57,005 nucleotides of DNA from an uncultured Leifsonia sp. (GTDB lineage Bacteria; Actinomycetota; Actinomycetes; Actinomycetales; Microbacteriaceae), in assembly GCF_945957465.1 (NCBI RefSeq), contig NZ_CAMFLC010000023.1, forward strand, positions 1 through 57,005, in the 5' to 3' direction. Made by a program: the position numbers and the translations under genes. Positions 1 through 57,005 of this stretch are shown here, piece by piece. The notes beneath the pieces were generated by a model. The model was not told where the DNA came from. It was given only the letters and a program-made list of their open reading frames with translations, and ran no database searches. Positions within the stretch are counted from its first letter, which is position 1. Each line of letters opens with the position of its first letter.

Positions 1-175
1 AGGGGCGTTGCCTCAGCAACTAACAACCCCTGCCACTAAGTCTGACGCGCGACAGCCCGCTACCCGATCCTCACTCGGACACCCCGATAGGGGATCCCTC
101 TGTGGACACGGAAGGTGCGGGAGCCGCCGAACCGTTGTCCTCGCTCATCGCGCTCGGCTGTGTAAGACTCCCCTC

Positions 176-760
176 GTGAATGAACATCCCGGTTCTGCAA
201 GCCTCGAAGGCGTGGGCGTACTGACCGCACGGGCGACGGTTCAGCACACCGGCGGGTGGACTTGGGAGAGTCGCTGGCTGCTAGTGACGAAGTACTTGGC
301 CCGTCTCCAAGAGATCTATAGCGGCGCTCCAATCGAGTCGAACACCGACCTATGGGCGATTACAAATAGCTTCATGATCGACGGTTATCACCTCGGCGAA
401 GCCTTCACCCACCAACTTTCATTGCGGGAGCAGGTTGCGATGACGGTGGCGAACAGCCCCGAACTCCAACTCTGCCGCGACTACGCCAACACTTGGAAGC
501 ATTTCAATCGGAATAGCAACGCGCGAGTCGCCTACATCTGGGCGGACGGTGATTCGGAAAGCGGTGGACACTTCGTGACGATTGCCTACCGCCTTCGTGA
601 CGATCCTCAGTCGAGCCAGACGGTTGTCGATGCTCTCGCAGTGGCTCGTGCCGCGTGGGAGGCTTGGCGTGCTTTTATGAGTTCCAACGGCTTAGCCGAA
701 CCGACTGGTCTAACCCAGCCATACTTAGACACGATCATGGGCAAGACCCCTCCTGGATGA
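176..760 (+). CDS. Hypothetical protein
   Basis: No family recognised. The frame is open from position 8, but the first 56 codons give Arg/Pro/Cys-rich sequence unlike the remainder, so I place the start at GTG 176, giving 194 residues (VNEHPGSASLEG...). The product has no signal peptide or membrane segment and looks like a soluble alpha/beta protein rich in Trp and Tyr in its central part. It stands alone, 121 nt before a methyltransferase gene. Codon use is less GC-biased than in the genes after position 4889, as for its three neighbours to the right, which suggests an acquired segment. Function unknown. Confidence 0.5.
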   Translation: MNEHPGSASLEGVGVLTARATVQHTGGWTWESRWLLVTKYLARLQEIYSGAPIESNTDLWAITNSFMIDGYHLGEAFTHQLSLREQVAMTVANSPELQLCRDYANTWKHFNRNSNARVAYIWADGDSESGGHFVTIAYRLRDDPQSSQTVVDALAVARAAWEAWRAFMSSNGLAEPTGLTQPYLDTIMGKTPPG

Positions 761-881
761 ACTAGACGGCTCAACCAACGGCTCGCTTTCGTCCAGATCG
801 CCCCCGCGCGCACAAGCAAGTCGGCGGATTAGAGCGCCCGATAGCCGATCCGCTTGCGGACGCGGGACGGGAGCGAGCGTC

Positions 882-1577
882 GTGGATACGCTGGGCGATG
901 TGGGCAGCGTGATACTGGGGGTTCTTTCGGCACTGGGGCGCTTCAGCGACCGGCATCCTTGGTCCCACAACGATGCGTACGCACCCTGGGTCCTGTGGCA
1001 TGCGCACCGGATCCGTCGCCGCGGAGGCTCCGCCGCTCTCGATGTCGGTTGCGGAACGGGCAACCTTCTACGCATCCTCGCCGCGGTTCTAGACGAGGTT
1101 ACGGGCATCGAACCAGACGGCGCGACGGCCGCAAAAGCGAGAGCCAACACCGCCAGAATTCGGAACGCCGAAATGCGCGAAGAGCTATACGATTTGGAGC
1201 CTCTCGGCCAGCCGCAGTACGACCTCGTGACGTTCGTCGCTGTGCTCCACCACTTGCCTCTTGAACAGGCGCTTCATGCGGCTCGGTCGGTGTTGCGACC
1301 GGGTGGCCGGCTCGTCATCGTTGGCCTGGCCAAAGAAACCGCCGCAGATCAGCCGTGGTCACTGACATCGGCATTCCTCAACGCCGTAGTCGGGGTATTT
1401 CGTCATCCGCGTCGCGTACGGGCAACCCCGGAGAACATGACTGCCCCCACCGCAGAGCCGCTCGAGACATTCGAGCAGATCCGCGAGGCCGCACAGGCGG
1501 TACTCCCGGGTGTGAAGATTCGACGTTCATTGTTCTGGCGCTACACGGCTGTCTGGGAAAGCCCGGCAGCACGTTGA
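882..1577 (+). CDS. Class I SAM-dependent methyltransferase
   Basis: A 231-residue methyltransferase of the Rossmann-fold class. SAM-binding motif I reads LDVGCGTGN at residues 53-61; an acidic residue in GIEPDG ends strand 2; LVTFVAVLHHLP is the post-motif II stretch; and LRPGGRLVIVGL is motif III. The N-terminal part (FSDRHPWSHNDAYAPWVL) resembles SAM enzymes acting on small molecules. The start is GTG 882 with GGGAG nine bases upstream. Substrate cannot be told from sequence. It faces the 3' end of the kinase gene (convergent, 56 nt apart). Confidence 0.85.
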   Translation: MDTLGDVGSVILGVLSALGRFSDRHPWSHNDAYAPWVLWHAHRIRRRGGSAALDVGCGTGNLLRILAAVLDEVTGIEPDGATAAKARANTARIRNAEMREELYDLEPLGQPQYDLVTFVAVLHHLPLEQALHAARSVLRPGGRLVIVGLAKETAADQPWSLTSAFLNAVVGVFRHPRRVRATPENMTAPTAEPLETFEQIREAAQAVLPGVKIRRSLFWRYTAVWESPAAR

Positions 1578-1633
1578 GCGATCCCTTTGCGGCGACGCGC
1601 GCGAGGTCGCCGGTCGCCGGTGCGCAGATGCCG

Positions 1634-2809
1634 CTATGCAGGAGGCTGTGACGCAGTCGGCGTCGCTTCGAGGCGCTCAACGTCGGCAATCAGTTCCAGG
1701 ACGTTCGGGTAGCGCGTCGACAAATCGTGGGCGGCGCACTTCTGGACGATCCGGCTCACTTCGTCGCCGACCGAGCTCAACGACTCCTTCCCGGTGAAGA
1801 TGTAGGAGAGAACCCAGCCGATCGAGTACATCTCGTTGGCGACGTCGTAGTTCTTGAAATTGTCGAGGAGCGGGTCGCGGATGGTTCCTCGCATCTCGGT
1901 CTGAGTGCGGGTGAACTCTGACGTCTTGTCCTTCACGAGCCCGAAGTCGCTGAGCTTGACCAAAACGGCCCCGTCATCGAAAACCTTCAGCAGCACGTTC
2001 TGCAGGCTGATGTCGCGGTGCAAGTAGCCCTTCGTGTGGAGGTAGTTGAGCCCGTAGAGGAACTGCAATGCGATCCGCTTCCGAGACGCGAACAGCAGCT
2101 TGCCGTTGCGCTTCGAGATGAACGAGCGCAGCGTCTCGTCGCAGAACTCCATGCGATACTCGTTCTGCTCGTCGTCGTACTTGTATACCTGCACGACGTA
2201 CGGGAAGCTCAGAGCTTTCATCACCTCGAACTCTTGCTTGAAGCGAATGAGGTCGCGCTCGTCGATTCCGCGCCTTGCGCGCTTGACTGCGAACTTGATT
2301 CCGTAGTCGGGATCGACATAGGAGTGCACGGTGGCGTAGGAGCCTTCGCCGATCATCTTCAATTCGACCGGTGTCTGTTGCTTCTTCAGCTTCGCAGAGG
2401 CGGCCGGCCGCGTGAACACCGGCTCGTACTTGATCACGTCGATTAGCTCGAAGTCGTTGGGCACCGCGCTACCGCCGCTCGGGGCAAGCCACGGTTCGCA
2501 CCGCTCGATCGCCGCCTGGTAGGAATCAACTAGCTGCGCCTGGACCCCGGCTCGCCCTAGGTCGTGGAGGTCCTGGTTGATCTCTTCGATCAGTCCGAGC
2601 ATCTCGCGGCTGTTCTCAGCCCAGTAGTGCTTCGTTGTCTTCGCACGGCCGTTGATCTCGTCGAAGTGCCGGTTCAGGCGCTGGTGGAGCACGGCGAACA
2701 TGTGGCCGAACTCGGGATCGTCATAGATCCGAGCGAACGCTGGCGATGCCGCCTGGCTCGCATACTTCTCCTTTAGATCAGCCAGCGCGAACGCTGAGGG
2801 GCTTGCCAC
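1634..2809 (-). CDS. Eukaryote-type serine/threonine protein kinase
   Basis: A 391-residue soluble kinase. Residues 1-145 form a helical N-terminal region of unknown family. The kinase domain follows: glycine-rich loop GEGSYATV (154-161), ATP-binding Lys176 in FAVKRA, catalytic loop LHRDISLQN (Asp266), and the magnesium motif DFG (288-290). The Hanks motifs are intact, so an active enzyme is expected. It has no transmembrane segment or PASTA repeats, so it is not a PknB-type cell-wall kinase. The GTG start at 2809 lacks a clear ribosome site and is uncertain. Composition matches the less GC-rich flanks; an accessory, possibly defence or stress, role is a guess. Confidence 0.85.
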   Translation of the reverse strand: MASPSAFALADLKEKYASQAASPAFARIYDDPEFGHMFAVLHQRLNRHFDEINGRAKTTKHYWAENSREMLGLIEEINQDLHDLGRAGVQAQLVDSYQAAIERCEPWLAPSGGSAVPNDFELIDVIKYEPVFTRPAASAKLKKQQTPVELKMIGEGSYATVHSYVDPDYGIKFAVKRARRGIDERDLIRFKQEFEVMKALSFPYVVQVYKYDDEQNEYRMEFCDETLRSFISKRNGKLLFASRKRIALQFLYGLNYLHTKGYLHRDISLQNVLLKVFDDGAVLVKLSDFGLVKDKTSEFTRTQTEMRGTIRDPLLDNFKNYDVANEMYSIGWVLSYIFTGKESLSSVGDEVSRIVQKCAAHDLSTRYPNVLELIADVERLEATPTASQPPA

Positions 2810-3092
2810 GCGCGAACCGCCTTCCGCAGGGGGTGGGATGTCCTCAGGCTACGACGAGCCGCCGGACACTCGACGCCCAAACACGCGCGGTGCGACGCGA
2901 ATGCTGGGTCATGTATGGGCTTTCGTCGCCGGCGCCACGACGCCCATCGTCGTGATGCCGAGAGTGGGGTTCCGAGAAACAGGGGCCTGCGGCCGCGAAT
3001 CCGAGGAATCCGCCGATGCTTCCGGCAATCCCGCTGCGCGTTGGTCCCTCCTCATTCGAACGCCAATCGGACGTTGTAGAGAACGCCGGGTT

Positions 3093-4217
3093 TCAACTCT
3101 CGTCAACAGGCTCCGCCAGCCCGTCCGAGGTCGACACGGGTGTTCCTGCTTCGACGGCGGTCAATTTCGCCGCCTCCTCCGCGCGCGACTCTGCGGAGAA
3201 CATTTTGTGGACGCCCGGCTGGGCGATGTCAGTCCAGTCGATAACGTCCTTGTAATCGTCAACAGCGCGCTGCAGCGAGAACATAAGCGTGGACGTCGCG
3301 ATTAGGTCCTGGTCGTAGACAACGAAGTGCACGTTCGAGTCCTTCTGGAAGTGGCGAAGGCGTTCGTGGTTTGACTTCCAGTCGTCAGACCACTTGCCTT
3401 CAAGTGCCGCCTCAAGCGAGCGCGAGAGGAAGTAGATATCCCCGAGTGATTTGCTCTTGGAGTACAAGAGCGATAGCCCGATGGACTTTGTGATGACGGC
3501 TCGCAGGGGAATCTTCTTGCTCTTGCCGACCGAGGTGACGGCATCGTCCGGGATGCGCCATCGCGACTTTCGGGGGGACAGCTTGAGTCGGTGCCGCCCG
3601 GCAACTCGCACGGCCGCGCGGAGTTCGATGCGCCCCTTTGGGTTCGGTCGCTGCGAGCGGACGAGGTCCCAGTAGTTCGCTAGAACAGATACAACATCGC
3701 TGGGCTCCAACCGAAACTGGTCGCCATCGGCGTAGAACGGTCCCTCTTGATTCGGTGGACGGATTGGGGTCGGGACGCTTGAATGGTGGACTCGCCGCCG
3801 CCACCATTGGCCCTTCCTCTTCTTGCCCAGCCACCGGAACCCAACCTCGTAGACGGTCGCCGGGTTTCGACCAGTATTTTCGATGAGGATTTCCGCGAGC
3901 TCGATCACCTCGCCCGGATCGGGCTTCTTCAGCGACCCTCCCTCGCTCGCGGTGGGAATCGGCCACTGTCCGCCGTGATAGGTGACCGTATGGCCGGGCC
4001 CGACATTGAACAGGACAGGTCGAACGCGCACCCGCACGCGTGGGCCATCGAGGTACCGGAGAACGACCGTCACCAAGATGCCGATAATCGACAGAATGAG
4101 CGCGATCCATGCGGTGGGATCGAAGTTGCTTCCCGGGCCACCGGAACTACCTGAAGCGCCGGCACCTTCATTGCCTGCTTGAACGACCGCGATCAGGGCC
4201 CGCGCCGTATTGCTCAT
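3093..4217 (-). CDS. Membrane-anchored hypothetical protein
   Basis: No family recognised. ATG 4217 is preceded by GAGGGGAT at good spacing and is preferred to an open-frame start at 4298, giving 374 residues. After a short Gly/Ser-rich N-terminus there is one clear membrane span (WIALILSIIGILVTVVLRYL, about residues 36-55). It is followed by a beta-rich domain with GRNPATVYEVGFRWLGKKRKG and a charged helical C-terminal part. This layout suggests one anchor with a large soluble domain. It is transcribed towards the kinase gene with 283 nt between them, and shares its base composition. Confidence 0.6.
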   Translation of the reverse strand: MSNTARALIAVVQAGNEGAGASGSSGGPGSNFDPTAWIALILSIIGILVTVVLRYLDGPRVRVRVRPVLFNVGPGHTVTYHGGQWPIPTASEGGSLKKPDPGEVIELAEILIENTGRNPATVYEVGFRWLGKKRKGQWWRRRVHHSSVPTPIRPPNQEGPFYADGDQFRLEPSDVVSVLANYWDLVRSQRPNPKGRIELRAAVRVAGRHRLKLSPRKSRWRIPDDAVTSVGKSKKIPLRAVITKSIGLSLLYSKSKSLGDIYFLSRSLEAALEGKWSDDWKSNHERLRHFQKDSNVHFVVYDQDLIATSTLMFSLQRAVDDYKDVIDWTDIAQPGVHKMFSAESRAEEAAKLTAVEAGTPVSTSDGLAEPVDES

Positions 4218-4888
4218 GACATCCCCTCTGTTGGTCATTGGACAGAATGGCAGGGCCCTCGCACCGGTGCAGCCGAGGCGCGCGGAGCGGGCGTTCACGG
4301 AAACTGGTCAATCTCGTTCGACGTCCAGGATGTTTGAGTTTGCCGTGCCATGCCGCACTGGGTTGGTCGAGCGACCGATATTGTCCGCATGCCGGTCGAT
4401 CAACGCAACGCCCCCGCAGCCCATCCCCACCTCGACGGATCGCGAATTCCCGCACACGGGCGATTCCCGTAAGACCCGTCCGTAAAAATGCCCGATGACG
4501 GTGCCCTCAACGCTACTGTCCAGAACACGCTCATCGCTTACGCGCGCGTCGCCATCAACGCGCACGATCTCACGGCGCAATGCAACGCACCTGGCCCGAG
4601 CGACCCCGATCGGCTGCTCTTGAACGTGCCCGGGATGGTCCGCCGAGTTCGAGTCCGACCTGATCCCGACGCGTACAGGTGACGGAATGGGCCGTCGCCA
4701 CGGCGAAGGGCCGCCTCCGCGGGAAGGAGCCCCGGCATCGATAGGGGTGACGACGAACGACCGCGACGCCCACAGGACGTCGGCGCTCGAGCGCCGACCG
4801 CTCATGCCTGCCCGACCGTCCCCGCGGGACCTTCGGCCCGCTCGCCGCCCTGCGCCGGGCGCACGATGAAGCGCACGAGGAGGTCACC
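4218..4888. other. About 670 nt without a convincing gene
   Basis: This stretch separates the less GC-rich left segment from the electron-transfer locus. Several short frames are open on both strands, but none has a ribosome site together with plausible protein composition. A 64-codon frame at 4488-4682 starts with ATG but has no Shine-Dalgarno sequence and no recognisable motif. I see no integrase remnant, tRNA or attachment-site repeat that would mark an island end. Confidence 0.4.
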
Positions 4889-5038
4889 GTGGAAGTCGTC
4901 GCAAGCGCACCGGGCATCTATCTCGGCTGGGGAGCTTTCACCATCCAGCTGGGCAACCTGATCGTCATCGGGGTCATGCTCCTGCTGTTCGTGCTGGCCC
5001 TGCTGCTCCCGTTCCCGAAGGCGAGGCGCCGGCGATGA
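4889..5038 (+). CDS. Small single-span membrane protein, first gene of cytochrome b operon
   Basis: A 49-residue protein starting at GTG 4889, four bases after a near-perfect GAGGAGGT ribosome site. It has one hydrophobic span (LGNLIVIGVMLLLFVLALLL, about residues 22-41) and ends in KARRRR, so the C-terminus should be cytoplasmic. The stop overlaps the cytochrome b start (ATGA at 5035-5038), which indicates translational coupling. It is probably a small accessory or assembly subunit of the cytochrome b complex encoded next; that is inferred from position only. Confidence 0.75.
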   Translation: MEVVASAPGIYLGWGAFTIQLGNLIVIGVMLLLFVLALLLPFPKARRRR

Positions 5039-5733
5039 GCGCCCCGGAGCGGCAGGCGCAGCAGACCGCCGCGGAAACGCAGGAAGAGGTCTACACCTGG
5101 ACGGGACGGGCCCGGCGCTGGCTCCTGCGACGGTTGCCGCCCGAGAAGCTGCTGCCGCAGGACCAGCCCAGTTACGTGTCGTCGTGGATCTACGTGTTCG
5201 GCATGGCCTCCCTCGCCGCACTGGGCGTCGTGATCCTGTCCGGGCTGGTGCTCAGCCTGAACGGACCGGCGTGGTACCACACCTCCGGCCTCGGACACTT
5301 CACGAACAGCGTGCACCTGTGGAGCGTCGAGCTGTTCTTCCTGCTGATGGTCGTGCACCTCTGGGGCAAATACTGGATGGCCGCCTGGCGCGGAGGTCGC
5401 GTGCTCACCTGGATCACCGGCGTGATCGCCTTCGCCGTCTCGATCGCGGCGGCGTTCACGGGGTACCTGCTGCAGACCAACTTCGACTCGCAGTGGATCG
5501 CCTTCGAAGGCAAGGACGCCCTCAACGCGGTCGGCATCGGCGCCTGGTTCGACGTCGCCGACCTCGGCCAGATGTTCGCCTGGCACATCGTGCTGCTCCC
5601 GATCGGGGTCGGCGCGGTCGTCGTGCTGCACGTGCTGCTGGTGCGCGTGCACGGCGTGGTGCCGCCGATCGACGCGACCGAGGAGGACGACCAGGTACTC
5701 CACGCAGGCAACGAGTCGGAGGGGTCGCGATGA
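5035..5733 (+). CDS. b6-type cytochrome b, N-terminal four-helix subunit
   Basis: A 232-residue integral membrane protein with the four-helix core of cytochrome b/b6. Two pairs of His can ligate two hemes b: His94/His108 in helix B (13 residues between) and His184/His199 in helix D (14 between). The 14-residue spacing is that of b6-type rather than bc1-type proteins. No Rieske or cytochrome c1/f gene is nearby, so it is not part of an ordinary quinol-oxidising bc complex operon. It overlaps the genes on both sides by ATGA. A role in moving electrons between the quinone pool and the flavin/ferredoxin proteins encoded nearby is inferred. Confidence 0.88.
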   Translation: MSAPERQAQQTAAETQEEVYTWTGRARRWLLRRLPPEKLLPQDQPSYVSSWIYVFGMASLAALGVVILSGLVLSLNGPAWYHTSGLGHFTNSVHLWSVELFFLLMVVHLWGKYWMAAWRGGRVLTWITGVIAFAVSIAAAFTGYLLQTNFDSQWIAFEGKDALNAVGIGAWFDVADLGQMFAWHIVLLPIGVGAVVVLHVLLVRVHGVVPPIDATEEDDQVLHAGNESEGSR

Positions 5734-6791
5734 GCCGCGCACCGAGCATGACGTGGAGACGCCGTGACGACGTCGCCGGCCGGCCGTGGCACGGGAGGGT
5801 GCGCGACTACGACCTGTTCAAAGAGGTCACGATCGGCTTCATCGTGGTCGCCGCGCTCACCCTCGGGCTCGCAGCGGTCTTCGGCTCGCCCGACGAGCCG
5901 CCGGTGACGTTCGCCTCCTGGTCGACGAGCGACCCGGTGGACTTCGCCTCCACGGCGACCGCCGAGCTCGCCGGCACGAGCGACACCGCCCAGTACGGGC
6001 CCCCGTACAACGACACCCCCGGAGCCACCCAGACGCTCGGCCCGATCGACCTGCAGAGCCTCTCGGGCGTCCGGCTCCCGATCGACACGGCGAAGGCCTT
6101 CGTGCTCGGGCCCCTCCAGACCTTGCCGACGGTGCCGCCGGCCGTCGCCCGGTGGAACGCAGCATCCGCGGCGCAGCAGGCGCGCTGGACCGACGCGTAC
6201 GCCAAGGCGCTCGCGGCCGACACAGGCACGTCCCTCCCCCGCCCAGCGGTGGCCTACGGTCCCGTTCCCGCGATCGTCGCATCCCTCAGCGCGATGGCAC
6301 GAAGCGGCGCCCTCGATGGCGCGCTCGCAAGCCAGAACGGCTTCTACCAGCTGAGCCGCACACCCGCCATCCTGTTCCTCGGCGACGGGCAGTACTTCCA
6401 GAACCTCGCGGCGCAGCAGCACCTCACCGGGGGCCAGTGGGGGATGATGAACGAGACGGGGAACACGCCGGGCCAGGCCTGGCTGTGGCTCTTCTCGTTC
6501 TTCTACCAGATCGAGCCGTTCGCCTCGCTGCCGAACGCCGACCTCGTCGTCGTGCTGATCATGGGCGTGCTGACACTGCTTCTCGCCCTGCTGCCGTTCA
6601 TTCCGGGGCTGCGCACCATCCCGCGCTGGATCCCGTTGCACCGGGTCATCTGGCGCGACTACTACAAGGCGACCCGCTTGAGCGCCAGCACGGGACAGAG
6701 TGCGACGGCGTCGTCCGCCGCGGCCAGTTCTCCCGCGCCGAGCGGCACGTTCGAGCGCGACCCCTCCTCCCCGCGGAGCGAGACGGGGTAA
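5730..6791 (+). CDS. Cytochrome b partner subunit with large extracytoplasmic insert
   Basis: A 353-residue membrane protein coupled to the cytochrome b gene (ATGA at 5730-5733). One span lies at about residues 32-52 (TIGFIVVAALTLGLAAVFG). A region of over 200 residues follows that should be outside the membrane, then a second span (DLVVVLIMGVLTLLLALLPF) and LPFIPGLRTIPRW, reminiscent of the C-terminal half of cytochrome b or subunit IV. The last 43 codons (Ser/Ala-rich, TGQSATASSAAASS) lie on the opposite strand of the ferredoxin gene and look like read-through past an ancestral stop. No heme- or metal-binding motif is evident in the insert. Confidence 0.7.
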   Translation: MSRAPSMTWRRRDDVAGRPWHGRVRDYDLFKEVTIGFIVVAALTLGLAAVFGSPDEPPVTFASWSTSDPVDFASTATAELAGTSDTAQYGPPYNDTPGATQTLGPIDLQSLSGVRLPIDTAKAFVLGPLQTLPTVPPAVARWNAASAAQQARWTDAYAKALAADTGTSLPRPAVAYGPVPAIVASLSAMARSGALDGALASQNGFYQLSRTPAILFLGDGQYFQNLAAQQHLTGGQWGMMNETGNTPGQAWLWLFSFFYQIEPFASLPNADLVVVLIMGVLTLLLALLPFIPGLRTIPRWIPLHRVIWRDYYKATRLSASTGQSATASSAAASSPAPSGTFERDPSSPRSETG

Positions 6792-6889
6792 CCCCAGTCG
6801 TCGCGGGTGAGGGCGTGGTGCAGGATCTCGGCGCACAGCCCGCGGCCGTCGCAGCGCGTCCAGTCGATGTGGAGGGCGAACTCGGCCAC
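6662..6889 (-). CDS. Small ferredoxin with three cluster cysteines
   Basis: A 75-residue ferredoxin starting at GTG 6889, two bases after the stop of the NuoF-like gene. Cluster ligands are Cys13 and Cys19 in CDGRGLC, and a third Cys near the C-terminus in LCPVLAL. This CX5C...CP pattern is typical of actinobacterial ferredoxins carrying a [3Fe-4S] or a three-Cys [4Fe-4S] cluster. As last gene of the operon it is the likely electron partner of the NuoF-like flavoprotein. Its coding region overlaps the convergent cytochrome-partner gene by 130 bp; its conserved motifs lie inside and beside the overlap, so the ferredoxin frame is the constrained one. Confidence 0.85.
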   Translation of the reverse strand: MAEFALHIDWTRCDGRGLCAEILHHALTRDDWGYPVSLRGEEGSRSNVPLGAGELAAADDAVALCPVLALKRVAL

Positions 6890-6891
6890 GC

Positions 6892-8136
6892 TCAGCTCGC
6901 CCTCCGGACGCAGCGTCGCTGCGCGTGCGAGCGCACATCGCGCTCGAACACCGTGAGCGCGCTCCGCACCAGCCGAGCGGTGCCGTCGGGGTGGTGGCAC
7001 GAGCCGCGCCCCACGACCAGGCCGGCGACGCGCAGGAGGTCCGCCGCGTTCTCGGTCACGGCCTCGCCGGACGCGATGGCGTCGAATCGCTCTGCCATCG
7101 TGGGCAGACCGAACATGCACGGGCCGCACTGTCCTGCGCTCTGCCCGGCGAGGTATTCGACGATGCGCGCCGTCGCCCACAGCCCGCAACGATGGGCGCC
7201 CAGCACGTGGATGATGCCGGCGCCCGGCGACGCGTCGAACGGGGCCAGGTCGAGCGCGGTCAGCGGCAGGTCGAAGGCACTCTCTGGCACCCAGGCGCCG
7301 TGATAGCCGCCGACCAGGGCCGCCGAGATGGCGCCGAAGTCGGGACGCAGCGCGCCCAGCGTCTCGCGCAGGGTGGCGTCGGTGCGGATCTCGTAGACAC
7401 CTCCGCGCGGGACGTCGCCGGTGACCGTGACGAGCCGCGTGCCGGGATCGACCGGATCGCCGACCGCGCGGAACCAGGCCGCGCCGTGCCGGGCGACCAG
7501 CGCCAGGTGGGCGAGCGTCTCGACGTTCTGGACGACCGTCGGACGGCCGCGCAGCCCGGAAGCCGTCATCCTCCTCGTGCGGTCCACCGGGCGCGGGTCG
7601 TCGTTCTCGATCATGTTGACCAGGGCGCTCGCCTCCCCCGACACGAAGCCCTCGGCCCCCTCGACCACTTCGATCCCGCGCGCGTCGGTGCGCTCCGCGA
7701 CCGCACGCTCGACGGCGCGGAGTGCGTCGCCCTCGGCGACGATGAGCACGTTGCGCGCGGCGATGCTCCGCGCGGCCGTCAGCAGGCCGTCGATGACCAG
7801 GTGCGGTGCGTTGCGCAGCAGCACGGCGTCTTTCGAGCTCAGCGGCTCGCCCTCCGTGCCGTTGGCGATCAGGATCGGCGCCCGGCCCCGGCGGGAGCCG
7901 GCCGCCTCTTTCGCGGCGGCGAGCTTGCGCCACACCGGGAAGGCGGCGCCACCGCGGCCGGCGAGCCCCGAGGCCTCCAGCTCGGCGAGCATCGCATCGG
8001 GGCTCCGGCGCGGAAGCTCGCCGTACGCGCGGAGGTGGGCGTCGAGGCCGGCGTGAGCGCCCGCGGCGAAGAGCCTACCCGCGTCGACGGCTCGCCCCGG
8101 AGTGCGCGAGCTCGGCGGTTCCGTCGTCATCGTCAT
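6892..8136 (-). CDS. NuoF-like NADH:acceptor flavoprotein
   Basis: A 414-residue protein of the NADH-ubiquinone oxidoreductase 51-kDa (NuoF) family. The Gly-rich GLAGRGGAAFPVWRK (58-71) and NGTEGEP segments match the FMN/NADH-binding fold, and the SLBB-like region follows. The C-terminal iron-sulfur part has Cys337, Cys340 and Cys380, but the first Cys of the usual ESCGxCxPC is replaced (QSAGQCGPC), leaving three ligands. The start ATG 8136 has AGGGAT upstream and overlaps the stop of the upstream gene. No other complex I subunits are nearby, so it probably works as a stand-alone NAD(P)H or ferredoxin dehydrogenase feeding the membrane hemes. Confidence 0.88.
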   Translation of the reverse strand: MTMTTEPPSSRTPGRAVDAGRLFAAGAHAGLDAHLRAYGELPRRSPDAMLAELEASGLAGRGGAAFPVWRKLAAAKEAAGSRRGRAPILIANGTEGEPLSSKDAVLLRNAPHLVIDGLLTAARSIAARNVLIVAEGDALRAVERAVAERTDARGIEVVEGAEGFVSGEASALVNMIENDDPRPVDRTRRMTASGLRGRPTVVQNVETLAHLALVARHGAAWFRAVGDPVDPGTRLVTVTGDVPRGGVYEIRTDATLRETLGALRPDFGAISAALVGGYHGAWVPESAFDLPLTALDLAPFDASPGAGIIHVLGAHRCGLWATARIVEYLAGQSAGQCGPCMFGLPTMAERFDAIASGEAVTENAADLLRVAGLVVGRGSCHHPDGTARLVRSALTVFERDVRSHAQRRCVRRAS

Positions 8137-8711
8137 GTGTCATCCCTGTCGGTGTATCCGGCGGCGATGCGCCGCGTGTGCGAGTGCTCCACGAAGCGCG
8201 CGGAGAGCCGCCAGATCACGGCGGCGGCCACGAGTACGGCGGAGGCTGCGGTGAGCAGGAGGAACCAGCGGCTGGTGCCGTTCGTGCCGTTGCCGATGGC
8301 GTGCACGACGGCGATCGGCCACATGGCGTAGGTGAACCAGTGCACGAAGCGGAAGGCGCGCTGACCGATCCGCCTGCGCAGCAGCCCGGTGACCACGATC
8401 GCGACGACCAGGTCGAACGCGACGGTGCCGAGACCTTGCCAGAACGGCTTGAACGAACCGGCGAACGGCACCACGATGTCGAGCAGCGAGAGCTTGGCGT
8501 ACGTGTCGAACAGCAGCGTCCCCACGTGGAGCACGAGGAAGACGCTCGCCAGCAACGACACGTTGCGGTGGATGAGCGAGACCGAGAATCGCGGCATCCC
8601 GGGCAGCGGGCGTCCGGAGCGCGTGACGATCCCCAGCAGCAGGGCCACCGTGAAGAGCGCGAGCGCGATGAACCCGGAGGCCCGGCCGAACGCCCAGAGC
8701 AGCTCATTCAT
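8133..8711 (-). CDS. Small di-heme ferric-reductase-like membrane protein
   Basis: A 192-residue protein with about six membrane spans and no nucleotide-binding domain. Two His pairs, in LIHRNVSLLASVFLVLH and RFVHWFTYAMWPIAVVH, are spaced 14 and 13 apart on successive helices, the pattern for two stacked hemes b in ferric-reductase-like transmembrane domains. It overlaps the NuoF-like gene by ATGA, so it is the probable membrane acceptor for electrons from that flavoprotein. GGGAG precedes the start at 8711. The substrate on the outer face is unknown. Confidence 0.82.
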   Translation of the reverse strand: MNELLWAFGRASGFIALALFTVALLLGIVTRSGRPLPGMPRFSVSLIHRNVSLLASVFLVLHVGTLLFDTYAKLSLLDIVVPFAGSFKPFWQGLGTVAFDLVVAIVVTGLLRRRIGQRAFRFVHWFTYAMWPIAVVHAIGNGTNGTSRWFLLLTAASAVLVAAAVIWRLSARFVEHSHTRRIAAGYTDRDDT

Positions 8712-8750
8712 GGTCTCGTCTCCCGTCTCGTATCGGTCGGTCGGTGCTCA

Positions 8751-9152
8751 TCAGGACCCTGACGAGGTTCCGCTGGACCCGCCGCCCTGGCTCGGCTGCA
8801 CCGGCGCGGGGGCGGGAGCTGGAGCGGGTGCAGCCGGCACAGGTGCCGGGGCGGCGGGAGCTGGGGCGACGGTTGCGGGCGCGGCGGGTGCCGGAGCGGC
8901 GGGTGCCGGAGCGGCCGGAGCCGCCGGCGCCGTCGTCGGCGAGGAGGACGGTGCCGTGGTCGGCGATGAGGACGGGGCGGAGGGCGCGGGCGCCGCGGGC
9001 CGGCCCGTCTGCACGGCGGGCGCCGCGGCCGTGTGCTTGGTCGGCGTCGTCGCGAACAGGACGGCGGAGACCGCCCCCGCCGCTGTGACGCTCGCGACTC
9101 CGATCACTCCGGTCAGTACACCGACGATCCGCTTGCCTCGTGTCCAGCTCAC
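8751..9152 (-). CDS. Membrane-anchored Ala/Pro-rich protein
   Basis: First gene of the minus-strand redox operon. I choose GTG 9152, which has GGGAGG seven bases upstream, rather than the in-frame ATG 9167. The 133-residue product has a basic N-terminus, one span (GVLTGVIGVASVTAAGAVSAVLFA) and then almost only Ala, Pro, Ser and Thr up to a Gly/Ser tail. No folded domain is visible. The build is like the N-terminal half of the FMN-binding protein at 11944-12453 without its flavin domain, so it could be a cell-wall-spanning spacer or scaffold. Low-complexity coding makes the exact protein hard to judge. Confidence 0.6.
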   Translation of the reverse strand: MSWTRGKRIVGVLTGVIGVASVTAAGAVSAVLFATTPTKHTAAAPAVQTGRPAAPAPSAPSSSPTTAPSSSPTTAPAAPAAPAPAAPAPAAPATVAPAPAAPAPVPAAPAPAPAPAPVQPSQGGGSSGTSSGS

Positions 9153-9198
9153 CCGCCGTCCTCCCATCCGTTGTCGATAGGTCCACCCTCCCGGCGTT

Positions 9199-9218
9199 TT
9201 CTTGGCGGATTCTTACGC
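9199..9218 (-). promoter_or_regulatory. Direct repeat GCGTAAGAA / CGCCAAGAA upstream of redox operon
   Basis: On the minus strand GCGTAAGAA (9218-9210) is followed after two bases by CGCCAAGAA (9207-9199), a start-to-start distance of 11 bp. The same first unit occurs at the same orientation in the promoter of the oxidoreductase operon at 10568. Tandem 11-bp spacing is usual for OmpR-type regulators; the OmpR-type gene at 13327 is the natural candidate. Confidence 0.5.
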
Positions 9219-9255
9219 GAGGTGGGTAGCGGCTGACGATCTCCTATCCGTTGGC

Positions 9256-10428
9256 TCAGGGGCGGGCGGGCTCCGCAGCGCTGTCGCCGCCTCCGGCGCG
9301 CGGTCGCTCATGCCGCGCGACGGCGGCGACCGAGACGGCGGAGGTCGCGACGCTGACCAGCGCCCCGAGCAGGATCGCGCCGCCCTCGCCCGGCGCGAGA
9401 GTGTGCGTCTGGAGGCCGAGGGTGACGGCCGCCACCGGCACGCCGAGCTGCCCCGCCGAGGCCACCGCCTGCGCCCACGGCAGCCCGGAGACGCGCGAGA
9501 CCAGGTGCGCCAGCACGGCGCCGACACCCAGGGCGAGACCCACCAGGATCATCGCCGGATGCGCGACGAGCTCGCGCAGGTCGAGCGACGCGCCGAGCCA
9601 GACGAAGAAGAGCGGCCCGAAGAAGCCCTCCGTCATCCCGAACAGCTGTCTCGCCAGCCGGTGCGGCTCCCCCACCGCCGACAGCAGCAGCCCGAGCGCG
9701 AAGCCGGCGATCAGGATCGAGAGGTGCGCGAACTGCGCGATGGCCGCGAACGAGAACAGCACCAGGAGGCTGACCCGCAGTTCCAGCGCGAACCTGCGCC
9801 GCTCCGAGTAGACGTGCAGCTCGCGACGCCGGTCCGAGCGGACGAAACGGATCAGGATGACGCCGAGCGCCACCGTGATCGCCGCGATGACCAGAAGACC
9901 GATCCCGGCCGTGAGCGCCCGCGACGGCTCCACGACGAGCGGCAGGAGGACGACGCACACGACGTCGGCCACCGCGATCTGCGCGACGAGCTGCGCCGCC
10001 GAGCGCCGGACGACACCGACCGACTGCAACATCGGCAGCACGAGCGCCGCTGACGACGATGCCAGCAGGACGCCGTACAGCAGGCCGTGGCCGGAGTGCG
10101 ACACCAGCGCCAGCAGGGCGGCCAGCACCGCCGACGCCGCGCCCACCGCAGCAGCGCCGAGGGTGCCGCGTGCGAACGCCGCGCGTACGTCCGGGTCGCG
10201 CAGCGGCACGTGGGAGCCGACCACGACCATCGTCAGCCCGAAGCCGATCTGGGCGAGCAGCGTGAAGTCGTCGTTGCCCGGGTCGACGATCCGGAACCCC
10301 GAGGTGCCGATGAGGAGCCCTGCGACCAGCTCGCCCACCACGACGGGCACGCGCCATCGCGCCCGCGCCGACGCCAGCGGGCCGAGCAGGCCGACGGCGA
10401 CCACCAGAGCGAGCGTGGCGAAACTCAT
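9256..10428 (-). CDS. Cation:proton antiporter (CPA2/KefB-like)
   Basis: A 390-residue polytopic membrane protein with about 12 spans and features of monovalent cation/H+ antiporters (VVVGELVAGLLIGTSGF near the N-terminus; ASSSAALVLPML; SILIAGFALGLLLS; FFVWLGASLDL). The TrkA-N/RCK domain seen in full KefB proteins is absent. The start at ATG 10428 is six bases after a TACGGT -10 box, so the transcript is probably leaderless; a longer open frame to 10758 runs across the divergent promoter and is not used. It may balance protons or cations for the neighbouring electron-transfer systems, but this is only inferred from position. Confidence 0.85.
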   Translation of the reverse strand: MSFATLALVVAVGLLGPLASARARWRVPVVVGELVAGLLIGTSGFRIVDPGNDDFTLLAQIGFGLTMVVVGSHVPLRDPDVRAAFARGTLGAAAVGAASAVLAALLALVSHSGHGLLYGVLLASSSAALVLPMLQSVGVVRRSAAQLVAQIAVADVVCVVLLPLVVEPSRALTAGIGLLVIAAITVALGVILIRFVRSDRRRELHVYSERRRFALELRVSLLVLFSFAAIAQFAHLSILIAGFALGLLLSAVGEPHRLARQLFGMTEGFFGPLFFVWLGASLDLRELVAHPAMILVGLALGVGAVLAHLVSRVSGLPWAQAVASAGQLGVPVAAVTLGLQTHTLAPGEGGAILLGALVSVATSAVSVAAVARHERPRAGGGDSAAEPARP

Positions 10429-10526
10429 GAGGGAACCGTAGCCGTCGGCCCCGCCGTCTCGCGCGGGCGACACTCTCCCGAATGCTCCACCGAGTCCATA
10501 GGCCTTCCTTAGGCGACTCTCAGCCT

Positions 10527-10560
10527 GCGTAAGAAAGCACAAAGATTCGCCCGCCATCGT
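10527..10560 (+). promoter_or_regulatory. Promoter of oxidoreductase-FMN-ApbE operon with OmpR-like repeat
   Basis: GCGTAAGAA (10527-10535), two bases, then CACAAAGAT (10538-10546): direct repeats 11 bp apart that cover the -35 position. CATCGT (10555-10560) is a possible -10 box exactly seven bases before ATG 10568, consistent with a leaderless mRNA. Confidence 0.45.
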
Positions 10561-10567
10561 TGGTGTC

Positions 10568-11947
10568 ATGACAGAGACCTGGGCCGCGACGACGGCACCG
10601 GCGCGTCGTCCGCGCCGCGGCACCGCCGTGCGGCACCGGCGCGGTGCGCGAACGGTGCGCTTCGTGCTCGTCGCCAGCGTGCTCGTGGTGCTCGCGATGT
10701 GGTGGTTCAGCGTGCCGCCGAGCTTCGCCTCCACGCCGGCGAACGCGCTCACCTCCATCGGCGAGCTGAGCGGGATGGTCGGAGCGCTGCTGGTCTGCTA
10801 TCAGGTGCTGCTGATCGCCCGGGTGCCGTGGTTCGAGAACGCGGTCGGGCTGGACAAGCTCGTCTCCTGGCACCGCTCGCTCGGCGCGTCGGTGATCCTC
10901 CTCGTCGTCACCCACGTCGTGTTCATCGTGCTGGGCACGGAGGTGATCGACAAGTCGACTCCGTGGGACGAGTTCTGGAACGTCTACCACTCCTATCCCG
11001 ACATGCTCCCCGCGCTCGTCGGCACCATCGCGTTCCTCGCGGTCGGCCTGAGCAGCGCCCGCCTGATCCGCACGAAGCTGTCGTACGAGGTCTGGTACTG
11101 GCTGCACCTCACCACCTACGTGGCCATCTTCCTCACGTTCCTGCACCAGCTGAGCGCGGGCCTGCACTTCGTGTCGTACCCGGTCAACCGGGTGATCTGG
11201 ATCGCGCTCTACCTCGGCACCGCGTCGGCGGTGCTGACCTGGCGGTTCATCCTGCCGACGGTCGACGCCTGGCAACGCCGGATGCGCGTGGCCGCGGTCG
11301 TGCCCGAGGGCCACGGCCTGAACAGCGTCTGGCTCACCGGCCCGCACATCGACCGGCTCGGCGTCCGCGCAGGCAACTTCCTGCTGTTCCGGTTCCTCGC
11401 CTGGGGGCACCTCGGCACCGCGCACCCCTACTCCGTGTCCGCCGTGCCGTCCGGCGACCGCCTGCGGATCACCGTGGGAACGCTCGGAGACCACTCGAGC
11501 CGGCTCGCCGCGCTCCGGCCGGGCACGCTGGTCTTCGCCGAGGGGCCGTTCGGTCACTTCACCGCCGATCGCGCGAGCCGCGGCAAGATCCTCCTGATCG
11601 CCGGCGGCGCCGGGATCGGACCGATCCGTGCCCTCGCAGAAGACCTGGTGGCCCGCGGGGCGAAGCCCGTCGTGCTGTACCGGGTGAGCCGGCCCGAACA
11701 GCTGGCGCTGCTGGACGAGCTGACCTCCATGCCCGGCGTCACGGTCTACCCCCTGGTCGGCCGCCGCGCCGAGCTGGGCTACGACCCGCTCGGGCCAGGC
11801 TACCTCAAGCGGATCATCCCGGACGCCCACAATTGGGAGGCCTTCATCTGCGGCCCGGAGGGCATGGCCGCGCACGTCGAGTCGTCGCTGAAGGAGCTGC
11901 GGATGCCCAAGCGCTTCATCCACCGAGAAGAATTGAGCATGTCGTGA
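10568..11947 (+). CDS. Ferric-reductase-like transmembrane oxidoreductase with FAD/NAD(P) domain
   Basis: A 459-residue protein. The N-terminal half has six membrane spans with two His pairs 14 and 13 residues apart (SWHRSLGASVILLVVTH and WLHLTTYVAIFLTFLH), fitting two hemes b. The C-terminal half is ferredoxin-NADP reductase-like: HPYSVSA binds FAD, ILLIAGGAGIGPIRAL binds NAD(P)H, and FICGPEGM closes the nucleotide site. The enzyme should take electrons from cytoplasmic NAD(P)H across the membrane. Its stop overlaps the GTG of the FMN-binding protein gene, the likely outer-face acceptor. Confidence 0.9.
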   Translation: MTETWAATTAPARRPRRGTAVRHRRGARTVRFVLVASVLVVLAMWWFSVPPSFASTPANALTSIGELSGMVGALLVCYQVLLIARVPWFENAVGLDKLVSWHRSLGASVILLVVTHVVFIVLGTEVIDKSTPWDEFWNVYHSYPDMLPALVGTIAFLAVGLSSARLIRTKLSYEVWYWLHLTTYVAIFLTFLHQLSAGLHFVSYPVNRVIWIALYLGTASAVLTWRFILPTVDAWQRRMRVAAVVPEGHGLNSVWLTGPHIDRLGVRAGNFLLFRFLAWGHLGTAHPYSVSAVPSGDRLRITVGTLGDHSSRLAALRPGTLVFAEGPFGHFTADRASRGKILLIAGGAGIGPIRALAEDLVARGAKPVVLYRVSRPEQLALLDELTSMPGVTVYPLVGRRAELGYDPLGPGYLKRIIPDAHNWEAFICGPEGMAAHVESSLKELRMPKRFIHREELSMS

Positions 11948-12453
11948 ACAACAAGTCGTGGCGAGGGACGATCCTGTTCACCGTGATCCTCGTGACCATG
12001 GGCGCGACCGTCGGTCTCAAGCTGTACGGCGCGGGCGGCCAGCCGAGCAGTGCTCAGACGTCCGTGCACGTCTCCACCTCCGGGTCGGGCACGACGACCT
12101 CCACCGCCCCGGCGACGGCCGCCCCGCCCGCCGCAGGGCCGTCGCCGAGTGCGACGGCGTCCGCCCCCGCCGCGGCGTCGGGGACCAAGACCGTCACCGG
12201 CGCGGCCGTCGACACCCGCTACGGGCCGGTGCAGGTCAAGGTGACGTTCTCGGGCACGACGATCACCTCCGTCGACACCGTGCAGTACCCCACAGAGAGC
12301 GGCCGCGACGTCGAGATCAACTCGCAGGCCCTGCCGATCCTGCAGCAGGAGACGCTGTCGAAGCAGTCCGCCCAGATCGACACGGTTTCGGGAGCGACCT
12401 ACACCTCGGAGGGCTACATCCAGTCGCTGCAGTCGGCGATCGACCAGCGATGA
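11944..12453 (+). CDS. Membrane-anchored FMN-binding protein with flavinylation motif
   Basis: A 169-residue protein starting at GTG 11944, overlapping the previous stop. It has one N-terminal span (residues 8-28), an Ala/Pro/Ser/Thr-rich linker (about 33-80), then an FMN-binding domain of the NqrC/RnfG C-terminal type. The sequence IDTVSGATYTS near the end holds the ApbE recognition motif Dxx(S/T)GAT, so FMN should be attached through a phosphoester to Thr152. The domain should lie outside the cytoplasmic membrane. The FMN transferase gene follows directly. Confidence 0.92.
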   Translation: MNNKSWRGTILFTVILVTMGATVGLKLYGAGGQPSSAQTSVHVSTSGSGTTTSTAPATAAPPAAGPSPSATASAPAAASGTKTVTGAAVDTRYGPVQVKVTFSGTTITSVDTVQYPTESGRDVEINSQALPILQQETLSKQSAQIDTVSGATYTSEGYIQSLQSAIDQR

Positions 12454-13202
12454 GGTTCCTCGAGACCGTCATGGGCATCCCCATGTCGATCGACGTGCGC
12501 GACCCCGGCGACCACACCGCTGCAGCGGGACGGGCGTTCGCCGCGCTGCGGGAGGCCGACGAGCGCTTCAGCGCGTACCGGCCGGGCAGCGAGCTCAGCC
12601 GGGTGAACGCGCGCGGCGGCGACCTGGCCGGCGTGAGCGACGACTTCCGGGAGGTCGTCGCGCTCGGCTCGGCGATGGCCGACGCGTCGGGCGGTGCGTT
12701 CCGCGTCCGCCGGCCCGACGGCACCTGGGACCTCGACGGCGTCGTGAAGGGCTGGGCGGCCGACCGCGCCGCGCGTGCGCTCACGGCGGCGGGCCTGCGC
12801 GACTTCTGCCTGAACGCCGGCGGCGACGTGGCGGTCGCCGGGAGCCCGGACAGCCGACGGCCTTGGAACGTCGCCGTGCGCTCGCCCGAGAGCCGCGATG
12901 AGCTGCTCGCCGTCCTGGAGGCGACCGACGCGGGCGTGGCGACCTCCGGTGCCTACGAGCGCGGCGCCCACATCGTGGACGGCCGCACGGACGCCCCCGC
13001 GACCGGCCTGCGCAGCGCGACGGTCGTCGCCGACGACCTGACGACGGCCGACCTGCTGGCGACCGCGGTGTTCGCACTGGGCCCGCAGGGCGTTCGCTGG
13101 GCGCTCGGCCACGGCGCCAGGGCGGTGCTGGCGGTGGCGGCCGACGGCACACCGCTGGGCGTCGGCGCGCTGACCTTCGCCCGCGCGGACGACGAACGGT
13201 GA
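12450..13202 (+). CDS. apbE: FAD:protein FMN transferase
   Basis: A 250-residue ApbE-family enzyme that transfers FMN from FAD to a Thr in target proteins, here most simply the FMN-binding protein whose gene it overlaps (ATGA at 12450-12453). Family features are DLDGVVKGWAADRAARAL, LNAGGDVAVAG for FAD binding, and the C-terminal metal-site region ATVVADDLTTADLLATAVFALG with its conserved Asp and Thr. It is shorter than typical ApbE lipoproteins and has no signal peptide, so the export route or site of flavinylation is unclear. Confidence 0.93.
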   Translation: MRFLETVMGIPMSIDVRDPGDHTAAAGRAFAALREADERFSAYRPGSELSRVNARGGDLAGVSDDFREVVALGSAMADASGGAFRVRRPDGTWDLDGVVKGWAADRAARALTAAGLRDFCLNAGGDVAVAGSPDSRRPWNVAVRSPESRDELLAVLEATDAGVATSGAYERGAHIVDGRTDAPATGLRSATVVADDLTTADLLATAVFALGPQGVRWALGHGARAVLAVAADGTPLGVGALTFARADDER

Positions 13203-13231
13203 GTGCGGCGAAGCGGCCAGCGGCCGCCGCC

Positions 13232-13280
13232 TATGCTGTGGGCATGAGGGGCTGCGGGCATCAGGGGCTGCGGGCACGAG
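13232..13280 (+). repeat. Promoter with 16-bp tandem repeat before the two-component genes
   Basis: TATGCT (13232-13237) is a plausible -10 box six bases before ATG 13244. From 13240 a 16-bp unit is repeated: GGGCATGAGGGGCTGC, GGGCATCAGGGGCTGC, then GGGCACGAG. This lies in the gap between apbE and the response regulator. Confidence 0.4.
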
Positions 13281-13330
13281 CGTACTGCGAACACGTGCGG
13301 GCCGGGCGGATGAACGGAACGGTCGCGTGA
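13244..13330 (+). CDS. Possible 28-codon leader ORF
   Basis: A short frame starts at ATG 13244, six bases after the TATGCT box, and its stop overlaps the GTG start of the response-regulator gene (GTGA at 13327-13330). The start and overlap suggest a leaderless upstream ORF that couples translation to the regulator. The peptide (MRGCGHQGLRARAYCEHV...) is Arg-rich, partly encoded by a tandem repeat, and has no known relatives that I can name; it may be chance. Confidence 0.3.
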   Translation: MRGCGHQGLRARAYCEHVRAGRMNGTVA

Positions 13331-14007
13331 GCGACTCGGGTGACGAGCGGCGCCGGGTGCTGGTGGCCGAAGACGACGGTCGGCTGGCGGGCATGCTCGA
13401 GACGCTGCTGCGCTCCGACGGCTACGACGTGGAGGTCGCCCGCGACGGGCAGCGCGCCCTGCACCTGGGCCTCACCGAGCCGTTCGATGCCGCCGTCCTC
13501 GACCGCGGCCTCCCCGCCGTCGACGGGCTCGGCGTGCTGGCCGGGCTGCGCAACAACGGGGTGACCACGCCCGTGCTGATCCTGTCGGCGCTCGGCACCG
13601 CGCCCGACCGGGTCGACGGGCTCAACGCCGGCGCCGAAGACTATCTGGCCAAGCCGTTCGACATCGAGGAGCTGCTCGCGCGGGTGCGCGCGCTGATCCG
13701 GAGAGCGTCGTCGAACGTGCCGATCGTGCGGTTCCCCGGCGGCAGGCTGGACGTCGGCAGCCGCACGGTGACCCTCGCCGACGGCAGGCGCACCGTGCTC
13801 TCCGACCGGGAGGCCGGCCTGCTGGAGCTGCTCGCCCGCCGGCCCGAACAGGTCTTCTCGCGCGGCGTCCTGCTCGACTCGGTGTTCGCCGATGCGGACG
13901 ACCCCGGCGTGGTCGACACCTACGTGCATCACCTGCGCAAGAAATTCGGGCGCGCGCTGATCGAGACCGTGCGCGGCGTGGGCTACCGCTTGGGCGGCCT
14001 GCCGTGA
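13327..14007 (+). CDS. OmpR/PhoB-family response regulator
   Basis: A 226-residue two-component regulator. The receiver domain has the acidic pocket (VAEDDGRL), the phosphoacceptor Asp59 in AVLDRGLPAVDG, and the conserved Lys in YLAKPFD. The C-terminal winged helix reads LSDREAGLLELLARRPEQVFSR and VDTYVHHLRKKFG, which fixes the OmpR class. GTG 13327 is the start; the stop overlaps the kinase start. It probably controls the redox operons whose promoters carry GCGTAAGAA repeats, judged from proximity and the repeat geometry. Confidence 0.93.
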   Translation: MSDSGDERRRVLVAEDDGRLAGMLETLLRSDGYDVEVARDGQRALHLGLTEPFDAAVLDRGLPAVDGLGVLAGLRNNGVTTPVLILSALGTAPDRVDGLNAGAEDYLAKPFDIEELLARVRALIRRASSNVPIVRFPGGRLDVGSRTVTLADGRRTVLSDREAGLLELLARRPEQVFSRGVLLDSVFADADDPGVVDTYVHHLRKKFGRALIETVRGVGYRLGGLP

Positions 14008-15218
14008 GGAGCGACCAGCGCGAACTGCGTGCGGCCTCCACCCGGCTGGCCGTGCAGTTCGCGGCGATCATCGTCGCCCTGTTCGTGATCCTGGGCGCAG
14101 TCGTCTACTTCGTGGTCTCCGCGGGACAGAACGAGTCGGCCCATCGTGCGCTCGGGGACGCCTCGATGGTCGACTCGGTGCACGACGCGCCGCGCGATCT
14201 GCTGGTCACCGTCGTGACGCCCGAGGGCCGGGACAGCTCGCCGAACCTCCCGGCCGGGCTGCCCGACGAGGCGGCTCTCCAGGATGTCGTCCAGAACGGC
14301 GGCTCGCGGCTGGAGACCGTCGTCGCGGGAGGCCAGACGTATCTGACCCAGACGGACGTGCGGCGCGGCAAGGTCGTGCAGATCTCGTACGGGCTCGGGG
14401 AGCAGCAGGAGGAGCTGGCCCGGCTGCTCGTCGCCCTCGTCGTCTCCGGCCTGATCGCGACGGTGGCCGCGGCGGGCATCGGCCTGCTGCTCGCACGCCG
14501 GTCGATGCGGCCGATGTCGGAGGCGCTCGCCCTCCAGCGCCGGTTCGTCGCCGACGCCGGGCACGAACTGCGCACGCCGCTCACGTTGCTGAGCACCCGA
14601 GCCCAGCTGCTGCGCCGGCGGCTGGTCTCCGGCGACGCCACGGTGTCGGACGCAGACGTGCGCGACGGACTCGACGAGATCGTCGACGACAGCAGGGCGC
14701 TCACCGAGATCGTGGAGGACCTCCTCACCGCGGCGGACCCGCGTCAGAGCGCGCAGGCCGAAGGCGTCGACATCGGTTCCCTCGCCGCGGTGGTCGCCCG
14801 TTCGGCCGAGGGCCGGGCGCACGACCGCGGCATCACGATCTCGACCCGCGCGGTGGACGACGCGGTCGTCACCGGCGCTCCCGTCTCGCTGCGGCGCCTG
14901 ATCGTCGCCCTCGTCGACAACGCGCTCGATCACGCGGGCGCCCGCGTCGGCATCGACGTGACGGCCTCCCGCGACGAGGTGGTGCTGACGGTGTCGGACG
15001 ACGGGCCCGGCTTCGCCGACGAGGAGCGCGCCTTCGATCGGTTCGCCTCCAGCCGCACGACGGGCGGCACAGACGGCCACGAACGGCACTACGGGCTCGG
15101 GCTCGCACTGGTCGCGGAGGTCGTGGACCGGCACGGCGGGACGGTGTCGGCCGCGGGCGCTGCGGGCGGCGGGGCGGAGGTCATGGTTCGGTTGCCGCGC
15201 GCGAAGGCAGCAGAATGA
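14004..15218 (+). CDS. Membrane sensor histidine kinase
   Basis: A 404-residue kinase with two spans (about 17-39 and 141-163) framing a sensor loop of about 100 residues with no recognised fold. The phosphoacceptor is His187 in FVADAGHELRTPLTLL. The ATPase domain has the N box LIVALVDNALDHA, G1 DDGPGF and a G2-like YGLGLALV. The HAMP linker is very short or absent. It starts with GTG 14004, overlapping the regulator stop, so the pair is co-translated. Confidence 0.93.
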   Translation: MRSDQRELRAASTRLAVQFAAIIVALFVILGAVVYFVVSAGQNESAHRALGDASMVDSVHDAPRDLLVTVVTPEGRDSSPNLPAGLPDEAALQDVVQNGGSRLETVVAGGQTYLTQTDVRRGKVVQISYGLGEQQEELARLLVALVVSGLIATVAAAGIGLLLARRSMRPMSEALALQRRFVADAGHELRTPLTLLSTRAQLLRRRLVSGDATVSDADVRDGLDEIVDDSRALTEIVEDLLTAADPRQSAQAEGVDIGSLAAVVARSAEGRAHDRGITISTRAVDDAVVTGAPVSLRRLIVALVDNALDHAGARVGIDVTASRDEVVLTVSDDGPGFADEERAFDRFASSRTTGGTDGHERHYGLGLALVAEVVDRHGGTVSAAGAAGGGAEVMVRLPRAKAAE

Positions 15219-15222
15219 GTGC

Positions 15223-16125
15223 GTGGGTACGACGCCGAGCATCCTGAGCCTCCGGCTCCTGGTGCAGGCGGTCGAGCAGGGCAGCGTCTCCCAGGCCGCG
15301 CGCGCCGTGGGTCTCACCCAGCAGGCGGCATCAGCGCGGCTCGCGGCCCTGGAGCGCGAACTCGGGGTGCCCCTCCTGGTGCGGAGCACGCACGGCGCCC
15401 GGCCCACCGAGGCCGGTGCGCTCGTCGCCGAGTGGGCGGCGGAGGTGCTCGACGCGGCCGACCGATTCGATGCGAGCGTTCTGGCGCTGCGTGCGTCGTC
15501 GCAGGACAGCCTCCGCATCGCCGCCAGCATGACGATCGCCGAGAACCTCGCGCCGCGCTGGCTCACCGCGATGCACGCCGAGTCACCCGACCTGCGCATC
15601 GAGCTGACGGCCGCCAACAGCGAGACGGTCTCGGCCGCGGTGCGCGGCGGCGCTGCCGCCATCGGGTTCATCGAGACGCCGGAACCCCCCGCCGACCTGG
15701 CGCACGCCGCCATCGGGTCGGACGAGCTGGTGGTCGTCGTCGGGCGCGGGCACCCGTGGGCGCGTCGCGCACGCGGCGTCTCCATCGAGGAGCTCGCCGG
15801 CACCCCTGTGGTGTCGCGGGAGAGCGGTTCGGGCACCCGGCTCGCCTACGAGCGCGCGGTGTCCGCCGCCGGGCACCCTCCGGTGCGGCCGGCCCTGGAG
15901 CTGTCGTCGACCAGCGCGATCCGTGCGACCGCGGCGGCCGGCGACCATCCCGCCGTGCTGAGCATCCTCGCCGTGCGCGAACAGCTCGCCGCAGAGACCC
16001 TGGTGAAGGTGCCGGTGCGGCAGCTCCGGATCATCCGCCCGCTCACGGCGGTGTGGCGGCGCAGCACCGTGGAGCTGCCCGACGCGGTTCGGCAGCTGCT
16101 CGAGGTCGTCGGGGCCGCGAGCTAG
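15223..16125 (+). CDS. LysR-family transcriptional regulator
   Basis: A 300-residue regulator with an N-terminal winged helix (SLRLLVQAVEQGSVSQAARAVGLTQQAASARLAALERELG) and a periplasmic-binding-protein-like effector domain. GTG 15223 lies four bases after the histidine-kinase stop. The gene is convergent with a YeiH-type exporter gene, ten bases apart. In other bacteria a LysR protein (YeiE in E. coli) lies beside yeiH, so this pairing is probably functional, and a TTGT-N6-ACAA palindrome in front of the exporter gene is a candidate target. Confidence 0.9.
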   Translation: MGTTPSILSLRLLVQAVEQGSVSQAARAVGLTQQAASARLAALERELGVPLLVRSTHGARPTEAGALVAEWAAEVLDAADRFDASVLALRASSQDSLRIAASMTIAENLAPRWLTAMHAESPDLRIELTAANSETVSAAVRGGAAAIGFIETPEPPADLAHAAIGSDELVVVVGRGHPWARRARGVSIEELAGTPVVSRESGSGTRLAYERAVSAAGHPPVRPALELSSTSAIRATAAAGDHPAVLSILAVREQLAAETLVKVPVRQLRIIRPLTAVWRRSTVELPDAVRQLLEVVGAAS

Positions 16126-16135
16126 CGGCCGGGCG

Positions 16136-17173
16136 TCAGAGCTGTCCGGTGAGCGCCAGCACGATCAGGCTCGTGACGGCGACCAGGGTCGAGAGCACCC
16201 CGCCCAGCAGCAGCGGCCTCCACCCGGCGCGCCGGATGGCCGCGATGTCGGTCGAGAGGCCGATGCCCGCGAGTGCGACGGACACCAGGAAGACGCTCAC
16301 GGTCACGAGCGCGTCGTGCAGCCCGGTGGGTATCGGGACGACCGAGTTGACCGCCGCGACGACCAGGAAGCCGACCAGGAACCACGGCACCAGCCCCGCC
16401 AGCCGCCGCGCGGTGAGCGGGGCTCCGGCGTTGCGGCGCCGCTGCTCGGCGACCGCGAGCGTGATGCTGATCGGGATGATCATCAGCGTCCGCACCAGCT
16501 TGACCACGACGGCGAACCCGAGGGCGGAGGTGGCGAACAGGCTCGCCGCCGCCACCACGGAGCTCGTGTCGTTGACGGCGGTGCCGGCGAACAGCCCGAA
16601 CGCGTGCGGCGTCATCCCGAGCGCGTGACCGATGAGCGGGAAGACGAGCACCGCCACCGCGTTGAAGAGGAAGATCGTCGACACCGCGTACGCGATCTCG
16701 GAGCTGGCGGCCCCGATGATGGGCGACACCGCGGCGATCGCGGAGGCCCCGCAGATCCCGGTGCCCACGCCGATCAGGGTGCGTTCCCGGCGCGGGATGC
16801 GCAGCGCCCTGCCGACCAGCCACGCCGCGAGCAGGCAGACGGCGAGGGTCGACAGCATCACCGGGAGCGACTGCACGCCCACGACGAGGATGCTCGACAG
16901 CGAGAGCTGGACTCCGAGGAGCACAACAGCCAGCTGCAGCACGAACTTGCCCGAGTAGGCGACCCCGGCCGTGAACCGGCCGCCCGGCCGCCGGACGACA
17001 CCGACGATGACGCCGATGAGGAGCGCCGGCAGCGCGCTGCCGAGCGCCGGAACGAACCGCGAGACGACGGTGGCGACCGCCGCGATGGCGACCGTGACGG
17101 CGACGCCGGGGGCGACTTCGGCGCCGCGGAGTGCGAGACGGGACGGGAGGGACCGGGCGGGTGCGAACTGCAT
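16136..17173 (-). CDS. YeiH-family (putative sulfate exporter) membrane protein
   Basis: A 345-residue polytopic membrane protein of the UPF0324/YeiH family: LIGVIVGVVRRPGGRFTAGVAYSGKFVLQLAVVLLG at the N-terminal part, GTGICGASAIAAVSPII in the middle, and FAGTAVNDTSSVVAAA further on are characteristic. About ten spans are predicted. The start ATG 17173 has CAGGAT upstream; the longer open frame to 17662 crosses the promoter and the next gene. The substrate is unproven despite the common label. It is probably regulated by the adjacent LysR protein. Confidence 0.88.
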   Translation of the reverse strand: MQFAPARSLPSRLALRGAEVAPGVAVTVAIAAVATVVSRFVPALGSALPALLIGVIVGVVRRPGGRFTAGVAYSGKFVLQLAVVLLGVQLSLSSILVVGVQSLPVMLSTLAVCLLAAWLVGRALRIPRRERTLIGVGTGICGASAIAAVSPIIGAASSEIAYAVSTIFLFNAVAVLVFPLIGHALGMTPHAFGLFAGTAVNDTSSVVAAASLFATSALGFAVVVKLVRTLMIIPISITLAVAEQRRRNAGAPLTARRLAGLVPWFLVGFLVVAAVNSVVPIPTGLHDALVTVSVFLVSVALAGIGLSTDIAAIRRAGWRPLLLGGVLSTLVAVTSLIVLALTGQL

Positions 17174-17217
17174 GGTTCGATCCTGGTGGACGGCCGCGGC
17201 GCGGTCTACGGGCGGTT

Positions 17218-17235
17218 GGTTGTGGGCATACAACC
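17218..17235. promoter_or_regulatory. LysR-type box before the YeiH-family gene
   Basis: GGTTGT, six bases, ACAACC: a perfect 6-bp inverted repeat 45-62 bases upstream of ATG 17173. It contains the T-N11-A core expected for LysR-type regulators. Confidence 0.5.
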
Positions 17236-17274
17236 GATGATTGTGACCGTCGCGGTGCGGGTGAGAACCGTGAT

Positions 17275-18090
17275 TCAGTCGTGCGGCGGCGTGAGCAGGT
17301 CGGCCAATCGCTCCAGCTGCTGCGACCACCCCGGCTCGAGCCCGGCCAGCATGGGCGCCGCCGCAGGGTCGGTGGTACTCGCCCGCACAGAGACGCTCAG
17401 GATGGTCGCGGTCGCAGTGGCGGTCGGCGCTGCTGCCTCCGGCTCCAGCCGCACCTCCACCCGCACGGGGAACACGACGGCCCCGTCCGCGTCCAGCGGC
17501 GAGAGCTCGAACAGCAGGCGCGACGGCTGGTCGACCTCGCGAACCGTTCCCGCCGACGCGTACTCGGCGCCGTCGCCCTCGCGCAGCACCAGTTCCACGG
17601 GCGCTCCCACCGTCGGGGCGATCGCCGCACGCACGACCTCGAAGTGCCGCGGCGCCCACCACCGGGCGGCGAGGTCCGGGTCGGTCCAGACGCGCCAGAC
17701 CGCGTCACCGGATGCCGGGAGGGAGCGTTCGAGCGTGAAGGCGACCGCCGCCGCGCCATCGGCGCCCGCGCGACGTTCGGCGGTGGCGATGTCCGCGGCA
17801 TAGCTCTCGAGGGCCCTGTCGTCCTCGGTCCGCTCGGCCAGCCCGGTGAACCAGGCGCCGAGCTGTCTCAGCGATTCGCGATCCAGGCTCGCGAGCCGGC
17901 GTCGACCCAGGCGCTGCACGCGGATGACTCCCGCGGCCTCCAGCGCCTGCACGTGCTTCGTCGTCTGGGGCTGCAGGGCGCCGAGCGCCGAGGTCAACTC
18001 GCCGACGGTGCGGGGGCCATCGGCCAGGAGGGCGACGATGCGGAACCGAGTCGGCTCCCCGATCGTCGCCAAGACCTGCTGCGCGTCCAC
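17275..18090 (-). CDS. ArsR-type regulator fused to SRPBCC (AHSA1-like) domain
   Basis: A 271-residue two-domain protein. Residues 1-85 form an ArsR winged helix (VLATIGEPTRFRIVALLADGPRTVGELTSALG...QTTKHVQALEAAGVI). The rest is an AHSA1/SRPBCC ligand-binding fold (FTLERSLPASGDAVWRVWTDPDLAARWWAPRHFEV). GTG 18090 is chosen because GAGGAGG lies five bases upstream. It is divergent from another SRPBCC gene, with a perfect 16-bp palindrome between them, so it probably represses both. A ligand held by the SRPBCC domain may be the inducer. Confidence 0.88.
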   Translation of the reverse strand: MDAQQVLATIGEPTRFRIVALLADGPRTVGELTSALGALQPQTTKHVQALEAAGVIRVQRLGRRRLASLDRESLRQLGAWFTGLAERTEDDRALESYAADIATAERRAGADGAAAVAFTLERSLPASGDAVWRVWTDPDLAARWWAPRHFEVVRAAIAPTVGAPVELVLREGDGAEYASAGTVREVDQPSRLLFELSPLDADGAVVFPVRVEVRLEPEAAAPTATATATILSVSVRASTTDPAAAPMLAGLEPGWSQQLERLADLLTPPHD

Positions 18091-18126
18091 TTCGCCTCCT
18101 CTACGCACAATAATGGGTGTTGCCGC

Positions 18127-18142
18127 ATTCGTCTAGACGAAT
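18127..18142. promoter_or_regulatory. Perfect 16-bp palindrome, probable ArsR operator
   Basis: ATTCGTCTAGACGAAT is a perfect palindrome in the 96-bp space between the divergent ArsR-SRPBCC and SRPBCC genes. Its half-site ATTCGT is also the half-site of the triple-dyad element found elsewhere in this window, but with a four-base centre instead of one or three. Confidence 0.7.
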
Positions 18143-18186
18143 ATATGGTGACTCCCGAATGCACCGACCATCGACAGGAGAACGCC

Positions 18187-18645
18187 ATGAAGACCATCGA
18201 ACGCACCGTCGCCGCGCAGCCTCAGACCGTGTGGGACCTCTGGACCACCGCCGACGGCATCTCGCAGTGGTGGGCGCCCGACGGCTTCCGCACCGACGTG
18301 GACGCCCTCGACCTGCGGCCCGGCGGCGAACTCGTCTACACGATGACCGCCGAGGCCCCGGAGCAGGTGGCGTTCCTCGAGCAGAACGGGCTGCCGCTCA
18401 GCACCGAGTCGCGCAAGGTCTTCACCGAGCTCGAGCAGCCCACCCGGATCGCCTACCGATCGGTCATCGACTTCGTCCCGGACCACGAGCCGTACGAGCA
18501 CCTCACCGTCGTCGACCTCCACCCGACCACCGAGGGCACCCGCGTCGTCATGCAGGTCGAGGAGCTGCACGACAACGTCTGGACCGAGCGCCTCCTGGCG
18601 GGCCGGGCGAATGAGCTGGAGAACCTGGCCCGGCTGGTGGGGTGA
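18187..18645 (+). CDS. SRPBCC (AHSA1-like) domain protein
   Basis: A 152-residue single-domain protein: KTIERTVAAQPQTVWDLWTTADGISQWWAPDGF opens the fold and a long C-terminal helix (ERLLAGRANELENLARLVG) closes the hydrophobic cavity. ATG 18187 follows AGGAG. It is the divergent partner of the ArsR-SRPBCC regulator, and such pairs are common in actinobacteria. Ligand unknown. Confidence 0.87.
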   Translation: MKTIERTVAAQPQTVWDLWTTADGISQWWAPDGFRTDVDALDLRPGGELVYTMTAEAPEQVAFLEQNGLPLSTESRKVFTELEQPTRIAYRSVIDFVPDHEPYEHLTVVDLHPTTEGTRVVMQVEELHDNVWTERLLAGRANELENLARLVG

Positions 18646-18662
18646 GGGGCCGGCCCGCGGCC

Positions 18663-19586
18663 CTACGCGTCCGCCAGCTCGGTCGGCTCGACGACGGCAT
18701 CCACGAGCGCGCCGTTGCGCCACACCGTGAGCTCGAGGCGACGACCGATCGTGCTCGCGATCATCAGCCGCTGGAGGTCGGCCACGGCGTGGGCCCGCAT
18801 GCGGTCGAGGGAGATCAGGACGTCGCCGGGCCGCACACCCGCGAGGTCGGCCGGGCTGTCGGGCACGACCGACATCACCTGGATGCCGGTGCGGGCGCCC
18901 GCCTTGCGCGCGACCTCCGCCTGCAGCGTGATCTCCGCTCCGGCGATGCCGAGCCAGCCGCGACGCACCCTGCCTTCGCGCATCAGCGTGTCCACGATCT
19001 GCCTGCTGGTGGCGTTGACCGGAACGGCGAGGCCGAGGCCGGTTCCGGCGACGGCCGTGTTGACGCCGATCATGCGCGCCGAGCTGTCGGCAAGCGCGCC
19101 TCCGCTGTTGCCGGGGTTGAGGGCGGCGTCGGTCTGGATGACCTCGTCGACCACCCGGCCCGACCGGGTGGGCAGCGAACGCCCGAGCGCCGAGACGATG
19201 CCGGCGGTCACGCTTCCCGCGAGGCCCAGCGGGTTGCCGACCGCCACGACGAGCTGACCGACCCGGAGGGCGCCCGCGTCGCCGAGCTCGACGGGCGCGG
19301 GGACCGGCTCGTCCGCCTGCAGCACGGCCAGGTCCGAGAGCGGGTCGCGCCCGGCCACGTGCGCGGTGACCCGCGTGCCGTCGCCGAACGCCAGCTCGAC
19401 TCGGCTCGCGCCCTCCACCACGTGCGCGCTGGTGAGCAGGTGCCCCTGCTGCGACACCACCGTCGCGCTGCCGAGACCGACCCCGCGGGAGGTCCGCGCG
19501 GTCACCGACGCGACCGCCGGTCCGACCGCGGCCGCGACCTTCACCACCACAGCCGAGTAGGCGTCGAGGGCTTCCGCATCCGTCAT
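18663..19586 (-). CDS. HtrA-like trypsin-type serine protease with PDZ domain
   Basis: A 307-residue protease. The triad is His55 (TSAHVVEG), Asp85 (DPLSDLAVL) and Ser161 (NPGNSGGAL). A PDZ domain follows (RRGWLGIAGAEI...VVPDSPADLAGVRPGDVLISLD). No signal peptide or membrane span precedes the protease domain, unlike many DegP/HtrA proteins, so the product may be cytoplasmic. The ATG at 19586 has no clear ribosome site; the open frame continues upstream through the triple-dyad repeat, where the sequence is repeat-derived, so I reject the longer start. Confidence 0.87.
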   Translation of the reverse strand: MTDAEALDAYSAVVVKVAAAVGPAVASVTARTSRGVGLGSATVVSQQGHLLTSAHVVEGASRVELAFGDGTRVTAHVAGRDPLSDLAVLQADEPVPAPVELGDAGALRVGQLVVAVGNPLGLAGSVTAGIVSALGRSLPTRSGRVVDEVIQTDAALNPGNSGGALADSSARMIGVNTAVAGTGLGLAVPVNATSRQIVDTLMREGRVRRGWLGIAGAEITLQAEVARKAGARTGIQVMSVVPDSPADLAGVRPGDVLISLDRMRAHAVADLQRLMIASTIGRRLELTVWRNGALVDAVVEPTELADA

Positions 19587-19665
19587 GAGACGAGTGTGCG
19601 CCGCCGGCGCGGCGAGCGCGCGCGGGTTCGCCGACGGCGGACCCGCAACGGCCTCTACCGCCGCA

Positions 19666-19722
19666 GGATTCGTCACGAATCCGCACATTCGTGGCACGAA
19701 TCGCGACATTCGTCACGAATGT
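19666..19722. repeat. Triple-dyad intergenic element, copy A
   Basis: Three dyads with centres at 19674, 19694 and 19714, exactly 20 bp apart: ATTCGTCACGAAT (19668-19680), ATTCGTGGCACGAAT (19687-19701), ATTCGTCACGAAT (19708-19720), with short extra pairing at the edges. The stop codon of the alpha/beta hydrolase remnant (19713-19715) lies at the centre of the third dyad. The element lies between two minus-strand genes. Confidence 0.85.
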
Positions 19723-20626
19723 GCGGCGGCGCGCGGCGGCGTCAGCGCGGCGCGGAGCGCGGCGGCGACCTGCTGCGGCTTGCCGCCGTCGGCGGCGTTC
19801 TGGGTCGCCGAGTGGCCGGCGCCGTCGATGGTGGCGGTCGCGGCGTCGGGCAGCAGCCGGTGGAGGCGATCGACGGCGTGCCGCAGGTATCCGGGCGACT
19901 TCGCAGCACCGAGGAGGACGACGGTGCCGCGGAGCGCACGGTAGTCGTCGATGCGGTCGGCGCGCTCGGCGACGATGCGCATGTCGTACGGCACCGCCCG
20001 CGCGAGCTCGCTCATGGCGGCGCCGCCGACGGGGATGGCGCCCTCCTTCGCGATCATCTTCCGCGTGGTCGACTCGAGCATCCGGCGCGGGAAGAAGCGC
20101 AGGAAGCCCGGGCCCATCTGCGTGCCGAGCAGCGCGGTGACCAAGTAGGCGGGGACGTCGCCGCGCGCGACCTCCGGCTCGAACCGGCGCAGGAAGGCGT
20201 CGAGGTCGAGCGAGCCGTCGGCCACCAGGGCGGGCTCGAAGAGTACGATCGCGAGCCCGGGATCGCGGAGGCCGACCTCCGCGGCGAGGATTCCGCCCGA
20301 GCTGATGCCGAGCACCGTCGTCGCGCCCGTAGCCGCCACCACGGTCCGGATGTCGGAGACCTCCATGCTCGGGTCGTAGTCGGCGAGCGCCGGTAGTCGC
20401 CGCTGCGGCCACGTCCGCGGCGGTTCATCAGGTGCACGGTGAACGTGCCGGAGAGCGCCTCGGCCAGCTCGCGCTGGCTGGCCGCGGACTGCATCGTTCC
20501 GTGCACGACGACGAGGCCCGGTCCCGAGCCTGTGCTGAAGTACTCGATCGGCGTGCCATCCTCGGAGGATGCGAGGTGCGCGGTGAGCGTGCCGGTGGGT
20601 GCTGCGGTGCTGGCTGTGCGGGGCAT
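19713..20626 (-). pseudogene. Alpha/beta hydrolase, interrupted by a frameshift
   Basis: The product reads as one alpha/beta hydrolase only across a frame change. The first part starts at ATG 20626 (AAAGGA upstream): LVVVHGTMQSAASQRELAEAL carries the oxyanion His-Gly, and MNRRGRGRSGDY follows. Near 20385-20405 the frame must shift by one base to continue as ALADYDPSMEVSDIRTVV and LGISSGGILAA, the nucleophile elbow (GxSxG), through to GAGHSATQN with the catalytic His. One base appears to be missing. This is either a recent inactivating mutation or a sequencing error; both halves keep good codon bias. It is divergent from the MarR gene. Confidence 0.75.
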
Positions 20627-20652
20627 CGGAGTTCCTTTCGTGAGAGTGCCAA

Positions 20653-20673
20653 TTGTCTTAGTGCCTAAGATAA
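20653..20673. promoter_or_regulatory. MarR-type operator between hydrolase and MarR genes
   Basis: TTGTCTTAG, three bases, CTAAGATAA: a 9-bp inverted repeat with one mismatch. It overlaps GATAAT (20669-20674), a good -10 box for the MarR gene, and lies 27 bases before the hydrolase start. Autoregulation and control of the hydrolase are expected. Confidence 0.7.
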
Positions 20674-20697
20674 TGAGTGAGTGAGAGGTTTGCAAGA

Positions 20698-21165
20698 GTG
20701 GATGTGACGGATCGCGATGCCCTCATCGCACGGCTGACCGACCTCGGCGCGCAGTCGGCCAGCCTGACCGCGCTCTTCCAGCAGCGCGCGGCGGCGAGCT
20801 ACGGCCTCGGCGTCAGCGACATGAAGGCCCTCGACCTCCTCGTGCGCGACGGCCCGCAGACCGCGGGCAGCCTCGGCGCGGCACTCGGCCTGACCTCCGG
20901 GGCGATCACCGGCATCGCCGACCGGCTGATCGCGCGCGGACTCGCCCGCCGCGAGGTCGACCCGGCCGACCGTCGCCGGGTGCTCCTCTCGGCCGACTTC
21001 GCGGTGCTGTCATCGGGCCCGAACGTGTACCAGTGGATCGGAGAGGCGTTCCGGGCCCTGCACGACTCGCTGACCACCGAGCAGCTCGCCTTCCTCGTCC
21101 GGTATCAGGAGCAGTCCATCGCACTGACCCAGGAGGCGGTCGAGCGGCTGGCGGAGGGCGAGTAG
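20698..21165 (+). CDS. MarR-family transcriptional regulator
   Basis: A 155-residue regulator with the MarR winged helix (MKALDLLVRDGPQTAGSLGAALGLTSGAITGIADRLIARGLARREVDPADRRRVLLSA). I prefer GTG 20698 to GTG 20677: the -10 box GATAAT ends at 20674 and GAGAGG (20683-20688) is nine bases before 20698. It is divergent from the frameshifted hydrolase, and an inverted repeat overlaps its promoter. The ligand is unknown. Confidence 0.88.
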   Translation: MDVTDRDALIARLTDLGAQSASLTALFQQRAAASYGLGVSDMKALDLLVRDGPQTAGSLGAALGLTSGAITGIADRLIARGLARREVDPADRRRVLLSADFAVLSSGPNVYQWIGEAFRALHDSLTTEQLAFLVRYQEQSIALTQEAVERLAEGE

Positions 21166-21280
21166 GCCGCGCGGCTCAGGCTCCCATCCCGCCGTCCGCC
21201 GTCGCCATGGCGTTCCCTGAAAGCGCACCAAGAGTGCGTCAACAGTTGCACCCCGAAATGCACCTCCAAACGCCGCTGCC

Positions 21281-21323
21281 GAATCCGCCCTTCACCACTC
21301 GCAGCGTGGTGAAGGGCGGATTC
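21281..21323. terminator. Perfect 18-bp stem-loop
   Basis: GAATCCGCCCTTCACCAC (21281-21298), a seven-base loop, and its exact complement (21306-21323). The stem is longer than a terminator needs. It may end the MarR transcript from the left, but there is no T tract and it lies about 115 bases after that stop. Its role is uncertain. Confidence 0.5.
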
Positions 21324-21353
21324 TGCACCTTTCGAACGCACGGACACGCACGA

Positions 21354-21390
21354 GAAAGGCCCCCGCTTCATCGCGAAGCGGGGGCCTTTC
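21354..21390. terminator. Rho-independent terminator, 16-bp stem
   Basis: GAAAGGCCCCCGCTTC, five-base loop, GAAGCGGGGGCCTTTC. It lies 15 bases beyond the stop of the minus-strand gene at 21406 and probably ends the small-membrane-protein operon; it could also serve the MarR gene from the other side. Confidence 0.75.
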
Positions 21391-21405
21391 CGAGGGTCGC
21401 ACAAG

Positions 21406-21801
21406 TTACGAGCGGGAGCGGCCCCGGATGGTGGCGATCGCAACGGTGAGCAATGCCATGACTTGCGTCAGCACCCCGATCCCTATCAGCCAGGCCCAGC
21501 CTCGGTACGCCACCGCTGGATAGACCAGGGCAAGCGGAACCAGAATCGTCACGGTGAGCGCGACACGCGCGAGGGTTGCATGCCTTGGATTCGCGGTCCG
21601 CGTGCGTCGGTTGAGCCGCGGGATGGCTAGAACGGCAACCAGCAAGACCGTGAACGACGCCGTCAACACCCACGACGGCGTGGCCTGCCCTCGAAGGATG
21701 AATGCAGCTGGCGCCGCCGTGATGAGCACGATCACCGCGAGCATCGTCACCATCGGCGCCCCGGCGGCCGGAACGTAGGGCCGCTTGATGGTGTCAGACA
21801 T
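21406..21801 (-). CDS. Four-span hypothetical membrane protein
   Basis: 131 residues from ATG 21801, chosen over 21816 because GGGAGGA lies six bases upstream. Four hydrophobic spans are visible (VTMLAVIVLITAAPAAFIL, WVLTASFTVLLVAVLAI, LARVALTVTILVPLALVYP, WLIGIGVLTQVMALLTVAIA), with a basic loop RLNRRTRTANPRH in the middle. No family recognised. It is the last gene of a minus-strand run of small membrane proteins (23010 to 21406). Confidence 0.65.
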   Translation of the reverse strand: MSDTIKRPYVPAAGAPMVTMLAVIVLITAAPAAFILRGQATPSWVLTASFTVLLVAVLAIPRLNRRTRTANPRHATLARVALTVTILVPLALVYPAVAYRGWAWLIGIGVLTQVMALLTVAIATIRGRSRS

Positions 21802-21830
21802 GACGCTTCCTCCCATTCTTGCCGATTATC

Positions 21831-22109
21831 TCAGCAGGGCTCTATGACGAGGTGCGTTGTCGACATCGGCACGTAGATCAGGGCTCGCATCCCGATGCAC
21901 TTGCCCGCGTTCAGTGCGGTCGTCGCCTGCTGTCCGACGTAGGCGGAAGCGAACCCGCAGGCCAACGCACCGATTGGTCCGTGGAGGTCATCAGCTGTTG
22001 GTACTGCGTTGTACACGTTGGTACTCCGCAGAACGCAGTTCCTCTGGTCTCGGAGTAATAGGCGTTCGTCGTAGTGACGCTGGCCGGCAACGATCGTTAC
22101 GACGGGCAT
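21831..22109 (-). CDS. Small hypothetical protein
   Basis: A 92-residue frame from ATG 22109 with GCAGGA four bases upstream. It has three Cys and a Gly/Ala-rich middle (GALACGFASAYVGQQATTALNAG) but no clear membrane span or known motif. It sits between two membrane-protein genes on the same strand. The sequence is less GC-biased than most of the window; it may be a real lineage-specific gene or the remnant of a longer one. Confidence 0.4.
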   Translation of the reverse strand: MPVVTIVAGQRHYDERLLLRDQRNCVLRSTNVYNAVPTADDLHGPIGALACGFASAYVGQQATTALNAGKCIGMRALIYVPMSTTHLVIEPC

Positions 22110-22134
22110 CGATCCTGCCCTTCGGCTCGCGCCC

Positions 22135-22410
22135 TCAACCGGTTGATCGTTTGCTGGCCGACTTGAGCATGCGTCGAGTACGAAAGTAGACCCAGACGTA
22201 TCCGAGGAGTACCAATAGGCCTGCGACCCCGAAGATCACGCCGACACCACTGGGGGCGAAGATTGCTGCAACGAACAGGCCTACGGCACCCAGGAGAAGG
22301 GCCAACCGGGCGCCCAGGATCACCCCCAGCAGTCCGGCTGACATTCCCGAGCTGCCTTCGCCTTGCTTGCCAGTCCCCAAAGGATCATCCTCTCCAAGCT
22401 CTTTCGACAA
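22135..22410 (-). CDS. Small hypothetical membrane protein
   Basis: A 91-codon frame beginning with TTG 22410, or 69 residues if translation starts at ATG 22344. Two hydrophobic spans (VILGARLALLLGAVGLFVAAIF and VGVIFGVAGLLVLLGYVWVYF) are followed by a basic tail TRRMLKSASKRSTG. The start is uncertain because the TTG has no ribosome site and overlaps a short upstream frame. No family recognised. Confidence 0.5.
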   Translation of the reverse strand: MSKELGEDDPLGTGKQGEGSSGMSAGLLGVILGARLALLLGAVGLFVAAIFAPSGVGVIFGVAGLLVLLGYVWVYFRTRRMLKSASKRSTG

Positions 22411-22489
22411 GCGCGATGACGAGCATCAGGGACGCCCCACCGAGCCAGTAGGGCCGGCTGCGCCTCCAGAGTGAAGCAAACCATCGCAT
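22385..22489 (-). CDS. Possible 34-residue membrane peptide
   Basis: ATG 22489 opens a short frame: a Trp/Arg-rich N-terminus (MRWFASLWRRSRPYW), then a short hydrophobic stretch (LGGASLMLVIALV) and a stop overlapping the next gene's N-terminal codons. There is no ribosome site. It is reported because its composition suits a membrane peptide and it fills the gap between two genes of the same run; it may be chance. Confidence 0.3.
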   Translation of the reverse strand: MRWFASLWRRSRPYWLGGASLMLVIALVERAWRG

Positions 22490-22519
22490 CAGCTGTATGC
22501 CCGTACGTTCTGCCCTATG

Positions 22520-22909
22520 TCACCCGTTCCCGAAGTTTCTCCGATTGAGCCACTCATCGAACGAGGTGGCCCAGGTGCAACATGTCGCCTCGCACCGAGC
22601 ACACCGGGAGGTCGGCCAGAGGAGCTTCCAAGCTCGGAGCTGCACATGCAACAGAGCAGCGAGAAAGCCCGTCATGGAAACAACCATCATTGCGATTCCG
22701 ACGGACAATACCGCCGTTCTCGAAGGCGCCGACCACCTTCCCACTCGCATCCAGCGCGGCAAGTCCTGTTGGAGTTCCTGGTCTTCAGAGGCCTTCTTGA
22801 CGTTCTCGACGAATCTCCCGCGGAAGACAACGATCGCCAACCCAGCGAGAAACCCGATAGGACAGACCACCAAGGCTCCCACCCATCGGATCAGTTCACT
22901 CGTGGCCAT
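22520..22909 (-). CDS. Two-span hypothetical membrane protein
   Basis: 129 residues from ATG 22909 (CGGAGCGG just upstream), overlapping the end of the 39-residue gene before it. Spans are IRWVGALVVCPIGFLAGLAIVVF and TAVLSVGIAMMVVSMTGFLAALL, joined by a charged cytoplasmic-type loop (RGRFVENVKKASEDQELQQDLPRW). The C-terminal part has CARCEATCC, a cluster of Cys that could bind metal. No family recognised. Confidence 0.55.
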   Translation of the reverse strand: MATSELIRWVGALVVCPIGFLAGLAIVVFRGRFVENVKKASEDQELQQDLPRWMRVGRWSAPSRTAVLSVGIAMMVVSMTGFLAALLHVQLRAWKLLWPTSRCARCEATCCTWATSFDEWLNRRNFGNG

Positions 22910-23010
22910 GGGCCCGCTCCGCTCCTGAGTTGCCGCCGGAAGAGAAACACCAGGATTCCGACGACCGAGACAATCGGGCCGACGATCAGATTGGGGAGCA
23001 CGATACTCAT
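22891..23010 (-). CDS. 39-residue single-span membrane protein
   Basis: ATG 23010 follows GGAGAA at seven bases and the stop overlaps the next gene, so translation is probably coupled. The peptide is MSIVLPNLIVGPIVSVVGIL with the span continuing as VFLF, then RRQLRSGAGPWPRVN. This is the first gene of the small-membrane-protein run. It was found by reading the strand directly because it is short. Confidence 0.55.
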   Translation of the reverse strand: MSIVLPNLIVGPIVSVVGILVFLFRRQLRSGAGPWPRVN

Positions 23011-23129
23011 CGGATTCTCCTTACCGCGCCCAGCCGCCTCCGCGTGAACATTGTGCCCCAAGGCCGACGCCGCGGCACGCCTTTCCGTAGGCCCGATTCA
23101 CTCGGTTTGCGCACCCGCCTGCCACCACG

Positions 23130-24134
23130 TCAAACGCCGCTCACCGCCACCACTCGCACCGCCTCCCGCCGCCCCTGCGCGAACCCCGCTCGCGCCGACG
23201 GCGGCCGGGTGGCCGGGTCCATCTGGTTCGCGCCCATCGCCTCCAGGGACGCGGGGTCGGGCGTGATCACCACGACGCGACTCCCGTGCGCGCGCAGCGC
23301 CTCCACCTGGTCGTCCAGCCCGTAGCCGGGGAAGCGCCGGATGCCCTCGAACTGTCCGGGTCGCTGCCAGTCGGGGCCGCCGAACGGCGAGAGCACGATC
23401 ACGGTCGCGTAACCTGCGGCCAGGTCGGCGTTCTCGGCCGAGCGCACGCCCCCGTTGATGTAGTGCTCACCGTCGATGACGTGGGTGGCTGTGCCGCCGG
23501 GCAGCGCCGTGCTCGCCGTGACCGCGTCGGCCAGGTCGACACCCGAGGTTCGGTCGAACGTGACCAGTTCGCCGGTGCGCGCGTTGAGCGCCACCACGAG
23601 CAGCGGCCGCTCCGGCCAGTCCTGGCGGGGTAGGCGGGAGGCGACGAGTGCTCGCCGCTGCTCTGCTCCGGGACGGAGGACGGCGTCACTCTCCAGGGCG
23701 AAGGCGCCCAGTGCCCGGTGCAGCTCCTCGGCGGTCCCGGCCGCTGCGCCGATCGCACGCAACCGTTCGAACAGCTCCTGCTGCGGGATGCCCTGCGGGC
23801 GGCCCTGCGGGCGGCCGCCGGAGCCTTCCGGTGCCGCCGTTGCAGTGCCGGACGCCGACTCAGCACCGGAGGCCGCAGCAGCGCCGCCCGGCCGAGGCGG
23901 CGCCAGCAGGGCCGCCTCATACAGCTCGGCTGCCGGGATGCCGCTGCGCACGGCGGCGCCCGCGGTCGACCCCGCCGAGGTGCCGATGACCAGGTCGGCG
24001 AGTTCGGTGAGGTCGTAGCCCGCGTCGGCGAGGCCGGCGATGACGCCCAGCTGCCAGGCGTTGCCGGCGGAGCCTCCACCGCCGAAGACGAGGGCGATGC
24101 CGTGCGAAGACGGCGATTCAGGGTTGTGGTTCAT
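23130..24134 (-). CDS. Patatin-like phospholipase family protein
   Basis: A 334-residue patatin-fold protein from ATG 24134 (GAAGGAT seven bases upstream). The oxyanion motif is GGGGSAG (18-24) and the nucleophile elbow GTSAG has Ser53. The usual second member of the dyad, Asp in DG(G/A), is replaced by Asn227 in HYINGGVRS, so catalysis may be weak or changed. An insert rich in Ala, Gly and Pro, with repeats of GRPQG, lies at about residues 80-116. It may act on acyl esters at the membrane. No operon partners are evident. Confidence 0.85.
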   Translation of the reverse strand: MNHNPESPSSHGIALVFGGGGSAGNAWQLGVIAGLADAGYDLTELADLVIGTSAGSTAGAAVRSGIPAAELYEAALLAPPRPGGAAAASGAESASGTATAAPEGSGGRPQGRPQGIPQQELFERLRAIGAAAGTAEELHRALGAFALESDAVLRPGAEQRRALVASRLPRQDWPERPLLVVALNARTGELVTFDRTSGVDLADAVTASTALPGGTATHVIDGEHYINGGVRSAENADLAAGYATVIVLSPFGGPDWQRPGQFEGIRRFPGYGLDDQVEALRAHGSRVVVITPDPASLEAMGANQMDPATRPPSARAGFAQGRREAVRVVAVSGV

Positions 24135-24376
24135 GTCGTGATCCTTCGAAAACGGGGCGCGGCACCCGGATCGACGACCGAACGGCCGGCGGCTGAAGCG
24201 CGCTAGAGGATCCGACGCGAAGGGGTGGGCACCCGACTGCTGATGGAAATCGGACTCACCTCCTCGATCGGCGCGCTGCGAGAGCGCGAGCGAATGAACG
24301 CTTGAACGATAGCCGCAGCGGCGCCCGCACCGCAAACGCCCGCCTCACGCCGCCCGACGGGAGCGGTGGAGGTCGC

Positions 24377-24970
24377 TCAGCCGAAGACCAGGTACGTCCC
24401 GGGCTTGCCCGGCTCGCGCAGCTCGAAGCGGAGGCCGAGGTCGGTGCCGGCGAGAAGGCCCGCCTGCTGCTCGAGCTGCTCGTTCGTGACGAAGACGATC
24501 CGCTCGAAGCCCCAGGCGTCGCGGAGCCAGCTGCGGAGCGCGTCGAGCAGCGGCGCGTCGAGGCCGGCCTCCAGCTGAGACGAGCGCACCCAGAAGTAGG
24601 CGAAGACGTCGACGTCCTGCCAGGCGTCATCCGCCAGCGGTGTGACCGCCGACTTCGCCAGGAACGTCGCGGTCGTCGGGAACAGGTAGACGCAGCCGAG
24701 GCAGACCGTGTCCTCCGGGTCGCGCACGGTGAACGTGAAGGCGCGGTGCTCGGCGTGCCGCTGCTGCAGGCCGACGAGGTCGGCACGGTTCGCCTCCACG
24801 GTGAAGTCGTCGGCCGGCCAGGCCGACTGCTCCCACAGGCGGAGCGCAGCCCGGCTCTCCATCACCGCGGCGTAGTCGTCTTCGGCGTCGTCGGCGACGA
24901 TCGGCCGCAGCACGAAGCGCTCGGTGGTGAGCCCGTCGGGGACCGGCCCGGCCGGATCATGGAACGACAT
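24377..24970 (-). CDS. GNAT-family N-acetyltransferase
   Basis: 197 residues. The N-terminal LTTERFVLRPIVADDAEDDYAAVMES is typical of RimJ/RimL-like GNAT enzymes, followed by FTFTVRDPEDTVCLGCVYLFP and DVDVFAYFWVRSSQ. The Q/RxxGxG pyrophosphate loop of canonical GNATs is poorly conserved, so substrate and activity are uncertain. It starts seven bases after the stop of the MBL-fold gene, so the two are co-transcribed. Confidence 0.8.
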   Translation of the reverse strand: MSFHDPAGPVPDGLTTERFVLRPIVADDAEDDYAAVMESRAALRLWEQSAWPADDFTVEANRADLVGLQQRHAEHRAFTFTVRDPEDTVCLGCVYLFPTTATFLAKSAVTPLADDAWQDVDVFAYFWVRSSQLEAGLDAPLLDALRSWLRDAWGFERIVFVTNEQLEQQAGLLAGTDLGLRFELREPGKPGTYLVFG

Positions 24971-24977
24971 TGCGGGG

Positions 24978-25790
24978 TCAGGCTCCCTCGGCGGACGAAC
25001 CCGCGATCGACAGCTGGTCGAGCTGACGCTCGTGCACGGTGCGCACGAACTCCCAGCCCTCGCGTGGCGACTCGACGCGCTCGTCCTGCGGCTCGCGGCC
25101 GTCGCGCAGCGTCTCGACGTACGCCCGGTCGCGGGCGAGCCGATCGCGCAGCGCGGTGGCGTCGCCCACCGAGCCGTGACCGGGGATCACGACGGCGGCC
25201 TCCCCCGCCCGCGACTGCAGCAGGACCAACGCAGCGAGGTAGTCGTCGAGCGGATCGGCCGCGCCGGCCAGGTCGAGCAGGGGGACGAACACGTCGGAGA
25301 GCATGTCGCCTGCGACCAGCACCCCGGCCTCCTCGACCAGCAGCGCCGCATGCCCCGGCGCGTGCGCGCTGTGCTCGAGGATGCGGACCACGGGGCCGTC
25401 CCAGGGCACGCGATCGGCGCCCTCCGGCAGCCCGGCGATGTCGTCGCCGAGGCCGTCGAGACGCACGTCCTCCGGAATCCCGAAGCGGCGGGCGTCGATC
25501 CCGTTCGCGAGGCGCCGGCGTGCGGTCTCGGCGGCCACACCGCTGGCCCAGTGCGCCGACTTCCCGAGGGCCGGATGCCACAGCAGGTGGTCCCAGTGCG
25601 GGTGCGTCGCGAAACCCGCGACGACCGGGTGCCCTGCCCGCTGGAGATCGTCGGCGAGGCAGAGGATCTCGCTCTCGTGGATGCCCGGGTCGACGACCAG
25701 CGCCCCCGACGCTCCCACGACGACCACCGCGTTGGTCTGGCACCACGCGCTGGTATGGACGAACACTCCGGCAGCCACTTCGTTGAGCAC
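24978..25790 (-). CDS. MBL-fold metallo-hydrolase
   Basis: A 270-residue metallo-beta-lactamase-fold protein. The metal motif is THPHWDH, with later ligands His in SAHAPGHAALL, Asp in VAGDMLSD and His in VIPGHGSVGD. I choose GTG 25790, not the frame opening at 25868, because TAGGTT (25798-25803 on the minus strand) lies exactly seven bases before it, as in other leaderless genes here. The fold covers beta-lactamases, glyoxalase II and lactonases; substrate unknown. It is followed by the GNAT gene. Confidence 0.87.
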   Translation of the reverse strand: MLNEVAAGVFVHTSAWCQTNAVVVVGASGALVVDPGIHESEILCLADDLQRAGHPVVAGFATHPHWDHLLWHPALGKSAHWASGVAAETARRRLANGIDARRFGIPEDVRLDGLGDDIAGLPEGADRVPWDGPVVRILEHSAHAPGHAALLVEEAGVLVAGDMLSDVFVPLLDLAGAADPLDDYLAALVLLQSRAGEAAVVIPGHGSVGDATALRDRLARDRAYVETLRDGREPQDERVESPREGWEFVRTVHERQLDQLSIAGSSAEGA

Positions 25791-25919
25791 GAGAGCCAAC
25801 CTACCCCGCGGCACCGACGAACGAGACGCGGCGCTGGGCGCGCACTCCGGTCGTCGGGAACCGCTCACGGCATCGCCCCGATCATCCCGCGTTCCATCCG
25901 CCCGCGCTCGCGCAGTCGC

Positions 25920-26594
25920 TCATGCGGAAGCGGGGCGCAATCCGCCTGCGTGCCGCGATCGCCGACCTTCCGCTACATAGAGGACGCCTGTGGCGAGCTG
26001 GAGCACCTCCGACGCCAGCAGCGCGACGATCCAGATCGGGATGGCGGCGAGGCTCGGGATCCGGCCGGCAAGGAGTGCGATGACGGTCGCCGAGACGACA
26101 GCGGGAAGCGCCCAGCGGGCGGCGCCACGGACCACGCCCGCGCGGAAGACAACCGTGGCGGCGACGATCAGGGCGGCGAGCGACAGGAGAACGCTGCCCC
26201 AGATCAGCGTGCTCCAGAGCGCGAGGACGGCCGGATCCGCCTCCGCACTCGGAGCGGGCAGCCTGAAGTACCCGATGGAGGTGCTGTGCGCCACTGCGAA
26301 GACCACGAGAGCCGCCTTGCCGACGGTGGAAGTGCCCGCGATTCCCGTCTCTCCCTGCACTCCGAGAGCGAGGGCGACGAATGAGGCGATCAGCACGACC
26401 GCCGAAACCCCTCCGACCGCGGCACTGCTCGTGAACACCCACGACATGTCCATGGCGGGGAAGACCAACCCCGCGTTCGACAGCAACGGGAACAGCGATG
26501 CCAGCGCGACCCCTGCACCACCCCAGGTCAGCGTCCGTCGCGATGTCGACGTCTGTCGTGGTGTGCCGTCAGTCGCGCTCGTGGTCTCCCCCAT
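25920..26594 (-). CDS. Six-span hypothetical membrane protein
   Basis: 224 residues from ATG 26594. After a Ser/Thr-rich N-terminus there are about six hydrophobic spans, including WGGAGVALASLFPLLSNAG, AVVLIASFVALALGV, AALVVFAVAHSTSIGYF, STLIWGSVLLSLAALIVAA and IWIVALLASEVLQLA. No family recognised. It is divergent from the membrane-protein pair at 26690-27537; the three may share a role, but nothing in the sequence shows it. Confidence 0.65.
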   Translation of the reverse strand: MGETTSATDGTPRQTSTSRRTLTWGGAGVALASLFPLLSNAGLVFPAMDMSWVFTSSAAVGGVSAVVLIASFVALALGVQGETGIAGTSTVGKAALVVFAVAHSTSIGYFRLPAPSAEADPAVLALWSTLIWGSVLLSLAALIVAATVVFRAGVVRGAARWALPAVVSATVIALLAGRIPSLAAIPIWIVALLASEVLQLATGVLYVAEGRRSRHAGGLRPASA

Positions 26595-26689
26595 GGCACC
26601 AGACTGGCCGGAGGGGCGGTCGATCGGCAAGCGCTCGACGTCGGATCCGTGCCAGGATCGGAGTCGACGCCGACACGAGGGGGAACGTG

Positions 26690-27178
26690 ATGCGGACGAT
26701 GGGGACGCCGACGGTCGACACCGGGGAGCTGTCGCGGCTGCCGGCCGGGCCGATCCTGGTGCGGCTGCGGCGGGTGCTGATCACCACGGCGGGCGCAGCC
26801 GCGGTGTACACCCTGCTGGGCACGGGGAGCATCGGGACGTGCGCGGACACGCCCGGTTCCGCCGCCGGCGGGTCCGGCACCACCCAGGTGACCTGCGCGA
26901 ACCTCGTGATGCACCCGAGCTGGATCGTCTACGCGGCGCTCGCGGCCATCCTGTTCGTCGCGATCGGACGGATCGCCCGTCGGGCGTCGAGTGTGCCTGA
27001 GGCGCTGCGGATGCTCGATCGCGCCGCGATCGTCGCCGTGGCGGTCGCAGTGGTCTCGGGGCTCATCGGGATGGCGTGGCTGTTTCTCGTCCCGGTCCAC
27101 TCGCTGACCGAGGGCGGCACGATCGTCTTCCCGTTCCCGTTCAGCGCGCCCGAGCTGACGATCACGCACAACCCATGA
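26690..27178 (+). CDS. Hypothetical membrane protein with extracytoplasmic Cys loop
   Basis: 162 residues starting at ATG 26690 (GTG 26687 also possible) behind GAGGGGGA. The first span (VLITTAGAAAVYTLLGTGSIG) is followed by a loop with two Cys (TCADTPG...VTCANL) that may form a disulfide outside the cell, then two more spans. The end overlaps the next start (ATGA at 27175-27178). No family recognised. Confidence 0.7.
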   Translation: MRTMGTPTVDTGELSRLPAGPILVRLRRVLITTAGAAAVYTLLGTGSIGTCADTPGSAAGGSGTTQVTCANLVMHPSWIVYAALAAILFVAIGRIARRASSVPEALRMLDRAAIVAVAVAVVSGLIGMAWLFLVPVHSLTEGGTIVFPFPFSAPELTITHNP

Positions 27179-27537
27179 CCGCCCCCGCCCGCGAGCTCGC
27201 CCCGCGCCGGCCCCGGCTGGTCGCCTTCGCGCTCGTGGCCGCCCACGTCGCCCTGGCCGTCCTCCTGGTGATGGTCGCGCTCTCGGTGTCGCTCGCGATC
27301 GGCGGTCCCGGGATCGGGCGGGACGAGCTGAACCGCCTGGGCCCCGCCCTGCCGCTCGCCGTCGCGGGCGCGGCCGTCCCGGTACCCGTGGCCGCGACCG
27401 CCGCGCTTGCCCTCGCGCTGAGCGCGCGGCCGCAGCGCGCCTGGAGGGCTCCCGTCATCGGCGCGGTCGCGAGCGTGGCGCTGTGCGGTGTCGCGGTGGC
27501 CTTCGTCCACGTGCCCGCTCCGCTGATCGGCGGCTGA
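27175..27537 (+). CDS. Hypothetical three-span membrane protein
   Basis: 120 residues, translationally coupled to the previous membrane protein. Spans: VAFALVAAHVALAVLLVMVALSVSLA, LPLAVAGAAVPVPVAATAALALALS and APVIGAVASVALCGVAVAFV. Ala/Val-rich with no known motif. Both proteins of this pair probably form one small membrane complex. Confidence 0.65.
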   Translation: MTAPARELAPRRPRLVAFALVAAHVALAVLLVMVALSVSLAIGGPGIGRDELNRLGPALPLAVAGAAVPVPVAATAALALALSARPQRAWRAPVIGAVASVALCGVAVAFVHVPAPLIGG

Positions 27538-27538
27538 G

Positions 27539-27544
27539 TAGCAT
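27539..27544 (+). promoter_or_regulatory. -10 box of leaderless VOC gene
   Basis: TAGCAT ends seven bases before ATG 27552, the same spacing seen at several other leaderless genes in this window. This places the start at 27552 rather than at ATG 27543, which lies inside the -10 box itself. Confidence 0.5.
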
Positions 27545-27551
27545 GCTCGAC

Positions 27552-27989
27552 ATGGCCATCAGACTCGACAACGTCGGAATCGCGGTGCGCGACCTCGAAG
27601 CGACGATCTCCTTCTTCACCGACCTCGGCCTGGAGGTCGTCGGCCGCGACACGGTCAGCGGCGAGTGGACGGACACGGCGGTCGGCCTGGACGGCAACCA
27701 CGCGAAGATCGCGCTCCTGCAGACCCCCGACGGCACCGGCCGGGTCGAGCTGTTCGAATACCTCCGCCCGGACGCCATCGAGACCGAGCCCACGCAGCCC
27801 AACGAGATCGGGATGCATCGGATCGCGTTCGCGGTCGACGACATCGACGCCGCCCTGGAGGCCGCGGCGGCGCACGGCTGCTACCCGCTGCGCGGCGTCG
27901 CGACCTACCAGGACAGCTACAGGCTCACCTACCTCCGCGGGCCCAGCGGCATCCTCGTCATGCTCGCGGAGGAATTGCAAAAAGGCTGA
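27552..27989 (+). CDS. VOC-superfamily (glyoxalase/dioxygenase-like) protein
   Basis: A 145-residue protein with two betaalphabetabetabeta modules: LDNVGIAVRDLEATISFFTDLGLEVVGRDTVSG and MHRIAFAVDDIDAALEAAAAHG. Candidate metal ligands are one His/Glu set per module (VELFEYL and the His in GMHRIAF). It could be a glyoxalase, an epimerase or a resistance protein; the sequence does not decide. Confidence 0.85.
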   Translation: MAIRLDNVGIAVRDLEATISFFTDLGLEVVGRDTVSGEWTDTAVGLDGNHAKIALLQTPDGTGRVELFEYLRPDAIETEPTQPNEIGMHRIAFAVDDIDAALEAAAAHGCYPLRGVATYQDSYRLTYLRGPSGILVMLAEELQKG

Positions 27990-28042
27990 CTACGGGCGGC
28001 AAGCGATCGCGATCGGCCCGGCCGCGGGCCGGCCGGTCGCGG

Positions 28043-28459
28043 TCAGCGCCCGACCGCGGTCCGCAGGATCGCGGCGATCCGCTCCTGGTCGGCCGCCGTC
28101 ATGCTGGTGACCGCATAGCCCACCGGCCAGAGGCCGCCGTCGTCGAGCTGGGCCGCCTGCTGGAACTCGATCGTCGCGTACCGGATCTTGAACTTCGATC
28201 CCGGTTTGAAGGCGACGACGACCTTGCCGTCCGCATCGGCGTACGCCGGCATCCCGTACCAGGTCTTCGCCGCCAGGGAGGTGTTCTCGGCGACCAGCCG
28301 GTGGAATGCCTCGGCGAACTCCTTGTCGGTGCCCGTCATCGCGGCGATCGCCTCGTCGCAGGCCGCGGCGGCGTCTGCGCCTGCCTGCGCCGCCTTCTTC
28401 TCGGCGACGGCCGCCTTGATCGCGGCCTTCTCCTCTTTGCTGAACGTGGTGTCGGTCAT
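28043..28459 (-). CDS. DUF1801-like protein
   Basis: 138 residues from ATG 28459 with GAGGGGAA seven bases upstream. The N-terminal third is a charged, Ala-rich helix (SKEEKAAIKAAVAEKKAAQAG). The remainder (AAKTWYGMPAYADADGKVVVAFKPGSKFKIRYATIEF) has the look of DUF1801/YdhG-type proteins, sometimes called iron chaperones. Biochemical role unknown. Confidence 0.75.
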   Translation of the reverse strand: MTDTTFSKEEKAAIKAAVAEKKAAQAGADAAAACDEAIAAMTGTDKEFAEAFHRLVAENTSLAAKTWYGMPAYADADGKVVVAFKPGSKFKIRYATIEFQQAAQLDDGGLWPVGYAVTSMTAADQERIAAILRTAVGR

Positions 28460-28559
28460 GGTTCGGTTCCCCTCTTGTCGGTGTGGATTCACTGTACGAG
28501 CGCGGACGCGCCGGCCGCTTCTCCGATCCTGCTCGGTTCGGGATCGAGTGGTCGACTTC

Positions 28560-28610
28560 GGGAGGTCGACGGCGGGTGGTCGGCGGCGGGAGGTCGGCGG
28601 CGGGAGGTCT
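28560..28610 (+). repeat. 14-bp tandem repeat
   Basis: GGGAGGTCGACGGC, GGGTGGTCGGCGGC, GGGAGGTCGGCGGC, then GGGAGGTCT: 3.6 units in the intergenic space between the DUF1801-like gene and the 77-residue gene. No regulatory role can be assigned. Confidence 0.6.
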
Positions 28611-28699
28611 AGCCAAATCCCGTCACAGCGATCACACTGTCCGCACGCGGCACTTCCGTCGCACCGGGCGAAGGGTGCCGAGCACAAGGGAGGTATGCC

Positions 28700-28933
28700 G
28701 TGACCATGCACCCGTCCATCCACCACGTCCCGCACCTCGACGAGATCTCGCCGGTGCCCTACCTGCGGCACGGTCAGCTCATCTCGCTCATCCGCTGGAA
28801 CCGCGTCGCCGGCGACTGGAAGTACACGACCCTCCTGGCCGAGTACGCCGGGCGCGACGACAAGCACTGGCGGGTGGTCGCGCACGGCCAGCCGATGGCC
28901 CTCGACCGCGCCGAGTGGGCGATCTTCAACTGA
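28700..28933 (+). CDS. Small hypothetical protein
   Basis: 77 residues from GTG 28700, with GGGAGGT six bases upstream. His-rich N-terminus (MTMHPSIHHVPHLDEISPVP), then WNRVAGDWKYTTLLAEYAGRDDKHWRVVAHG, a pattern of a small beta-strand protein. No membrane span. Similar short proteins occur in actinobacteria without known role. Its stop lies 24 bases before copy B of the triple-dyad element. Confidence 0.65.
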   Translation: MTMHPSIHHVPHLDEISPVPYLRHGQLISLIRWNRVAGDWKYTTLLAEYAGRDDKHWRVVAHGQPMALDRAEWAIFN

Positions 28934-28956
28934 GCTGCACCGCAGCGCGCCGCCAC

Positions 28957-29013
28957 ATTCGTCACGAATGCCGCTTTTCGTGGCACGAATGTCGACATTC
29001 GTGACGAATGTCG
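28957..29013. repeat. Triple-dyad intergenic element, copy B
   Basis: Dyad centres at 28963, 28983 and 29003, exactly 20 bp apart: ATTCGTCACGAAT (28957-28969), TTCGTGGCACGAA (28977-28989, outer pair lost through A to T at 28976), ATTCGTGACGAAT (28997-29009, extending to a 21-bp dyad). The element fills the gap between the 3' ends of convergent genes ending at 28933 and 29017. Confidence 0.85.
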
Positions 29014-29016
29014 TGG

Positions 29017-30561
29017 CTACGGCGTCGGGAGGAGCGGGCGCACGGAGGCGTAGGGGTCGGCGGCGTCGCGCGTCGGCGTGTCGTAGACGCGCCCGATCCG
29101 GGCCGGCTCCGCGTAGCGCGCCCAGCCGGGGTCGCCTCCGGCCACGAACGCGACGGCCGCACCGTGCACCTCGTCCGCGAGCGCCTGCGGCGGGTTCGGC
29201 CCGGCCAGGGGCTCCATCGCGGGCCCGTCGAGGCAGTCGAAGAAGAACGGGACGTCGAGGCAGTGCTCGGCGAACCCGAAATGACCCGACGGCCACGCGA
29301 ACCGGTAGAGCCAGGTGGGCGCGGAGCCGCGGGCGGCGACGACGTCCAAGACCGGGACGCGGAACATCCGGTCGGTCAGCACCCGGCCCGCCAGCCGGGC
29401 CTTGCCGGCGGCGACGACGTCGGCGTTCGCCTCCAGGTAGGCCGTGTGCGCGGACTTCGGCACTCCGAGCTTGCCGAGGAGCACGCGCTTCGGCACGAGT
29501 GCGAGCTTCGACCCGGCGTCGGCCATCGCCATCGTGAACTCGTCGTCGGTGGCGCCGAGCACGAGCGGCTTGTCGGCTCCGACCCCGCTGCGGAGCGACT
29601 CCGGGGTGGAGCGCACGAGCAGGTCGCCGTCGATCGCCGGGCCGAGCGGCAGGCCGCGGTCGACGACCTCGTTCAGTGCGCCCGGGCCGAGCTCCGTCGC
29701 CTTCTTCTGCAGCTCGACGATCCGCTCCTCCGCGAGCGTCGACCAGCCGGCTCGGGTGGGCTCGACACCGGCGGTCGCGGCGAGCGCGCGGCCGAAGGCC
29801 TCCGACCGCTCCGGCGCCACGTCGGCCAGGGCGCCCGAGATCGCGTACGCGGCGCGGAACAGGTGCTGCGCCCGCTCCATACCGAGCAGTGTCAGCACGG
29901 CCCCGCCGCCCGCGGACTGGCCGGCGATGGTCACCCGTGCGGGATCGCCGCCGAACGCCGCGATGTTCTGCTGCACCCACTCCAGTGCGAGCAGCCAGTC
30001 GCGCACGCCGCGATTGGAGGGGGCGTCCTCGATCCAGCCGAAGCCGTCGAAGCCCAGCCGGTACGAGATGGTCACGGTCACGACGCCGTCGCGGTTGAAG
30101 TTGCGCCCGTCGTACCAGGGACTCGCGGGCGAGCCGGCGAAGTACCCGCCGCCGTGGATGTACACGAGCACCGGAAGCCCCTCTCCGTCCGGCGCCCGCT
30201 CGGGGCTCGGAGTGTGCACGTTGACGTTGAGGGTGGACTCGCCTGGGATGCTCGGCTCGGGGATGAGGGTCACGCCGGGGTCGCCGCGCTGGGCCGTGGC
30301 CCCGAACCCGTCCGCGTCGAGCACGCCCTCCCACGGGGCCTTGGGCACGGGCGCGGCGAACCGCAGCTCGCCGACCGGCGCCTCGGCGAACGGGATGCCG
30401 AGGAACGCGGCCGAGCGCAGGGCTCCGCGCGGGCCGGAGCCGGGAGCGGTGGTGTCCTTCCAGCGGCCGCGTACCACGCCGGCGACTGTCCGCACCTCGG
30501 GGTGCGGGAGCCAGGCGGCGGCGGCCTCCTCGCCGGTGGATGAGGTCTGGGTGTTCTCCAT
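29017..30561 (-). CDS. Type-B carboxylesterase/lipase family protein
   Basis: A 514-residue carboxylesterase of the para-nitrobenzyl esterase type. Oxyanion motif YIHGGGYFAGS (134-144), nucleophile Ser216 in GQSAGGG, acidic residue in GATDDEFTM, and catalytic His in FGFAEHCLDVPFFF. There is no signal peptide, so it should be cytoplasmic. The start ATG 30561 has GGAAGG about nine bases upstream. It hydrolyses carboxylic esters; the natural substrate is unknown. Convergent with the small gene at 28700 across element copy B. Confidence 0.92.
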   Translation of the reverse strand: MENTQTSSTGEEAAAAWLPHPEVRTVAGVVRGRWKDTTAPGSGPRGALRSAAFLGIPFAEAPVGELRFAAPVPKAPWEGVLDADGFGATAQRGDPGVTLIPEPSIPGESTLNVNVHTPSPERAPDGEGLPVLVYIHGGGYFAGSPASPWYDGRNFNRDGVVTVTISYRLGFDGFGWIEDAPSNRGVRDWLLALEWVQQNIAAFGGDPARVTIAGQSAGGGAVLTLLGMERAQHLFRAAYAISGALADVAPERSEAFGRALAATAGVEPTRAGWSTLAEERIVELQKKATELGPGALNEVVDRGLPLGPAIDGDLLVRSTPESLRSGVGADKPLVLGATDDEFTMAMADAGSKLALVPKRVLLGKLGVPKSAHTAYLEANADVVAAGKARLAGRVLTDRMFRVPVLDVVAARGSAPTWLYRFAWPSGHFGFAEHCLDVPFFFDCLDGPAMEPLAGPNPPQALADEVHGAAVAFVAGGDPGWARYAEPARIGRVYDTPTRDAADPYASVRPLLPTP

Positions 30562-30761
30562 CGATGCTGCCTTCCGTTCGCGCCGCGCTGTGCCGTCTCG
30601 TGCCCTCAGGTTACGGTAGTCGGCTGAATACCAAATGGTGTTCTATTTTCAGATCGACACGATTGTGGGCTCTTCACGAAGCAAGGTGTGGTTGGGGTGA
30701 AGACGCCGGTCCACTCCCCCGCGCGAGAAACCCTGCGCGGGACGGACACCACGCGGCGCGG

Positions 30762-32156
30762 TCAGGGGACGGATCTCCCGGTGGCGGTCTTTCCGCCCTT
30801 GTGACTGCCTCGGGTGTCGATGGGGTGCGGCCTGTGCCGCTTGAGGTAGCCGTGTTCGATGATGAGTGCGACGGCCAATAGTCCCGCGAGCACGATCATC
30901 GAGGTCGGGTCATCGCCGACGGAGTGGACGACCACAATGACGAGGGATGCGACGCACCCGATCGCGCCTGCGGCACCGATCAGCCGGATCCAGAGCACCT
31001 GTCGGGCTTCCTTGCATGCTGCGGCGTTCACGACGGCGAAGATGGCAAGAAAGATTGCGGACGCGACAGCGGAGATGCTCTCCACCGGCAGGGCCACGGC
31101 GAGGACGAGACCCGCCAGGGCGGTGATGTGGAGGCCTATGGGCTGGTTCCAGGTGCGGGCCTCGAGCCGGCGGGGCAACTCGCCCTCCGTGGCGATCGTG
31201 AAGCTGAGACGTGCGGTGCCGTACAGCGTGGCGTTGATCGCCGAGAGCGTCGCGAGCACGGCCGCGACGGCGACCAGGACGAACCCGAAACCGCCCAGAG
31301 ACGACTGGGCTGCGCGAGCGAGGGCGAAGTCGGCCGAGGCGCTGATCTGCGCCGGCGAGAGCGAGCCGATGACGACGACCGCGATCACGACGTAGAGCAC
31401 GATCACGAGGCCGACCGAGAGCGCGAAAGCCCACGGCAGCGTGACGCGCAGACGTCGGGCATCGGCACCGGCGTTGGCGATCAGTTCGAAGCCTTCGTAG
31501 GCGACGAAGATCAGCATGCCAGCACCGAGGGTCGAAAACGTCGACGGCGAGGTCGCCGAGTGGAAGTGGGCGGGCGATACGGCCGGGATGCCCGCGACGA
31601 TGACGACGACGAGGATGCTGAGTTTGATGCCGACGATGATGCTCTCCGAGCGGGCGATCAGTCCGGCGTTCGCGAGGTTGATGATCCACGGCACGGCGAT
31701 GCCGAGGCCGATCAGCGCCCGCAGGAGGAGCGGATCGGGATGTGTTCCCCCGGGCAGCAGCGTGGCCGAGTAGCTGCCGAAGGCTGAGGCGTACAGGGCG
31801 GTGGTGACGATGTAACCGAGCCACAGCACGATGTTGAGGCTGCCGGTCACGGTTCCGATGCCGAAGACGCGGTCGATGAAAGTGACCGTTCCGCCCGCAC
31901 TACGGAACCGGACAGACAGGCGCGCGTACGACACGGCTGTGACCGCCGCGACCAGACCCGCGACGGCGAAGGCAACGGGCGTGCTGGGGCCCGCCTGCAC
32001 AGAGGCGACGCCCAGCACGGCGAAGATCCCGCCGCCGACCATCCCGCCAATGCCGATCGCGGTGGCACCCAGCAGACCGATTCCGCGGCCGTAACCGCTT
32101 CGATTTCGATTCGACGACGTCAACTGAGGAGGAAGCCTTTGCACTTGAGAAGGCAC
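30762..32156 (-). CDS. APC-family amino acid permease
   Basis: A 464-residue transporter with about 12 spans. GLLGATAIGIGGMVGGGIFAVLGV is the first span with the unwound Gly-rich motif of the amino acid-polyamine-organocation family; LIFVAYEGFELIANAGADAR is the conserved span 6 region. The N-terminus is uncertain: the frame opens with GTG 32156 without a ribosome site, and the recognisable protein begins about 20 residues later. Substrate unknown. No operon partner. Confidence 0.87.
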   Translation of the reverse strand: MPSQVQRLPPQLTSSNRNRSGYGRGIGLLGATAIGIGGMVGGGIFAVLGVASVQAGPSTPVAFAVAGLVAAVTAVSYARLSVRFRSAGGTVTFIDRVFGIGTVTGSLNIVLWLGYIVTTALYASAFGSYSATLLPGGTHPDPLLLRALIGLGIAVPWIINLANAGLIARSESIIVGIKLSILVVVIVAGIPAVSPAHFHSATSPSTFSTLGAGMLIFVAYEGFELIANAGADARRLRVTLPWAFALSVGLVIVLYVVIAVVVIGSLSPAQISASADFALARAAQSSLGGFGFVLVAVAAVLATLSAINATLYGTARLSFTIATEGELPRRLEARTWNQPIGLHITALAGLVLAVALPVESISAVASAIFLAIFAVVNAAACKEARQVLWIRLIGAAGAIGCVASLVIVVVHSVGDDPTSMIVLAGLLAVALIIEHGYLKRHRPHPIDTRGSHKGGKTATGRSVP

Positions 32157-32387
32157 GATTGTTCGCTTGGAGCGGCCGGAATGTCGTTCCTACCTGCTCT
32201 TGTGTTCGGAGCGATTGGACTCGACCGGTCTGTCGCCAGCGTAGTGGGCATCGGTGAGGACGGCATCGTTCGCGGTCGACCAGGACACGGCCGGGCCGGC
32301 CGACACGGCGCTCACCCGGCCGGACCCTCGATCGTGAAGGGCCGGACTGAGTCAGCCAAACCCGAACGGTGCAAGGCTTTGGGCGCC

Positions 32388-32393
32388 TATCCT
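32388..32393 (+). promoter_or_regulatory. -10 box of leaderless TetR gene
   Basis: TATCCT ends seven bases before ATG 32401; no Shine-Dalgarno sequence fits that start. This matches the leaderless arrangement of other regulators in the window. The rest of 32157-32387 shows nothing I can name. Confidence 0.5.
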
Positions 32394-32400
32394 GGATGGC

Positions 32401-32967
32401 ATGGTCAAGCGAGGCGCGTACGCGAAGGGGGTCGTGAAGCGCGAGGGGATCCTCGAGGCCGCACTCGAGATCATCGGTCGGCGCGGGTACCGCAGCGCGT
32501 CGGTCCGCGAGATCGCGGACGCGGTGGGCCTGAGCCCGGCCGGACTGCTGCACTATTTCGGCTCCAAGGAACAGCTGTTCGTCGACATCCTCCGCGCCCG
32601 GGACGCGGCCGACTCGCGGCAGGTCCCCGACGCCGGAGTCGAAGAGTCGCTGGTCGCGATCATCCGGCACAACGAGCAGGTGCCCGGGCTCGTCGAGCTC
32701 TACACACGCCTCGCGGCGGAGGCCGGGGACCCCGCTCACCCGGCCCGTGCCTTCTTCCTCGACCGCACGGCGATCGTGCACGCGGCGGCGCGCGAGGCGG
32801 TCGTCGCCGAACAGCGCGCCGGGCGCATCCGGGCCGAGCTCGACCCGGAGTGGATCATCCGCGCCGGCCACGCACTCGCCGACGGCCTCCAGAACGCCTG
32901 GATCCTCGACCCGACGATCGACATGGCCGCAGACGTCGAGCAGTTCTTCGCCCTCCTGAAGCCCTGA
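32401..32967 (+). CDS. TetR-family transcriptional regulator
   Basis: 188 residues. The N-terminal helix-turn-helix reads ILEAALEIIGRRGYRSASVREIADAVGLSPAGLLHYFGSKEQLF; the C-terminal ligand domain is all-helical. The gene is convergent with the phenylacetate-CoA ligase gene across element copy C. A TTACCGA-N4-TCGGTAA palindrome in front of the phenylacetate operon is a possible target, but the APC permease to its left is another, and the sequence does not decide. Confidence 0.88.
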   Translation: MVKRGAYAKGVVKREGILEAALEIIGRRGYRSASVREIADAVGLSPAGLLHYFGSKEQLFVDILRARDAADSRQVPDAGVEESLVAIIRHNEQVPGLVELYTRLAAEAGDPAHPARAFFLDRTAIVHAAAREAVVAEQRAGRIRAELDPEWIIRAGHALADGLQNAWILDPTIDMAADVEQFFALLKP

Positions 32968-32973
32968 TCCGCG

Positions 32974-33031
32974 GCGACATTCGTCACGAATGTCGCGATT
33001 CGTGCCACGAATGTCGCGATTCGTCACGAAT
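32974..33031. repeat. Triple-dyad intergenic element, copy C
   Basis: Dyad centres at 32985, 33005 and 33025, exactly 20 bp apart: ATTCGTCACGAAT (32979-32991, extending to a perfect 23-bp dyad 32974-32996), ATTCGTGCCACGAAT (32998-33012), ATTCGTCACGAAT (33019-33031). It lies between convergent genes ending at 32967 and 33059. Confidence 0.87.
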
Positions 33032-33058
33032 GTCGGCGGAGTCGTGGTGGCGCAGTGC

Positions 33059-34372
33059 TCAGCGGTAGTCGTAGACGCGCTTGTACTTGCCCTCGCTGCG
33101 GGGGAGGTCGCCCGGCTCGGCGAGGACAACCTCGACGGTGGTTCCGATGTGCGTCTTGATGCGCTGGCGGAGCACCTCCGCGGCGGCCTCGCACACGTCG
33201 CGCTCGAGGGCCGGATGGCGTTCGATGCGCACGGCGAGCGTGTCGAGCCTGCCCTGCTTGCGCAGTTCGAGCACGAAATGCGGAGTGAGCGTCTCGATGC
33301 CCAGCACGAGTTCCTCGATCTGCGTCGGGAAGAGGTTCACACCGCGCAGGATGATCATGTCGTCGTCGCGTCCGGTGATCTTCTCGATGCGACGAAATGC
33401 CGGGTACGTGCTGCCGGGCAGCAGGCGGGTCAGGTCGCGGGTGCGGTAACGGATGACCGGGAACGCCTCCTTGGTCAGCGAGGTGAACACGAGTTCGCCG
33501 TGTTCGCCGTCCGCGACCGTCTCGCCGGTCTCGCCGTCGATCGTCTCGGGGAGGAAGTGGTCCTCCCAGACGTGCGGGCCGTCCTTCGTCACCACCGACT
33601 CGCTGGCGACGCCGGGCCCCATGACCTCGCTGAGCCCGTAGATGTCCACGGCATCCAGGCCCAGCCGGCGCTCGATCTCCACGCGCAGCTCGTTCGTCCA
33701 GGGCTCCGCGCCGAGGATCGCGACCTTGAGCGACGTGCCGCGCGGGTCGAGCCCCGCCGCCTCGATGGCGTCCGCGATCGTCAGCAGGTAGCTGGGCGTG
33801 CACATGATCGCTTCCGGCTGGAAGTCGTGGATGAGCTGCACCTGCCGGGCGGTCTGCCCTCCGGACATCGGGATGACGGTCGCGCCGATCCGCTCGATCC
33901 CGGCGTGCGCGCCGAGGCCTCCCGTGAACAGGCCGTACCCGTAGGCGTTGTGCACCTTCCAGCCGGGCTCCACGCCCGCGGCCCGCAGCGATCGCCCGAC
34001 CAGGTCGGCCCAGCGGTCGAGGTCGCCCTGCGTGTAGCCGACCACAGTCGGGCGCCCGGTCGTGCCGGACGACGCGTGGATGCGGCGCACCTCCCCCATC
34101 GGGACGGCGAACATCCCGAACGGATACGTCGACCGCAGGTCCTCTTTGGTGGTGAACGGCAGCCGCCGGATGTCGTCGAGCGAGCGGATGTCGTCGGGGG
34201 CGACTCCGGCCGCGTCGAACTTCGCACGGTAGAGCGGGACGTCGGCGTAGGCGTGGCGCACCGTCCACTGCACGCGCCTGAGTTGCAGGTCGCGGAGCTC
34301 GTCGCGCGTGATCGCCACGGGATCCACCTCTGCGAGGTCGAGCCCGGCGGCAGCGGTGGTCGTCTTCGGCAC
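33059..34372 (-). CDS. paaK: Phenylacetate--CoA ligase
   Basis: A 437-residue adenylate-forming enzyme converting phenylacetate, ATP and CoA to phenylacetyl-CoA. AMP-binding P-loop IHASSGTTGRPTVVGYT; IYGLSEVMGPGVA and TKEAFPVIRYRTRDLT are family signatures, with the C-terminal domain from GRDDDMIILRGVNLFP. GTG 34372 has GGGAGG six bases upstream. It lies 14 bases after the PaaI-type thioesterase gene. The ring epoxidase genes (paaABCDE) and beta-oxidation genes are not in the window, so the pathway must be completed elsewhere or the ligase serves another arylacetate. Confidence 0.93.
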   Translation of the reverse strand: MPKTTTAAAGLDLAEVDPVAITRDELRDLQLRRVQWTVRHAYADVPLYRAKFDAAGVAPDDIRSLDDIRRLPFTTKEDLRSTYPFGMFAVPMGEVRRIHASSGTTGRPTVVGYTQGDLDRWADLVGRSLRAAGVEPGWKVHNAYGYGLFTGGLGAHAGIERIGATVIPMSGGQTARQVQLIHDFQPEAIMCTPSYLLTIADAIEAAGLDPRGTSLKVAILGAEPWTNELRVEIERRLGLDAVDIYGLSEVMGPGVASESVVTKDGPHVWEDHFLPETIDGETGETVADGEHGELVFTSLTKEAFPVIRYRTRDLTRLLPGSTYPAFRRIEKITGRDDDMIILRGVNLFPTQIEELVLGIETLTPHFVLELRKQGRLDTLAVRIERHPALERDVCEAAAEVLRQRIKTHIGTTVEVVLAEPGDLPRSEGKYKRVYDYR

Positions 34373-34386
34373 GGGTGCCTCCCGGT

Positions 34387-34833
34387 TCAGTCGATGGTGC
34401 GGGCGTCGTCGGCCGCCCGGTTGGTGGTGAGCGAGCGCCCGCGGAACTCCGCGACCACGTCGCCGGTCTCGTCGGTGACGGTAACGTCGTAGACGCCGGT
34501 GCGCCCGACCAGGCTGCGGCGCACGGCGTGCGCGGTGAGCGTCTGGCCGGCGCGGGTGGACTTGAGGAAGCTGATGTCGGCGCCCGCGGCGACGGTCACC
34601 CGCTCGTCCTCGTTGCAGGCGATCGCGAAGGCCGTGTCGGCGAGGGCGAAGACGAGGCCGCCGTGGGTGATGGCGAAGCCGTTGGTCATGTCGTCGCGGA
34701 CGGGCATCCGCACGACGGACTCGCCCGGTTCGTCCTTCTCGACCACCATGCCCAGGGCGGCGGAGGCGCGGTCTCGCTGCATCATTGGGCGCACCTCGGG
34801 CCCGGTCCGGGACGTCGGGAAAGCGTCGGACAT
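34387..34833 (-). CDS. paaI: PaaI-type hotdog thioesterase
   Basis: A 148-residue hotdog-fold acyl-CoA thioesterase. The active-site region is MTNGFAITHGGLVFALADTAFAIACN, with the Asn/His and Asp typical of PaaI; it hydrolyses dead-end hydroxyphenylacetyl-CoA thioesters in the phenylacetate pathway. ATG 34833 is chosen since GAGGATGACG provides a ribosome site; starts at 34839 and 34845 are possible. First gene of a two-gene operon with paaK. Confidence 0.88.
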   Translation of the reverse strand: MSDAFPTSRTGPEVRPMMQRDRASAALGMVVEKDEPGESVVRMPVRDDMTNGFAITHGGLVFALADTAFAIACNEDERVTVAAGADISFLKSTRAGQTLTAHAVRRSLVGRTGVYDVTVTDETGDVVAEFRGRSLTTNRAADDARTID

Positions 34834-34887
34834 CGTCATCCTCACCCGCCGGTGGACGGACGTGTCACCGGCGACACGCCCATTTCC

Positions 34888-34905
34888 TTACCGATCGTTC
34901 GGTAA
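34888..34905. promoter_or_regulatory. TetR-type operator before paaI-paaK
   Basis: TTACCGA, four bases, TCGGTAA: a perfect 7-bp inverted repeat 55 bases upstream of the paaI start. The form resembles operators of TetR-type phenylacetate regulators (PaaR) in actinobacteria. Confidence 0.65.
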
Positions 34906-35001
34906 TCCTCGCATCCGGCGGCCGCCCACGCAACACCTCCCCCGCCATCACCTCCCCGCCGAAGCGTGCCTCAACGGCGCTCGCGCACCCATCACCTCCC
35001 C

Positions 35002-35062
35002 GCCGAGGGGCGTCTTAACGCCCCTAAAGCACTCTCGAAAGGGCGTTTGGGCGCCCCTCGGC
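35002..35062 (+). repeat. 61-bp palindromic element, copy 1
   Basis: Begins GCCGAGGGGCGTCTTAACGC and ends with CGCCCCTCGGC, so its ends are 11-bp inverted repeats. Inside are AGGGGCGT-CTTA-ACGCCCCT and GGGCG...CGCCC hairpins separated by an AAAGC(A/G)CTC spacer. Its right end is duplicated directly as a 28-bp unit at 35036-35063 and 35067-35094. Confidence 0.75.
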
Positions 35063-35111
35063 GACGCGAAAGGGCGTTTGGGCGCCCCTCGGCGCCCGGA
35101 GAGGCGCGCGG

Positions 35112-35252
35112 TCAGAGGGCGTTGCGGCGGGCGACAGCCCCGAGCCAGCCGAGCGACGGCTTCGGTGTGCGCTCGAAGGTCTGCAGGTCCACGCCGATCA
35201 GCCCGAAGGTCGGCCGGTAGCCGCTGGCCCACTCGTAGTTGTCGAGCGCGCT
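35112..35252 (-). pseudogene. C-terminal remnant of a GH1 beta-glucosidase
   Basis: The minus strand encodes 46 residues plus a stop that match the very end of family 1 beta-glucosidases: LDNYEWASGYRPTFGLIGVD followed by LQTFERTPKPSLGWLGAVARRNAL. GH1 enzymes carry (W)SL(L/M)DNFEW..GY..RFG(L/I)..VD here and have about 400 residues before it, all missing. The homology stops just before the DNYEW motif and is flanked on both sides by 61-bp palindromic elements. The fragment has no start codon or ribosome site and is too short to be active. Confidence 0.75.
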
Positions 35253-35263
35253 CCCGAGGGGCC

Positions 35264-35324
35264 GCCGAAGGGCGCCCAAACGCCCCTAAACGAGCGCTTT
35301 AGGGGCGTCAAGACGCCCCTCGGC
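35264..35324 (-). repeat. 61-bp palindromic element, copy 2 (inverted)
   Basis: Reverse complement of copy 1 with 8 differences in 61 positions, mostly in the central spacer. Copies 1 and 2 therefore face each other across the GH1 remnant. Confidence 0.75.
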
Positions 35325-35410
35325 CGCCCTTCGCCCGCGCCTCGGGCGCCCCTCGGGCGCGCCCGCGCGCGCGTTCGGGCCCCTCGCAAGGTTCCGGAGC
35401 CCCAAGGGGC

Positions 35411-35471
35411 GCCGAAGGGCGCCCAAAAGGCTCTCAAGAGTGCGCTTTAGCGGCGTCAAGACGCCCCTCGC
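35411..35471 (-). repeat. 61-bp palindromic element, copy 3 (inverted)
   Basis: Same orientation as copy 2 and more diverged, but keeps GCCGAAGGGCGCCCAAAA at one end and GGCGTCAAGACGCCCCTCG at the other. Between copies 2 and 3 the DNA is low-complexity G/C with further CTCGGGCGCC-like units. It ends 13 bases from the stop of the DUF1206 gene. Confidence 0.65.
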
Positions 35472-35484
35472 CCGCGCCTCGCCG

Positions 35485-36351
35485 TCAGAAGCGCGCGAGC
35501 CACGCCCGTGCGATGTTGTAGACGCCGGAGGCGATGAGCCCCAGTCCGAGGACGACGATGATGACGCCGCCGAACGGGACCTGTTCCAGCGTCGTGAGGC
35601 CGCCGGCCAGCCCGGTCGCGTTCGCCGCCTGAGCACGCACGGCCGCGACGATGAACGCCGCGCCGGCCAGGCCGACCACGATGCCCTTCGCGACGTAGCC
35701 GATCGCACCGAGCACGGTGAGCCCGCGACCCGGCAGCCCGGCCGGCAGCCGGATGTCGCGCCGGAACCGCAGACGGACGCCCTTCACGACGAAGTAGGCG
35801 CCGACGGCCCCGGCGACGAGACCGAGGGCCCCCAGCAGCAGCTGGCCTCCCGGCGTCGACAGGATGCCCCCGCTCACGCGGCTCGTCGTGGTGCTCGCGC
35901 TGGTCGGATGGCCCTGCGCGAACGCGAGAGCGGTCAGCCCGAGCACGGTGTAGGCCACCGCTTTGCTGAGATGCTCGACGCGACGCACCCAGCGGTCTGT
36001 CACCGCTCCGCCCCTGACCAGGATGGCCTCGGTGAGCAGCCAGAGCGCGAGAGCGAAGAGACCGATCGCGGCGATCCAGAGCACCAGGAAGCCGCCCGGG
36101 ATCTTCGCGACCTCCTCCAGCGCCCCGGTCTGATCGGGCTCACCGGTGTGGGACGCGCCGAGTTGGATGGCCAGACCGCCGAGCAGCACCTGGATCAGCC
36201 CGCTCGCGGCGAACCCGACCCGGGCCGGGACTTCGAGGAACCTGCTGTCGCCCGCCGTCCGCACAGCCTCGCGCAGCTCGGCCGCACCGTTCGCCCCTGC
36301 ACGGTTCGCCCCCGCATCGTTCGCCCCCGCTCCGCCCGCGTCGGCGCTCAT
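35485..36351 (-). CDS. DUF1206 membrane protein
   Basis: 288 residues with six spans arranged as three repeated two-span units (FAASGLIQVLLGGLAIQLG, LSKAVAYTVLGLTALAFAQG, IGYVAKGIVVGLAGAAFIVAA), the DUF1206 pattern. The N-terminus has a degenerate GAN repeat (GAGANDAGANRAGANGA). It starts six bases after the stop of the 75-residue gene and is the last gene of an operon preceded by a CTAGA-N3-TCTAG operator. Function unknown. Confidence 0.85.
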   Translation of the reverse strand: MSADAGGAGANDAGANRAGANGAAELREAVRTAGDSRFLEVPARVGFAASGLIQVLLGGLAIQLGASHTGEPDQTGALEEVAKIPGGFLVLWIAAIGLFALALWLLTEAILVRGGAVTDRWVRRVEHLSKAVAYTVLGLTALAFAQGHPTSASTTTSRVSGGILSTPGGQLLLGALGLVAGAVGAYFVVKGVRLRFRRDIRLPAGLPGRGLTVLGAIGYVAKGIVVGLAGAAFIVAAVRAQAANATGLAGGLTTLEQVPFGGVIIVVLGLGLIASGVYNIARAWLARF

Positions 36352-36357
36352 GGTCGC

Positions 36358-36585
36358 CTACGCATCCTCCGCGACGCTGCTGAGCACCGACCAGCCGTCG
36401 CCCGGGCGGATCGTGAGCCCTCCGTCGCCTCCGGGAGCATGTGCGAAGAAGACAGCCGAATCGGCGGCCTCACCCGGGCCGCCGTAGGTCGACAGCAGTT
36501 CGTCGCCCTGCGGCGAGCGCAGGACGTATGCGCGCTTGGGCACGAGCTCCGCCCAGTCGCACACGGCGTGCTCGGTGCCGGTCAT
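36358..36585 (-). CDS. Small hypothetical protein
   Basis: 75 residues from ATG 36585, overlapping the previous stop (ATGA). Sequence features: CDWAELVPKRAYVLRSPQGDELLSTYGG, then Gly-rich GGDGGLTIRPGDGW. Soluble, no motif known to me. Co-translated with its neighbours. Confidence 0.65.
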   Translation of the reverse strand: MTGTEHAVCDWAELVPKRAYVLRSPQGDELLSTYGGPGEAADSAVFFAHAPGGDGGLTIRPGDGWSVLSSVAEDA

Positions 36586-36923
36586 GCGGCGAAGACCTTG
36601 CGGAGGACGCCCTGCGCCCGTTCGACGAAGCCGCCGTGTTCGCGGCGCCGGAACCAGCCGGCGTAGACCGCGATCCTGGCGTCGGCGGCGGAGGTGAAGC
36701 GACCGAGGTCGCGACCGTCGGCGGCCGAGGCGACGAAGCCGTCGTCGACGCGCTCGATCATGCCCAGGTAGGCGGAGGGCGTCTCGGCGACCCACAGGCC
36801 GTCGACCGGCTGACGCCAGGCGAGGTGCTCGCTGGGCCCGGCGGACGGGACACGCCGGCGTGCGCGGCGGGGAGCGGCGGGAAGGCGGAGGACCGGGCGG
36901 ACATCCTTGAGCGCGATGGTCAT
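36582..36923 (-). CDS. Hypothetical protein, first gene of DUF1206 operon
   Basis: 113 residues from ATG 36923 (AAGGGG seven bases upstream). A basic N-terminus (RLPAAPRRARRRVPSAG) is followed by VDGLWVAETPSAYLGMIERVDDGFVASAADGRDLGRFTSAADARIAVYAGW, which looks like a small alpha/beta domain. No family recognised. It is divergent from the gene at 37131 across about 200 bp of CTAG-rich regulatory DNA. Confidence 0.65.
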   Translation of the reverse strand: MTIALKDVRPVLRLPAAPRRARRRVPSAGPSEHLAWRQPVDGLWVAETPSAYLGMIERVDDGFVASAADGRDLGRFTSAADARIAVYAGWFRRREHGGFVERAQGVLRKVFAA

Positions 36924-36958
36924 GGGAACCCCTTCGAGACGTGCATTTCGTGAAGTAA

Positions 36959-36971
36959 CTAGAGCTTCTAG
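36959..36971. promoter_or_regulatory. CTAGA-N3-TCTAG operator, site 1
   Basis: CTAGA GCT TCTAG, 36-48 bases upstream of the start of the minus-strand operon at 36923. Confidence 0.65.
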
Positions 36972-37017
36972 CTAATTGGTCGCCAGAGCAACTTGTGGTC
37001 GGGGGGTTGATTCTGCG

Positions 37018-37037
37018 AGCAACAGATGCTAGTTGCT
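37018..37037. promoter_or_regulatory. AGCAAC-N8-GTTGCT inverted repeat
   Basis: A perfect 6-bp inverted repeat in the middle of the divergent promoter region; another AGCAACTT half-site lies at 36987-36994. It differs from the CTAG sites and may bind a second regulator. Confidence 0.4.
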
Positions 37038-37068
37038 TGCGGCTATTGAGCATCTAGAGATTCATGTA

Positions 37069-37083
37069 GCTAGATTCTCTAGC
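37069..37083. promoter_or_regulatory. CTAGA-N3-TCTAG operator, site 2, with promoter
   Basis: GCTAGATTCTCTAGC is a perfect dyad with a 3-bp centre. TAGGCT at 37091-37096 is a -10 box for the gene at 37131, so the operator covers the -35 position. A degenerate copy (CTAGAGATTCATG) lies at 37054-37066. Confidence 0.65.
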
Positions 37084-37130
37084 GATCGGCTAGGCTCATC
37101 GCGACACCATCACGACGAGGGGGGACCACG

Positions 37131-37490
37131 ATGGGGACGCTGACCTACGACGGGGAGAGGTTCACCTTCGACGATCGGACGCTGGCCCACCTGCAGGCCG
37201 CGCTCACGCTCAAGCTGCGGCGACGCGAGCCGTTCCTGCTCAGCTGGGTTCCGCAGGAGCCGATCGACTCCGCACGAACGTCGCTCTGGATCGACAACGC
37301 CATCCCGATCCGCTACGACTTCGACCAGACCGAGCCGGGGCGCCTCAACGAGGCGTGGCTCAACAGCATGGTCGAGATGGCCGGTCGCGCAAGCGGACTG
37401 CTCGTCACGGAGGAGCCGGCGAATCTGGGCACCTACCGCGATCGCCGCGAGCGGCCCGGCGCCGGCAGGCTGGCCTCCGCCGGTCGCTAG
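37131..37490 (+). CDS. Small conserved protein resembling Microbacteriaceae DUF7882-type family
   Basis: 119 residues: MGTLTYDGERFTFDDRTLAH at the start, then LTLKLRRREPFLLSW and TSLWIDNAIPIRYDF. This resembles a small Microbacteriaceae family often mislabelled as DNA ligase-related; it has no ligase motif. GAGGGGGGA lies upstream of ATG 37131. The stop codon sits inside operator site 3, so this gene ends where the promoter of the first MarR gene begins. Confidence 0.75.
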   Translation: MGTLTYDGERFTFDDRTLAHLQAALTLKLRRREPFLLSWVPQEPIDSARTSLWIDNAIPIRYDFDQTEPGRLNEAWLNSMVEMAGRASGLLVTEEPANLGTYRDRRERPGAGRLASAGR

Positions 37491-37500
37491 AATCTCTAGC
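37486..37500. promoter_or_regulatory. CTAGA-N3-TCTAG operator, site 3
   Basis: GCTAGAATCTCTAGC, a perfect dyad with the same 3-bp spacing as site 2. It covers the -35 position of the MarR promoter whose -10 box TATCAT is at 37513-37518, seven bases before ATG 37526. It contains the TAG stop of the preceding gene. Confidence 0.7.
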
Positions 37501-37525
37501 TTGTAGTTGGTCTATCATCTTGGGC

Positions 37526-38068
37526 ATGACGACGGACGACAAGCGTCCAGCGCCCCACTACTGGTTCAGCGCCGAGACGGATCGCGAACGGGCGATCAAC
37601 GTGCTGGAGCACATCCGCGCCTACGGAGCAGCGGACAGCGCCATGCAACGCCGTTCCGAGAAGACCATGCGCATGAACGAGAACGACATCTCGGCCCTCC
37701 GCTACCTGCTGCGCGCGCACGAACGCGGCGTCACGGTGGGCCCGCGCGAGCTGGCCGAGTACCTCGGCATCCAGAGCTCGTCGATCACCGTGCTGCTCGA
37801 CCGGCTCGAGAGGGCCGGCCACATCCGCAGGGAACCGAGCCCGTTCGACCGCCGTGCCCTGATCATCATCCCCACGGCGCCGACGAGCGACCTCCACCGG
37901 GCGATCCTGGGCGACGTGCGCGAAGAGCTGGTGGAGGTCGCGTCGAGTCTCACGCCGGAGGACGCGGAGACCGTGGTCGAGTTCATGGATCGCCTCCGTG
38001 ACGCGGTCGACCACATCGACAAGCCTGCGGCGGGCCAGGAGCGGGCGAGAACACGCTCAGCCGAGTGA
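37526..38068 (+). CDS. MarR-family regulator, likely autoregulated
   Basis: 180 residues. The winged helix reads ISALRYLLRAHERGVTVGPRELAEYLGIQSSSITVLLDRLERAGHIRREPSPFDRRALIIIPT. An N-terminal helix (AINVLEHIRAYGAADSAMQRRSEKTMRMNENDI) forms the dimer arm. Leaderless start at ATG 37526. Operator site 3 overlaps its promoter. The same operator lies at the 36923 and 37131 promoters, so this protein or its paralogue at 38096 probably controls all three units. Confidence 0.9.
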   Translation: MTTDDKRPAPHYWFSAETDRERAINVLEHIRAYGAADSAMQRRSEKTMRMNENDISALRYLLRAHERGVTVGPRELAEYLGIQSSSITVLLDRLERAGHIRREPSPFDRRALIIIPTAPTSDLHRAILGDVREELVEVASSLTPEDAETVVEFMDRLRDAVDHIDKPAAGQERARTRSAE

Positions 38069-38082
38069 GCTGCGCGTGCGAA

Positions 38083-38088
38083 TAGTAT
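38083..38088 (+). promoter_or_regulatory. -10 box of leaderless second MarR gene
   Basis: TAGTAT ends seven bases before ATG 38096. No CTAGA-N3-TCTAG site is present here, so this gene may escape the control seen at its paralogue. Confidence 0.5.
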
Positions 38089-38095
38089 CGACCCG

Positions 38096-38563
38096 ATGAG
38101 CGACAAGCCCTGGTTCGAGGTGGCACCCGCCCACGCGGTGAGCGTCATCGCCTCCCTGCGGGAGTACCGCACGGCCGAGCAGGCGATGCGCCGGCGCACC
38201 CGCGATTCGATGCGGATGGGCGAAGCCGATCTCAAGGCGCTGAAGTTCCTGCTCAAGGCACAGGAGGAGCACCGGCTCACGACGCCGGCGCAGCTCGGCG
38301 CGCACCTCGGGATGAAGTCGTCCTCGGTCACGGCGATGCTCGACCGGCTGACCGCCTCCGGCCACGTGTCGCGGCACCCGCACCCCACCGACCGGCGGAG
38401 CCTGACCATCCTGGCGACGCCGGGGGCGGACCAGGAGGTGCGCCACACGCTCGGCGACATGCACCGGAGACTGCTCGCCGTCGCCGCCGAACTCGGCCCG
38501 CAGAAGTCGCAGACGGTCGTCGACTTCCTCGCCCGGCTGACCGCACTCGCCGAGCGCGACTGA
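38096..38563 (+). CDS. MarR-family regulator, paralogue of 37526-38068
   Basis: 155 residues with the same plan as the preceding regulator: helix AVSVIASLREYRTAEQAMRRRTRDSMRMGEADLKALKFLLKAQEE, then TTPAQLGAHLGMKSSSVTAMLDRLTASGHVSRHPHPTDRRSLTILAT. The two are clearly related along their length (both have xxAMxRRxxxxMRM before the DNA-binding domain), which suggests an old tandem duplication. They could form heterodimers. Confidence 0.9.
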   Translation: MSDKPWFEVAPAHAVSVIASLREYRTAEQAMRRRTRDSMRMGEADLKALKFLLKAQEEHRLTTPAQLGAHLGMKSSSVTAMLDRLTASGHVSRHPHPTDRRSLTILATPGADQEVRHTLGDMHRRLLAVAAELGPQKSQTVVDFLARLTALAERD

Positions 38564-38628
38564 CGGCCGAGGCCTCCGGAATCGCCCGCGACGGGCGTAC
38601 TGTCTCAGGCAATGTCGAGGGGAGTCGG

Positions 38629-39588
38629 ATGAGCAGGGCCGCGATCGTGGTCAACCCGGTCAAGACGGAGGAGGCCGCGTTGCGCGCCGCGCTCCAGGCT
38701 GCCGAGAAGAGGCACGGCTGGGAGGACACCCTCTGGCTGGAGACCACCGAGGACGACCCGGGATCGGGGCAGGCCAGGGAGGCTCTGGAGAGCGGCGTCG
38801 ACGTCGTCATCGCCGCAGGCGGCGACGGGACCGTGCGGACCGTGGCGGAGGAGCTCCGCGGCACCGATACGCCCCTCGCGCTGCTGCCGTCCGGAACGGG
38901 CAACCTGCTCGCCCGCAACCTCGACCTGACCCTGGACGACGTCGAGCACGCCCTGGACACCGCCTTCGGCGGCCAGGACCGCGCCATCGACGTCGGCGTC
39001 GCCGAACTGCGCGACGGCGGCCGGACGGAGCGGCGCGCCTTCCTCGTGATGGCGGGGGTCGGCATCGACGCGCAGATGATCGCCGCCACCGACGACGAGC
39101 TCAAGGCGAAGGCGGGCTGGCTCGCCTATGCCAAGGCGATCGGCACGGTGCTGCGCGACAAGAACGAGCTGCGGCTGCGCTATCAGCTCGACGGCGGCAC
39201 GGTGCACTCGATGCACGCCCACACCGTCCTGATCGGCAACTGCGGCTCGCTGCCGGCCAACATCCTGCTGCTGCCGGACGCTGCGGTCGACGACGGCATC
39301 CTCGACATCGTGGTCCTGCGGCCCGAGGGGTTCGCCGGCTGGGTGCGGATCGTCGTGAAGATCTTCTGGGAGAACGGCGTGCTGCGCCGCACCGGTGCGG
39401 GTCGCCGGCTGATGGGTGCCGACAAGGAGGTGCGCGCGATGAACTACCTGAAGGGCCGGGAGCTCGTCATCTCGCTGAACCGGCCGCAGGATGTCGAGCT
39501 GGACGGCGACCTCTTCGGGCGCGTCTCCGCGCTGCGGGTCCGGGTCGACCCCGGCGCGCTGCGGGTGCGGGTTCCGCGGTCGTCGTGA
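38629..39588 (+). CDS. Diacylglycerol kinase-family lipid kinase
   Basis: 319 residues of the DAGK catalytic (YegS/DgkB-like) fold. AAIVVNPVK opens the fold, VVIAAGGDGTVRTVAEEL carries the GGDGT nucleotide motif, and LPSGTGNLLARNL the substrate-site Gly/Asn motif; DGILDIVVLRPE is near the C-terminus. It phosphorylates a lipid or sphingosine-like acceptor at the membrane face; the exact lipid is unknown. GAGGGGAG precedes ATG 38629. Confidence 0.92.
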   Translation: MSRAAIVVNPVKTEEAALRAALQAAEKRHGWEDTLWLETTEDDPGSGQAREALESGVDVVIAAGGDGTVRTVAEELRGTDTPLALLPSGTGNLLARNLDLTLDDVEHALDTAFGGQDRAIDVGVAELRDGGRTERRAFLVMAGVGIDAQMIAATDDELKAKAGWLAYAKAIGTVLRDKNELRLRYQLDGGTVHSMHAHTVLIGNCGSLPANILLLPDAAVDDGILDIVVLRPEGFAGWVRIVVKIFWENGVLRRTGAGRRLMGADKEVRAMNYLKGRELVISLNRPQDVELDGDLFGRVSALRVRVDPGALRVRVPRSS

Positions 39589-39667
39589 ACCGCGGCCCTC
39601 GCCGTTTCGTGTAACCCTCTGAGGAGGTCGGAGGCCGAACGCCCGGGCACCGGACGCCGCCGCCCGT

Positions 39668-40186
39668 GTGCAGATGACCAGGCAGGACAGCATCGACCGG
39701 CACCGCGCCGGTCGTGACAGCACCATCAGGACCGAGAGCCGCATCCTCGTCGCGGCGGGCATCGAGACGCTCTGGGCCTACCTCTGCGATGTCGCCCGTT
39801 GGGCGGAGTGGGCGCCGACCGTGCTGGAATGCCGGATCCGCGGCGGCGGACCGCTGGAGCCCGGCGCGTGGGTGGACCAGCGTGCCCGCGACCTGGGCTG
39901 GAACCACCGCAGGAGTGAACGGGTGACCGCCGTCGACGAGCCACACGCGATGGCCTTTTCCGGCACGATGGGCACGTCGGCGGCCCGCTGGGGCATGGAG
40001 TTGGTGCCGGTGGGCGGCGCGGGCACGGCTGCCATGATGTGGGTGGAGGTCGACATCGCGAACGTGATGCACGCTTACCCGGCGCACTCCCTCCAGGCCC
40101 GGATCCAGCGGGTCAGCGACCTCGAGATGGCCGGCATCCGGGCGGCGGTCGAGGCCGACGCGCGCGCGGGAACGGGGTCTGAATGA
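39668..40186 (+). CDS. SRPBCC-family protein
   Basis: 172 residues, polyketide-cyclase/START-like: ILVAAGIETLWAYLCDVARWAEWAPTVLECRI, a central beta sheet, and the C-terminal helix LQARIQRVSDLEMAGIRAAVEADA. The start is GTG 39668 or ATG 39674; neither has a ribosome site. The end overlaps the methyltransferase start by ATGA, so the two probably act on one small molecule. Confidence 0.8.
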   Translation: MQMTRQDSIDRHRAGRDSTIRTESRILVAAGIETLWAYLCDVARWAEWAPTVLECRIRGGGPLEPGAWVDQRARDLGWNHRRSERVTAVDEPHAMAFSGTMGTSAARWGMELVPVGGAGTAAMMWVEVDIANVMHAYPAHSLQARIQRVSDLEMAGIRAAVEADARAGTGSE

Positions 40187-40854
40187 CCGACGCCGACCGT
40201 ATCAGGGAGCACCTGATCGCGACCTACCGGAGGAGGGCCGCCCACTACGACGTGACCTCCCGGCTCTCGCCCGTGCCGCTGTACCCTCAGCGCGCGCAAC
40301 GTGTGCTCGCGGTGCGCACGCTCGGCCTCCGCCCCGGCGCGACCGTCGTGGAGGTCGCCTGCGGCACCGGCCTGAACTTCGCACTGCTGGAGCGCGCCGT
40401 CGGCCCCGGCGGACGCATCGTGGGCGTCGACCTGACCGACGCGATGCTGGAGAGGGCGCGGCACCGGGCGGATGCCGCCGGCTGGGCAAACGTGCGGCTC
40501 GTGCAGACGGATGCCGCGGAGTTCGACTTCCCCGCCGGAGTCGACGGCATCCTGTCGACCTATGCGCTGACCCAGGTGCCTGCGTGCGGCCGGGTCGTGG
40601 CGCACGCGGCGGCGGCGCTCGCCCCCGGCGGCCGCCTGGCCGTGCTCGACCTCCGGCTGCCCGACCGCACACCGCGCTGGCTCTCCCGGCTCGGTGTCGC
40701 CGTGGTCGGCGGATCGACCTCGCTCGACGAGTGGATCGCGCGCCGGCCGTGGGAGGAGATCCGCAGCGCCGTTCGTGCGGGTCTGGCCGAGCCGTCGTGG
40801 CGGGACCTGTGCTTCGGGACGGCGTTCCTCGCGAGCGGGGCCGGGCGCGGCTGA
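40183..40854 (+). CDS. Class I SAM-dependent methyltransferase (UbiE-like)
   Basis: 223 residues. N-terminal YRRRAAHYDVTSRL is typical of UbiE/COQ5-like enzymes; SAM motif I is VVEVACGTGLNF, acidic VGVDLTDAMLERA follows, then DAAEFDF and LAPGGRLAVLDLRLP. Overlaps the SRPBCC gene, and the stop lies in the left arm of a strong terminator. Substrate unknown; a lipid-linked or isoprenoid target is plausible beside the lipid kinase. Confidence 0.88.
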   Translation: MTDADRIREHLIATYRRRAAHYDVTSRLSPVPLYPQRAQRVLAVRTLGLRPGATVVEVACGTGLNFALLERAVGPGGRIVGVDLTDAMLERARHRADAAGWANVRLVQTDAAEFDFPAGVDGILSTYALTQVPACGRVVAHAAAALAPGGRLAVLDLRLPDRTPRWLSRLGVAVVGGSTSLDEWIARRPWEEIRSAVRAGLAEPSWRDLCFGTAFLASGAGRG

Positions 40855-40885
40855 GGGCCGGCGCCGCTGCGGCGCCGGCCCTCAG
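40851..40885. terminator. Bidirectional terminator, 16-bp stem
   Basis: CTGAGGGCCGGCGCCG, loop CTG, CGGCGCCGGCCCTCAG, between convergent genes ending at 40854 and 40900. Confidence 0.85.
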
Positions 40886-40899
40886 CCGTTCTGCTGACC

Positions 40900-41541
40900 T
40901 CAGACGGTGCGCGGCGCCTTCGCCAGATTGGCCTCGAGCTCCTCGCGGTTCTGTCGCACCACGTAGGCGGGACGGTCGCGCTCGACGCGCCAGCTCTCGG
41001 AGAGCGGGCCGATGTTCACCGTGTCGAAGCCGAACTCCTCGTAGATCGACGTCACGAGCGCTGCGGCGTCGTCGAAGTCGCTCGCGGTCGCGAGCGCACG
41101 GCGGTTCGGGGTGCCCGCCGGCGAGCCGGTGGTCTGGATGTCGCCGGCCATGATGTGGTTGAAGCCCTTGGCGACCCTCGACTCGGGCAGGTGCGCCTGC
41201 AGCAGGCCGCTGACCGTCGCCGTCCCCTCGTCGAGCTCCGGGATGTGCCCGTCGCGCTCGAAGTAATAGTTGTTCGTGTCGATCACGACCTTGCCGGCCA
41301 GGGGCGCGACGGGGATGTCGCGGTAGTTCTTCAGCGGCACCGTCACGACGACGAAGTCTCCCGCCGCGGCCGCCTCTTCCGCGGTCGCAGCGGTCGCCGA
41401 CGGGCCGAGTTCCGCGATGAGGTCCGCGAGGGTCTCCGGCCCGCGCGAGTTGGCGATGGTCACGGTGTAGCCGTGCGCGATGAAGGTGTGTGCGAGTGCC
41501 GAGCCGATGTGGCCGGCTCCGATGATTCCTACGTTGGTCAT
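40900..41541 (-). CDS. NADPH-dependent F420 reductase-like oxidoreductase
   Basis: 213 residues from ATG 41541. The N-terminal NVGIIGAGHIGSALAHTFIAHGYTVTIANSRG is an NAD(P)-binding Rossmann motif with a Ser/Arg after strand 2, favouring NADP. The middle (VVVTVPLKNYRDIP...GKVVIDTNNYYFERDG) and AKGFNHIMAGD match the F420-dependent NADP oxidoreductase fold. Some family members are not F420 enzymes, so the cofactor partner is open. Single gene, convergent on the methyltransferase across a terminator. Confidence 0.83.
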   Translation of the reverse strand: MTNVGIIGAGHIGSALAHTFIAHGYTVTIANSRGPETLADLIAELGPSATAATAEEAAAAGDFVVVTVPLKNYRDIPVAPLAGKVVIDTNNYYFERDGHIPELDEGTATVSGLLQAHLPESRVAKGFNHIMAGDIQTTGSPAGTPNRRALATASDFDDAAALVTSIYEEFGFDTVNIGPLSESWRVERDRPAYVVRQNREELEANLAKAPRTV

Positions 41542-41601
41542 TCCGTATTGAACGGGAAGGGGCGCCGGGAATTCCGCGCGGGGGACGAACTGCACGGATT
41601 C

Positions 41602-42561
41602 TCAGGAGCCGGATCGTCCGAAGTCGCGCACCTCGGGCACGAGCGCTGCCAGGATGGCCGGTGCCGCGGGCTCCGTCGCCACCACGATCGTGTGCGCGGG
41701 GCGGCCCGCTGCGGCGCTCCGCTCGTCCGTGCGGGTGGTCCGCCCGCGCTCCGCGCCGAGAGCGGTGTCGACCGTGATCGGCCCGCTCAGGGTGCGGGTG
41801 ACGGAAAGCGCGTCCAGCGCCACCAGTGCGGCGAGCGGATCGTGGAGGGCGGCGCTTCGGCTCTCGAAGACACCCGCGTAGAAGTCGAGGTACACCTCGA
41901 ACGCCAGCGCGACCGCGTGGAGGAGCGGGTCGCCGCTGTGCGCGAGCCGCTCGACCTCCTCCGCCGTGATGGTGTGGTCCATCGTGACGTCCAGCGGCAC
42001 CAGCGTGATCTGCCACGGCGCGGCGAAGACGACCTCGGCCGCTTCGGGGTCGTTGAAGATGTTGGCCTCTGCGGCCGGGGTGATGTTCCCCGGCACCTCG
42101 ACCGCGCCACCCATGATCGTCACCCGGCGCACGCGCTCCGGCAGGCTCGGGTCGGCCGCCAGGGCCTCCGCGACGTTGGTCAGCGGTCCGATCGCCAGGA
42201 TGTCGAGTTCGCCGGCGTGGCGGTGCGACAGCTCGAGGAGGAGCTCGACCGCGGTGGACGTCACCGGCTGGGCCAGAGGCTCCGGCACCAGGAGGCCGCC
42301 CAATCCCTCCGCGCCGTGCACATCCCGGGCGCCGCCCCCGAACGCCCCGCCGAGCGGATGGTGGCGGCCGACCGCGACAGGGATGTCCGTGCGGCCGGCC
42401 AACTCGAGCAGATGCAGGGTGTTGCGGGCGGCGACCGCCGCGGAGACATTGCCGCTGACCGTGCCGATGCCGGCGGGCTCCGCGCCGGAGCGCAGCAGCA
42501 CGGCGATCGCGAGGGCGTCGTCGATTCCGGTGTCGCAGTCGAGGTAGAGCGGAGCGGTCAT
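41602..42561 (-). CDS. Inosine/uridine-preferring nucleoside hydrolase
   Basis: 319 residues. The calcium-binding signature DCDTGIDDALAIAVLL (9-24) opens the protein; NVSAAVAARNTLHLLEL, IMGGAVEVPGNITPAAEANIFNDPEAA and the later SAALHDPLAAL carry the remaining metal and ribose contacts. It should split nucleosides to base and ribose. It overlaps the ribokinase-family gene by four bases, so the released sugar could be phosphorylated at once. Confidence 0.92.
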   Translation of the reverse strand: MTAPLYLDCDTGIDDALAIAVLLRSGAEPAGIGTVSGNVSAAVAARNTLHLLELAGRTDIPVAVGRHHPLGGAFGGGARDVHGAEGLGGLLVPEPLAQPVTSTAVELLLELSHRHAGELDILAIGPLTNVAEALAADPSLPERVRRVTIMGGAVEVPGNITPAAEANIFNDPEAAEVVFAAPWQITLVPLDVTMDHTITAEEVERLAHSGDPLLHAVALAFEVYLDFYAGVFESRSAALHDPLAALVALDALSVTRTLSGPITVDTALGAERGRTTRTDERSAAAGRPAHTIVVATEPAAPAILAALVPEVRDFGRSGS

Positions 42562-43382
42562 GTCATCGCCTCATAGTCGTGGAGCAGGTGGAGGACCGGC
42601 TGGGAGGCCGGGTCGGCGACCGCGGCCGCACCGACGGCCGATGCGGTCAGGAGGGCGGAGCGGGGCTCGGCGCCGGCCGCCAGGCCGAGCGCGACCGCGG
42701 CGCAGTAGGCGTCGCCCGCGCCCACCGAGTTGACGACGGTGGCCGCCACGGCGGGCACTGCGACCACGCGCTCCCCGTTCTCGAAGAGCGCGGAGCCCCC
42801 ACTGCCGTAGGTGACGACGACGCGGCGAGCGCTGCGGAGCGCGTCGATCGCCGCGTACTCGTGCTCGTTGACCACGATGAGGTCGGCGCGGCGCACCAGG
42901 GCGTCGGGGAGGTCGCGCGCCGGCGAGGCGTTCAGCACGGTGAAGGCGTCGGTCGCCCGGAAGGCGGCCTCCACCACCTCCACCGGGATCTCGAGCTGCG
43001 CGATCAGCACGTCGAACGCGCGGTCGGCCGGCGCTTCGACCCCGGCGTTCGCTCCCGCGCACACGACGATCTGGTTCTCGCCCGCGTCGTCGGTCACGAT
43101 CAACGCGACGCCTGTCGGCTCGGAGACGCGCCGGACGTGGGCGACGTCGACGCCGACCGCGCGGAGCGTGTCGAGGGCGAGGTCGCCGTCCGCGTCCTCG
43201 CCGACGGCCCCGAACATCGTGACCTCGGCGCCCAGCTGGGCGGCGGCCGACGCCTGGTTCGCGCCCTTGCCGCCGGCCTCGCGTCGAAAGCCGTGCCCCG
43301 AGAGCGTCTCCCCGGGATTCGGAAGGCGCGGCGCCGACGCCACCAGGTCGATGTTGATGCTGCCCAGCACCGCTGCCCTCAT
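42558..43382 (-). CDS. rbsK: Ribokinase-family (PfkB) sugar kinase
   Basis: 274 residues. Start MRAAVLGSINIDLVASAPRLPNPGETL, the sugar-binding GGKGANQASAAAQLGA, and the catalytic anion hole with Asp in VNSVGAGDAYCAAVALGL, all as in ribokinases. GGGAGGGATG precedes the ATG. Coupled to the nucleoside hydrolase: nucleoside to ribose to ribose 5-phosphate. The DeoR-type regulator lies just upstream on the same strand. Confidence 0.9.
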   Translation of the reverse strand: MRAAVLGSINIDLVASAPRLPNPGETLSGHGFRREAGGKGANQASAAAQLGAEVTMFGAVGEDADGDLALDTLRAVGVDVAHVRRVSEPTGVALIVTDDAGENQIVVCAGANAGVEAPADRAFDVLIAQLEIPVEVVEAAFRATDAFTVLNASPARDLPDALVRRADLIVVNEHEYAAIDALRSARRVVVTYGSGGSALFENGERVVAVPAVAATVVNSVGAGDAYCAAVALGLAAGAEPRSALLTASAVGAAAVADPASQPVLHLLHDYEAMT

Positions 43383-43473
43383 CGCGTCATCCCTCCCGCA
43401 CCGGCGCGTTCGCCGCGGCGACCACGATAGCGGTCGCGTCGGGAGAACAGGAATCGGTGGCCGGGGTCTGACG

Positions 43474-44217
43474 CTACCGCGCGATCACGACCCGCGTGTC
43501 CGTTCCCTCCAGCGTCGCCGTGCCGGCTCCGGGCGTCGTGACGACGATGTCGAAGTCGTGGAGGGAGGCGATCTGGAACGCCCCGTCGCCGGGGAACTTG
43601 AGCGAGGTCGCGACCAGGATCGTCGTGTCGGCAGCGCGGCACATCCGGTGCTTGATCGTGGCCTCCTGGTTCAGGTCGGTCACCACCGATCCGTCCGGGC
43701 GCACGCCGCCGCTGCTGATCACGGCGACGTCCGCGTGGATGAGGGCGAGCATCTGCTCGGTGAGCGGACCGGACAGCGTTCCCGGCTTCGACCCGACGGT
43801 GCCGCCCAGGAGGATGAGCGTGCAGACCGGGTCGTCGCCCAGCACGCGCAGGATCCAGAGGTTGTTGGTCACGATCGTCACCGGCCGGTCGCGGAGGTGG
43901 CGCGCGAGGGCGAGTGTGGTGTGGCCGATGTCGAGGAGGACGACGTCGCCGTCCTGGATGAACCCGGCGGTGGCGACGGCGATCGCGCGTTTCTCACCGG
44001 CGTCGGGGTCGTGATCCTCGAACCCGTCGTCGGCGGCTTCGGGAACCGTTGCGCCGCCGTGCACGCGGCGCAGGGCGCCGGCCAGTTCGAGTCGCTCCAG
44101 ATCGCGGCGGACGGTCGTGCCGCTGACCGCCAGGAGTCCGGACAGCTCCTCGACCGTCGCGCTCCCGGTGGCGTGGACGCGTTCGACGATGGCCGCCTCG
44201 CGCTGGTGCGTCAGCAT
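43474..44217 (-). CDS. DeoR/GlpR-family transcriptional regulator
   Basis: 247 residues. The N-terminal winged helix is the DeoR signature (REAAIVERVHATGSATVEELSGLLAVSGTTVRRDLERLELAGALRRVHGGA); the C-terminal domain is the ISOCOT sugar-phosphate sensor (VVLLDIGHTTLALARHL, ISSGGVRPDGSV). GAGGAG lies five bases before ATG 44217. It is divergent from the ABC importer operon and upstream of the kinase and hydrolase genes, so it probably regulates both sides in response to a phosphorylated sugar or polyol. Confidence 0.92.
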   Translation of the reverse strand: MLTHQREAAIVERVHATGSATVEELSGLLAVSGTTVRRDLERLELAGALRRVHGGATVPEAADDGFEDHDPDAGEKRAIAVATAGFIQDGDVVLLDIGHTTLALARHLRDRPVTIVTNNLWILRVLGDDPVCTLILLGGTVGSKPGTLSGPLTEQMLALIHADVAVISSGGVRPDGSVVTDLNQEATIKHRMCRAADTTILVATSLKFPGDGAFQIASLHDFDIVVTTPGAGTATLEGTDTRVVIAR

Positions 44218-44255
44218 GCGCTCTCCTCTCCGATGTGAGCAACATCAGCATCCTG

Positions 44256-44312
44256 GTGCTCATTTTCGCTCATATGAACGCCGAATGAACAGTAATTGGC
44301 GCTCATTTGAAA
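44256..44312. promoter_or_regulatory. Repeated GCTCAT motifs, probable DeoR operator
   Basis: GCTCATTTTC (44258-44267), GCTCATATGAAC (44268-44279) and GCTCATTTGAAA (44301-44312) lie in the space between the divergent DeoR and ABC genes. TAGCGT (44351-44356) could be the -10 box of the ABC operon. Confidence 0.5.
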
Positions 44313-44425
44313 CCTGGCGCTCGCGTATCGCCAAGAATGCGCAGCCCGAATAGCGTGAAGATCGCTCGCCCCCGACCGGGAGCAGCGACACCCCACTCAC
44401 TCACTCCCCCCTCAGGAGCGCCCTC

Positions 44426-45577
44426 GTGAAAACCTCCCGCTTGCTCGCCTCCCTCGCGGTCGTCACGGCCGCGGGCCTCGCCCTGGCCGGTTGCGCCCAG
44501 GGCAGCTCGGCCGCGTCGTCCACCGACGGCTCGGACAAGAAGCTCACCGTCTTCCTCAGCGCGGACACCAACATCCAAGACCTCTGGCAGAAGACGCTCA
44601 TCCCGGCGTTCGAGAAGGCCAACCCGGGCTACTCGGTGTCGGTCGACTTCGACCTGCACGGTCTGCACGACCAGCAGACGGTGGCGAAGCTCACCGCCGC
44701 CACCCTGCAGAAGAAGGACCCGGGCTACGACCTCGTCGACGCCGGGTTCGTGGCCCAGGTCGCCGCCTCCGGCCTGCTCACGAAGGTCACCCCCGCCGAG
44801 GTGCCCGGCCTGGCCGACGTGCCCAAGGACCTGGTGACGGCCGGCGGCAACGGCGGGATCCCCTACCGCGGCTCGAGCGTCGTGCTCGCCTACGACACGA
44901 AGACGGTGCCGACCCCGCCGAAGACCCTCGACGACCTGCTCGCCTGGATCAAGGCGCACCCCGGCAGGTTCGCCTACAACTCGCCGGACACCGGAGGCAG
45001 TGGAGCGGCGTTCGTCACGACCGTCCTCGACCAGAACCTCTCCGCCGCCGACCGCAGCAAGCTGGTCACCGGAACCGACCCGAGCGCCGAGAGCGGCTGG
45101 GACAAGGGCTTCGCCACGCTGGCCTCCCTCAACCCGTACGTGTACCAGAAGGGCGTCTACCCGAACGGGAACAACCAGGTGCTCGACCTGCTCTCCAGCG
45201 GTCAGATCTCGCTCGCCCCGGTCTGGAGCGACCAGTTCATCACGGGCCGCAAGAACGGTCAGATCCCGGCGAACATCGCCTACACGCAGATCTCGGACCC
45301 GTCGCTGACCGGCGGAGCCAGCTACCTCGGCATCCCGTCCGCCACGCCGCGGAAGGCGGGTGCGGAGAAGCTGGTGTCGTGGCTGCTCACCCCGGCCGCG
45401 CAGGGCCTGGTGTCCGACAGCATCTCCGGCTACCCGGTGATCGCTCTCGACAAGCTGCCCGCCGCGTCGCAGAAGCTGTTCAAGGACGCCGACATCGCCC
45501 ACCTGCGACCGACGTACTTCGCGACGGTCTCGGCGGACATGAACAAGGCTTGGGCCCAGAAGGTCCCCGGCAAATAA
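44426..45577 (+). CDS. ABC transporter substrate-binding lipoprotein
   Basis: 383 residues from GTG 44426 (AGGAG eight bases upstream). Lipoprotein signal ending in LAGC, then a binding-protein fold of the iron/thiamine/polyamine type (KKLTVFLSADTNIQDLWQKTLIPAFEKANPGYSVSVDF; SGWDKGFATLASLNPYVY; LAPVWSDQFI). It overlaps the first permease gene (TAATG). Ligand not shown by sequence; the enzymes encoded downstream point to a phosphodiester or sugar-phosphate. Confidence 0.9.
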   Translation: MKTSRLLASLAVVTAAGLALAGCAQGSSAASSTDGSDKKLTVFLSADTNIQDLWQKTLIPAFEKANPGYSVSVDFDLHGLHDQQTVAKLTAATLQKKDPGYDLVDAGFVAQVAASGLLTKVTPAEVPGLADVPKDLVTAGGNGGIPYRGSSVVLAYDTKTVPTPPKTLDDLLAWIKAHPGRFAYNSPDTGGSGAAFVTTVLDQNLSAADRSKLVTGTDPSAESGWDKGFATLASLNPYVYQKGVYPNGNNQVLDLLSSGQISLAPVWSDQFITGRKNGQIPANIAYTQISDPSLTGGASYLGIPSATPRKAGAEKLVSWLLTPAAQGLVSDSISGYPVIALDKLPAASQKLFKDADIAHLRPTYFATVSADMNKAWAQKVPGK

Positions 45578-46476
45578 TGGTCACCACCACCGCCACCTCG
45601 GCGGCGGGCTTCCTGCTCGCCCTGCCCCCGGTCGTCGTCATCGCGCTCTTCGTCGGCGTCCCCGTCGTGCTCGCGCTCGCCTTCAGCGTCGGGTTCACCG
45701 GCGGCCTCAACTCGGTGGTCGCGGCCGTGGGCCAGAACGTGCACCGCGCCGACGGCGTCGTGCCGACCTTCGGCGCCTACGGCGACGTGTTCACCACGCC
45801 GGCCTTCTGGCAGGACCTCGCGCTGACGCTCGGCGTCACAGTGGCCAGCACGGCCATCGTCGTCGTGCTCGCCGGCGGCATCGGCCTGTACCTGCGCCTG
45901 CACGGCGGCCGGCTCGCGAGGCTCCTGTCGGCGGTCGCCATCGTCCCCCTCTTCATCCCCGTGGTCATCGCCTCCTGGGCGATCCTGACGTTCTACTCCG
46001 CCGACGGATTCCTGCGCAGCCTGTTCGCCCAGGTCGGGCTGGAGGCCCCGGTGTGGTCGTACACGGCGGTCGCCATCGTGATCGGCTCGGCCTGGACGTC
46101 GCTGCCGTTCGCCGTGCTGATGATCGCCTCCGGCCTGCAATCGGTGCCCGACGCGCTGATCGAGGCGGCCAGGGACGCCGGCGCCGGCACCGCGCGCATC
46201 GTGCGCACCATCCTGCTGCCGATGAGCGCCGTGCCGATCGTCATCGCCGTGACGTTCACGGCGATCGGCGTGATCGGCTCCTACACCGTGCCCTACTTCA
46301 CCGGCCCGAACGCGCCCACCATGCTCGGCGTCTCGCTCGCCAGCTACTTCACCGCGTACAACCAGCCGCAGCAGTCCCTCGTGATGGCGTTCGTCGTCTT
46401 CCTCGCCGCGGCGGGCATCGGCGCGCTGTACGTCTGGGCGAACTTCCGCAGCGCCCGGCGCGAAGGGAGGATCTGA
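45577..46476 (+). CDS. ABC transporter permease
   Basis: 299 residues with six spans and the EAA loop IEAARDAGAGTARIVRTILLPMSAVPI that contacts the ATPase. Extracytoplasmic insert between spans 1 and 2 (about residues 42-82). Coupled at both ends to its neighbours. Belongs to the family of PotB/ThiP/AfuB-type permeases. Confidence 0.9.
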   Translation: MVTTTATSAAGFLLALPPVVVIALFVGVPVVLALAFSVGFTGGLNSVVAAVGQNVHRADGVVPTFGAYGDVFTTPAFWQDLALTLGVTVASTAIVVVLAGGIGLYLRLHGGRLARLLSAVAIVPLFIPVVIASWAILTFYSADGFLRSLFAQVGLEAPVWSYTAVAIVIGSAWTSLPFAVLMIASGLQSVPDALIEAARDAGAGTARIVRTILLPMSAVPIVIAVTFTAIGVIGSYTVPYFTGPNAPTMLGVSLASYFTAYNQPQQSLVMAFVVFLAAAGIGALYVWANFRSARREGRI

Positions 46477-47297
46477 TGCCGCGTGCCCTCTCCGTCGCCC
46501 TGCGCACCGCGGGAGCCGCTGCCTTCGCGACCGTGCTGCTCGTGTTCGTGCTCGGACCCCTGGTCTGGCTGGGCGCGCACGCCTTCGCCGACCGGTGGAC
46601 GTACCCGAACCTGCTCCCCGACTCCTGGACCCTGCGCTGGTGGCAGACCGTGTTCGGCGACCAGGCGCTCGGCTCGTCCATCCAGAACTCGCTGCTGATC
46701 ACTCCCGTGGTCGTGCTGGTCTCCGCGGCGGTCTGCCTGCCCGCCGCGTACGCCTTCGCCCGCTTCGAGTTCCCCGGCCGCCGGCTGTTCCTGATCGGGC
46801 TGTTCGCCACCAACGCCTTCCCGCGGATGGGGCTCTTCGCCACGCTCGCATCGCTCTACTACGCACTCGGCCTGATGAACACGTTCGCCGGCATCGTGGT
46901 CGTGCAGCTGCTCGGCACCATCGTCTTCATGACCTGGATCCCCGCCGCGGCGTTCGCGGCGGTACCGCGCTCGCTCGAGGAGGCCGCGCGCGACGCCGGC
47001 GCGTCCCGGACGCGCGTGTTCTTCACCGTCACTCTGCGGCTGGCGCTCCCCGGCATCCTCGTCGGCGCCGTGATGGCCTTCCTCGCCGCGTTCGACGAAG
47101 CCCAGGGGACCTACCTGGTCGGCGCCCCCGACATCCTCACGATGCCGACCGAGATGTACAGCCTGGTCCTCAACTTCCCCAAGCAGGTCGCCGCGGTGTT
47201 CTCGATCCTGCTCGCCATCCCTTCGGTGGTGCTGCTGCTCGCCGTGCGCAAGCACGTCATGGGCGGCCAGCTGGCCGAAGGCTTCCAACTCAAATGA
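46476..47297 (+). CDS. ABC transporter permease
   Basis: 273 residues, six spans, EAA loop LEEAARDAGASRTRVFFTVTLRLALPGI. GGGAGG lies about five bases before ATG 46476, whose first base is shared with the previous stop. PotC-like second permease, forming a heterodimer with the one before it. Confidence 0.9.
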   Translation: MPRALSVALRTAGAAAFATVLLVFVLGPLVWLGAHAFADRWTYPNLLPDSWTLRWWQTVFGDQALGSSIQNSLLITPVVVLVSAAVCLPAAYAFARFEFPGRRLFLIGLFATNAFPRMGLFATLASLYYALGLMNTFAGIVVVQLLGTIVFMTWIPAAAFAAVPRSLEEAARDAGASRTRVFFTVTLRLALPGILVGAVMAFLAAFDEAQGTYLVGAPDILTMPTEMYSLVLNFPKQVAAVFSILLAIPSVVLLLAVRKHVMGGQLAEGFQLK

Positions 47298-47308
47298 AGG
47301 AGCAACCG

Positions 47309-48352
47309 ATGTCCACCAGCACCGAAGCTGCCGGCGACGGCGGCCTGCGCCTGACCGGCCTGCGCAAGACGCTCGGCGGCCGCACCATCATCGACGACCT
47401 CGACCTCGTCGTGCGCCGCGGCGAGCTGGTCTCGCTGCTCGGGCCGTCCGGCTGCGGCAAGACCACCACGCTGCGGATGATCGCCGGCTTCCTCGCACCC
47501 GACGGCGGCCGCATCACGATGGCCGACCGCGACGTCACGCGACTCGGCCCGGACAAGCGGCCCAGCGCGATGGTGTTCCAGAACTATGCGCTGTGGCCGC
47601 ATCTGACCGTCGCCAAGAACGTGGCGTATCCGCTGCGCCTGCGCCGGCTGTCGCGGGCGGAGATCGCCGAGCGTGTCGAACGGATGCTCGGCCTGGTGAA
47701 CCTGCTGCACCACCGCGACTCGCGGCCCCCGCAGATCTCGGGCGGCGAGCAGCAGCGCGTGGCGCTCGCCCGCGCGCTCGTGCAGGAGCCCGATGTGCTG
47801 CTGCTCGACGAGCCGCTCAGCAACCTCGACGCCAAGCTGCGGGTCAAGGTGCGCGAAGACATCCGCGACCTCCAGCAGCGGCTGGGCATCACGACCGTCA
47901 TCGTCACCCACGACCAGGAGGAGGCGCTCTCGATCTCCGACCGCGTGGCCGTCATGAACGCGGGCCACATCGAACAGTTCACGACGCCCGCCGAGTTGTA
48001 CGCGCGTCCCGAGACCGAGTTCGTCGCCACCTTCATCGGTTCGCTGAACCGCTTCGACGGCGACTTCGACGGTGTCCGGATCGTCGACGGACCCGGCGTG
48101 GTCGGCGTGCGGCCGGAGAGCGTCGCGTTCACGGCGACGCCGCGTCCCGGCGCTCTGCGGGCGACGGTCGAGCGTGTGGTGCCGCACGGCCATTTCCACG
48201 AGCTCCGCCTGCGCCGCGACGATGTGACCCTGTCGGCGTTCGAGTCGGGGCCGCCGCCGCAGGTGGGCGCCGTCGGCTTCGCCGCCATCGAGGCGGCGCT
48301 GGTCTACCGGGACGGCCGGCTCGTGCGCCAGCCCGAGGCGGTGGTCGCATGA
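47309..48352 (+). CDS. ABC transporter ATP-binding protein
   Basis: 347 residues. Walker A GPSGCGKTTT, signature ISGGEQQRVALARAL, Walker B VLLLDEPLSNLDAKLR, switch His in VIVTHDQEEAL; a C-terminal TOBE regulatory domain follows (VVGVRPESVAF onward). I prefer ATG 47309 (AAGGAG seven bases upstream) to ATG 47294. Stop overlaps the glycerophosphodiesterase start. Confidence 0.93.
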   Translation: MSTSTEAAGDGGLRLTGLRKTLGGRTIIDDLDLVVRRGELVSLLGPSGCGKTTTLRMIAGFLAPDGGRITMADRDVTRLGPDKRPSAMVFQNYALWPHLTVAKNVAYPLRLRRLSRAEIAERVERMLGLVNLLHHRDSRPPQISGGEQQRVALARALVQEPDVLLLDEPLSNLDAKLRVKVREDIRDLQQRLGITTVIVTHDQEEALSISDRVAVMNAGHIEQFTTPAELYARPETEFVATFIGSLNRFDGDFDGVRIVDGPGVVGVRPESVAFTATPRPGALRATVERVVPHGHFHELRLRRDDVTLSAFESGPPPQVGAVGFAAIEAALVYRDGRLVRQPEAVVA

Positions 48353-49047
48353 GCGCGAGAGCTTCCGCCCATCGCGGCGACTCCTCGGCGCACCGCGAGA
48401 ACACCCTCCCCGCCGTCCGCTCCGCCATCGCCAAGGGCGCCGAGATCGTGGAGGTCGACGTGCGGCTGACGGCCGACGGCGAGGTGGTGGTCCTGCACGA
48501 CCCCACGCTCGAACGGCTCTGGGGAGACCCTCGGCCCATCGACGAGGTGACCGCGGCCGAGCTCGACGCGTTCGGCGCGCCGGACGAGCGACCCCCGCTG
48601 CTCGCCGACCTGCTGCCGCTCTTCGACGGCGCCGCGAGCCGGCTGGTCATCGACATGGACGACGCCCGGTTCGCGGCTCCGGCGCACGCGGTGGCGTCGG
48701 CGTTCGCCGCCGCCACCGGCACGACGGTCGACTGGTGCGGCGACCTCGACGGGATGCGTGTGCTGCGCGACCTCGACGTCTCCGCGCGGGTCTGGCTGCC
48801 GTGGCGGCAGCTGCGCGTCCCCACCTCCGCCGAGCTCGCAGAGCTCGACCCGGTGACCGTCAACGTGCCGTTCCCGATCGCCGACGAGACGTTCGTCCGT
48901 GGCGTGCACGACCTCGGCCTGACCGTGACCGCCTGGACCCTGGACGAACCCGACGATCTCGCCCGCGCGATCGACCTCGGCGTCGACACGATCACGACCA
49001 ACCGGCTCGACCGGCTGCTGGCGATGCGGACGGAGGTCGTCCGGTGA
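48349..49047 (+). CDS. Glycerophosphodiester phosphodiesterase family protein
   Basis: 232 residues. AHRGDSSAHRENTLPAVRSAIAKGAEIVEVDVRLTADGEVVVLHDPTLERLWG has the catalytic His pair (HRG...HD) and the metal-binding Glu/Asp of GDPD enzymes; VTAWTLDEPDDLARAIDLGVDTITTN closes the barrel. No signal peptide, so it acts on imported diesters in the cytoplasm. Overlaps genes on both sides. Confidence 0.9.
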   Translation: MSARASAHRGDSSAHRENTLPAVRSAIAKGAEIVEVDVRLTADGEVVVLHDPTLERLWGDPRPIDEVTAAELDAFGAPDERPPLLADLLPLFDGAASRLVIDMDDARFAAPAHAVASAFAAATGTTVDWCGDLDGMRVLRDLDVSARVWLPWRQLRVPTSAELAELDPVTVNVPFPIADETFVRGVHDLGLTVTAWTLDEPDDLARAIDLGVDTITTNRLDRLLAMRTEVVR

Positions 49048-49865
49048 ACCGCGGTGAGGCGATCAGCGCCGCCGAACTCGCCGCCGCCCACACCCTGGCG
49101 GTGGAGCTGGGCGCCTGGGCGATCGAGCGGACCAGGACCCATCCGGTCACCGCCGTCACGACCAAGGCGGACCCGGCCGACCTGGTCACCGACCTCGACC
49201 GGTCGATCGAGCAGTACGTCCGGGAGCAGGTGCGCCGCGCCTTTCCGGAGCACGCGTTCGTGGGCGAGGAGTTCGGCGGCGAGGCGGTCGCCGGGCGTCC
49301 GACCTGGTACCTCGACCCGGTCGACGGGACCACGAACCTGGCCAACGGCATCCCGTGGACGGCGTTCTCGCTCGCACTCGCCGTCGACGACCGCCCGCTG
49401 GTCGGCGTCGTGGCGGACCCGTGGCACGACGCCCTGTTCGACGCCGTCGCGGGGCGGGGTGCCCGTCGCGACGGCGAGCCGCTCGTGATCGGCCCCGGCG
49501 GCTCGCTGACCGGCGGCGTGGTGGGCAGCGAGCTCGCGGGCCACCGCGCCTGGACCGGCCTGCGGGAGCTCGCTCAGTCGCTGTCCACCGCGTTCTGCAC
49601 GCTGCGGGTGATGGGCTCGGGCACCCTCACCCTGCTCGCCCCGGCCGCCGGCCGCGGCATCGGCGGGATCGTCCACCGCTTCAGCCCGGTCGACCATCTG
49701 GCCGCGGTGCTCGTCGCCCGCGAGGCCGGCGCCGCGGTGCTCGGTCACGACGGCCGGCCGACGCTCTTCCCCGCTACCGGCGGGATCCTCGTGGCCGCGC
49801 CGGAGGTCGCCGACGAGCTGTTCGGGCTGTGGAAGGACGCCAGGGATCGGGGGGTGACGGCGTAG
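49044..49865 (+). CDS. Inositol monophosphatase family protein
   Basis: 273 residues from GTG 49044. Metal ligands in FVGEEFGGE and YLDPVDGTTNLANG, and the later Asp in RFSPVDHLAAVLVAREAGAAV, match IMPase/FBPase enzymes. The substrate may be inositol phosphate or another sugar phosphate. As last gene of the importer-phosphodiesterase operon it would remove phosphate from the product. Confidence 0.9.
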   Translation: MNRGEAISAAELAAAHTLAVELGAWAIERTRTHPVTAVTTKADPADLVTDLDRSIEQYVREQVRRAFPEHAFVGEEFGGEAVAGRPTWYLDPVDGTTNLANGIPWTAFSLALAVDDRPLVGVVADPWHDALFDAVAGRGARRDGEPLVIGPGGSLTGGVVGSELAGHRAWTGLRELAQSLSTAFCTLRVMGSGTLTLLAPAAGRGIGGIVHRFSPVDHLAAVLVAREAGAAVLGHDGRPTLFPATGGILVAAPEVADELFGLWKDARDRGVTA

Positions 49866-49980
49866 CGCGAGGTCGTTCGTGAGAGAAACGGGAGACGCAC
49901 CGCACGCCCCCGACTCTGTCTCCCAGGAGTCCGCACTAGAGTCACGTGCCGCACCCTTCCACGCCCCGATCGGAGCTCCG

Positions 49981-51297
49981 ATGGCCCACGCCCACTCGCA
50001 CGTCCCGACCGGTCGCACTCCGCGGGCCGGGCGGTCGCTCCGCACGCTGATCGCGGTCGTGCTGATAGCGGCCGCGCTGGCGACGGCGGCCGGCCTGGCA
50101 CTGCTCTGGCCCGATCAGAGCAAGGTCGCGGGGGTGTCGTCGAAGCTGGAGTTCGCACCGAAGGGCACGACCTTCCCCACCGGGCGGATCGTGGCCCTGC
50201 AGGACGGTTGCCCCGGCTACTTCTCGTCGGGTTCTGCCGCCTCCTCGGCCCCCGGGGACACCCGCTCGTGCCAGCTCGCGAAGGTAATCCTGCTCCAGGG
50301 CCGGAGCGAGGGCCGCACGCTCGCCGTCCCGTTGCTCTGGCCGTACGCGACGGCCGGGCTGCATGCGGGAGACGAGCTGGAGCTGGTCGTACCGCCGCAG
50401 GCCTCGGGATCGGACGGGACCCAGGGGATCACGGTGAACGGGGTGATCCGCGACCAGCCGCTGTGGGCCTGGGTGATCGTCTTCGCGATCGTGGTCGTCG
50501 CCGTGGGGCTGCTCCGCGGCTTCATGGCGCTGATCTCGCTGGCCTTCGCCGGGTTCATGCTGGTCGAGTTCATCCTGCCCGCCCTGATCAGCGGCCGGCC
50601 CGGCCTCGCGGTGGGAGTGGTCGGCGGCTCCGCGATCATGTTCGTGGTGCTCTACCTCGCGCACGGCCCCTCCGTGCGCACCAGCGTCGCCCTGCTCGGC
50701 ACGCTGTTCGGGATCGGGCTCACGGCCGGGATTGCCCAGCTGGCGGTCACGACGACCCACCTCACCGGCGTGACGGGAGACGTCGGAGGCATGCTCGCCG
50801 GTGCGTCGCAGATCGACTTCCGCGGGGTGCTCACCTGCGCGATCGTCATCGCCGGGCTCGGCGTGCTCAACGACGTGACGGTGACGCAGGCGTCCGCCGT
50901 GTGGGAGCTCCGGGCGGCCTCCCCCGCCCTGTCGCGGCGGCAGCTGTTCGCCCGCGCGATGCGGATCGGCCGCGACCACATCGCGTCCACGATCTACACG
51001 ATCGCCTTCGCCTACGCGGGAGCCGCGATGGTGGTGCTCATCGTCCTGTACCTGTACGACCGTTCGGCCCTCAGCCTGCTGTCGCAGGAGGACCTCGCCG
51101 CGGAGGTCGTGCGCACCCTGTGCAGCGGGATCGGGCTGGTGCTCGCCGTGCCCGTCACCACTGCGATCGCTGCCGCCCTCGTGCCGGCGGAGGTCGTCGG
51201 CGCGGAGGAGAACCGCCTCCTCGACGCAATCAAGCTGCGCTGGTATTCCTTCATCCCGCGCCCGGCGCGCGTGGAGGAGCCGGTGCGGCCGTACTGA
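49981..51297 (+). CDS. YibE/F family membrane protein
   Basis: 438 residues from ATG 49981 (GGAG five bases upstream); the N-terminal HAHSHVPTGRTPR fits family members better than the GTG at 49879. One N-terminal span, an extracytoplasmic beta domain of about 100 residues with two Cys (QDGCPGYF...TRSCQLAK), then seven or so spans carrying YibE/F motifs (LRGFMALISLAFAGFMLVEFILPALISG, LAGASQIDFRGVLTCAIVIAGLGVLNDVTVTQASAVWEL). Transport role unknown. Confidence 0.88.
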   Translation: MAHAHSHVPTGRTPRAGRSLRTLIAVVLIAAALATAAGLALLWPDQSKVAGVSSKLEFAPKGTTFPTGRIVALQDGCPGYFSSGSAASSAPGDTRSCQLAKVILLQGRSEGRTLAVPLLWPYATAGLHAGDELELVVPPQASGSDGTQGITVNGVIRDQPLWAWVIVFAIVVVAVGLLRGFMALISLAFAGFMLVEFILPALISGRPGLAVGVVGGSAIMFVVLYLAHGPSVRTSVALLGTLFGIGLTAGIAQLAVTTTHLTGVTGDVGGMLAGASQIDFRGVLTCAIVIAGLGVLNDVTVTQASAVWELRAASPALSRRQLFARAMRIGRDHIASTIYTIAFAYAGAAMVVLIVLYLYDRSALSLLSQEDLAAEVVRTLCSGIGLVLAVPVTTAIAAALVPAEVVGAEENRLLDAIKLRWYSFIPRPARVEEPVRPY

Positions 51298-51342
51298 CGC
51301 GGCAGCGGGGGCGGAGGCCGCGGAGGCCGGGGACGCGACGCC

Positions 51343-52044
51343 TCAGTAGCCAGCCGGCCAGCTGAAAGCCTTCGGCGCGGAGACGGCTGTGCCCGCCTTC
51401 GCGACGATGATGTCGATGTCCTCGTGCGAGGTGAGTTCGATGGCTCGTGGGTCGCCCGCGTGCGCCGTGCCGTCGACGAAGACGGTGACGGTCTGGCCGT
51501 CGACGCCATCGCGATACGGGCCGACGCGTCCCGGTCCCAGCTTCTGCTGCCACTCGTCGAACACCTGGCCGAGCGTGAAGGTCTGCACGGTCGGGGACTC
51601 GACGTGGATGATCCCGGACTCGTCGTGGGTGTGGATGGGCGAGATCCGTTGTTGCGCCTCGTCGATCCCCAGGCCTGCCGGAACGACGACGTGCGCGCCG
51701 TCGACGGTGACAGTCAGGTGCTGGTGGATGTGCAGCGCTGTGCCCTCCGCTGTCAGCATCTGGAGTCCCGCGGCTTTCACGCCGGCTTCCACGTCGGCGG
51801 GAGCCGACCAGGTGCCGGTCGGCGGCGAGCTGGTGGCCGTGGCCGGGCCGGAGGCCGCGGTGGCCGACGGCTTGCCGTTGACGACGACGGCGGTGATGAT
51901 CCCGGCGACGACCAGCACGGCGACCACGACACCGCCGGCGAGGGCGAACTGCCGCCGACGCGCCCGACGCGCCTCCTGTCGCCGCCGTTCGGCCGCCTGC
52001 TGTTGCGCCGCGAGCCGCCGGTCGCGCTGCGAAGAGTCGTTCAC
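51343..52044 (-). CDS. Anchored extracytoplasmic His-rich protein
   Basis: 233 residues from GTG 52044. A very basic, Gln/Arg-rich cytoplasmic N-terminus (AAQQQAAERRRQEARRARRRQ) precedes one span (LAGGVVVAVLVVAGIITAVVV). The outer domain has LHIHQHLTVTVDG and SPIHTHDESGIIHVES, two His clusters that look like a metal site. No named family known to me. It is convergent with the YibE/F gene. Confidence 0.7.
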   Translation of the reverse strand: MNDSSQRDRRLAAQQQAAERRRQEARRARRRQFALAGGVVVAVLVVAGIITAVVVNGKPSATAASGPATATSSPPTGTWSAPADVEAGVKAAGLQMLTAEGTALHIHQHLTVTVDGAHVVVPAGLGIDEAQQRISPIHTHDESGIIHVESPTVQTFTLGQVFDEWQQKLGPGRVGPYRDGVDGQTVTVFVDGTAHAGDPRAIELTSHEDIDIIVAKAGTAVSAPKAFSWPAGY

Positions 52045-52170
52045 CTGCCCAGTCAACCAAGGAACGGCTGTGGTCCCGCCGCGCGCCCGATACGAAACGT
52101 CTGTGGATCTTCAGGAAACGATTCGCCGCGAAGTGCTGACCTTCGCGCCGAAATCGCCGATAGTGCCGGT

Positions 52171-53151
52171 ATGCGTACAGTCATCGCCTCGCTGATCGGC
52201 GCAGTGCTGGCTGCCGCGCTGCTGTGGGCACCGGCCGCTCCGACCGGCCAGTACACCGCCGACCGGGCGGGCGACCCCGTTTTCGCCGGCCGCCTCTACG
52301 TGGACCCGAACAGCGACGCCCGTCGGGTGGCCGACCGGCTGGCCGCCACCGGCGACACGCACAGGGCCGCGCTGATCGACCGGATCGCGAGCCAGCCCAC
52401 CGCCGTCTGGCTGGGCGACTGGTACTCCCCGGCGCTGCTCGACAGCGTGATCCGGCGGCACCTGCGCGCCGCGGCCGCGCAGGGCGCGACGCCGGTGTTC
52501 GTCACCTACGCGATCCCGGACCGCGACTGCGGAGACTACTCCGCCGGCGGCTTCGCGCCGAGCCGGTACCTCGATTGGAACCGGCACCTCGCCGCCGCCC
52601 TGGCCGGGAGCCGTGCGGTGGTGCTGATCGAGCCGGACTCCCTCTCCATGCTGCCGAGCCCGAAGTGCGCCGGCGTAGCGAACACCCGACTCCCCCTGAT
52701 CCGCTCCGCCGTGAGCATGCTGGGCGCCGCCGGGCTGAGCACCTACCTCGACGGCGGCAACGCGCGCTGGCTGAGCCCGGACGTGCAGGCGGGCTACTTG
52801 AAGGCGGCGGGCATCGCCGACGCCCGCGGCTTCTTCACGAACGTCTCGAACTTCGACACCACGCAAGCCGAGCGCGACTATGCCGGCAAACTGTCCTCCC
52901 GCGTCGGGTGGAAGCATTTCGTGATCGACGTCTCCCGCAACGGCGCAGGCTGGACGGGCACCTGGTGCAACCCGCCCGGCGCCGCGCTCGGCCAGAACCC
53001 GCAGATCACCCAGTCCCCCGCGAGCAAACTCGACGCCCTGCTCTGGGTCAAGCACCCCGGCGCCAGCGACGGCACGTGCAACGGCGGCCCGAGCGCCGGC
53101 GCCTGGTTCGAGAGCGGGGCGGAGGCGCTGGTGCGGGGGCGCGGGGCATAA
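52171..53151 (+). CDS. Secreted glycoside hydrolase family 6 (cellulase)
   Basis: 326 residues. An N-terminal signal peptide (MRTVIASLIGAVLAAALLWA, then PAAP) is followed by a GH6 domain: VFVTYAIPDRDCGDYSAGGF carries the proposed catalytic acid region and VVLIEPDSLSML the second signature, with KHFVIDVSRNGAGW near the end. No carbohydrate-binding module. ATG 52171 has no ribosome site but a GATAGT-like -10 box six bases before it, so a leaderless mRNA is possible. It should cut cellulose or other beta-1,4-glucans outside the cell. Confidence 0.9.
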   Translation: MRTVIASLIGAVLAAALLWAPAAPTGQYTADRAGDPVFAGRLYVDPNSDARRVADRLAATGDTHRAALIDRIASQPTAVWLGDWYSPALLDSVIRRHLRAAAAQGATPVFVTYAIPDRDCGDYSAGGFAPSRYLDWNRHLAAALAGSRAVVLIEPDSLSMLPSPKCAGVANTRLPLIRSAVSMLGAAGLSTYLDGGNARWLSPDVQAGYLKAAGIADARGFFTNVSNFDTTQAERDYAGKLSSRVGWKHFVIDVSRNGAGWTGTWCNPPGAALGQNPQITQSPASKLDALLWVKHPGASDGTCNGGPSAGAWFESGAEALVRGRGA

Positions 53152-53168
53152 TCCGGCCGCCTCCCGCG

Positions 53169-53191
53169 TTATTGAGAACAGGTTTCAATAA
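53169..53191. promoter_or_regulatory. Zur-like 23-bp palindrome before rpmJ2
   Basis: TTATTGA, nine bases, TCAATAA: perfect 7-bp arms with a partly symmetric centre (GAACAGGTT), 12 bases before the L36 start. An AT-rich dyad of this form resembles actinobacterial zinc-uptake regulator sites. Confidence 0.6.
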
Positions 53192-53203
53192 GGGAGGTCA
53201 GTC

Positions 53204-53326
53204 ATGAAGGTTCGGAACTCACTGGGATCGCTCAAGGCGATGCCCGGCTCGCAGGTGGTGCGCCGCCGCGGCCGTACATTCGTCATCAACAAGAAGAACC
53301 CGCGGATCAAGGCTCGCCAGGGCTGA
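53204..53326 (+). CDS. rpmJ: 50S ribosomal protein L36, zinc-free paralogue
   Basis: 40 residues: [20 protein letters not shown] followed by [20 protein letters not shown]. This is the alternative bL36 type, in which the Cys/His zinc ribbon of the main L36 is absent. Such forms replace the zinc-binding protein in ribosomes during zinc starvation and are usually under Zur control; the palindrome directly upstream agrees. AGGGAGG gives a strong ribosome site. The usual rpmJ should lie elsewhere, in the S10/spc/alpha region. Confidence 0.93.
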
Positions 53327-53340
53327 GCGAACGCGGGGTG

Positions 53341-53371
53341 AAGGGCGCAGGATCGTGGATCCTGCGCCCTT
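53341..53371. terminator. Bidirectional terminator, 14-bp stem
   Basis: AAGGGCGCAGGATC, loop GTG, GATCCTGCGCCCTT followed by T and C. It lies between the ends of rpmJ (53326) and the convergent GH3 gene (53387). Confidence 0.85.
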
Positions 53372-53386
53372 TCGCGTCGCTCCGGG

Positions 53387-55666
53387 TCAGCGCACCCCGA
53401 ACCCCGCCACCAGCAGGTCCCGCTCGCGCGACGAGGGGCCCACGAGCAGTTCGAACTCCCCCGGCTCCACCTGGCGGCAGCCCGCCGCGTCAACGATCGT
53501 GCAGTCCGCGACCGGGAGTCGCAGGGTCACGCGCCTGGTCTCGCCCGGCGCGAGGTCGACCTGGCGGTACGCCTTCAGCTCGGTGTCGGCCCAGGAGACG
53601 CTCGTGACCTTGTCGCGCACGTACACCTGCACGGTCTCGCGCGCGGGACGGTCGCCGGTGTTGGCGACGGTCACCTCCGCGACGATCTCATCCCCGACGC
53701 CGAGCGCGTCGTCCGCGATCGCCAGGTCGCTGTACTCCACCGTCGTGTACGACAGGCCCTGGCCGAACGCCCACGCCGGCGCCTGGGTGAGGTCGGCGTA
53801 CCGGTCGCCGTGCTGGCCGCGGATCTGGTTGTAGTACGTCGGCTGCTGGCCGACGTGGCGGGCGAACGAGATCGGGAGGCGACCGGAGGGCTCGACCCGG
53901 CCGGCGACGATCTCGGCGATCGCCTGACCGCCCAGCATGCCGGGGTTCGCCGCCCACAGCACGGCCGCGGCTTTCGCGGCCGACGGCGGCAGCACCAGCG
54001 GCTTGGAGGCCAGCAGCACCACCACCACCGGCGTGCCGGTCGCGATGACGGCGTCGAGCAACGCGTTCTGGCCGCCGATCAGCTCCAGTGTCGCCGTCGA
54101 GCGGCCCTCGCCGACGAGCTCGATCCGGTCGCCGACGACGGCGACGACCACATCGGCGGCCTCCGCGGCGGCGACGGCTTCGGCGATCAGCCGCTGGTCC
54201 GGCGGCGACGGCACGACCACGGGAGGCCGCGGCTGGCCGTCGGGGAACGTCGTGCCGCGCGGGTCGTCCTCGAGCGTCAGGATGTCGGCGCCGCGGGCAT
54301 GCTGCACGCTCCACCCCTCGATCGCCCGGAGGCCGTCGAGAACCGTCGTGATCATCTCCCGCGGCTGGCCGTCGAGCCAGCCCGCCTGTCCGGAGCCGCC
54401 CGCCCAGTCGCCGAGCTGCGTCTGCGCGTCGTCGGCGAGCGGCCCGACGAGCGCGACACGGAGCGGGGCCTGCTGCGGCGCCGGCGCCGCCAGCGGCAGC
54501 GTCCCGTCGTTCTCCAGCAGCACGATCGAGCGGCGCGCGATCTCGAGGTTCAGCTCGGCGTGCGCGGCACTGCCGACCACCTCGTCCAGAGCCGCGGACG
54601 GCAGTCGGGGGTCCTCGAACAGCCCGAGGTCGAACTTGAGGGTCAGGATGCGCGCGACGGCCGCGTCGAAGGCGTCCTCGTCCAGCAGCCCCCGCTCGAC
54701 GGCCTCCAGGGCCCCCTCGAAGAACAGCGGGGTCGTCATGACCATGTCGTTCCCCGCGGTCACGGCCGCGGCCGCAGCATGGGCGTAGTCGGGCTGGACC
54801 TTCTGCTCCCACACCATCCGGCCCACGTTGTCCCAGTCGGTGATGAGGGTGCCGGTGTAGCCCCACTCACCGCGCAGCACCTCGCTGAGCAGCCAGTCGT
54901 TGATCGTGATCGGCACCCCGTCGGTGCTCTGGTAGCCGAGCATGAACGTGCGGCAGCCCTCGCGGGCGACGCGCTCGAACGGCGGCAGGAACCAGCTGCG
55001 CAGCTTGCGCCGGGAGATGTCGGCCTCGCTCGCGTCGCGGCCGCCCTGGGTCTCGGAGTATCCGGCGAAGTGCTTGGCCGTCGCGAGGATCGCGGTCGGG
55101 TCGTCGAGGCCGTCGCCCTGGTACCCGCGCACCATGGCGCCGGCGAGCTCAGCGATGAGGAACGGGTCCTCCCCGAAGGTCTCGCTGATCCGTCCCCAGC
55201 GCAGGTCGCGCGCGATGCAGAGCACGGGCGAGAACGTCCAGTGCACGCCGGTCACGGCGACCTCCTCCGCGCTGGCGCGGGCGACGCGCTCGATCAGCTC
55301 GGCGTCCCACGACGCGGCCATGCCGAGCTGCGTCGGGTAGATGGTCGCGCCGGGCCAGAACGAGTGACCGTGGATGCAGTCCTCGCCGACGAGCAGCGGG
55401 ATCCGCAGGCGGGTCTCGCCGGTCAGCCGGTTGGCCTCCAGGATGCGCTCCGGCGAGGTGTGCAGGATCGAACCGACGTGGCGCCGCAGGACGTGGTCGC
55501 GGAGGTCGTCGCGCGCGTCCAGCTGGAGCATCTGCCCGACCTTCTCCTCGAGCGTCATGCGGCCGAGGAGGTCACGGACGCGCTCCGCTGTCGTGAGCGA
55601 CGGGTCCAGGTACGGAAGGGCCTCCCTTTCGAGATCACCGGTGGTGGACGGAAGGATCGTTGTCAT
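53387..55666 (-). CDS. Glycoside hydrolase family 3 beta-glucosidase
   Basis: 759 residues. The N-terminal barrel has LLVGEDCIHGHSFWPG, ATAKHFAGYSETQGGRDAS and the nucleophile Asp277 in LITDWDN; the C-terminal sandwich domain and a fibronectin-III-like domain (YSDLAIADDALGVGDEIVAEVTVANTGDRPARETVQVYV) follow. There is no signal peptide, so it acts inside the cell on imported glucosides or xylosides. ATG 55666 overlaps the permease stop (ATGA), tying it to the uptake system. Confidence 0.93.
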   Translation of the reverse strand: MTTILPSTTGDLEREALPYLDPSLTTAERVRDLLGRMTLEEKVGQMLQLDARDDLRDHVLRRHVGSILHTSPERILEANRLTGETRLRIPLLVGEDCIHGHSFWPGATIYPTQLGMAASWDAELIERVARASAEEVAVTGVHWTFSPVLCIARDLRWGRISETFGEDPFLIAELAGAMVRGYQGDGLDDPTAILATAKHFAGYSETQGGRDASEADISRRKLRSWFLPPFERVAREGCRTFMLGYQSTDGVPITINDWLLSEVLRGEWGYTGTLITDWDNVGRMVWEQKVQPDYAHAAAAAVTAGNDMVMTTPLFFEGALEAVERGLLDEDAFDAAVARILTLKFDLGLFEDPRLPSAALDEVVGSAAHAELNLEIARRSIVLLENDGTLPLAAPAPQQAPLRVALVGPLADDAQTQLGDWAGGSGQAGWLDGQPREMITTVLDGLRAIEGWSVQHARGADILTLEDDPRGTTFPDGQPRPPVVVPSPPDQRLIAEAVAAAEAADVVVAVVGDRIELVGEGRSTATLELIGGQNALLDAVIATGTPVVVVLLASKPLVLPPSAAKAAAVLWAANPGMLGGQAIAEIVAGRVEPSGRLPISFARHVGQQPTYYNQIRGQHGDRYADLTQAPAWAFGQGLSYTTVEYSDLAIADDALGVGDEIVAEVTVANTGDRPARETVQVYVRDKVTSVSWADTELKAYRQVDLAPGETRRVTLRLPVADCTIVDAAGCRQVEPGEFELLVGPSSRERDLLVAGFGVR

Positions 55667-56718
55667 GCGGTATTGCTTTCGGGGGATGCTGCGGCCTGCG
55701 CGGCCGCGGTGGACTCGGTGCGCACCTGGGTGACGGCGGCGTTGATGTTCATGCCCTTGCGCTTCATAGCCCGCGCACGCTCGCCGGCCGAGCGCAGGCG
55801 CGGGTTGACGTACTCGTCGATGCCGAAGTTGATCAGTGCGAGCGAGACGCCGAGCAGCGCGATGCACAGTCCGGCGGGGACGTACCACCACCAGTAGTCG
55901 GGGAAGGCGTTGTTCTGCTGCGCCCAGAACAGGATGGTCCCCCAGTTCAGATTCGAGACCGGGATGACACCGATGAACGCGAGCGTCGTCAGGCCCAGCA
56001 CCGCGGCCGTCATCGTGCCGACGAAGCTCGACGCGATGATCGCCAGCAGGTTGGGCAGCATCTCAACGAGGATGACGCGGTACAGCGGCTCGCCGTTCGC
56101 CCGGGCGGCCTGGATGAAGTCGCGGTTGCGCAGCGACATGGTCTGCGCGCGCAGCACGCGCGCACCCCACGCCCAGCCGGTCAGGCCGAGGACGGCGGCG
56201 ATGAGCGCGAGCGGCGGGTCCTGGAACTGCGAGGCGACGATGATCATCAGCGGCAGGCCGGGGATGACCAGGAAGACATTCGACAGCGCCGACAGCGACT
56301 CGCTCTTCCATCCGCGCAGGTATCCCGCGGTGACGCCGACGATGATCGCGACGACAGTGGCCATGATCGTGGCCAGGAAGCCGACGACGAGCACGCCGCG
56401 GGTCCCGTAGACGAGCTGGCTGAACACGTCCTGCCCGATGTGGGTCGTGCCGAGGAGGTGCGTGAACGACGGCGGCTGAAGCGTCTCGTTCAGATGCTGC
56501 GCGTTCGGGTCGTAGGGAGCGATCCACGGCGCGAAGACGGCGACGAGGATGAAGACGCCCATGATGATGAGGCCGGCGGCCGACTTCGGGTTGCTGAACA
56601 TGGCCAGCGAGACCTTCAGCTGCGACCAGAACGTGGTCTTCTTCCGAGGTTTCGTGTCCACGGCCAGCACGGCCACGGTCTCCGGGGTGCCGACACCGGT
56701 GGAGGTGGGGATGGTCAT
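55663..56718 (-). CDS. Oligopeptide/oligosaccharide ABC permease (DppC/OppC-like)
   Basis: 351 residues from ATG 56718 with GGAGG eight bases upstream. APYDPNAQHLNETLQPPSFTHLLGTTHIGQDVFSQLVYGTR is the OppC signature region before six spans; the EAA loop is FIQAARANGEPLYRVILVEMLPNLLA. A charged C-terminal tail of about 60 residues is unusual. Coupling to a GH3 beta-glucosidase suggests that the cargo is a beta-linked oligosaccharide rather than a peptide. Confidence 0.9.
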   Translation of the reverse strand: MTIPTSTGVGTPETVAVLAVDTKPRKKTTFWSQLKVSLAMFSNPKSAAGLIIMGVFILVAVFAPWIAPYDPNAQHLNETLQPPSFTHLLGTTHIGQDVFSQLVYGTRGVLVVGFLATIMATVVAIIVGVTAGYLRGWKSESLSALSNVFLVIPGLPLMIIVASQFQDPPLALIAAVLGLTGWAWGARVLRAQTMSLRNRDFIQAARANGEPLYRVILVEMLPNLLAIIASSFVGTMTAAVLGLTTLAFIGVIPVSNLNWGTILFWAQQNNAFPDYWWWYVPAGLCIALLGVSLALINFGIDEYVNPRLRSAGERARAMKRKGMNINAAVTQVRTESTAAAQAAASPESNTA

Positions 56719-56720
56719 GA

Positions 56721-57005
56721 TCAGGCCTCCGTCTGACGAGTGCGCGGGTCGAGGATGGCGTAGGCGATGTCCGCGACGATGTTCGCGATCAGCACCGCCA
56801 GGACCAGCACGAGGAAGATGCCCTGCATCAGCGCGTAGTCCTTCGCGTTCGTCGCGTTGAGCAGGAGCAGGCCGATGCCGGGATACGAGAAGACCATCTC
56901 CATGACGATCGTCCCGCTGACGATGAAGCCGATGGCGAGCGCGAAGCTCTGGATCTGCGGGAGCACCGCGTTGCGGGCGGCGTAGCGCCACAGCACGCGC
57001 CGGTT
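56721..57005 (-). CDS. ABC permease (DppB/OppB-like), 5' end beyond window
   Basis: Only the last 94 residues are present. LWRYAARNAVLPQIQSFALAIGFIVSGTIVMEMVFSYPGIGLLL is the conserved end of DppB-type permeases, following the EAA loop. The frame is open to the window edge. It ends two bases before the DppC-like gene start. The substrate-binding protein gene is expected further right. Confidence 0.88.
   Translation of the reverse strand, partial: NRRVLWRYAARNAVLPQIQSFALAIGFIVSGTIVMEMVFSYPGIGLLLLNATNAKDYALMQGIFLVLVLAVLIANIVADIAYAILDPRTRQTEA

Follow-up and report, generated by a model that had tools for sequence, protein, structure and literature searches.

What might be the role of a short palindromic element that recurs three times within a single stretch of a Leifsonia genome, each time with the same geometry? 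The window, meaning the whole analysed stretch of 57,005 nucleotides from an uncultured Leifsonia sp. (contig NZ_CAMFLC010000023.1), had been described in a sequence-only reading as carrying nine dyads with centres at 19674/19694/19714, 28963/28983/29003 and 32985/33005/33025, and we confirmed all nine. Copy A (19668..19720) comprises dyads at 19668-19680, 19687-19701 and 19708-19720 in the order S-L-S, with centres 20 bp apart. To its left lies a gene for a trypsin-like peptidase with a PDZ domain (18663..19586, reverse strand), and an alpha/beta hydrolase gene (19713..20366, reverse strand) has its 3' end inside the third dyad, so that copy A is partly genic and the intergenic location originally proposed needs qualification. 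Copy B (28957..29009; dyads 28957-28969, 28976-28990 and 28997-29009) is situated between convergent genes, namely one for a 77-aa protein lacking a Pfam match (28700..28933, forward strand), which ends 23 bp before the copy, and one for a carboxylesterase (29017..30561, reverse strand), whose 3' end is found 7 bp past it. Copy C (32979..33031; dyads 32979-32991, 32998-33012 and 33019-33031) is likewise between convergent genes: a TetR-type regulator gene (32401..32967, forward strand) ends 11 bp before it, and the gene of an AMP-binding, CoA-ligase-like enzyme (33059..34372, reverse strand) has its 3' end 27 bp past it. Apart from the 77-aa protein, these products were identified with the gene caller and Pfam, and the six flanking genes thus encode four enzymes of differing kinds, the TetR regulator and the 77-aa protein.

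We searched the whole genome of origin (4.06 Mb in 112 contigs), using the same patterns reversed as the control. The full three-dyad element was found in 45 copies with at most three mismatches and the single dyad ATTCGTSACGAAT in 80 exact matches, against none for either reversed pattern. A partner at exactly 40 bp accompanies 79 of the 80 exact dyads: 66 of them form 33 pairs, 13 have a mismatched partner dyad, and one is alone. Chance, to which a lack of further copies or a random spacing would have pointed, does not account for 45 elements against zero with a spacing that is exact genome-wide. The three-dyad element is genuine, recurrent and rigidly spaced. At one further locus (L313, G000:C37:8981-9033), exact outer dyads 40 bp apart enclose a degenerate middle, GTCGACTTTCGTGCCGACTTTTCGTCG, and this copy was missed by the three-dyad pattern.

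The anatomy could be refined by aligning the 45 own copies with 56 copies from L. shinshuensis DP-L11 (G008). The extended dyad reads GAS-ATTCGT-S-ACGAAT-STC, where C and G are similarly frequent at the S positions and A/T is almost absent. The half-sites ATTCGT and ACGAAT hold for all window dyads except the middle dyad of copy B, which begins with TTTCGT; across the own and DP-L11 copies, the first A of the middle dyad is replaced by T in about 15%. For the middle dyad, to which a 3-bp centre had been assigned, a reading with 7-bp arms and a 1-bp centre, ATTCGTG-S-CACGAAT, is equally valid. The linkers are variable across the own copies, as had been noticed; in the own and DP-L11 copies they resemble GTCGAC yet are free in sequence, with the two central bases coupled as CG or GC. 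The three extended footprints of 19, 21 and 19 bp abut without gaps. That all dyads share one face of the DNA is only approximately right, as 20 bp corresponds to 1.9 turns at 10.5 bp per turn and the best fit is obtained at about 10.0-10.2 bp per turn.

Gene contexts were assigned with a gene caller of our own, which relies on codon usage and was trained on DP-L11 stretches and the window. Among the 45 own copies, 28 have convergent neighbours, 13 tandem and none divergent ones; one is inside a weak ORF call and three are at contig edges. Of the intergenic bases in the window and nine DP-L11 stretches, 22% belong to convergent gaps, which gives a p value of 4e-10 for the convergent excess of the own copies. 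For the convergent copies, the nearer of the two stop codons is at a median distance of 13 bp and the farther at 29 bp, and 12 of the 13 tandem copies are closer to the upstream stop than to the next start. Similar distributions were seen in Leaf336 (G011), with 16 of 21 elements convergent, three tandem, one divergent and one inside, and in the DP-L11 stretches examined, with 34 of 56 copies (at most five mismatches) convergent, 20 tandem, one divergent and one inside; the sole divergent copy of these DP-L11 stretches (L031) is located between ORFs of 112 and 406 residues. For the other species we considered clusters in 55 of the at least 105 loci found by the contig scan described below, in addition to Leaf336. 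The convergent, tandem, divergent and edge counts were 7, 3, 4 and 1 for the 15 clusters of L. aquatica, 2, 5, 1 and 2 for H1aii (G002), 8, 8, 1 and 3 for CL147 (G023), 4, 2, 0 and 1 for virtsii and C5G2 together, and 3, 1, 1 and 0 for MAG 71-9; these clusters keep the placement at gene ends with more exceptions than the own copies.

Such a distribution bears on whether an ordinary regulator might use the element as an operator array, in which case the real role of the element would be gene regulation; an Lrp/AsnC-type octamer that wraps phased dimer sites is one example. Wrapped Lrp/AsnC operators contain several palindromes of 13-15 bp about two turns apart, and the Leifsonia element, with palindromes of this size every two helical turns, does resemble the sites of wrapping regulators. 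Unlike those operators, the Leifsonia copies are mostly outside promoters; none of the 41 own intergenic copies is between divergent genes, and the nine neighbour proteins examined with Pfam are of unrelated kinds. The lone exact dyad of the own genome is upstream of dapB, which is not a regulator gene, and of an ORF that resembles GNAT by eye, and we rejected autoregulation of a regulator through its own dyad on this basis. We regard the operator array as very improbable.

A more serious alternative is an RNA element: once transcribed, the palindromes would fold into stem-loops and either act as terminators in both directions or protect the 3' ends of mRNAs, functions that have been proposed for many repetitive extragenic palindromes (REPs). 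The own convergent copies are close to stop codons, a position common to REPs (PMC3733652), and transcripts of the elements fold far better than shuffled sequences in all five cases (z -4.1 to -8.7), both of which favour this explanation. Against it, sequence rather than pairing is conserved: no excess of complementary bases was detected around the dyads, in the linkers or between the centres of the 45 own and 56 DP-L11 copies, and we took the 2 of 14 outer-flank pairs of the own copies at p < 0.05 as chance. The copies of L. aquatica DSM 20146 (G001; 48 analysed, 55 counted by a looser outer-pair pattern allowing at most one mismatch) gave a less uniform picture. In these, the six strongest couplings all join neighbouring bases on the same side (z 17-24), and complementary pairs have a mean z of 0.9 compared with 0.2 for other cross-axis pairs; among single pairs, the complementary pair 25-29 reached z 5.0 and the distant non-complementary pair 15-40 z 11.7. 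The outer centre is preferentially asymmetric, with complementary bases in only 6 and 8 of the 48 copies (22 and 21 expected), and the centre TGC/GCA of this species breaks the 6/8 pair, which counts against the RNA element. Two observations point the other way, namely that 5 of 13 middle pairs, 25-29 among them, have excess complementarity at p < 0.05, and that the centres of dyads 1 and 3 are reverse-complementary in 28 of 48 copies (20.7 in shuffles, p 0.009), a weak symmetry of the whole element that would suit an RNA. Terminator-like sites, for which a T tract was required, numbered five in positions 18000-34500 (3.8 expected), none of them at the three window copies, and the window had no Rfam match at gathering scores; both results count against the RNA element. 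The preference for DNA recognition over RNA folding expressed in the sequence-only reading is therefore upheld by the half-sites conserved at orthologous places, by the missing compensatory pairing in the own and DP-L11 copies and by the adjacent-base couplings in L. aquatica, and weakened by the very stable folding of the transcripts. On these sequence patterns, DNA recognition is probable, and the RNA element, to which we assign a rather low probability, is its main rival.

The three-dyad form proved to be a local version of a wider design. Throughout the genus the invariant part is the outer pair ATTCGnnnCGAAT-N27-ATTCGnnnCGAAT, with dyads 40 bp apart. Allowing at most one mismatch, this pair was detected in 23 of 28 Leifsonia genomes in 1-348 copies, a single copy in G005 and 14 to 348 in each of the 22 other carriers, and the control gave zero in all 28. 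It was not found at this threshold in G003, G004, G012, G014 and G027, and the element is dispensable because these five of the 28 genomes are without it and a sixth has only one copy. A family-wide draw yielded the outer pair in 9 of 10 Leifsonia genomes and in 2 of 388 others, with one unlike copy each. The scan of genome contigs gave at least 105 loci with the pair; of those listed, 103 are from Leifsonia, one is from Microbacterium and one from a Bacteroidia bin. We took copies outside the genus as chance: by eye, the Bacteroidia match and those of two g51 genomes differ in centres and linkers, and the match in Microbacterium sp. 18062 (L189:6636-6688) is one long inverted repeat with ends ATTCGTCACGAAT, likely a large unrelated hairpin. 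Three dyads with a ATTCGTGSCACGAAT middle (at most three mismatches) are confined to four genomes, with 45 copies in the own genome, 73 in DP-L11, 21 in Leaf336 and 125 in TF02-11 (G017), and were absent from the other 24 of the 28 genomes. The description as three dyads at 20-bp intervals hence holds for the own lineage, whereas across the genus only the outer pair at 40 bp is constant and the middle is replaceable. In TF02-11, contigs C1, C5, C12, C24 and C48 begin or end about 200 bp or less from an element; short-read assemblies may thus be interrupted by the repeats, and true copy numbers may be higher than those counted.

What replaces the middle dyad depends on the lineage. The middle of the L. 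aquatica element consists only of an A/T-triplet pattern: in the 48 symmetrised copies, positions 20-22 of the 53-mer and their mirror 32-34 are A/T in 99, 93 and 95%, where A and T are almost equally frequent, and the core between the triplets is G+C. The same triplets recur in small sets from H1aii (12 copies), G006 (25), G020 (9) and G021 (10); CL147 (71 copies), G009 (10) and G015 (8) show them weakly. A 13-bp dyad occupies the middle in G019 and at certain loci of other genomes. With the outer ones included, six A/T triplets are located at 2, 12, 21, 33, 42 and 52, with a phase near 10.0-10.2 bp (R 0.94), although this phasing is not significant alone, as 5.4% of symmetric random layouts are equally good. 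Adjacent elements can also be packed in different ways. Dyad distances of 35 bp (six times) and 25 bp (four times) recur besides 40 bp in G006 (L120, L164-L178), and 35 bp recurs six times besides 40 bp at a single locus of G007 (L179), which suggests that adjacent elements favour certain packings. CL147 contains arrays of up to 12 dyads (L196, L244, L253), which are CRISPR-like in look only; the array at L196 follows a strict 40-bp period with variable 27-bp spacers. The 40-bp spacing counts for L. aquatica, H1aii and 71-9, for CL147 and for the loci from 14 genomes are biased, since these loci were chosen by the 40-bp pattern; less biased are the whole-genome counts of elements and dyads in the own genome, the flank matching in Leaf336 and the comparison of the window with relatives.

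Orthologous places in relatives indicate how such elements come and go. Dyads are present at the place of copy A in DP-L11 and TF02-11, as arrays in both, and in Leaf336. The gap orthologous to that of copy C is occupied in the same three genomes and doubled in two of them, and the gap of copy B is empty in all three. The relatives are too diverged to place insertion boundaries, either here or at one Leaf336 copy that is not syntenic with the window. For eight of the 21 Leaf336 elements, both flanks match those of an own element, and for four more, one flank does. In orthologous single elements from Leaf336 (6 pairs), DP-L11 (10) and TF02-11 (3), identities were 94, 97 and 97% for the dyads, values that are inflated by the requirement of at most 3-4 mismatches for calling elements. 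The corresponding values were 57, 59 and 81% for the linkers, 44, 42 and 40% for the 10-bp flanks, and 88, 88 and 90% for the gene flanks. For some own copies, the gap at the orthologous place in CL147, L. aquatica, G006 and G007 contains outer pairs whose middles differ. A match for 36 of the 45 own copies was found in the relatives' loci examined, a biased figure because the loci were picked by the 40-bp pattern. These orthologue comparisons imply that many sites persist and their half-sites are kept while the centre is replaced. At L103 (DP-L11) and L032 (Leaf336), in the gap orthologous to that of the own locus L048, a second palindromic motif, ATTTGCG..CGCCAAAT / CCACATTTGCGGCGAATGTGG, was seen between or beside the dyads and is possibly another repeat family.

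These comparisons also bear on a selfish or miniature mobile repeat (REP- or MITE-like), which a transposase or template switching would have spread and which would be tolerated where genes end. Copy numbers from 0 to 348, tandem amplification in DP-L11, TF02-11 and CL147, the absence of copy B from three relatives and the 13 of 21 Leaf336 elements without an own element matching both flanks would all fit such a repeat, and insertions would be least harmful at 3' ends. However, at least 8 of the 21 Leaf336 elements share their place with own elements, and the linkers and flanks of the own copies are dissimilar by eye; dyads are preserved in place. A Y1/RAYT transposase (PF01797) was found in none of the 28 genus genomes, with 5 of 14 controls positive. 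The outer pair had no exact match in viral contigs and one 86-bp query no plasmid match, and on these grounds we also rejected a phage or plasmid origin. A mobile repeat seems to us improbable, less so than the operator array.

Among known systems, REPs are the nearest kind. According to PMC3733652 and PMC2817692, REPs are extragenic, situated between convergent or unidirectional genes near stop codons, paired or clustered, and uneven among species. The Leifsonia element shares with REPs and BIMEs the short palindromes, the tens to hundreds of copies per genome, the location 3' of genes and the frequent clustering. In contrast to REPs, it has a fixed 40-bp pair spacing and symmetric dyads and belongs to an actinobacterial genus; the main text of PMC3733652 contains neither the word Actinobacteria nor the word Leifsonia. 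The REP tag is absent, with GTAG in 1 and CGTC in 4 of the 90 outer 8-base flanks; CGAC is the commonest of the four flank words counted (30 of 90). GTAG REPs need RAYT, which the Leifsonia genomes lack as noted above, and REP stems are compensated, whereas the Leifsonia stems are conserved base by base with no clear compensatory change apart from the weak signal in L. aquatica. CGTC REPs are likewise without a dedicated transposase (PMC3733652), but carry a one-sided CGTC tag and rarely form clusters, unlike the Leifsonia element, for which clusters are common in DP-L11 and CL147. We therefore rejected membership among RAYT-dependent REPs for want of the tag and of RAYT. The element works like a REP or BIME and lacks the tag, the transposase and the compensated stem that define them. 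Bidirectional intrinsic terminators are alike in their convergent position and inverted repeats; the Leifsonia element differs from them in its conservation at the sequence level, its exact inter-dyad spacing and, at the window copies, the missing T tract. In the E. coli RIP/BIME-1 elements, two REPs flank an IHF site. Two palindromes at a fixed distance around a bendable centre are common to both designs, but the centre in Leifsonia consists of either a third dyad or a pattern of A/T triplets. The layout had been presented as undescribed, and we found no description of it in the open-access literature that we searched, even though its genomic habits, namely 3' ends, convergent gaps and clusters, are REP-like (PMC3733652). 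One full-text match to a dyad string turned out to be a primer junction.

How could such an element work at the DNA level? The comparisons establish a constant 40-bp frame with two conserved dyads, a centre that is a dyad or coded by shape in most of the sets considered, and a location past stop codons, mostly between convergent genes. Two dimers of one putative protein might read the outer dyads, GAS-ATTCG-nnn-CGAAT-STC, by base at a distance of 40 bp. The centre is either a third dyad, to which a third dimer might bind, or, in several species, A/T triplets about one helical turn apart, and might let the DNA bend or wrap, bringing the bound dimers together in one compact complex. Judging from its position, this complex at gene ends would block or terminate converging RNA polymerases and isolate supercoils. 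We give about even chances to the proposal that the element is a DNA-level binding site of about 59 bp for a putative dimeric Leifsonia protein, most likely used as a two-way barrier at gene ends, as far as sequence and placement can tell. A bolder extension, which we put forward only tentatively and consider rather less likely than not to hold in full, is a genus-specific architectural code. The outer half-sites would be read by base and, in several species, the centre by A/T-versus-G+C shape. The bent or wrapped nucleoprotein block would serve as both a two-way transcription stop and a topological boundary, and the centre might have been re-invented between lineages while the 40-bp frame remained fixed.

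REP-like repeats occur in many bacteria, but their function is difficult to establish in cases where spread driven by RAYT is intertwined with use by the host. Leifsonia offers a REP-like system without RAYT, located mostly at 3' ends and having a rigid 40-bp frame, conservation at the sequence level and a swappable centre across most of the genus. The Leifsonia copies might thus serve as natural replicates for finding the binder and for testing whether DNA-bound proteins make the ends, or provide the insulation, of convergent transcription in bacteria.
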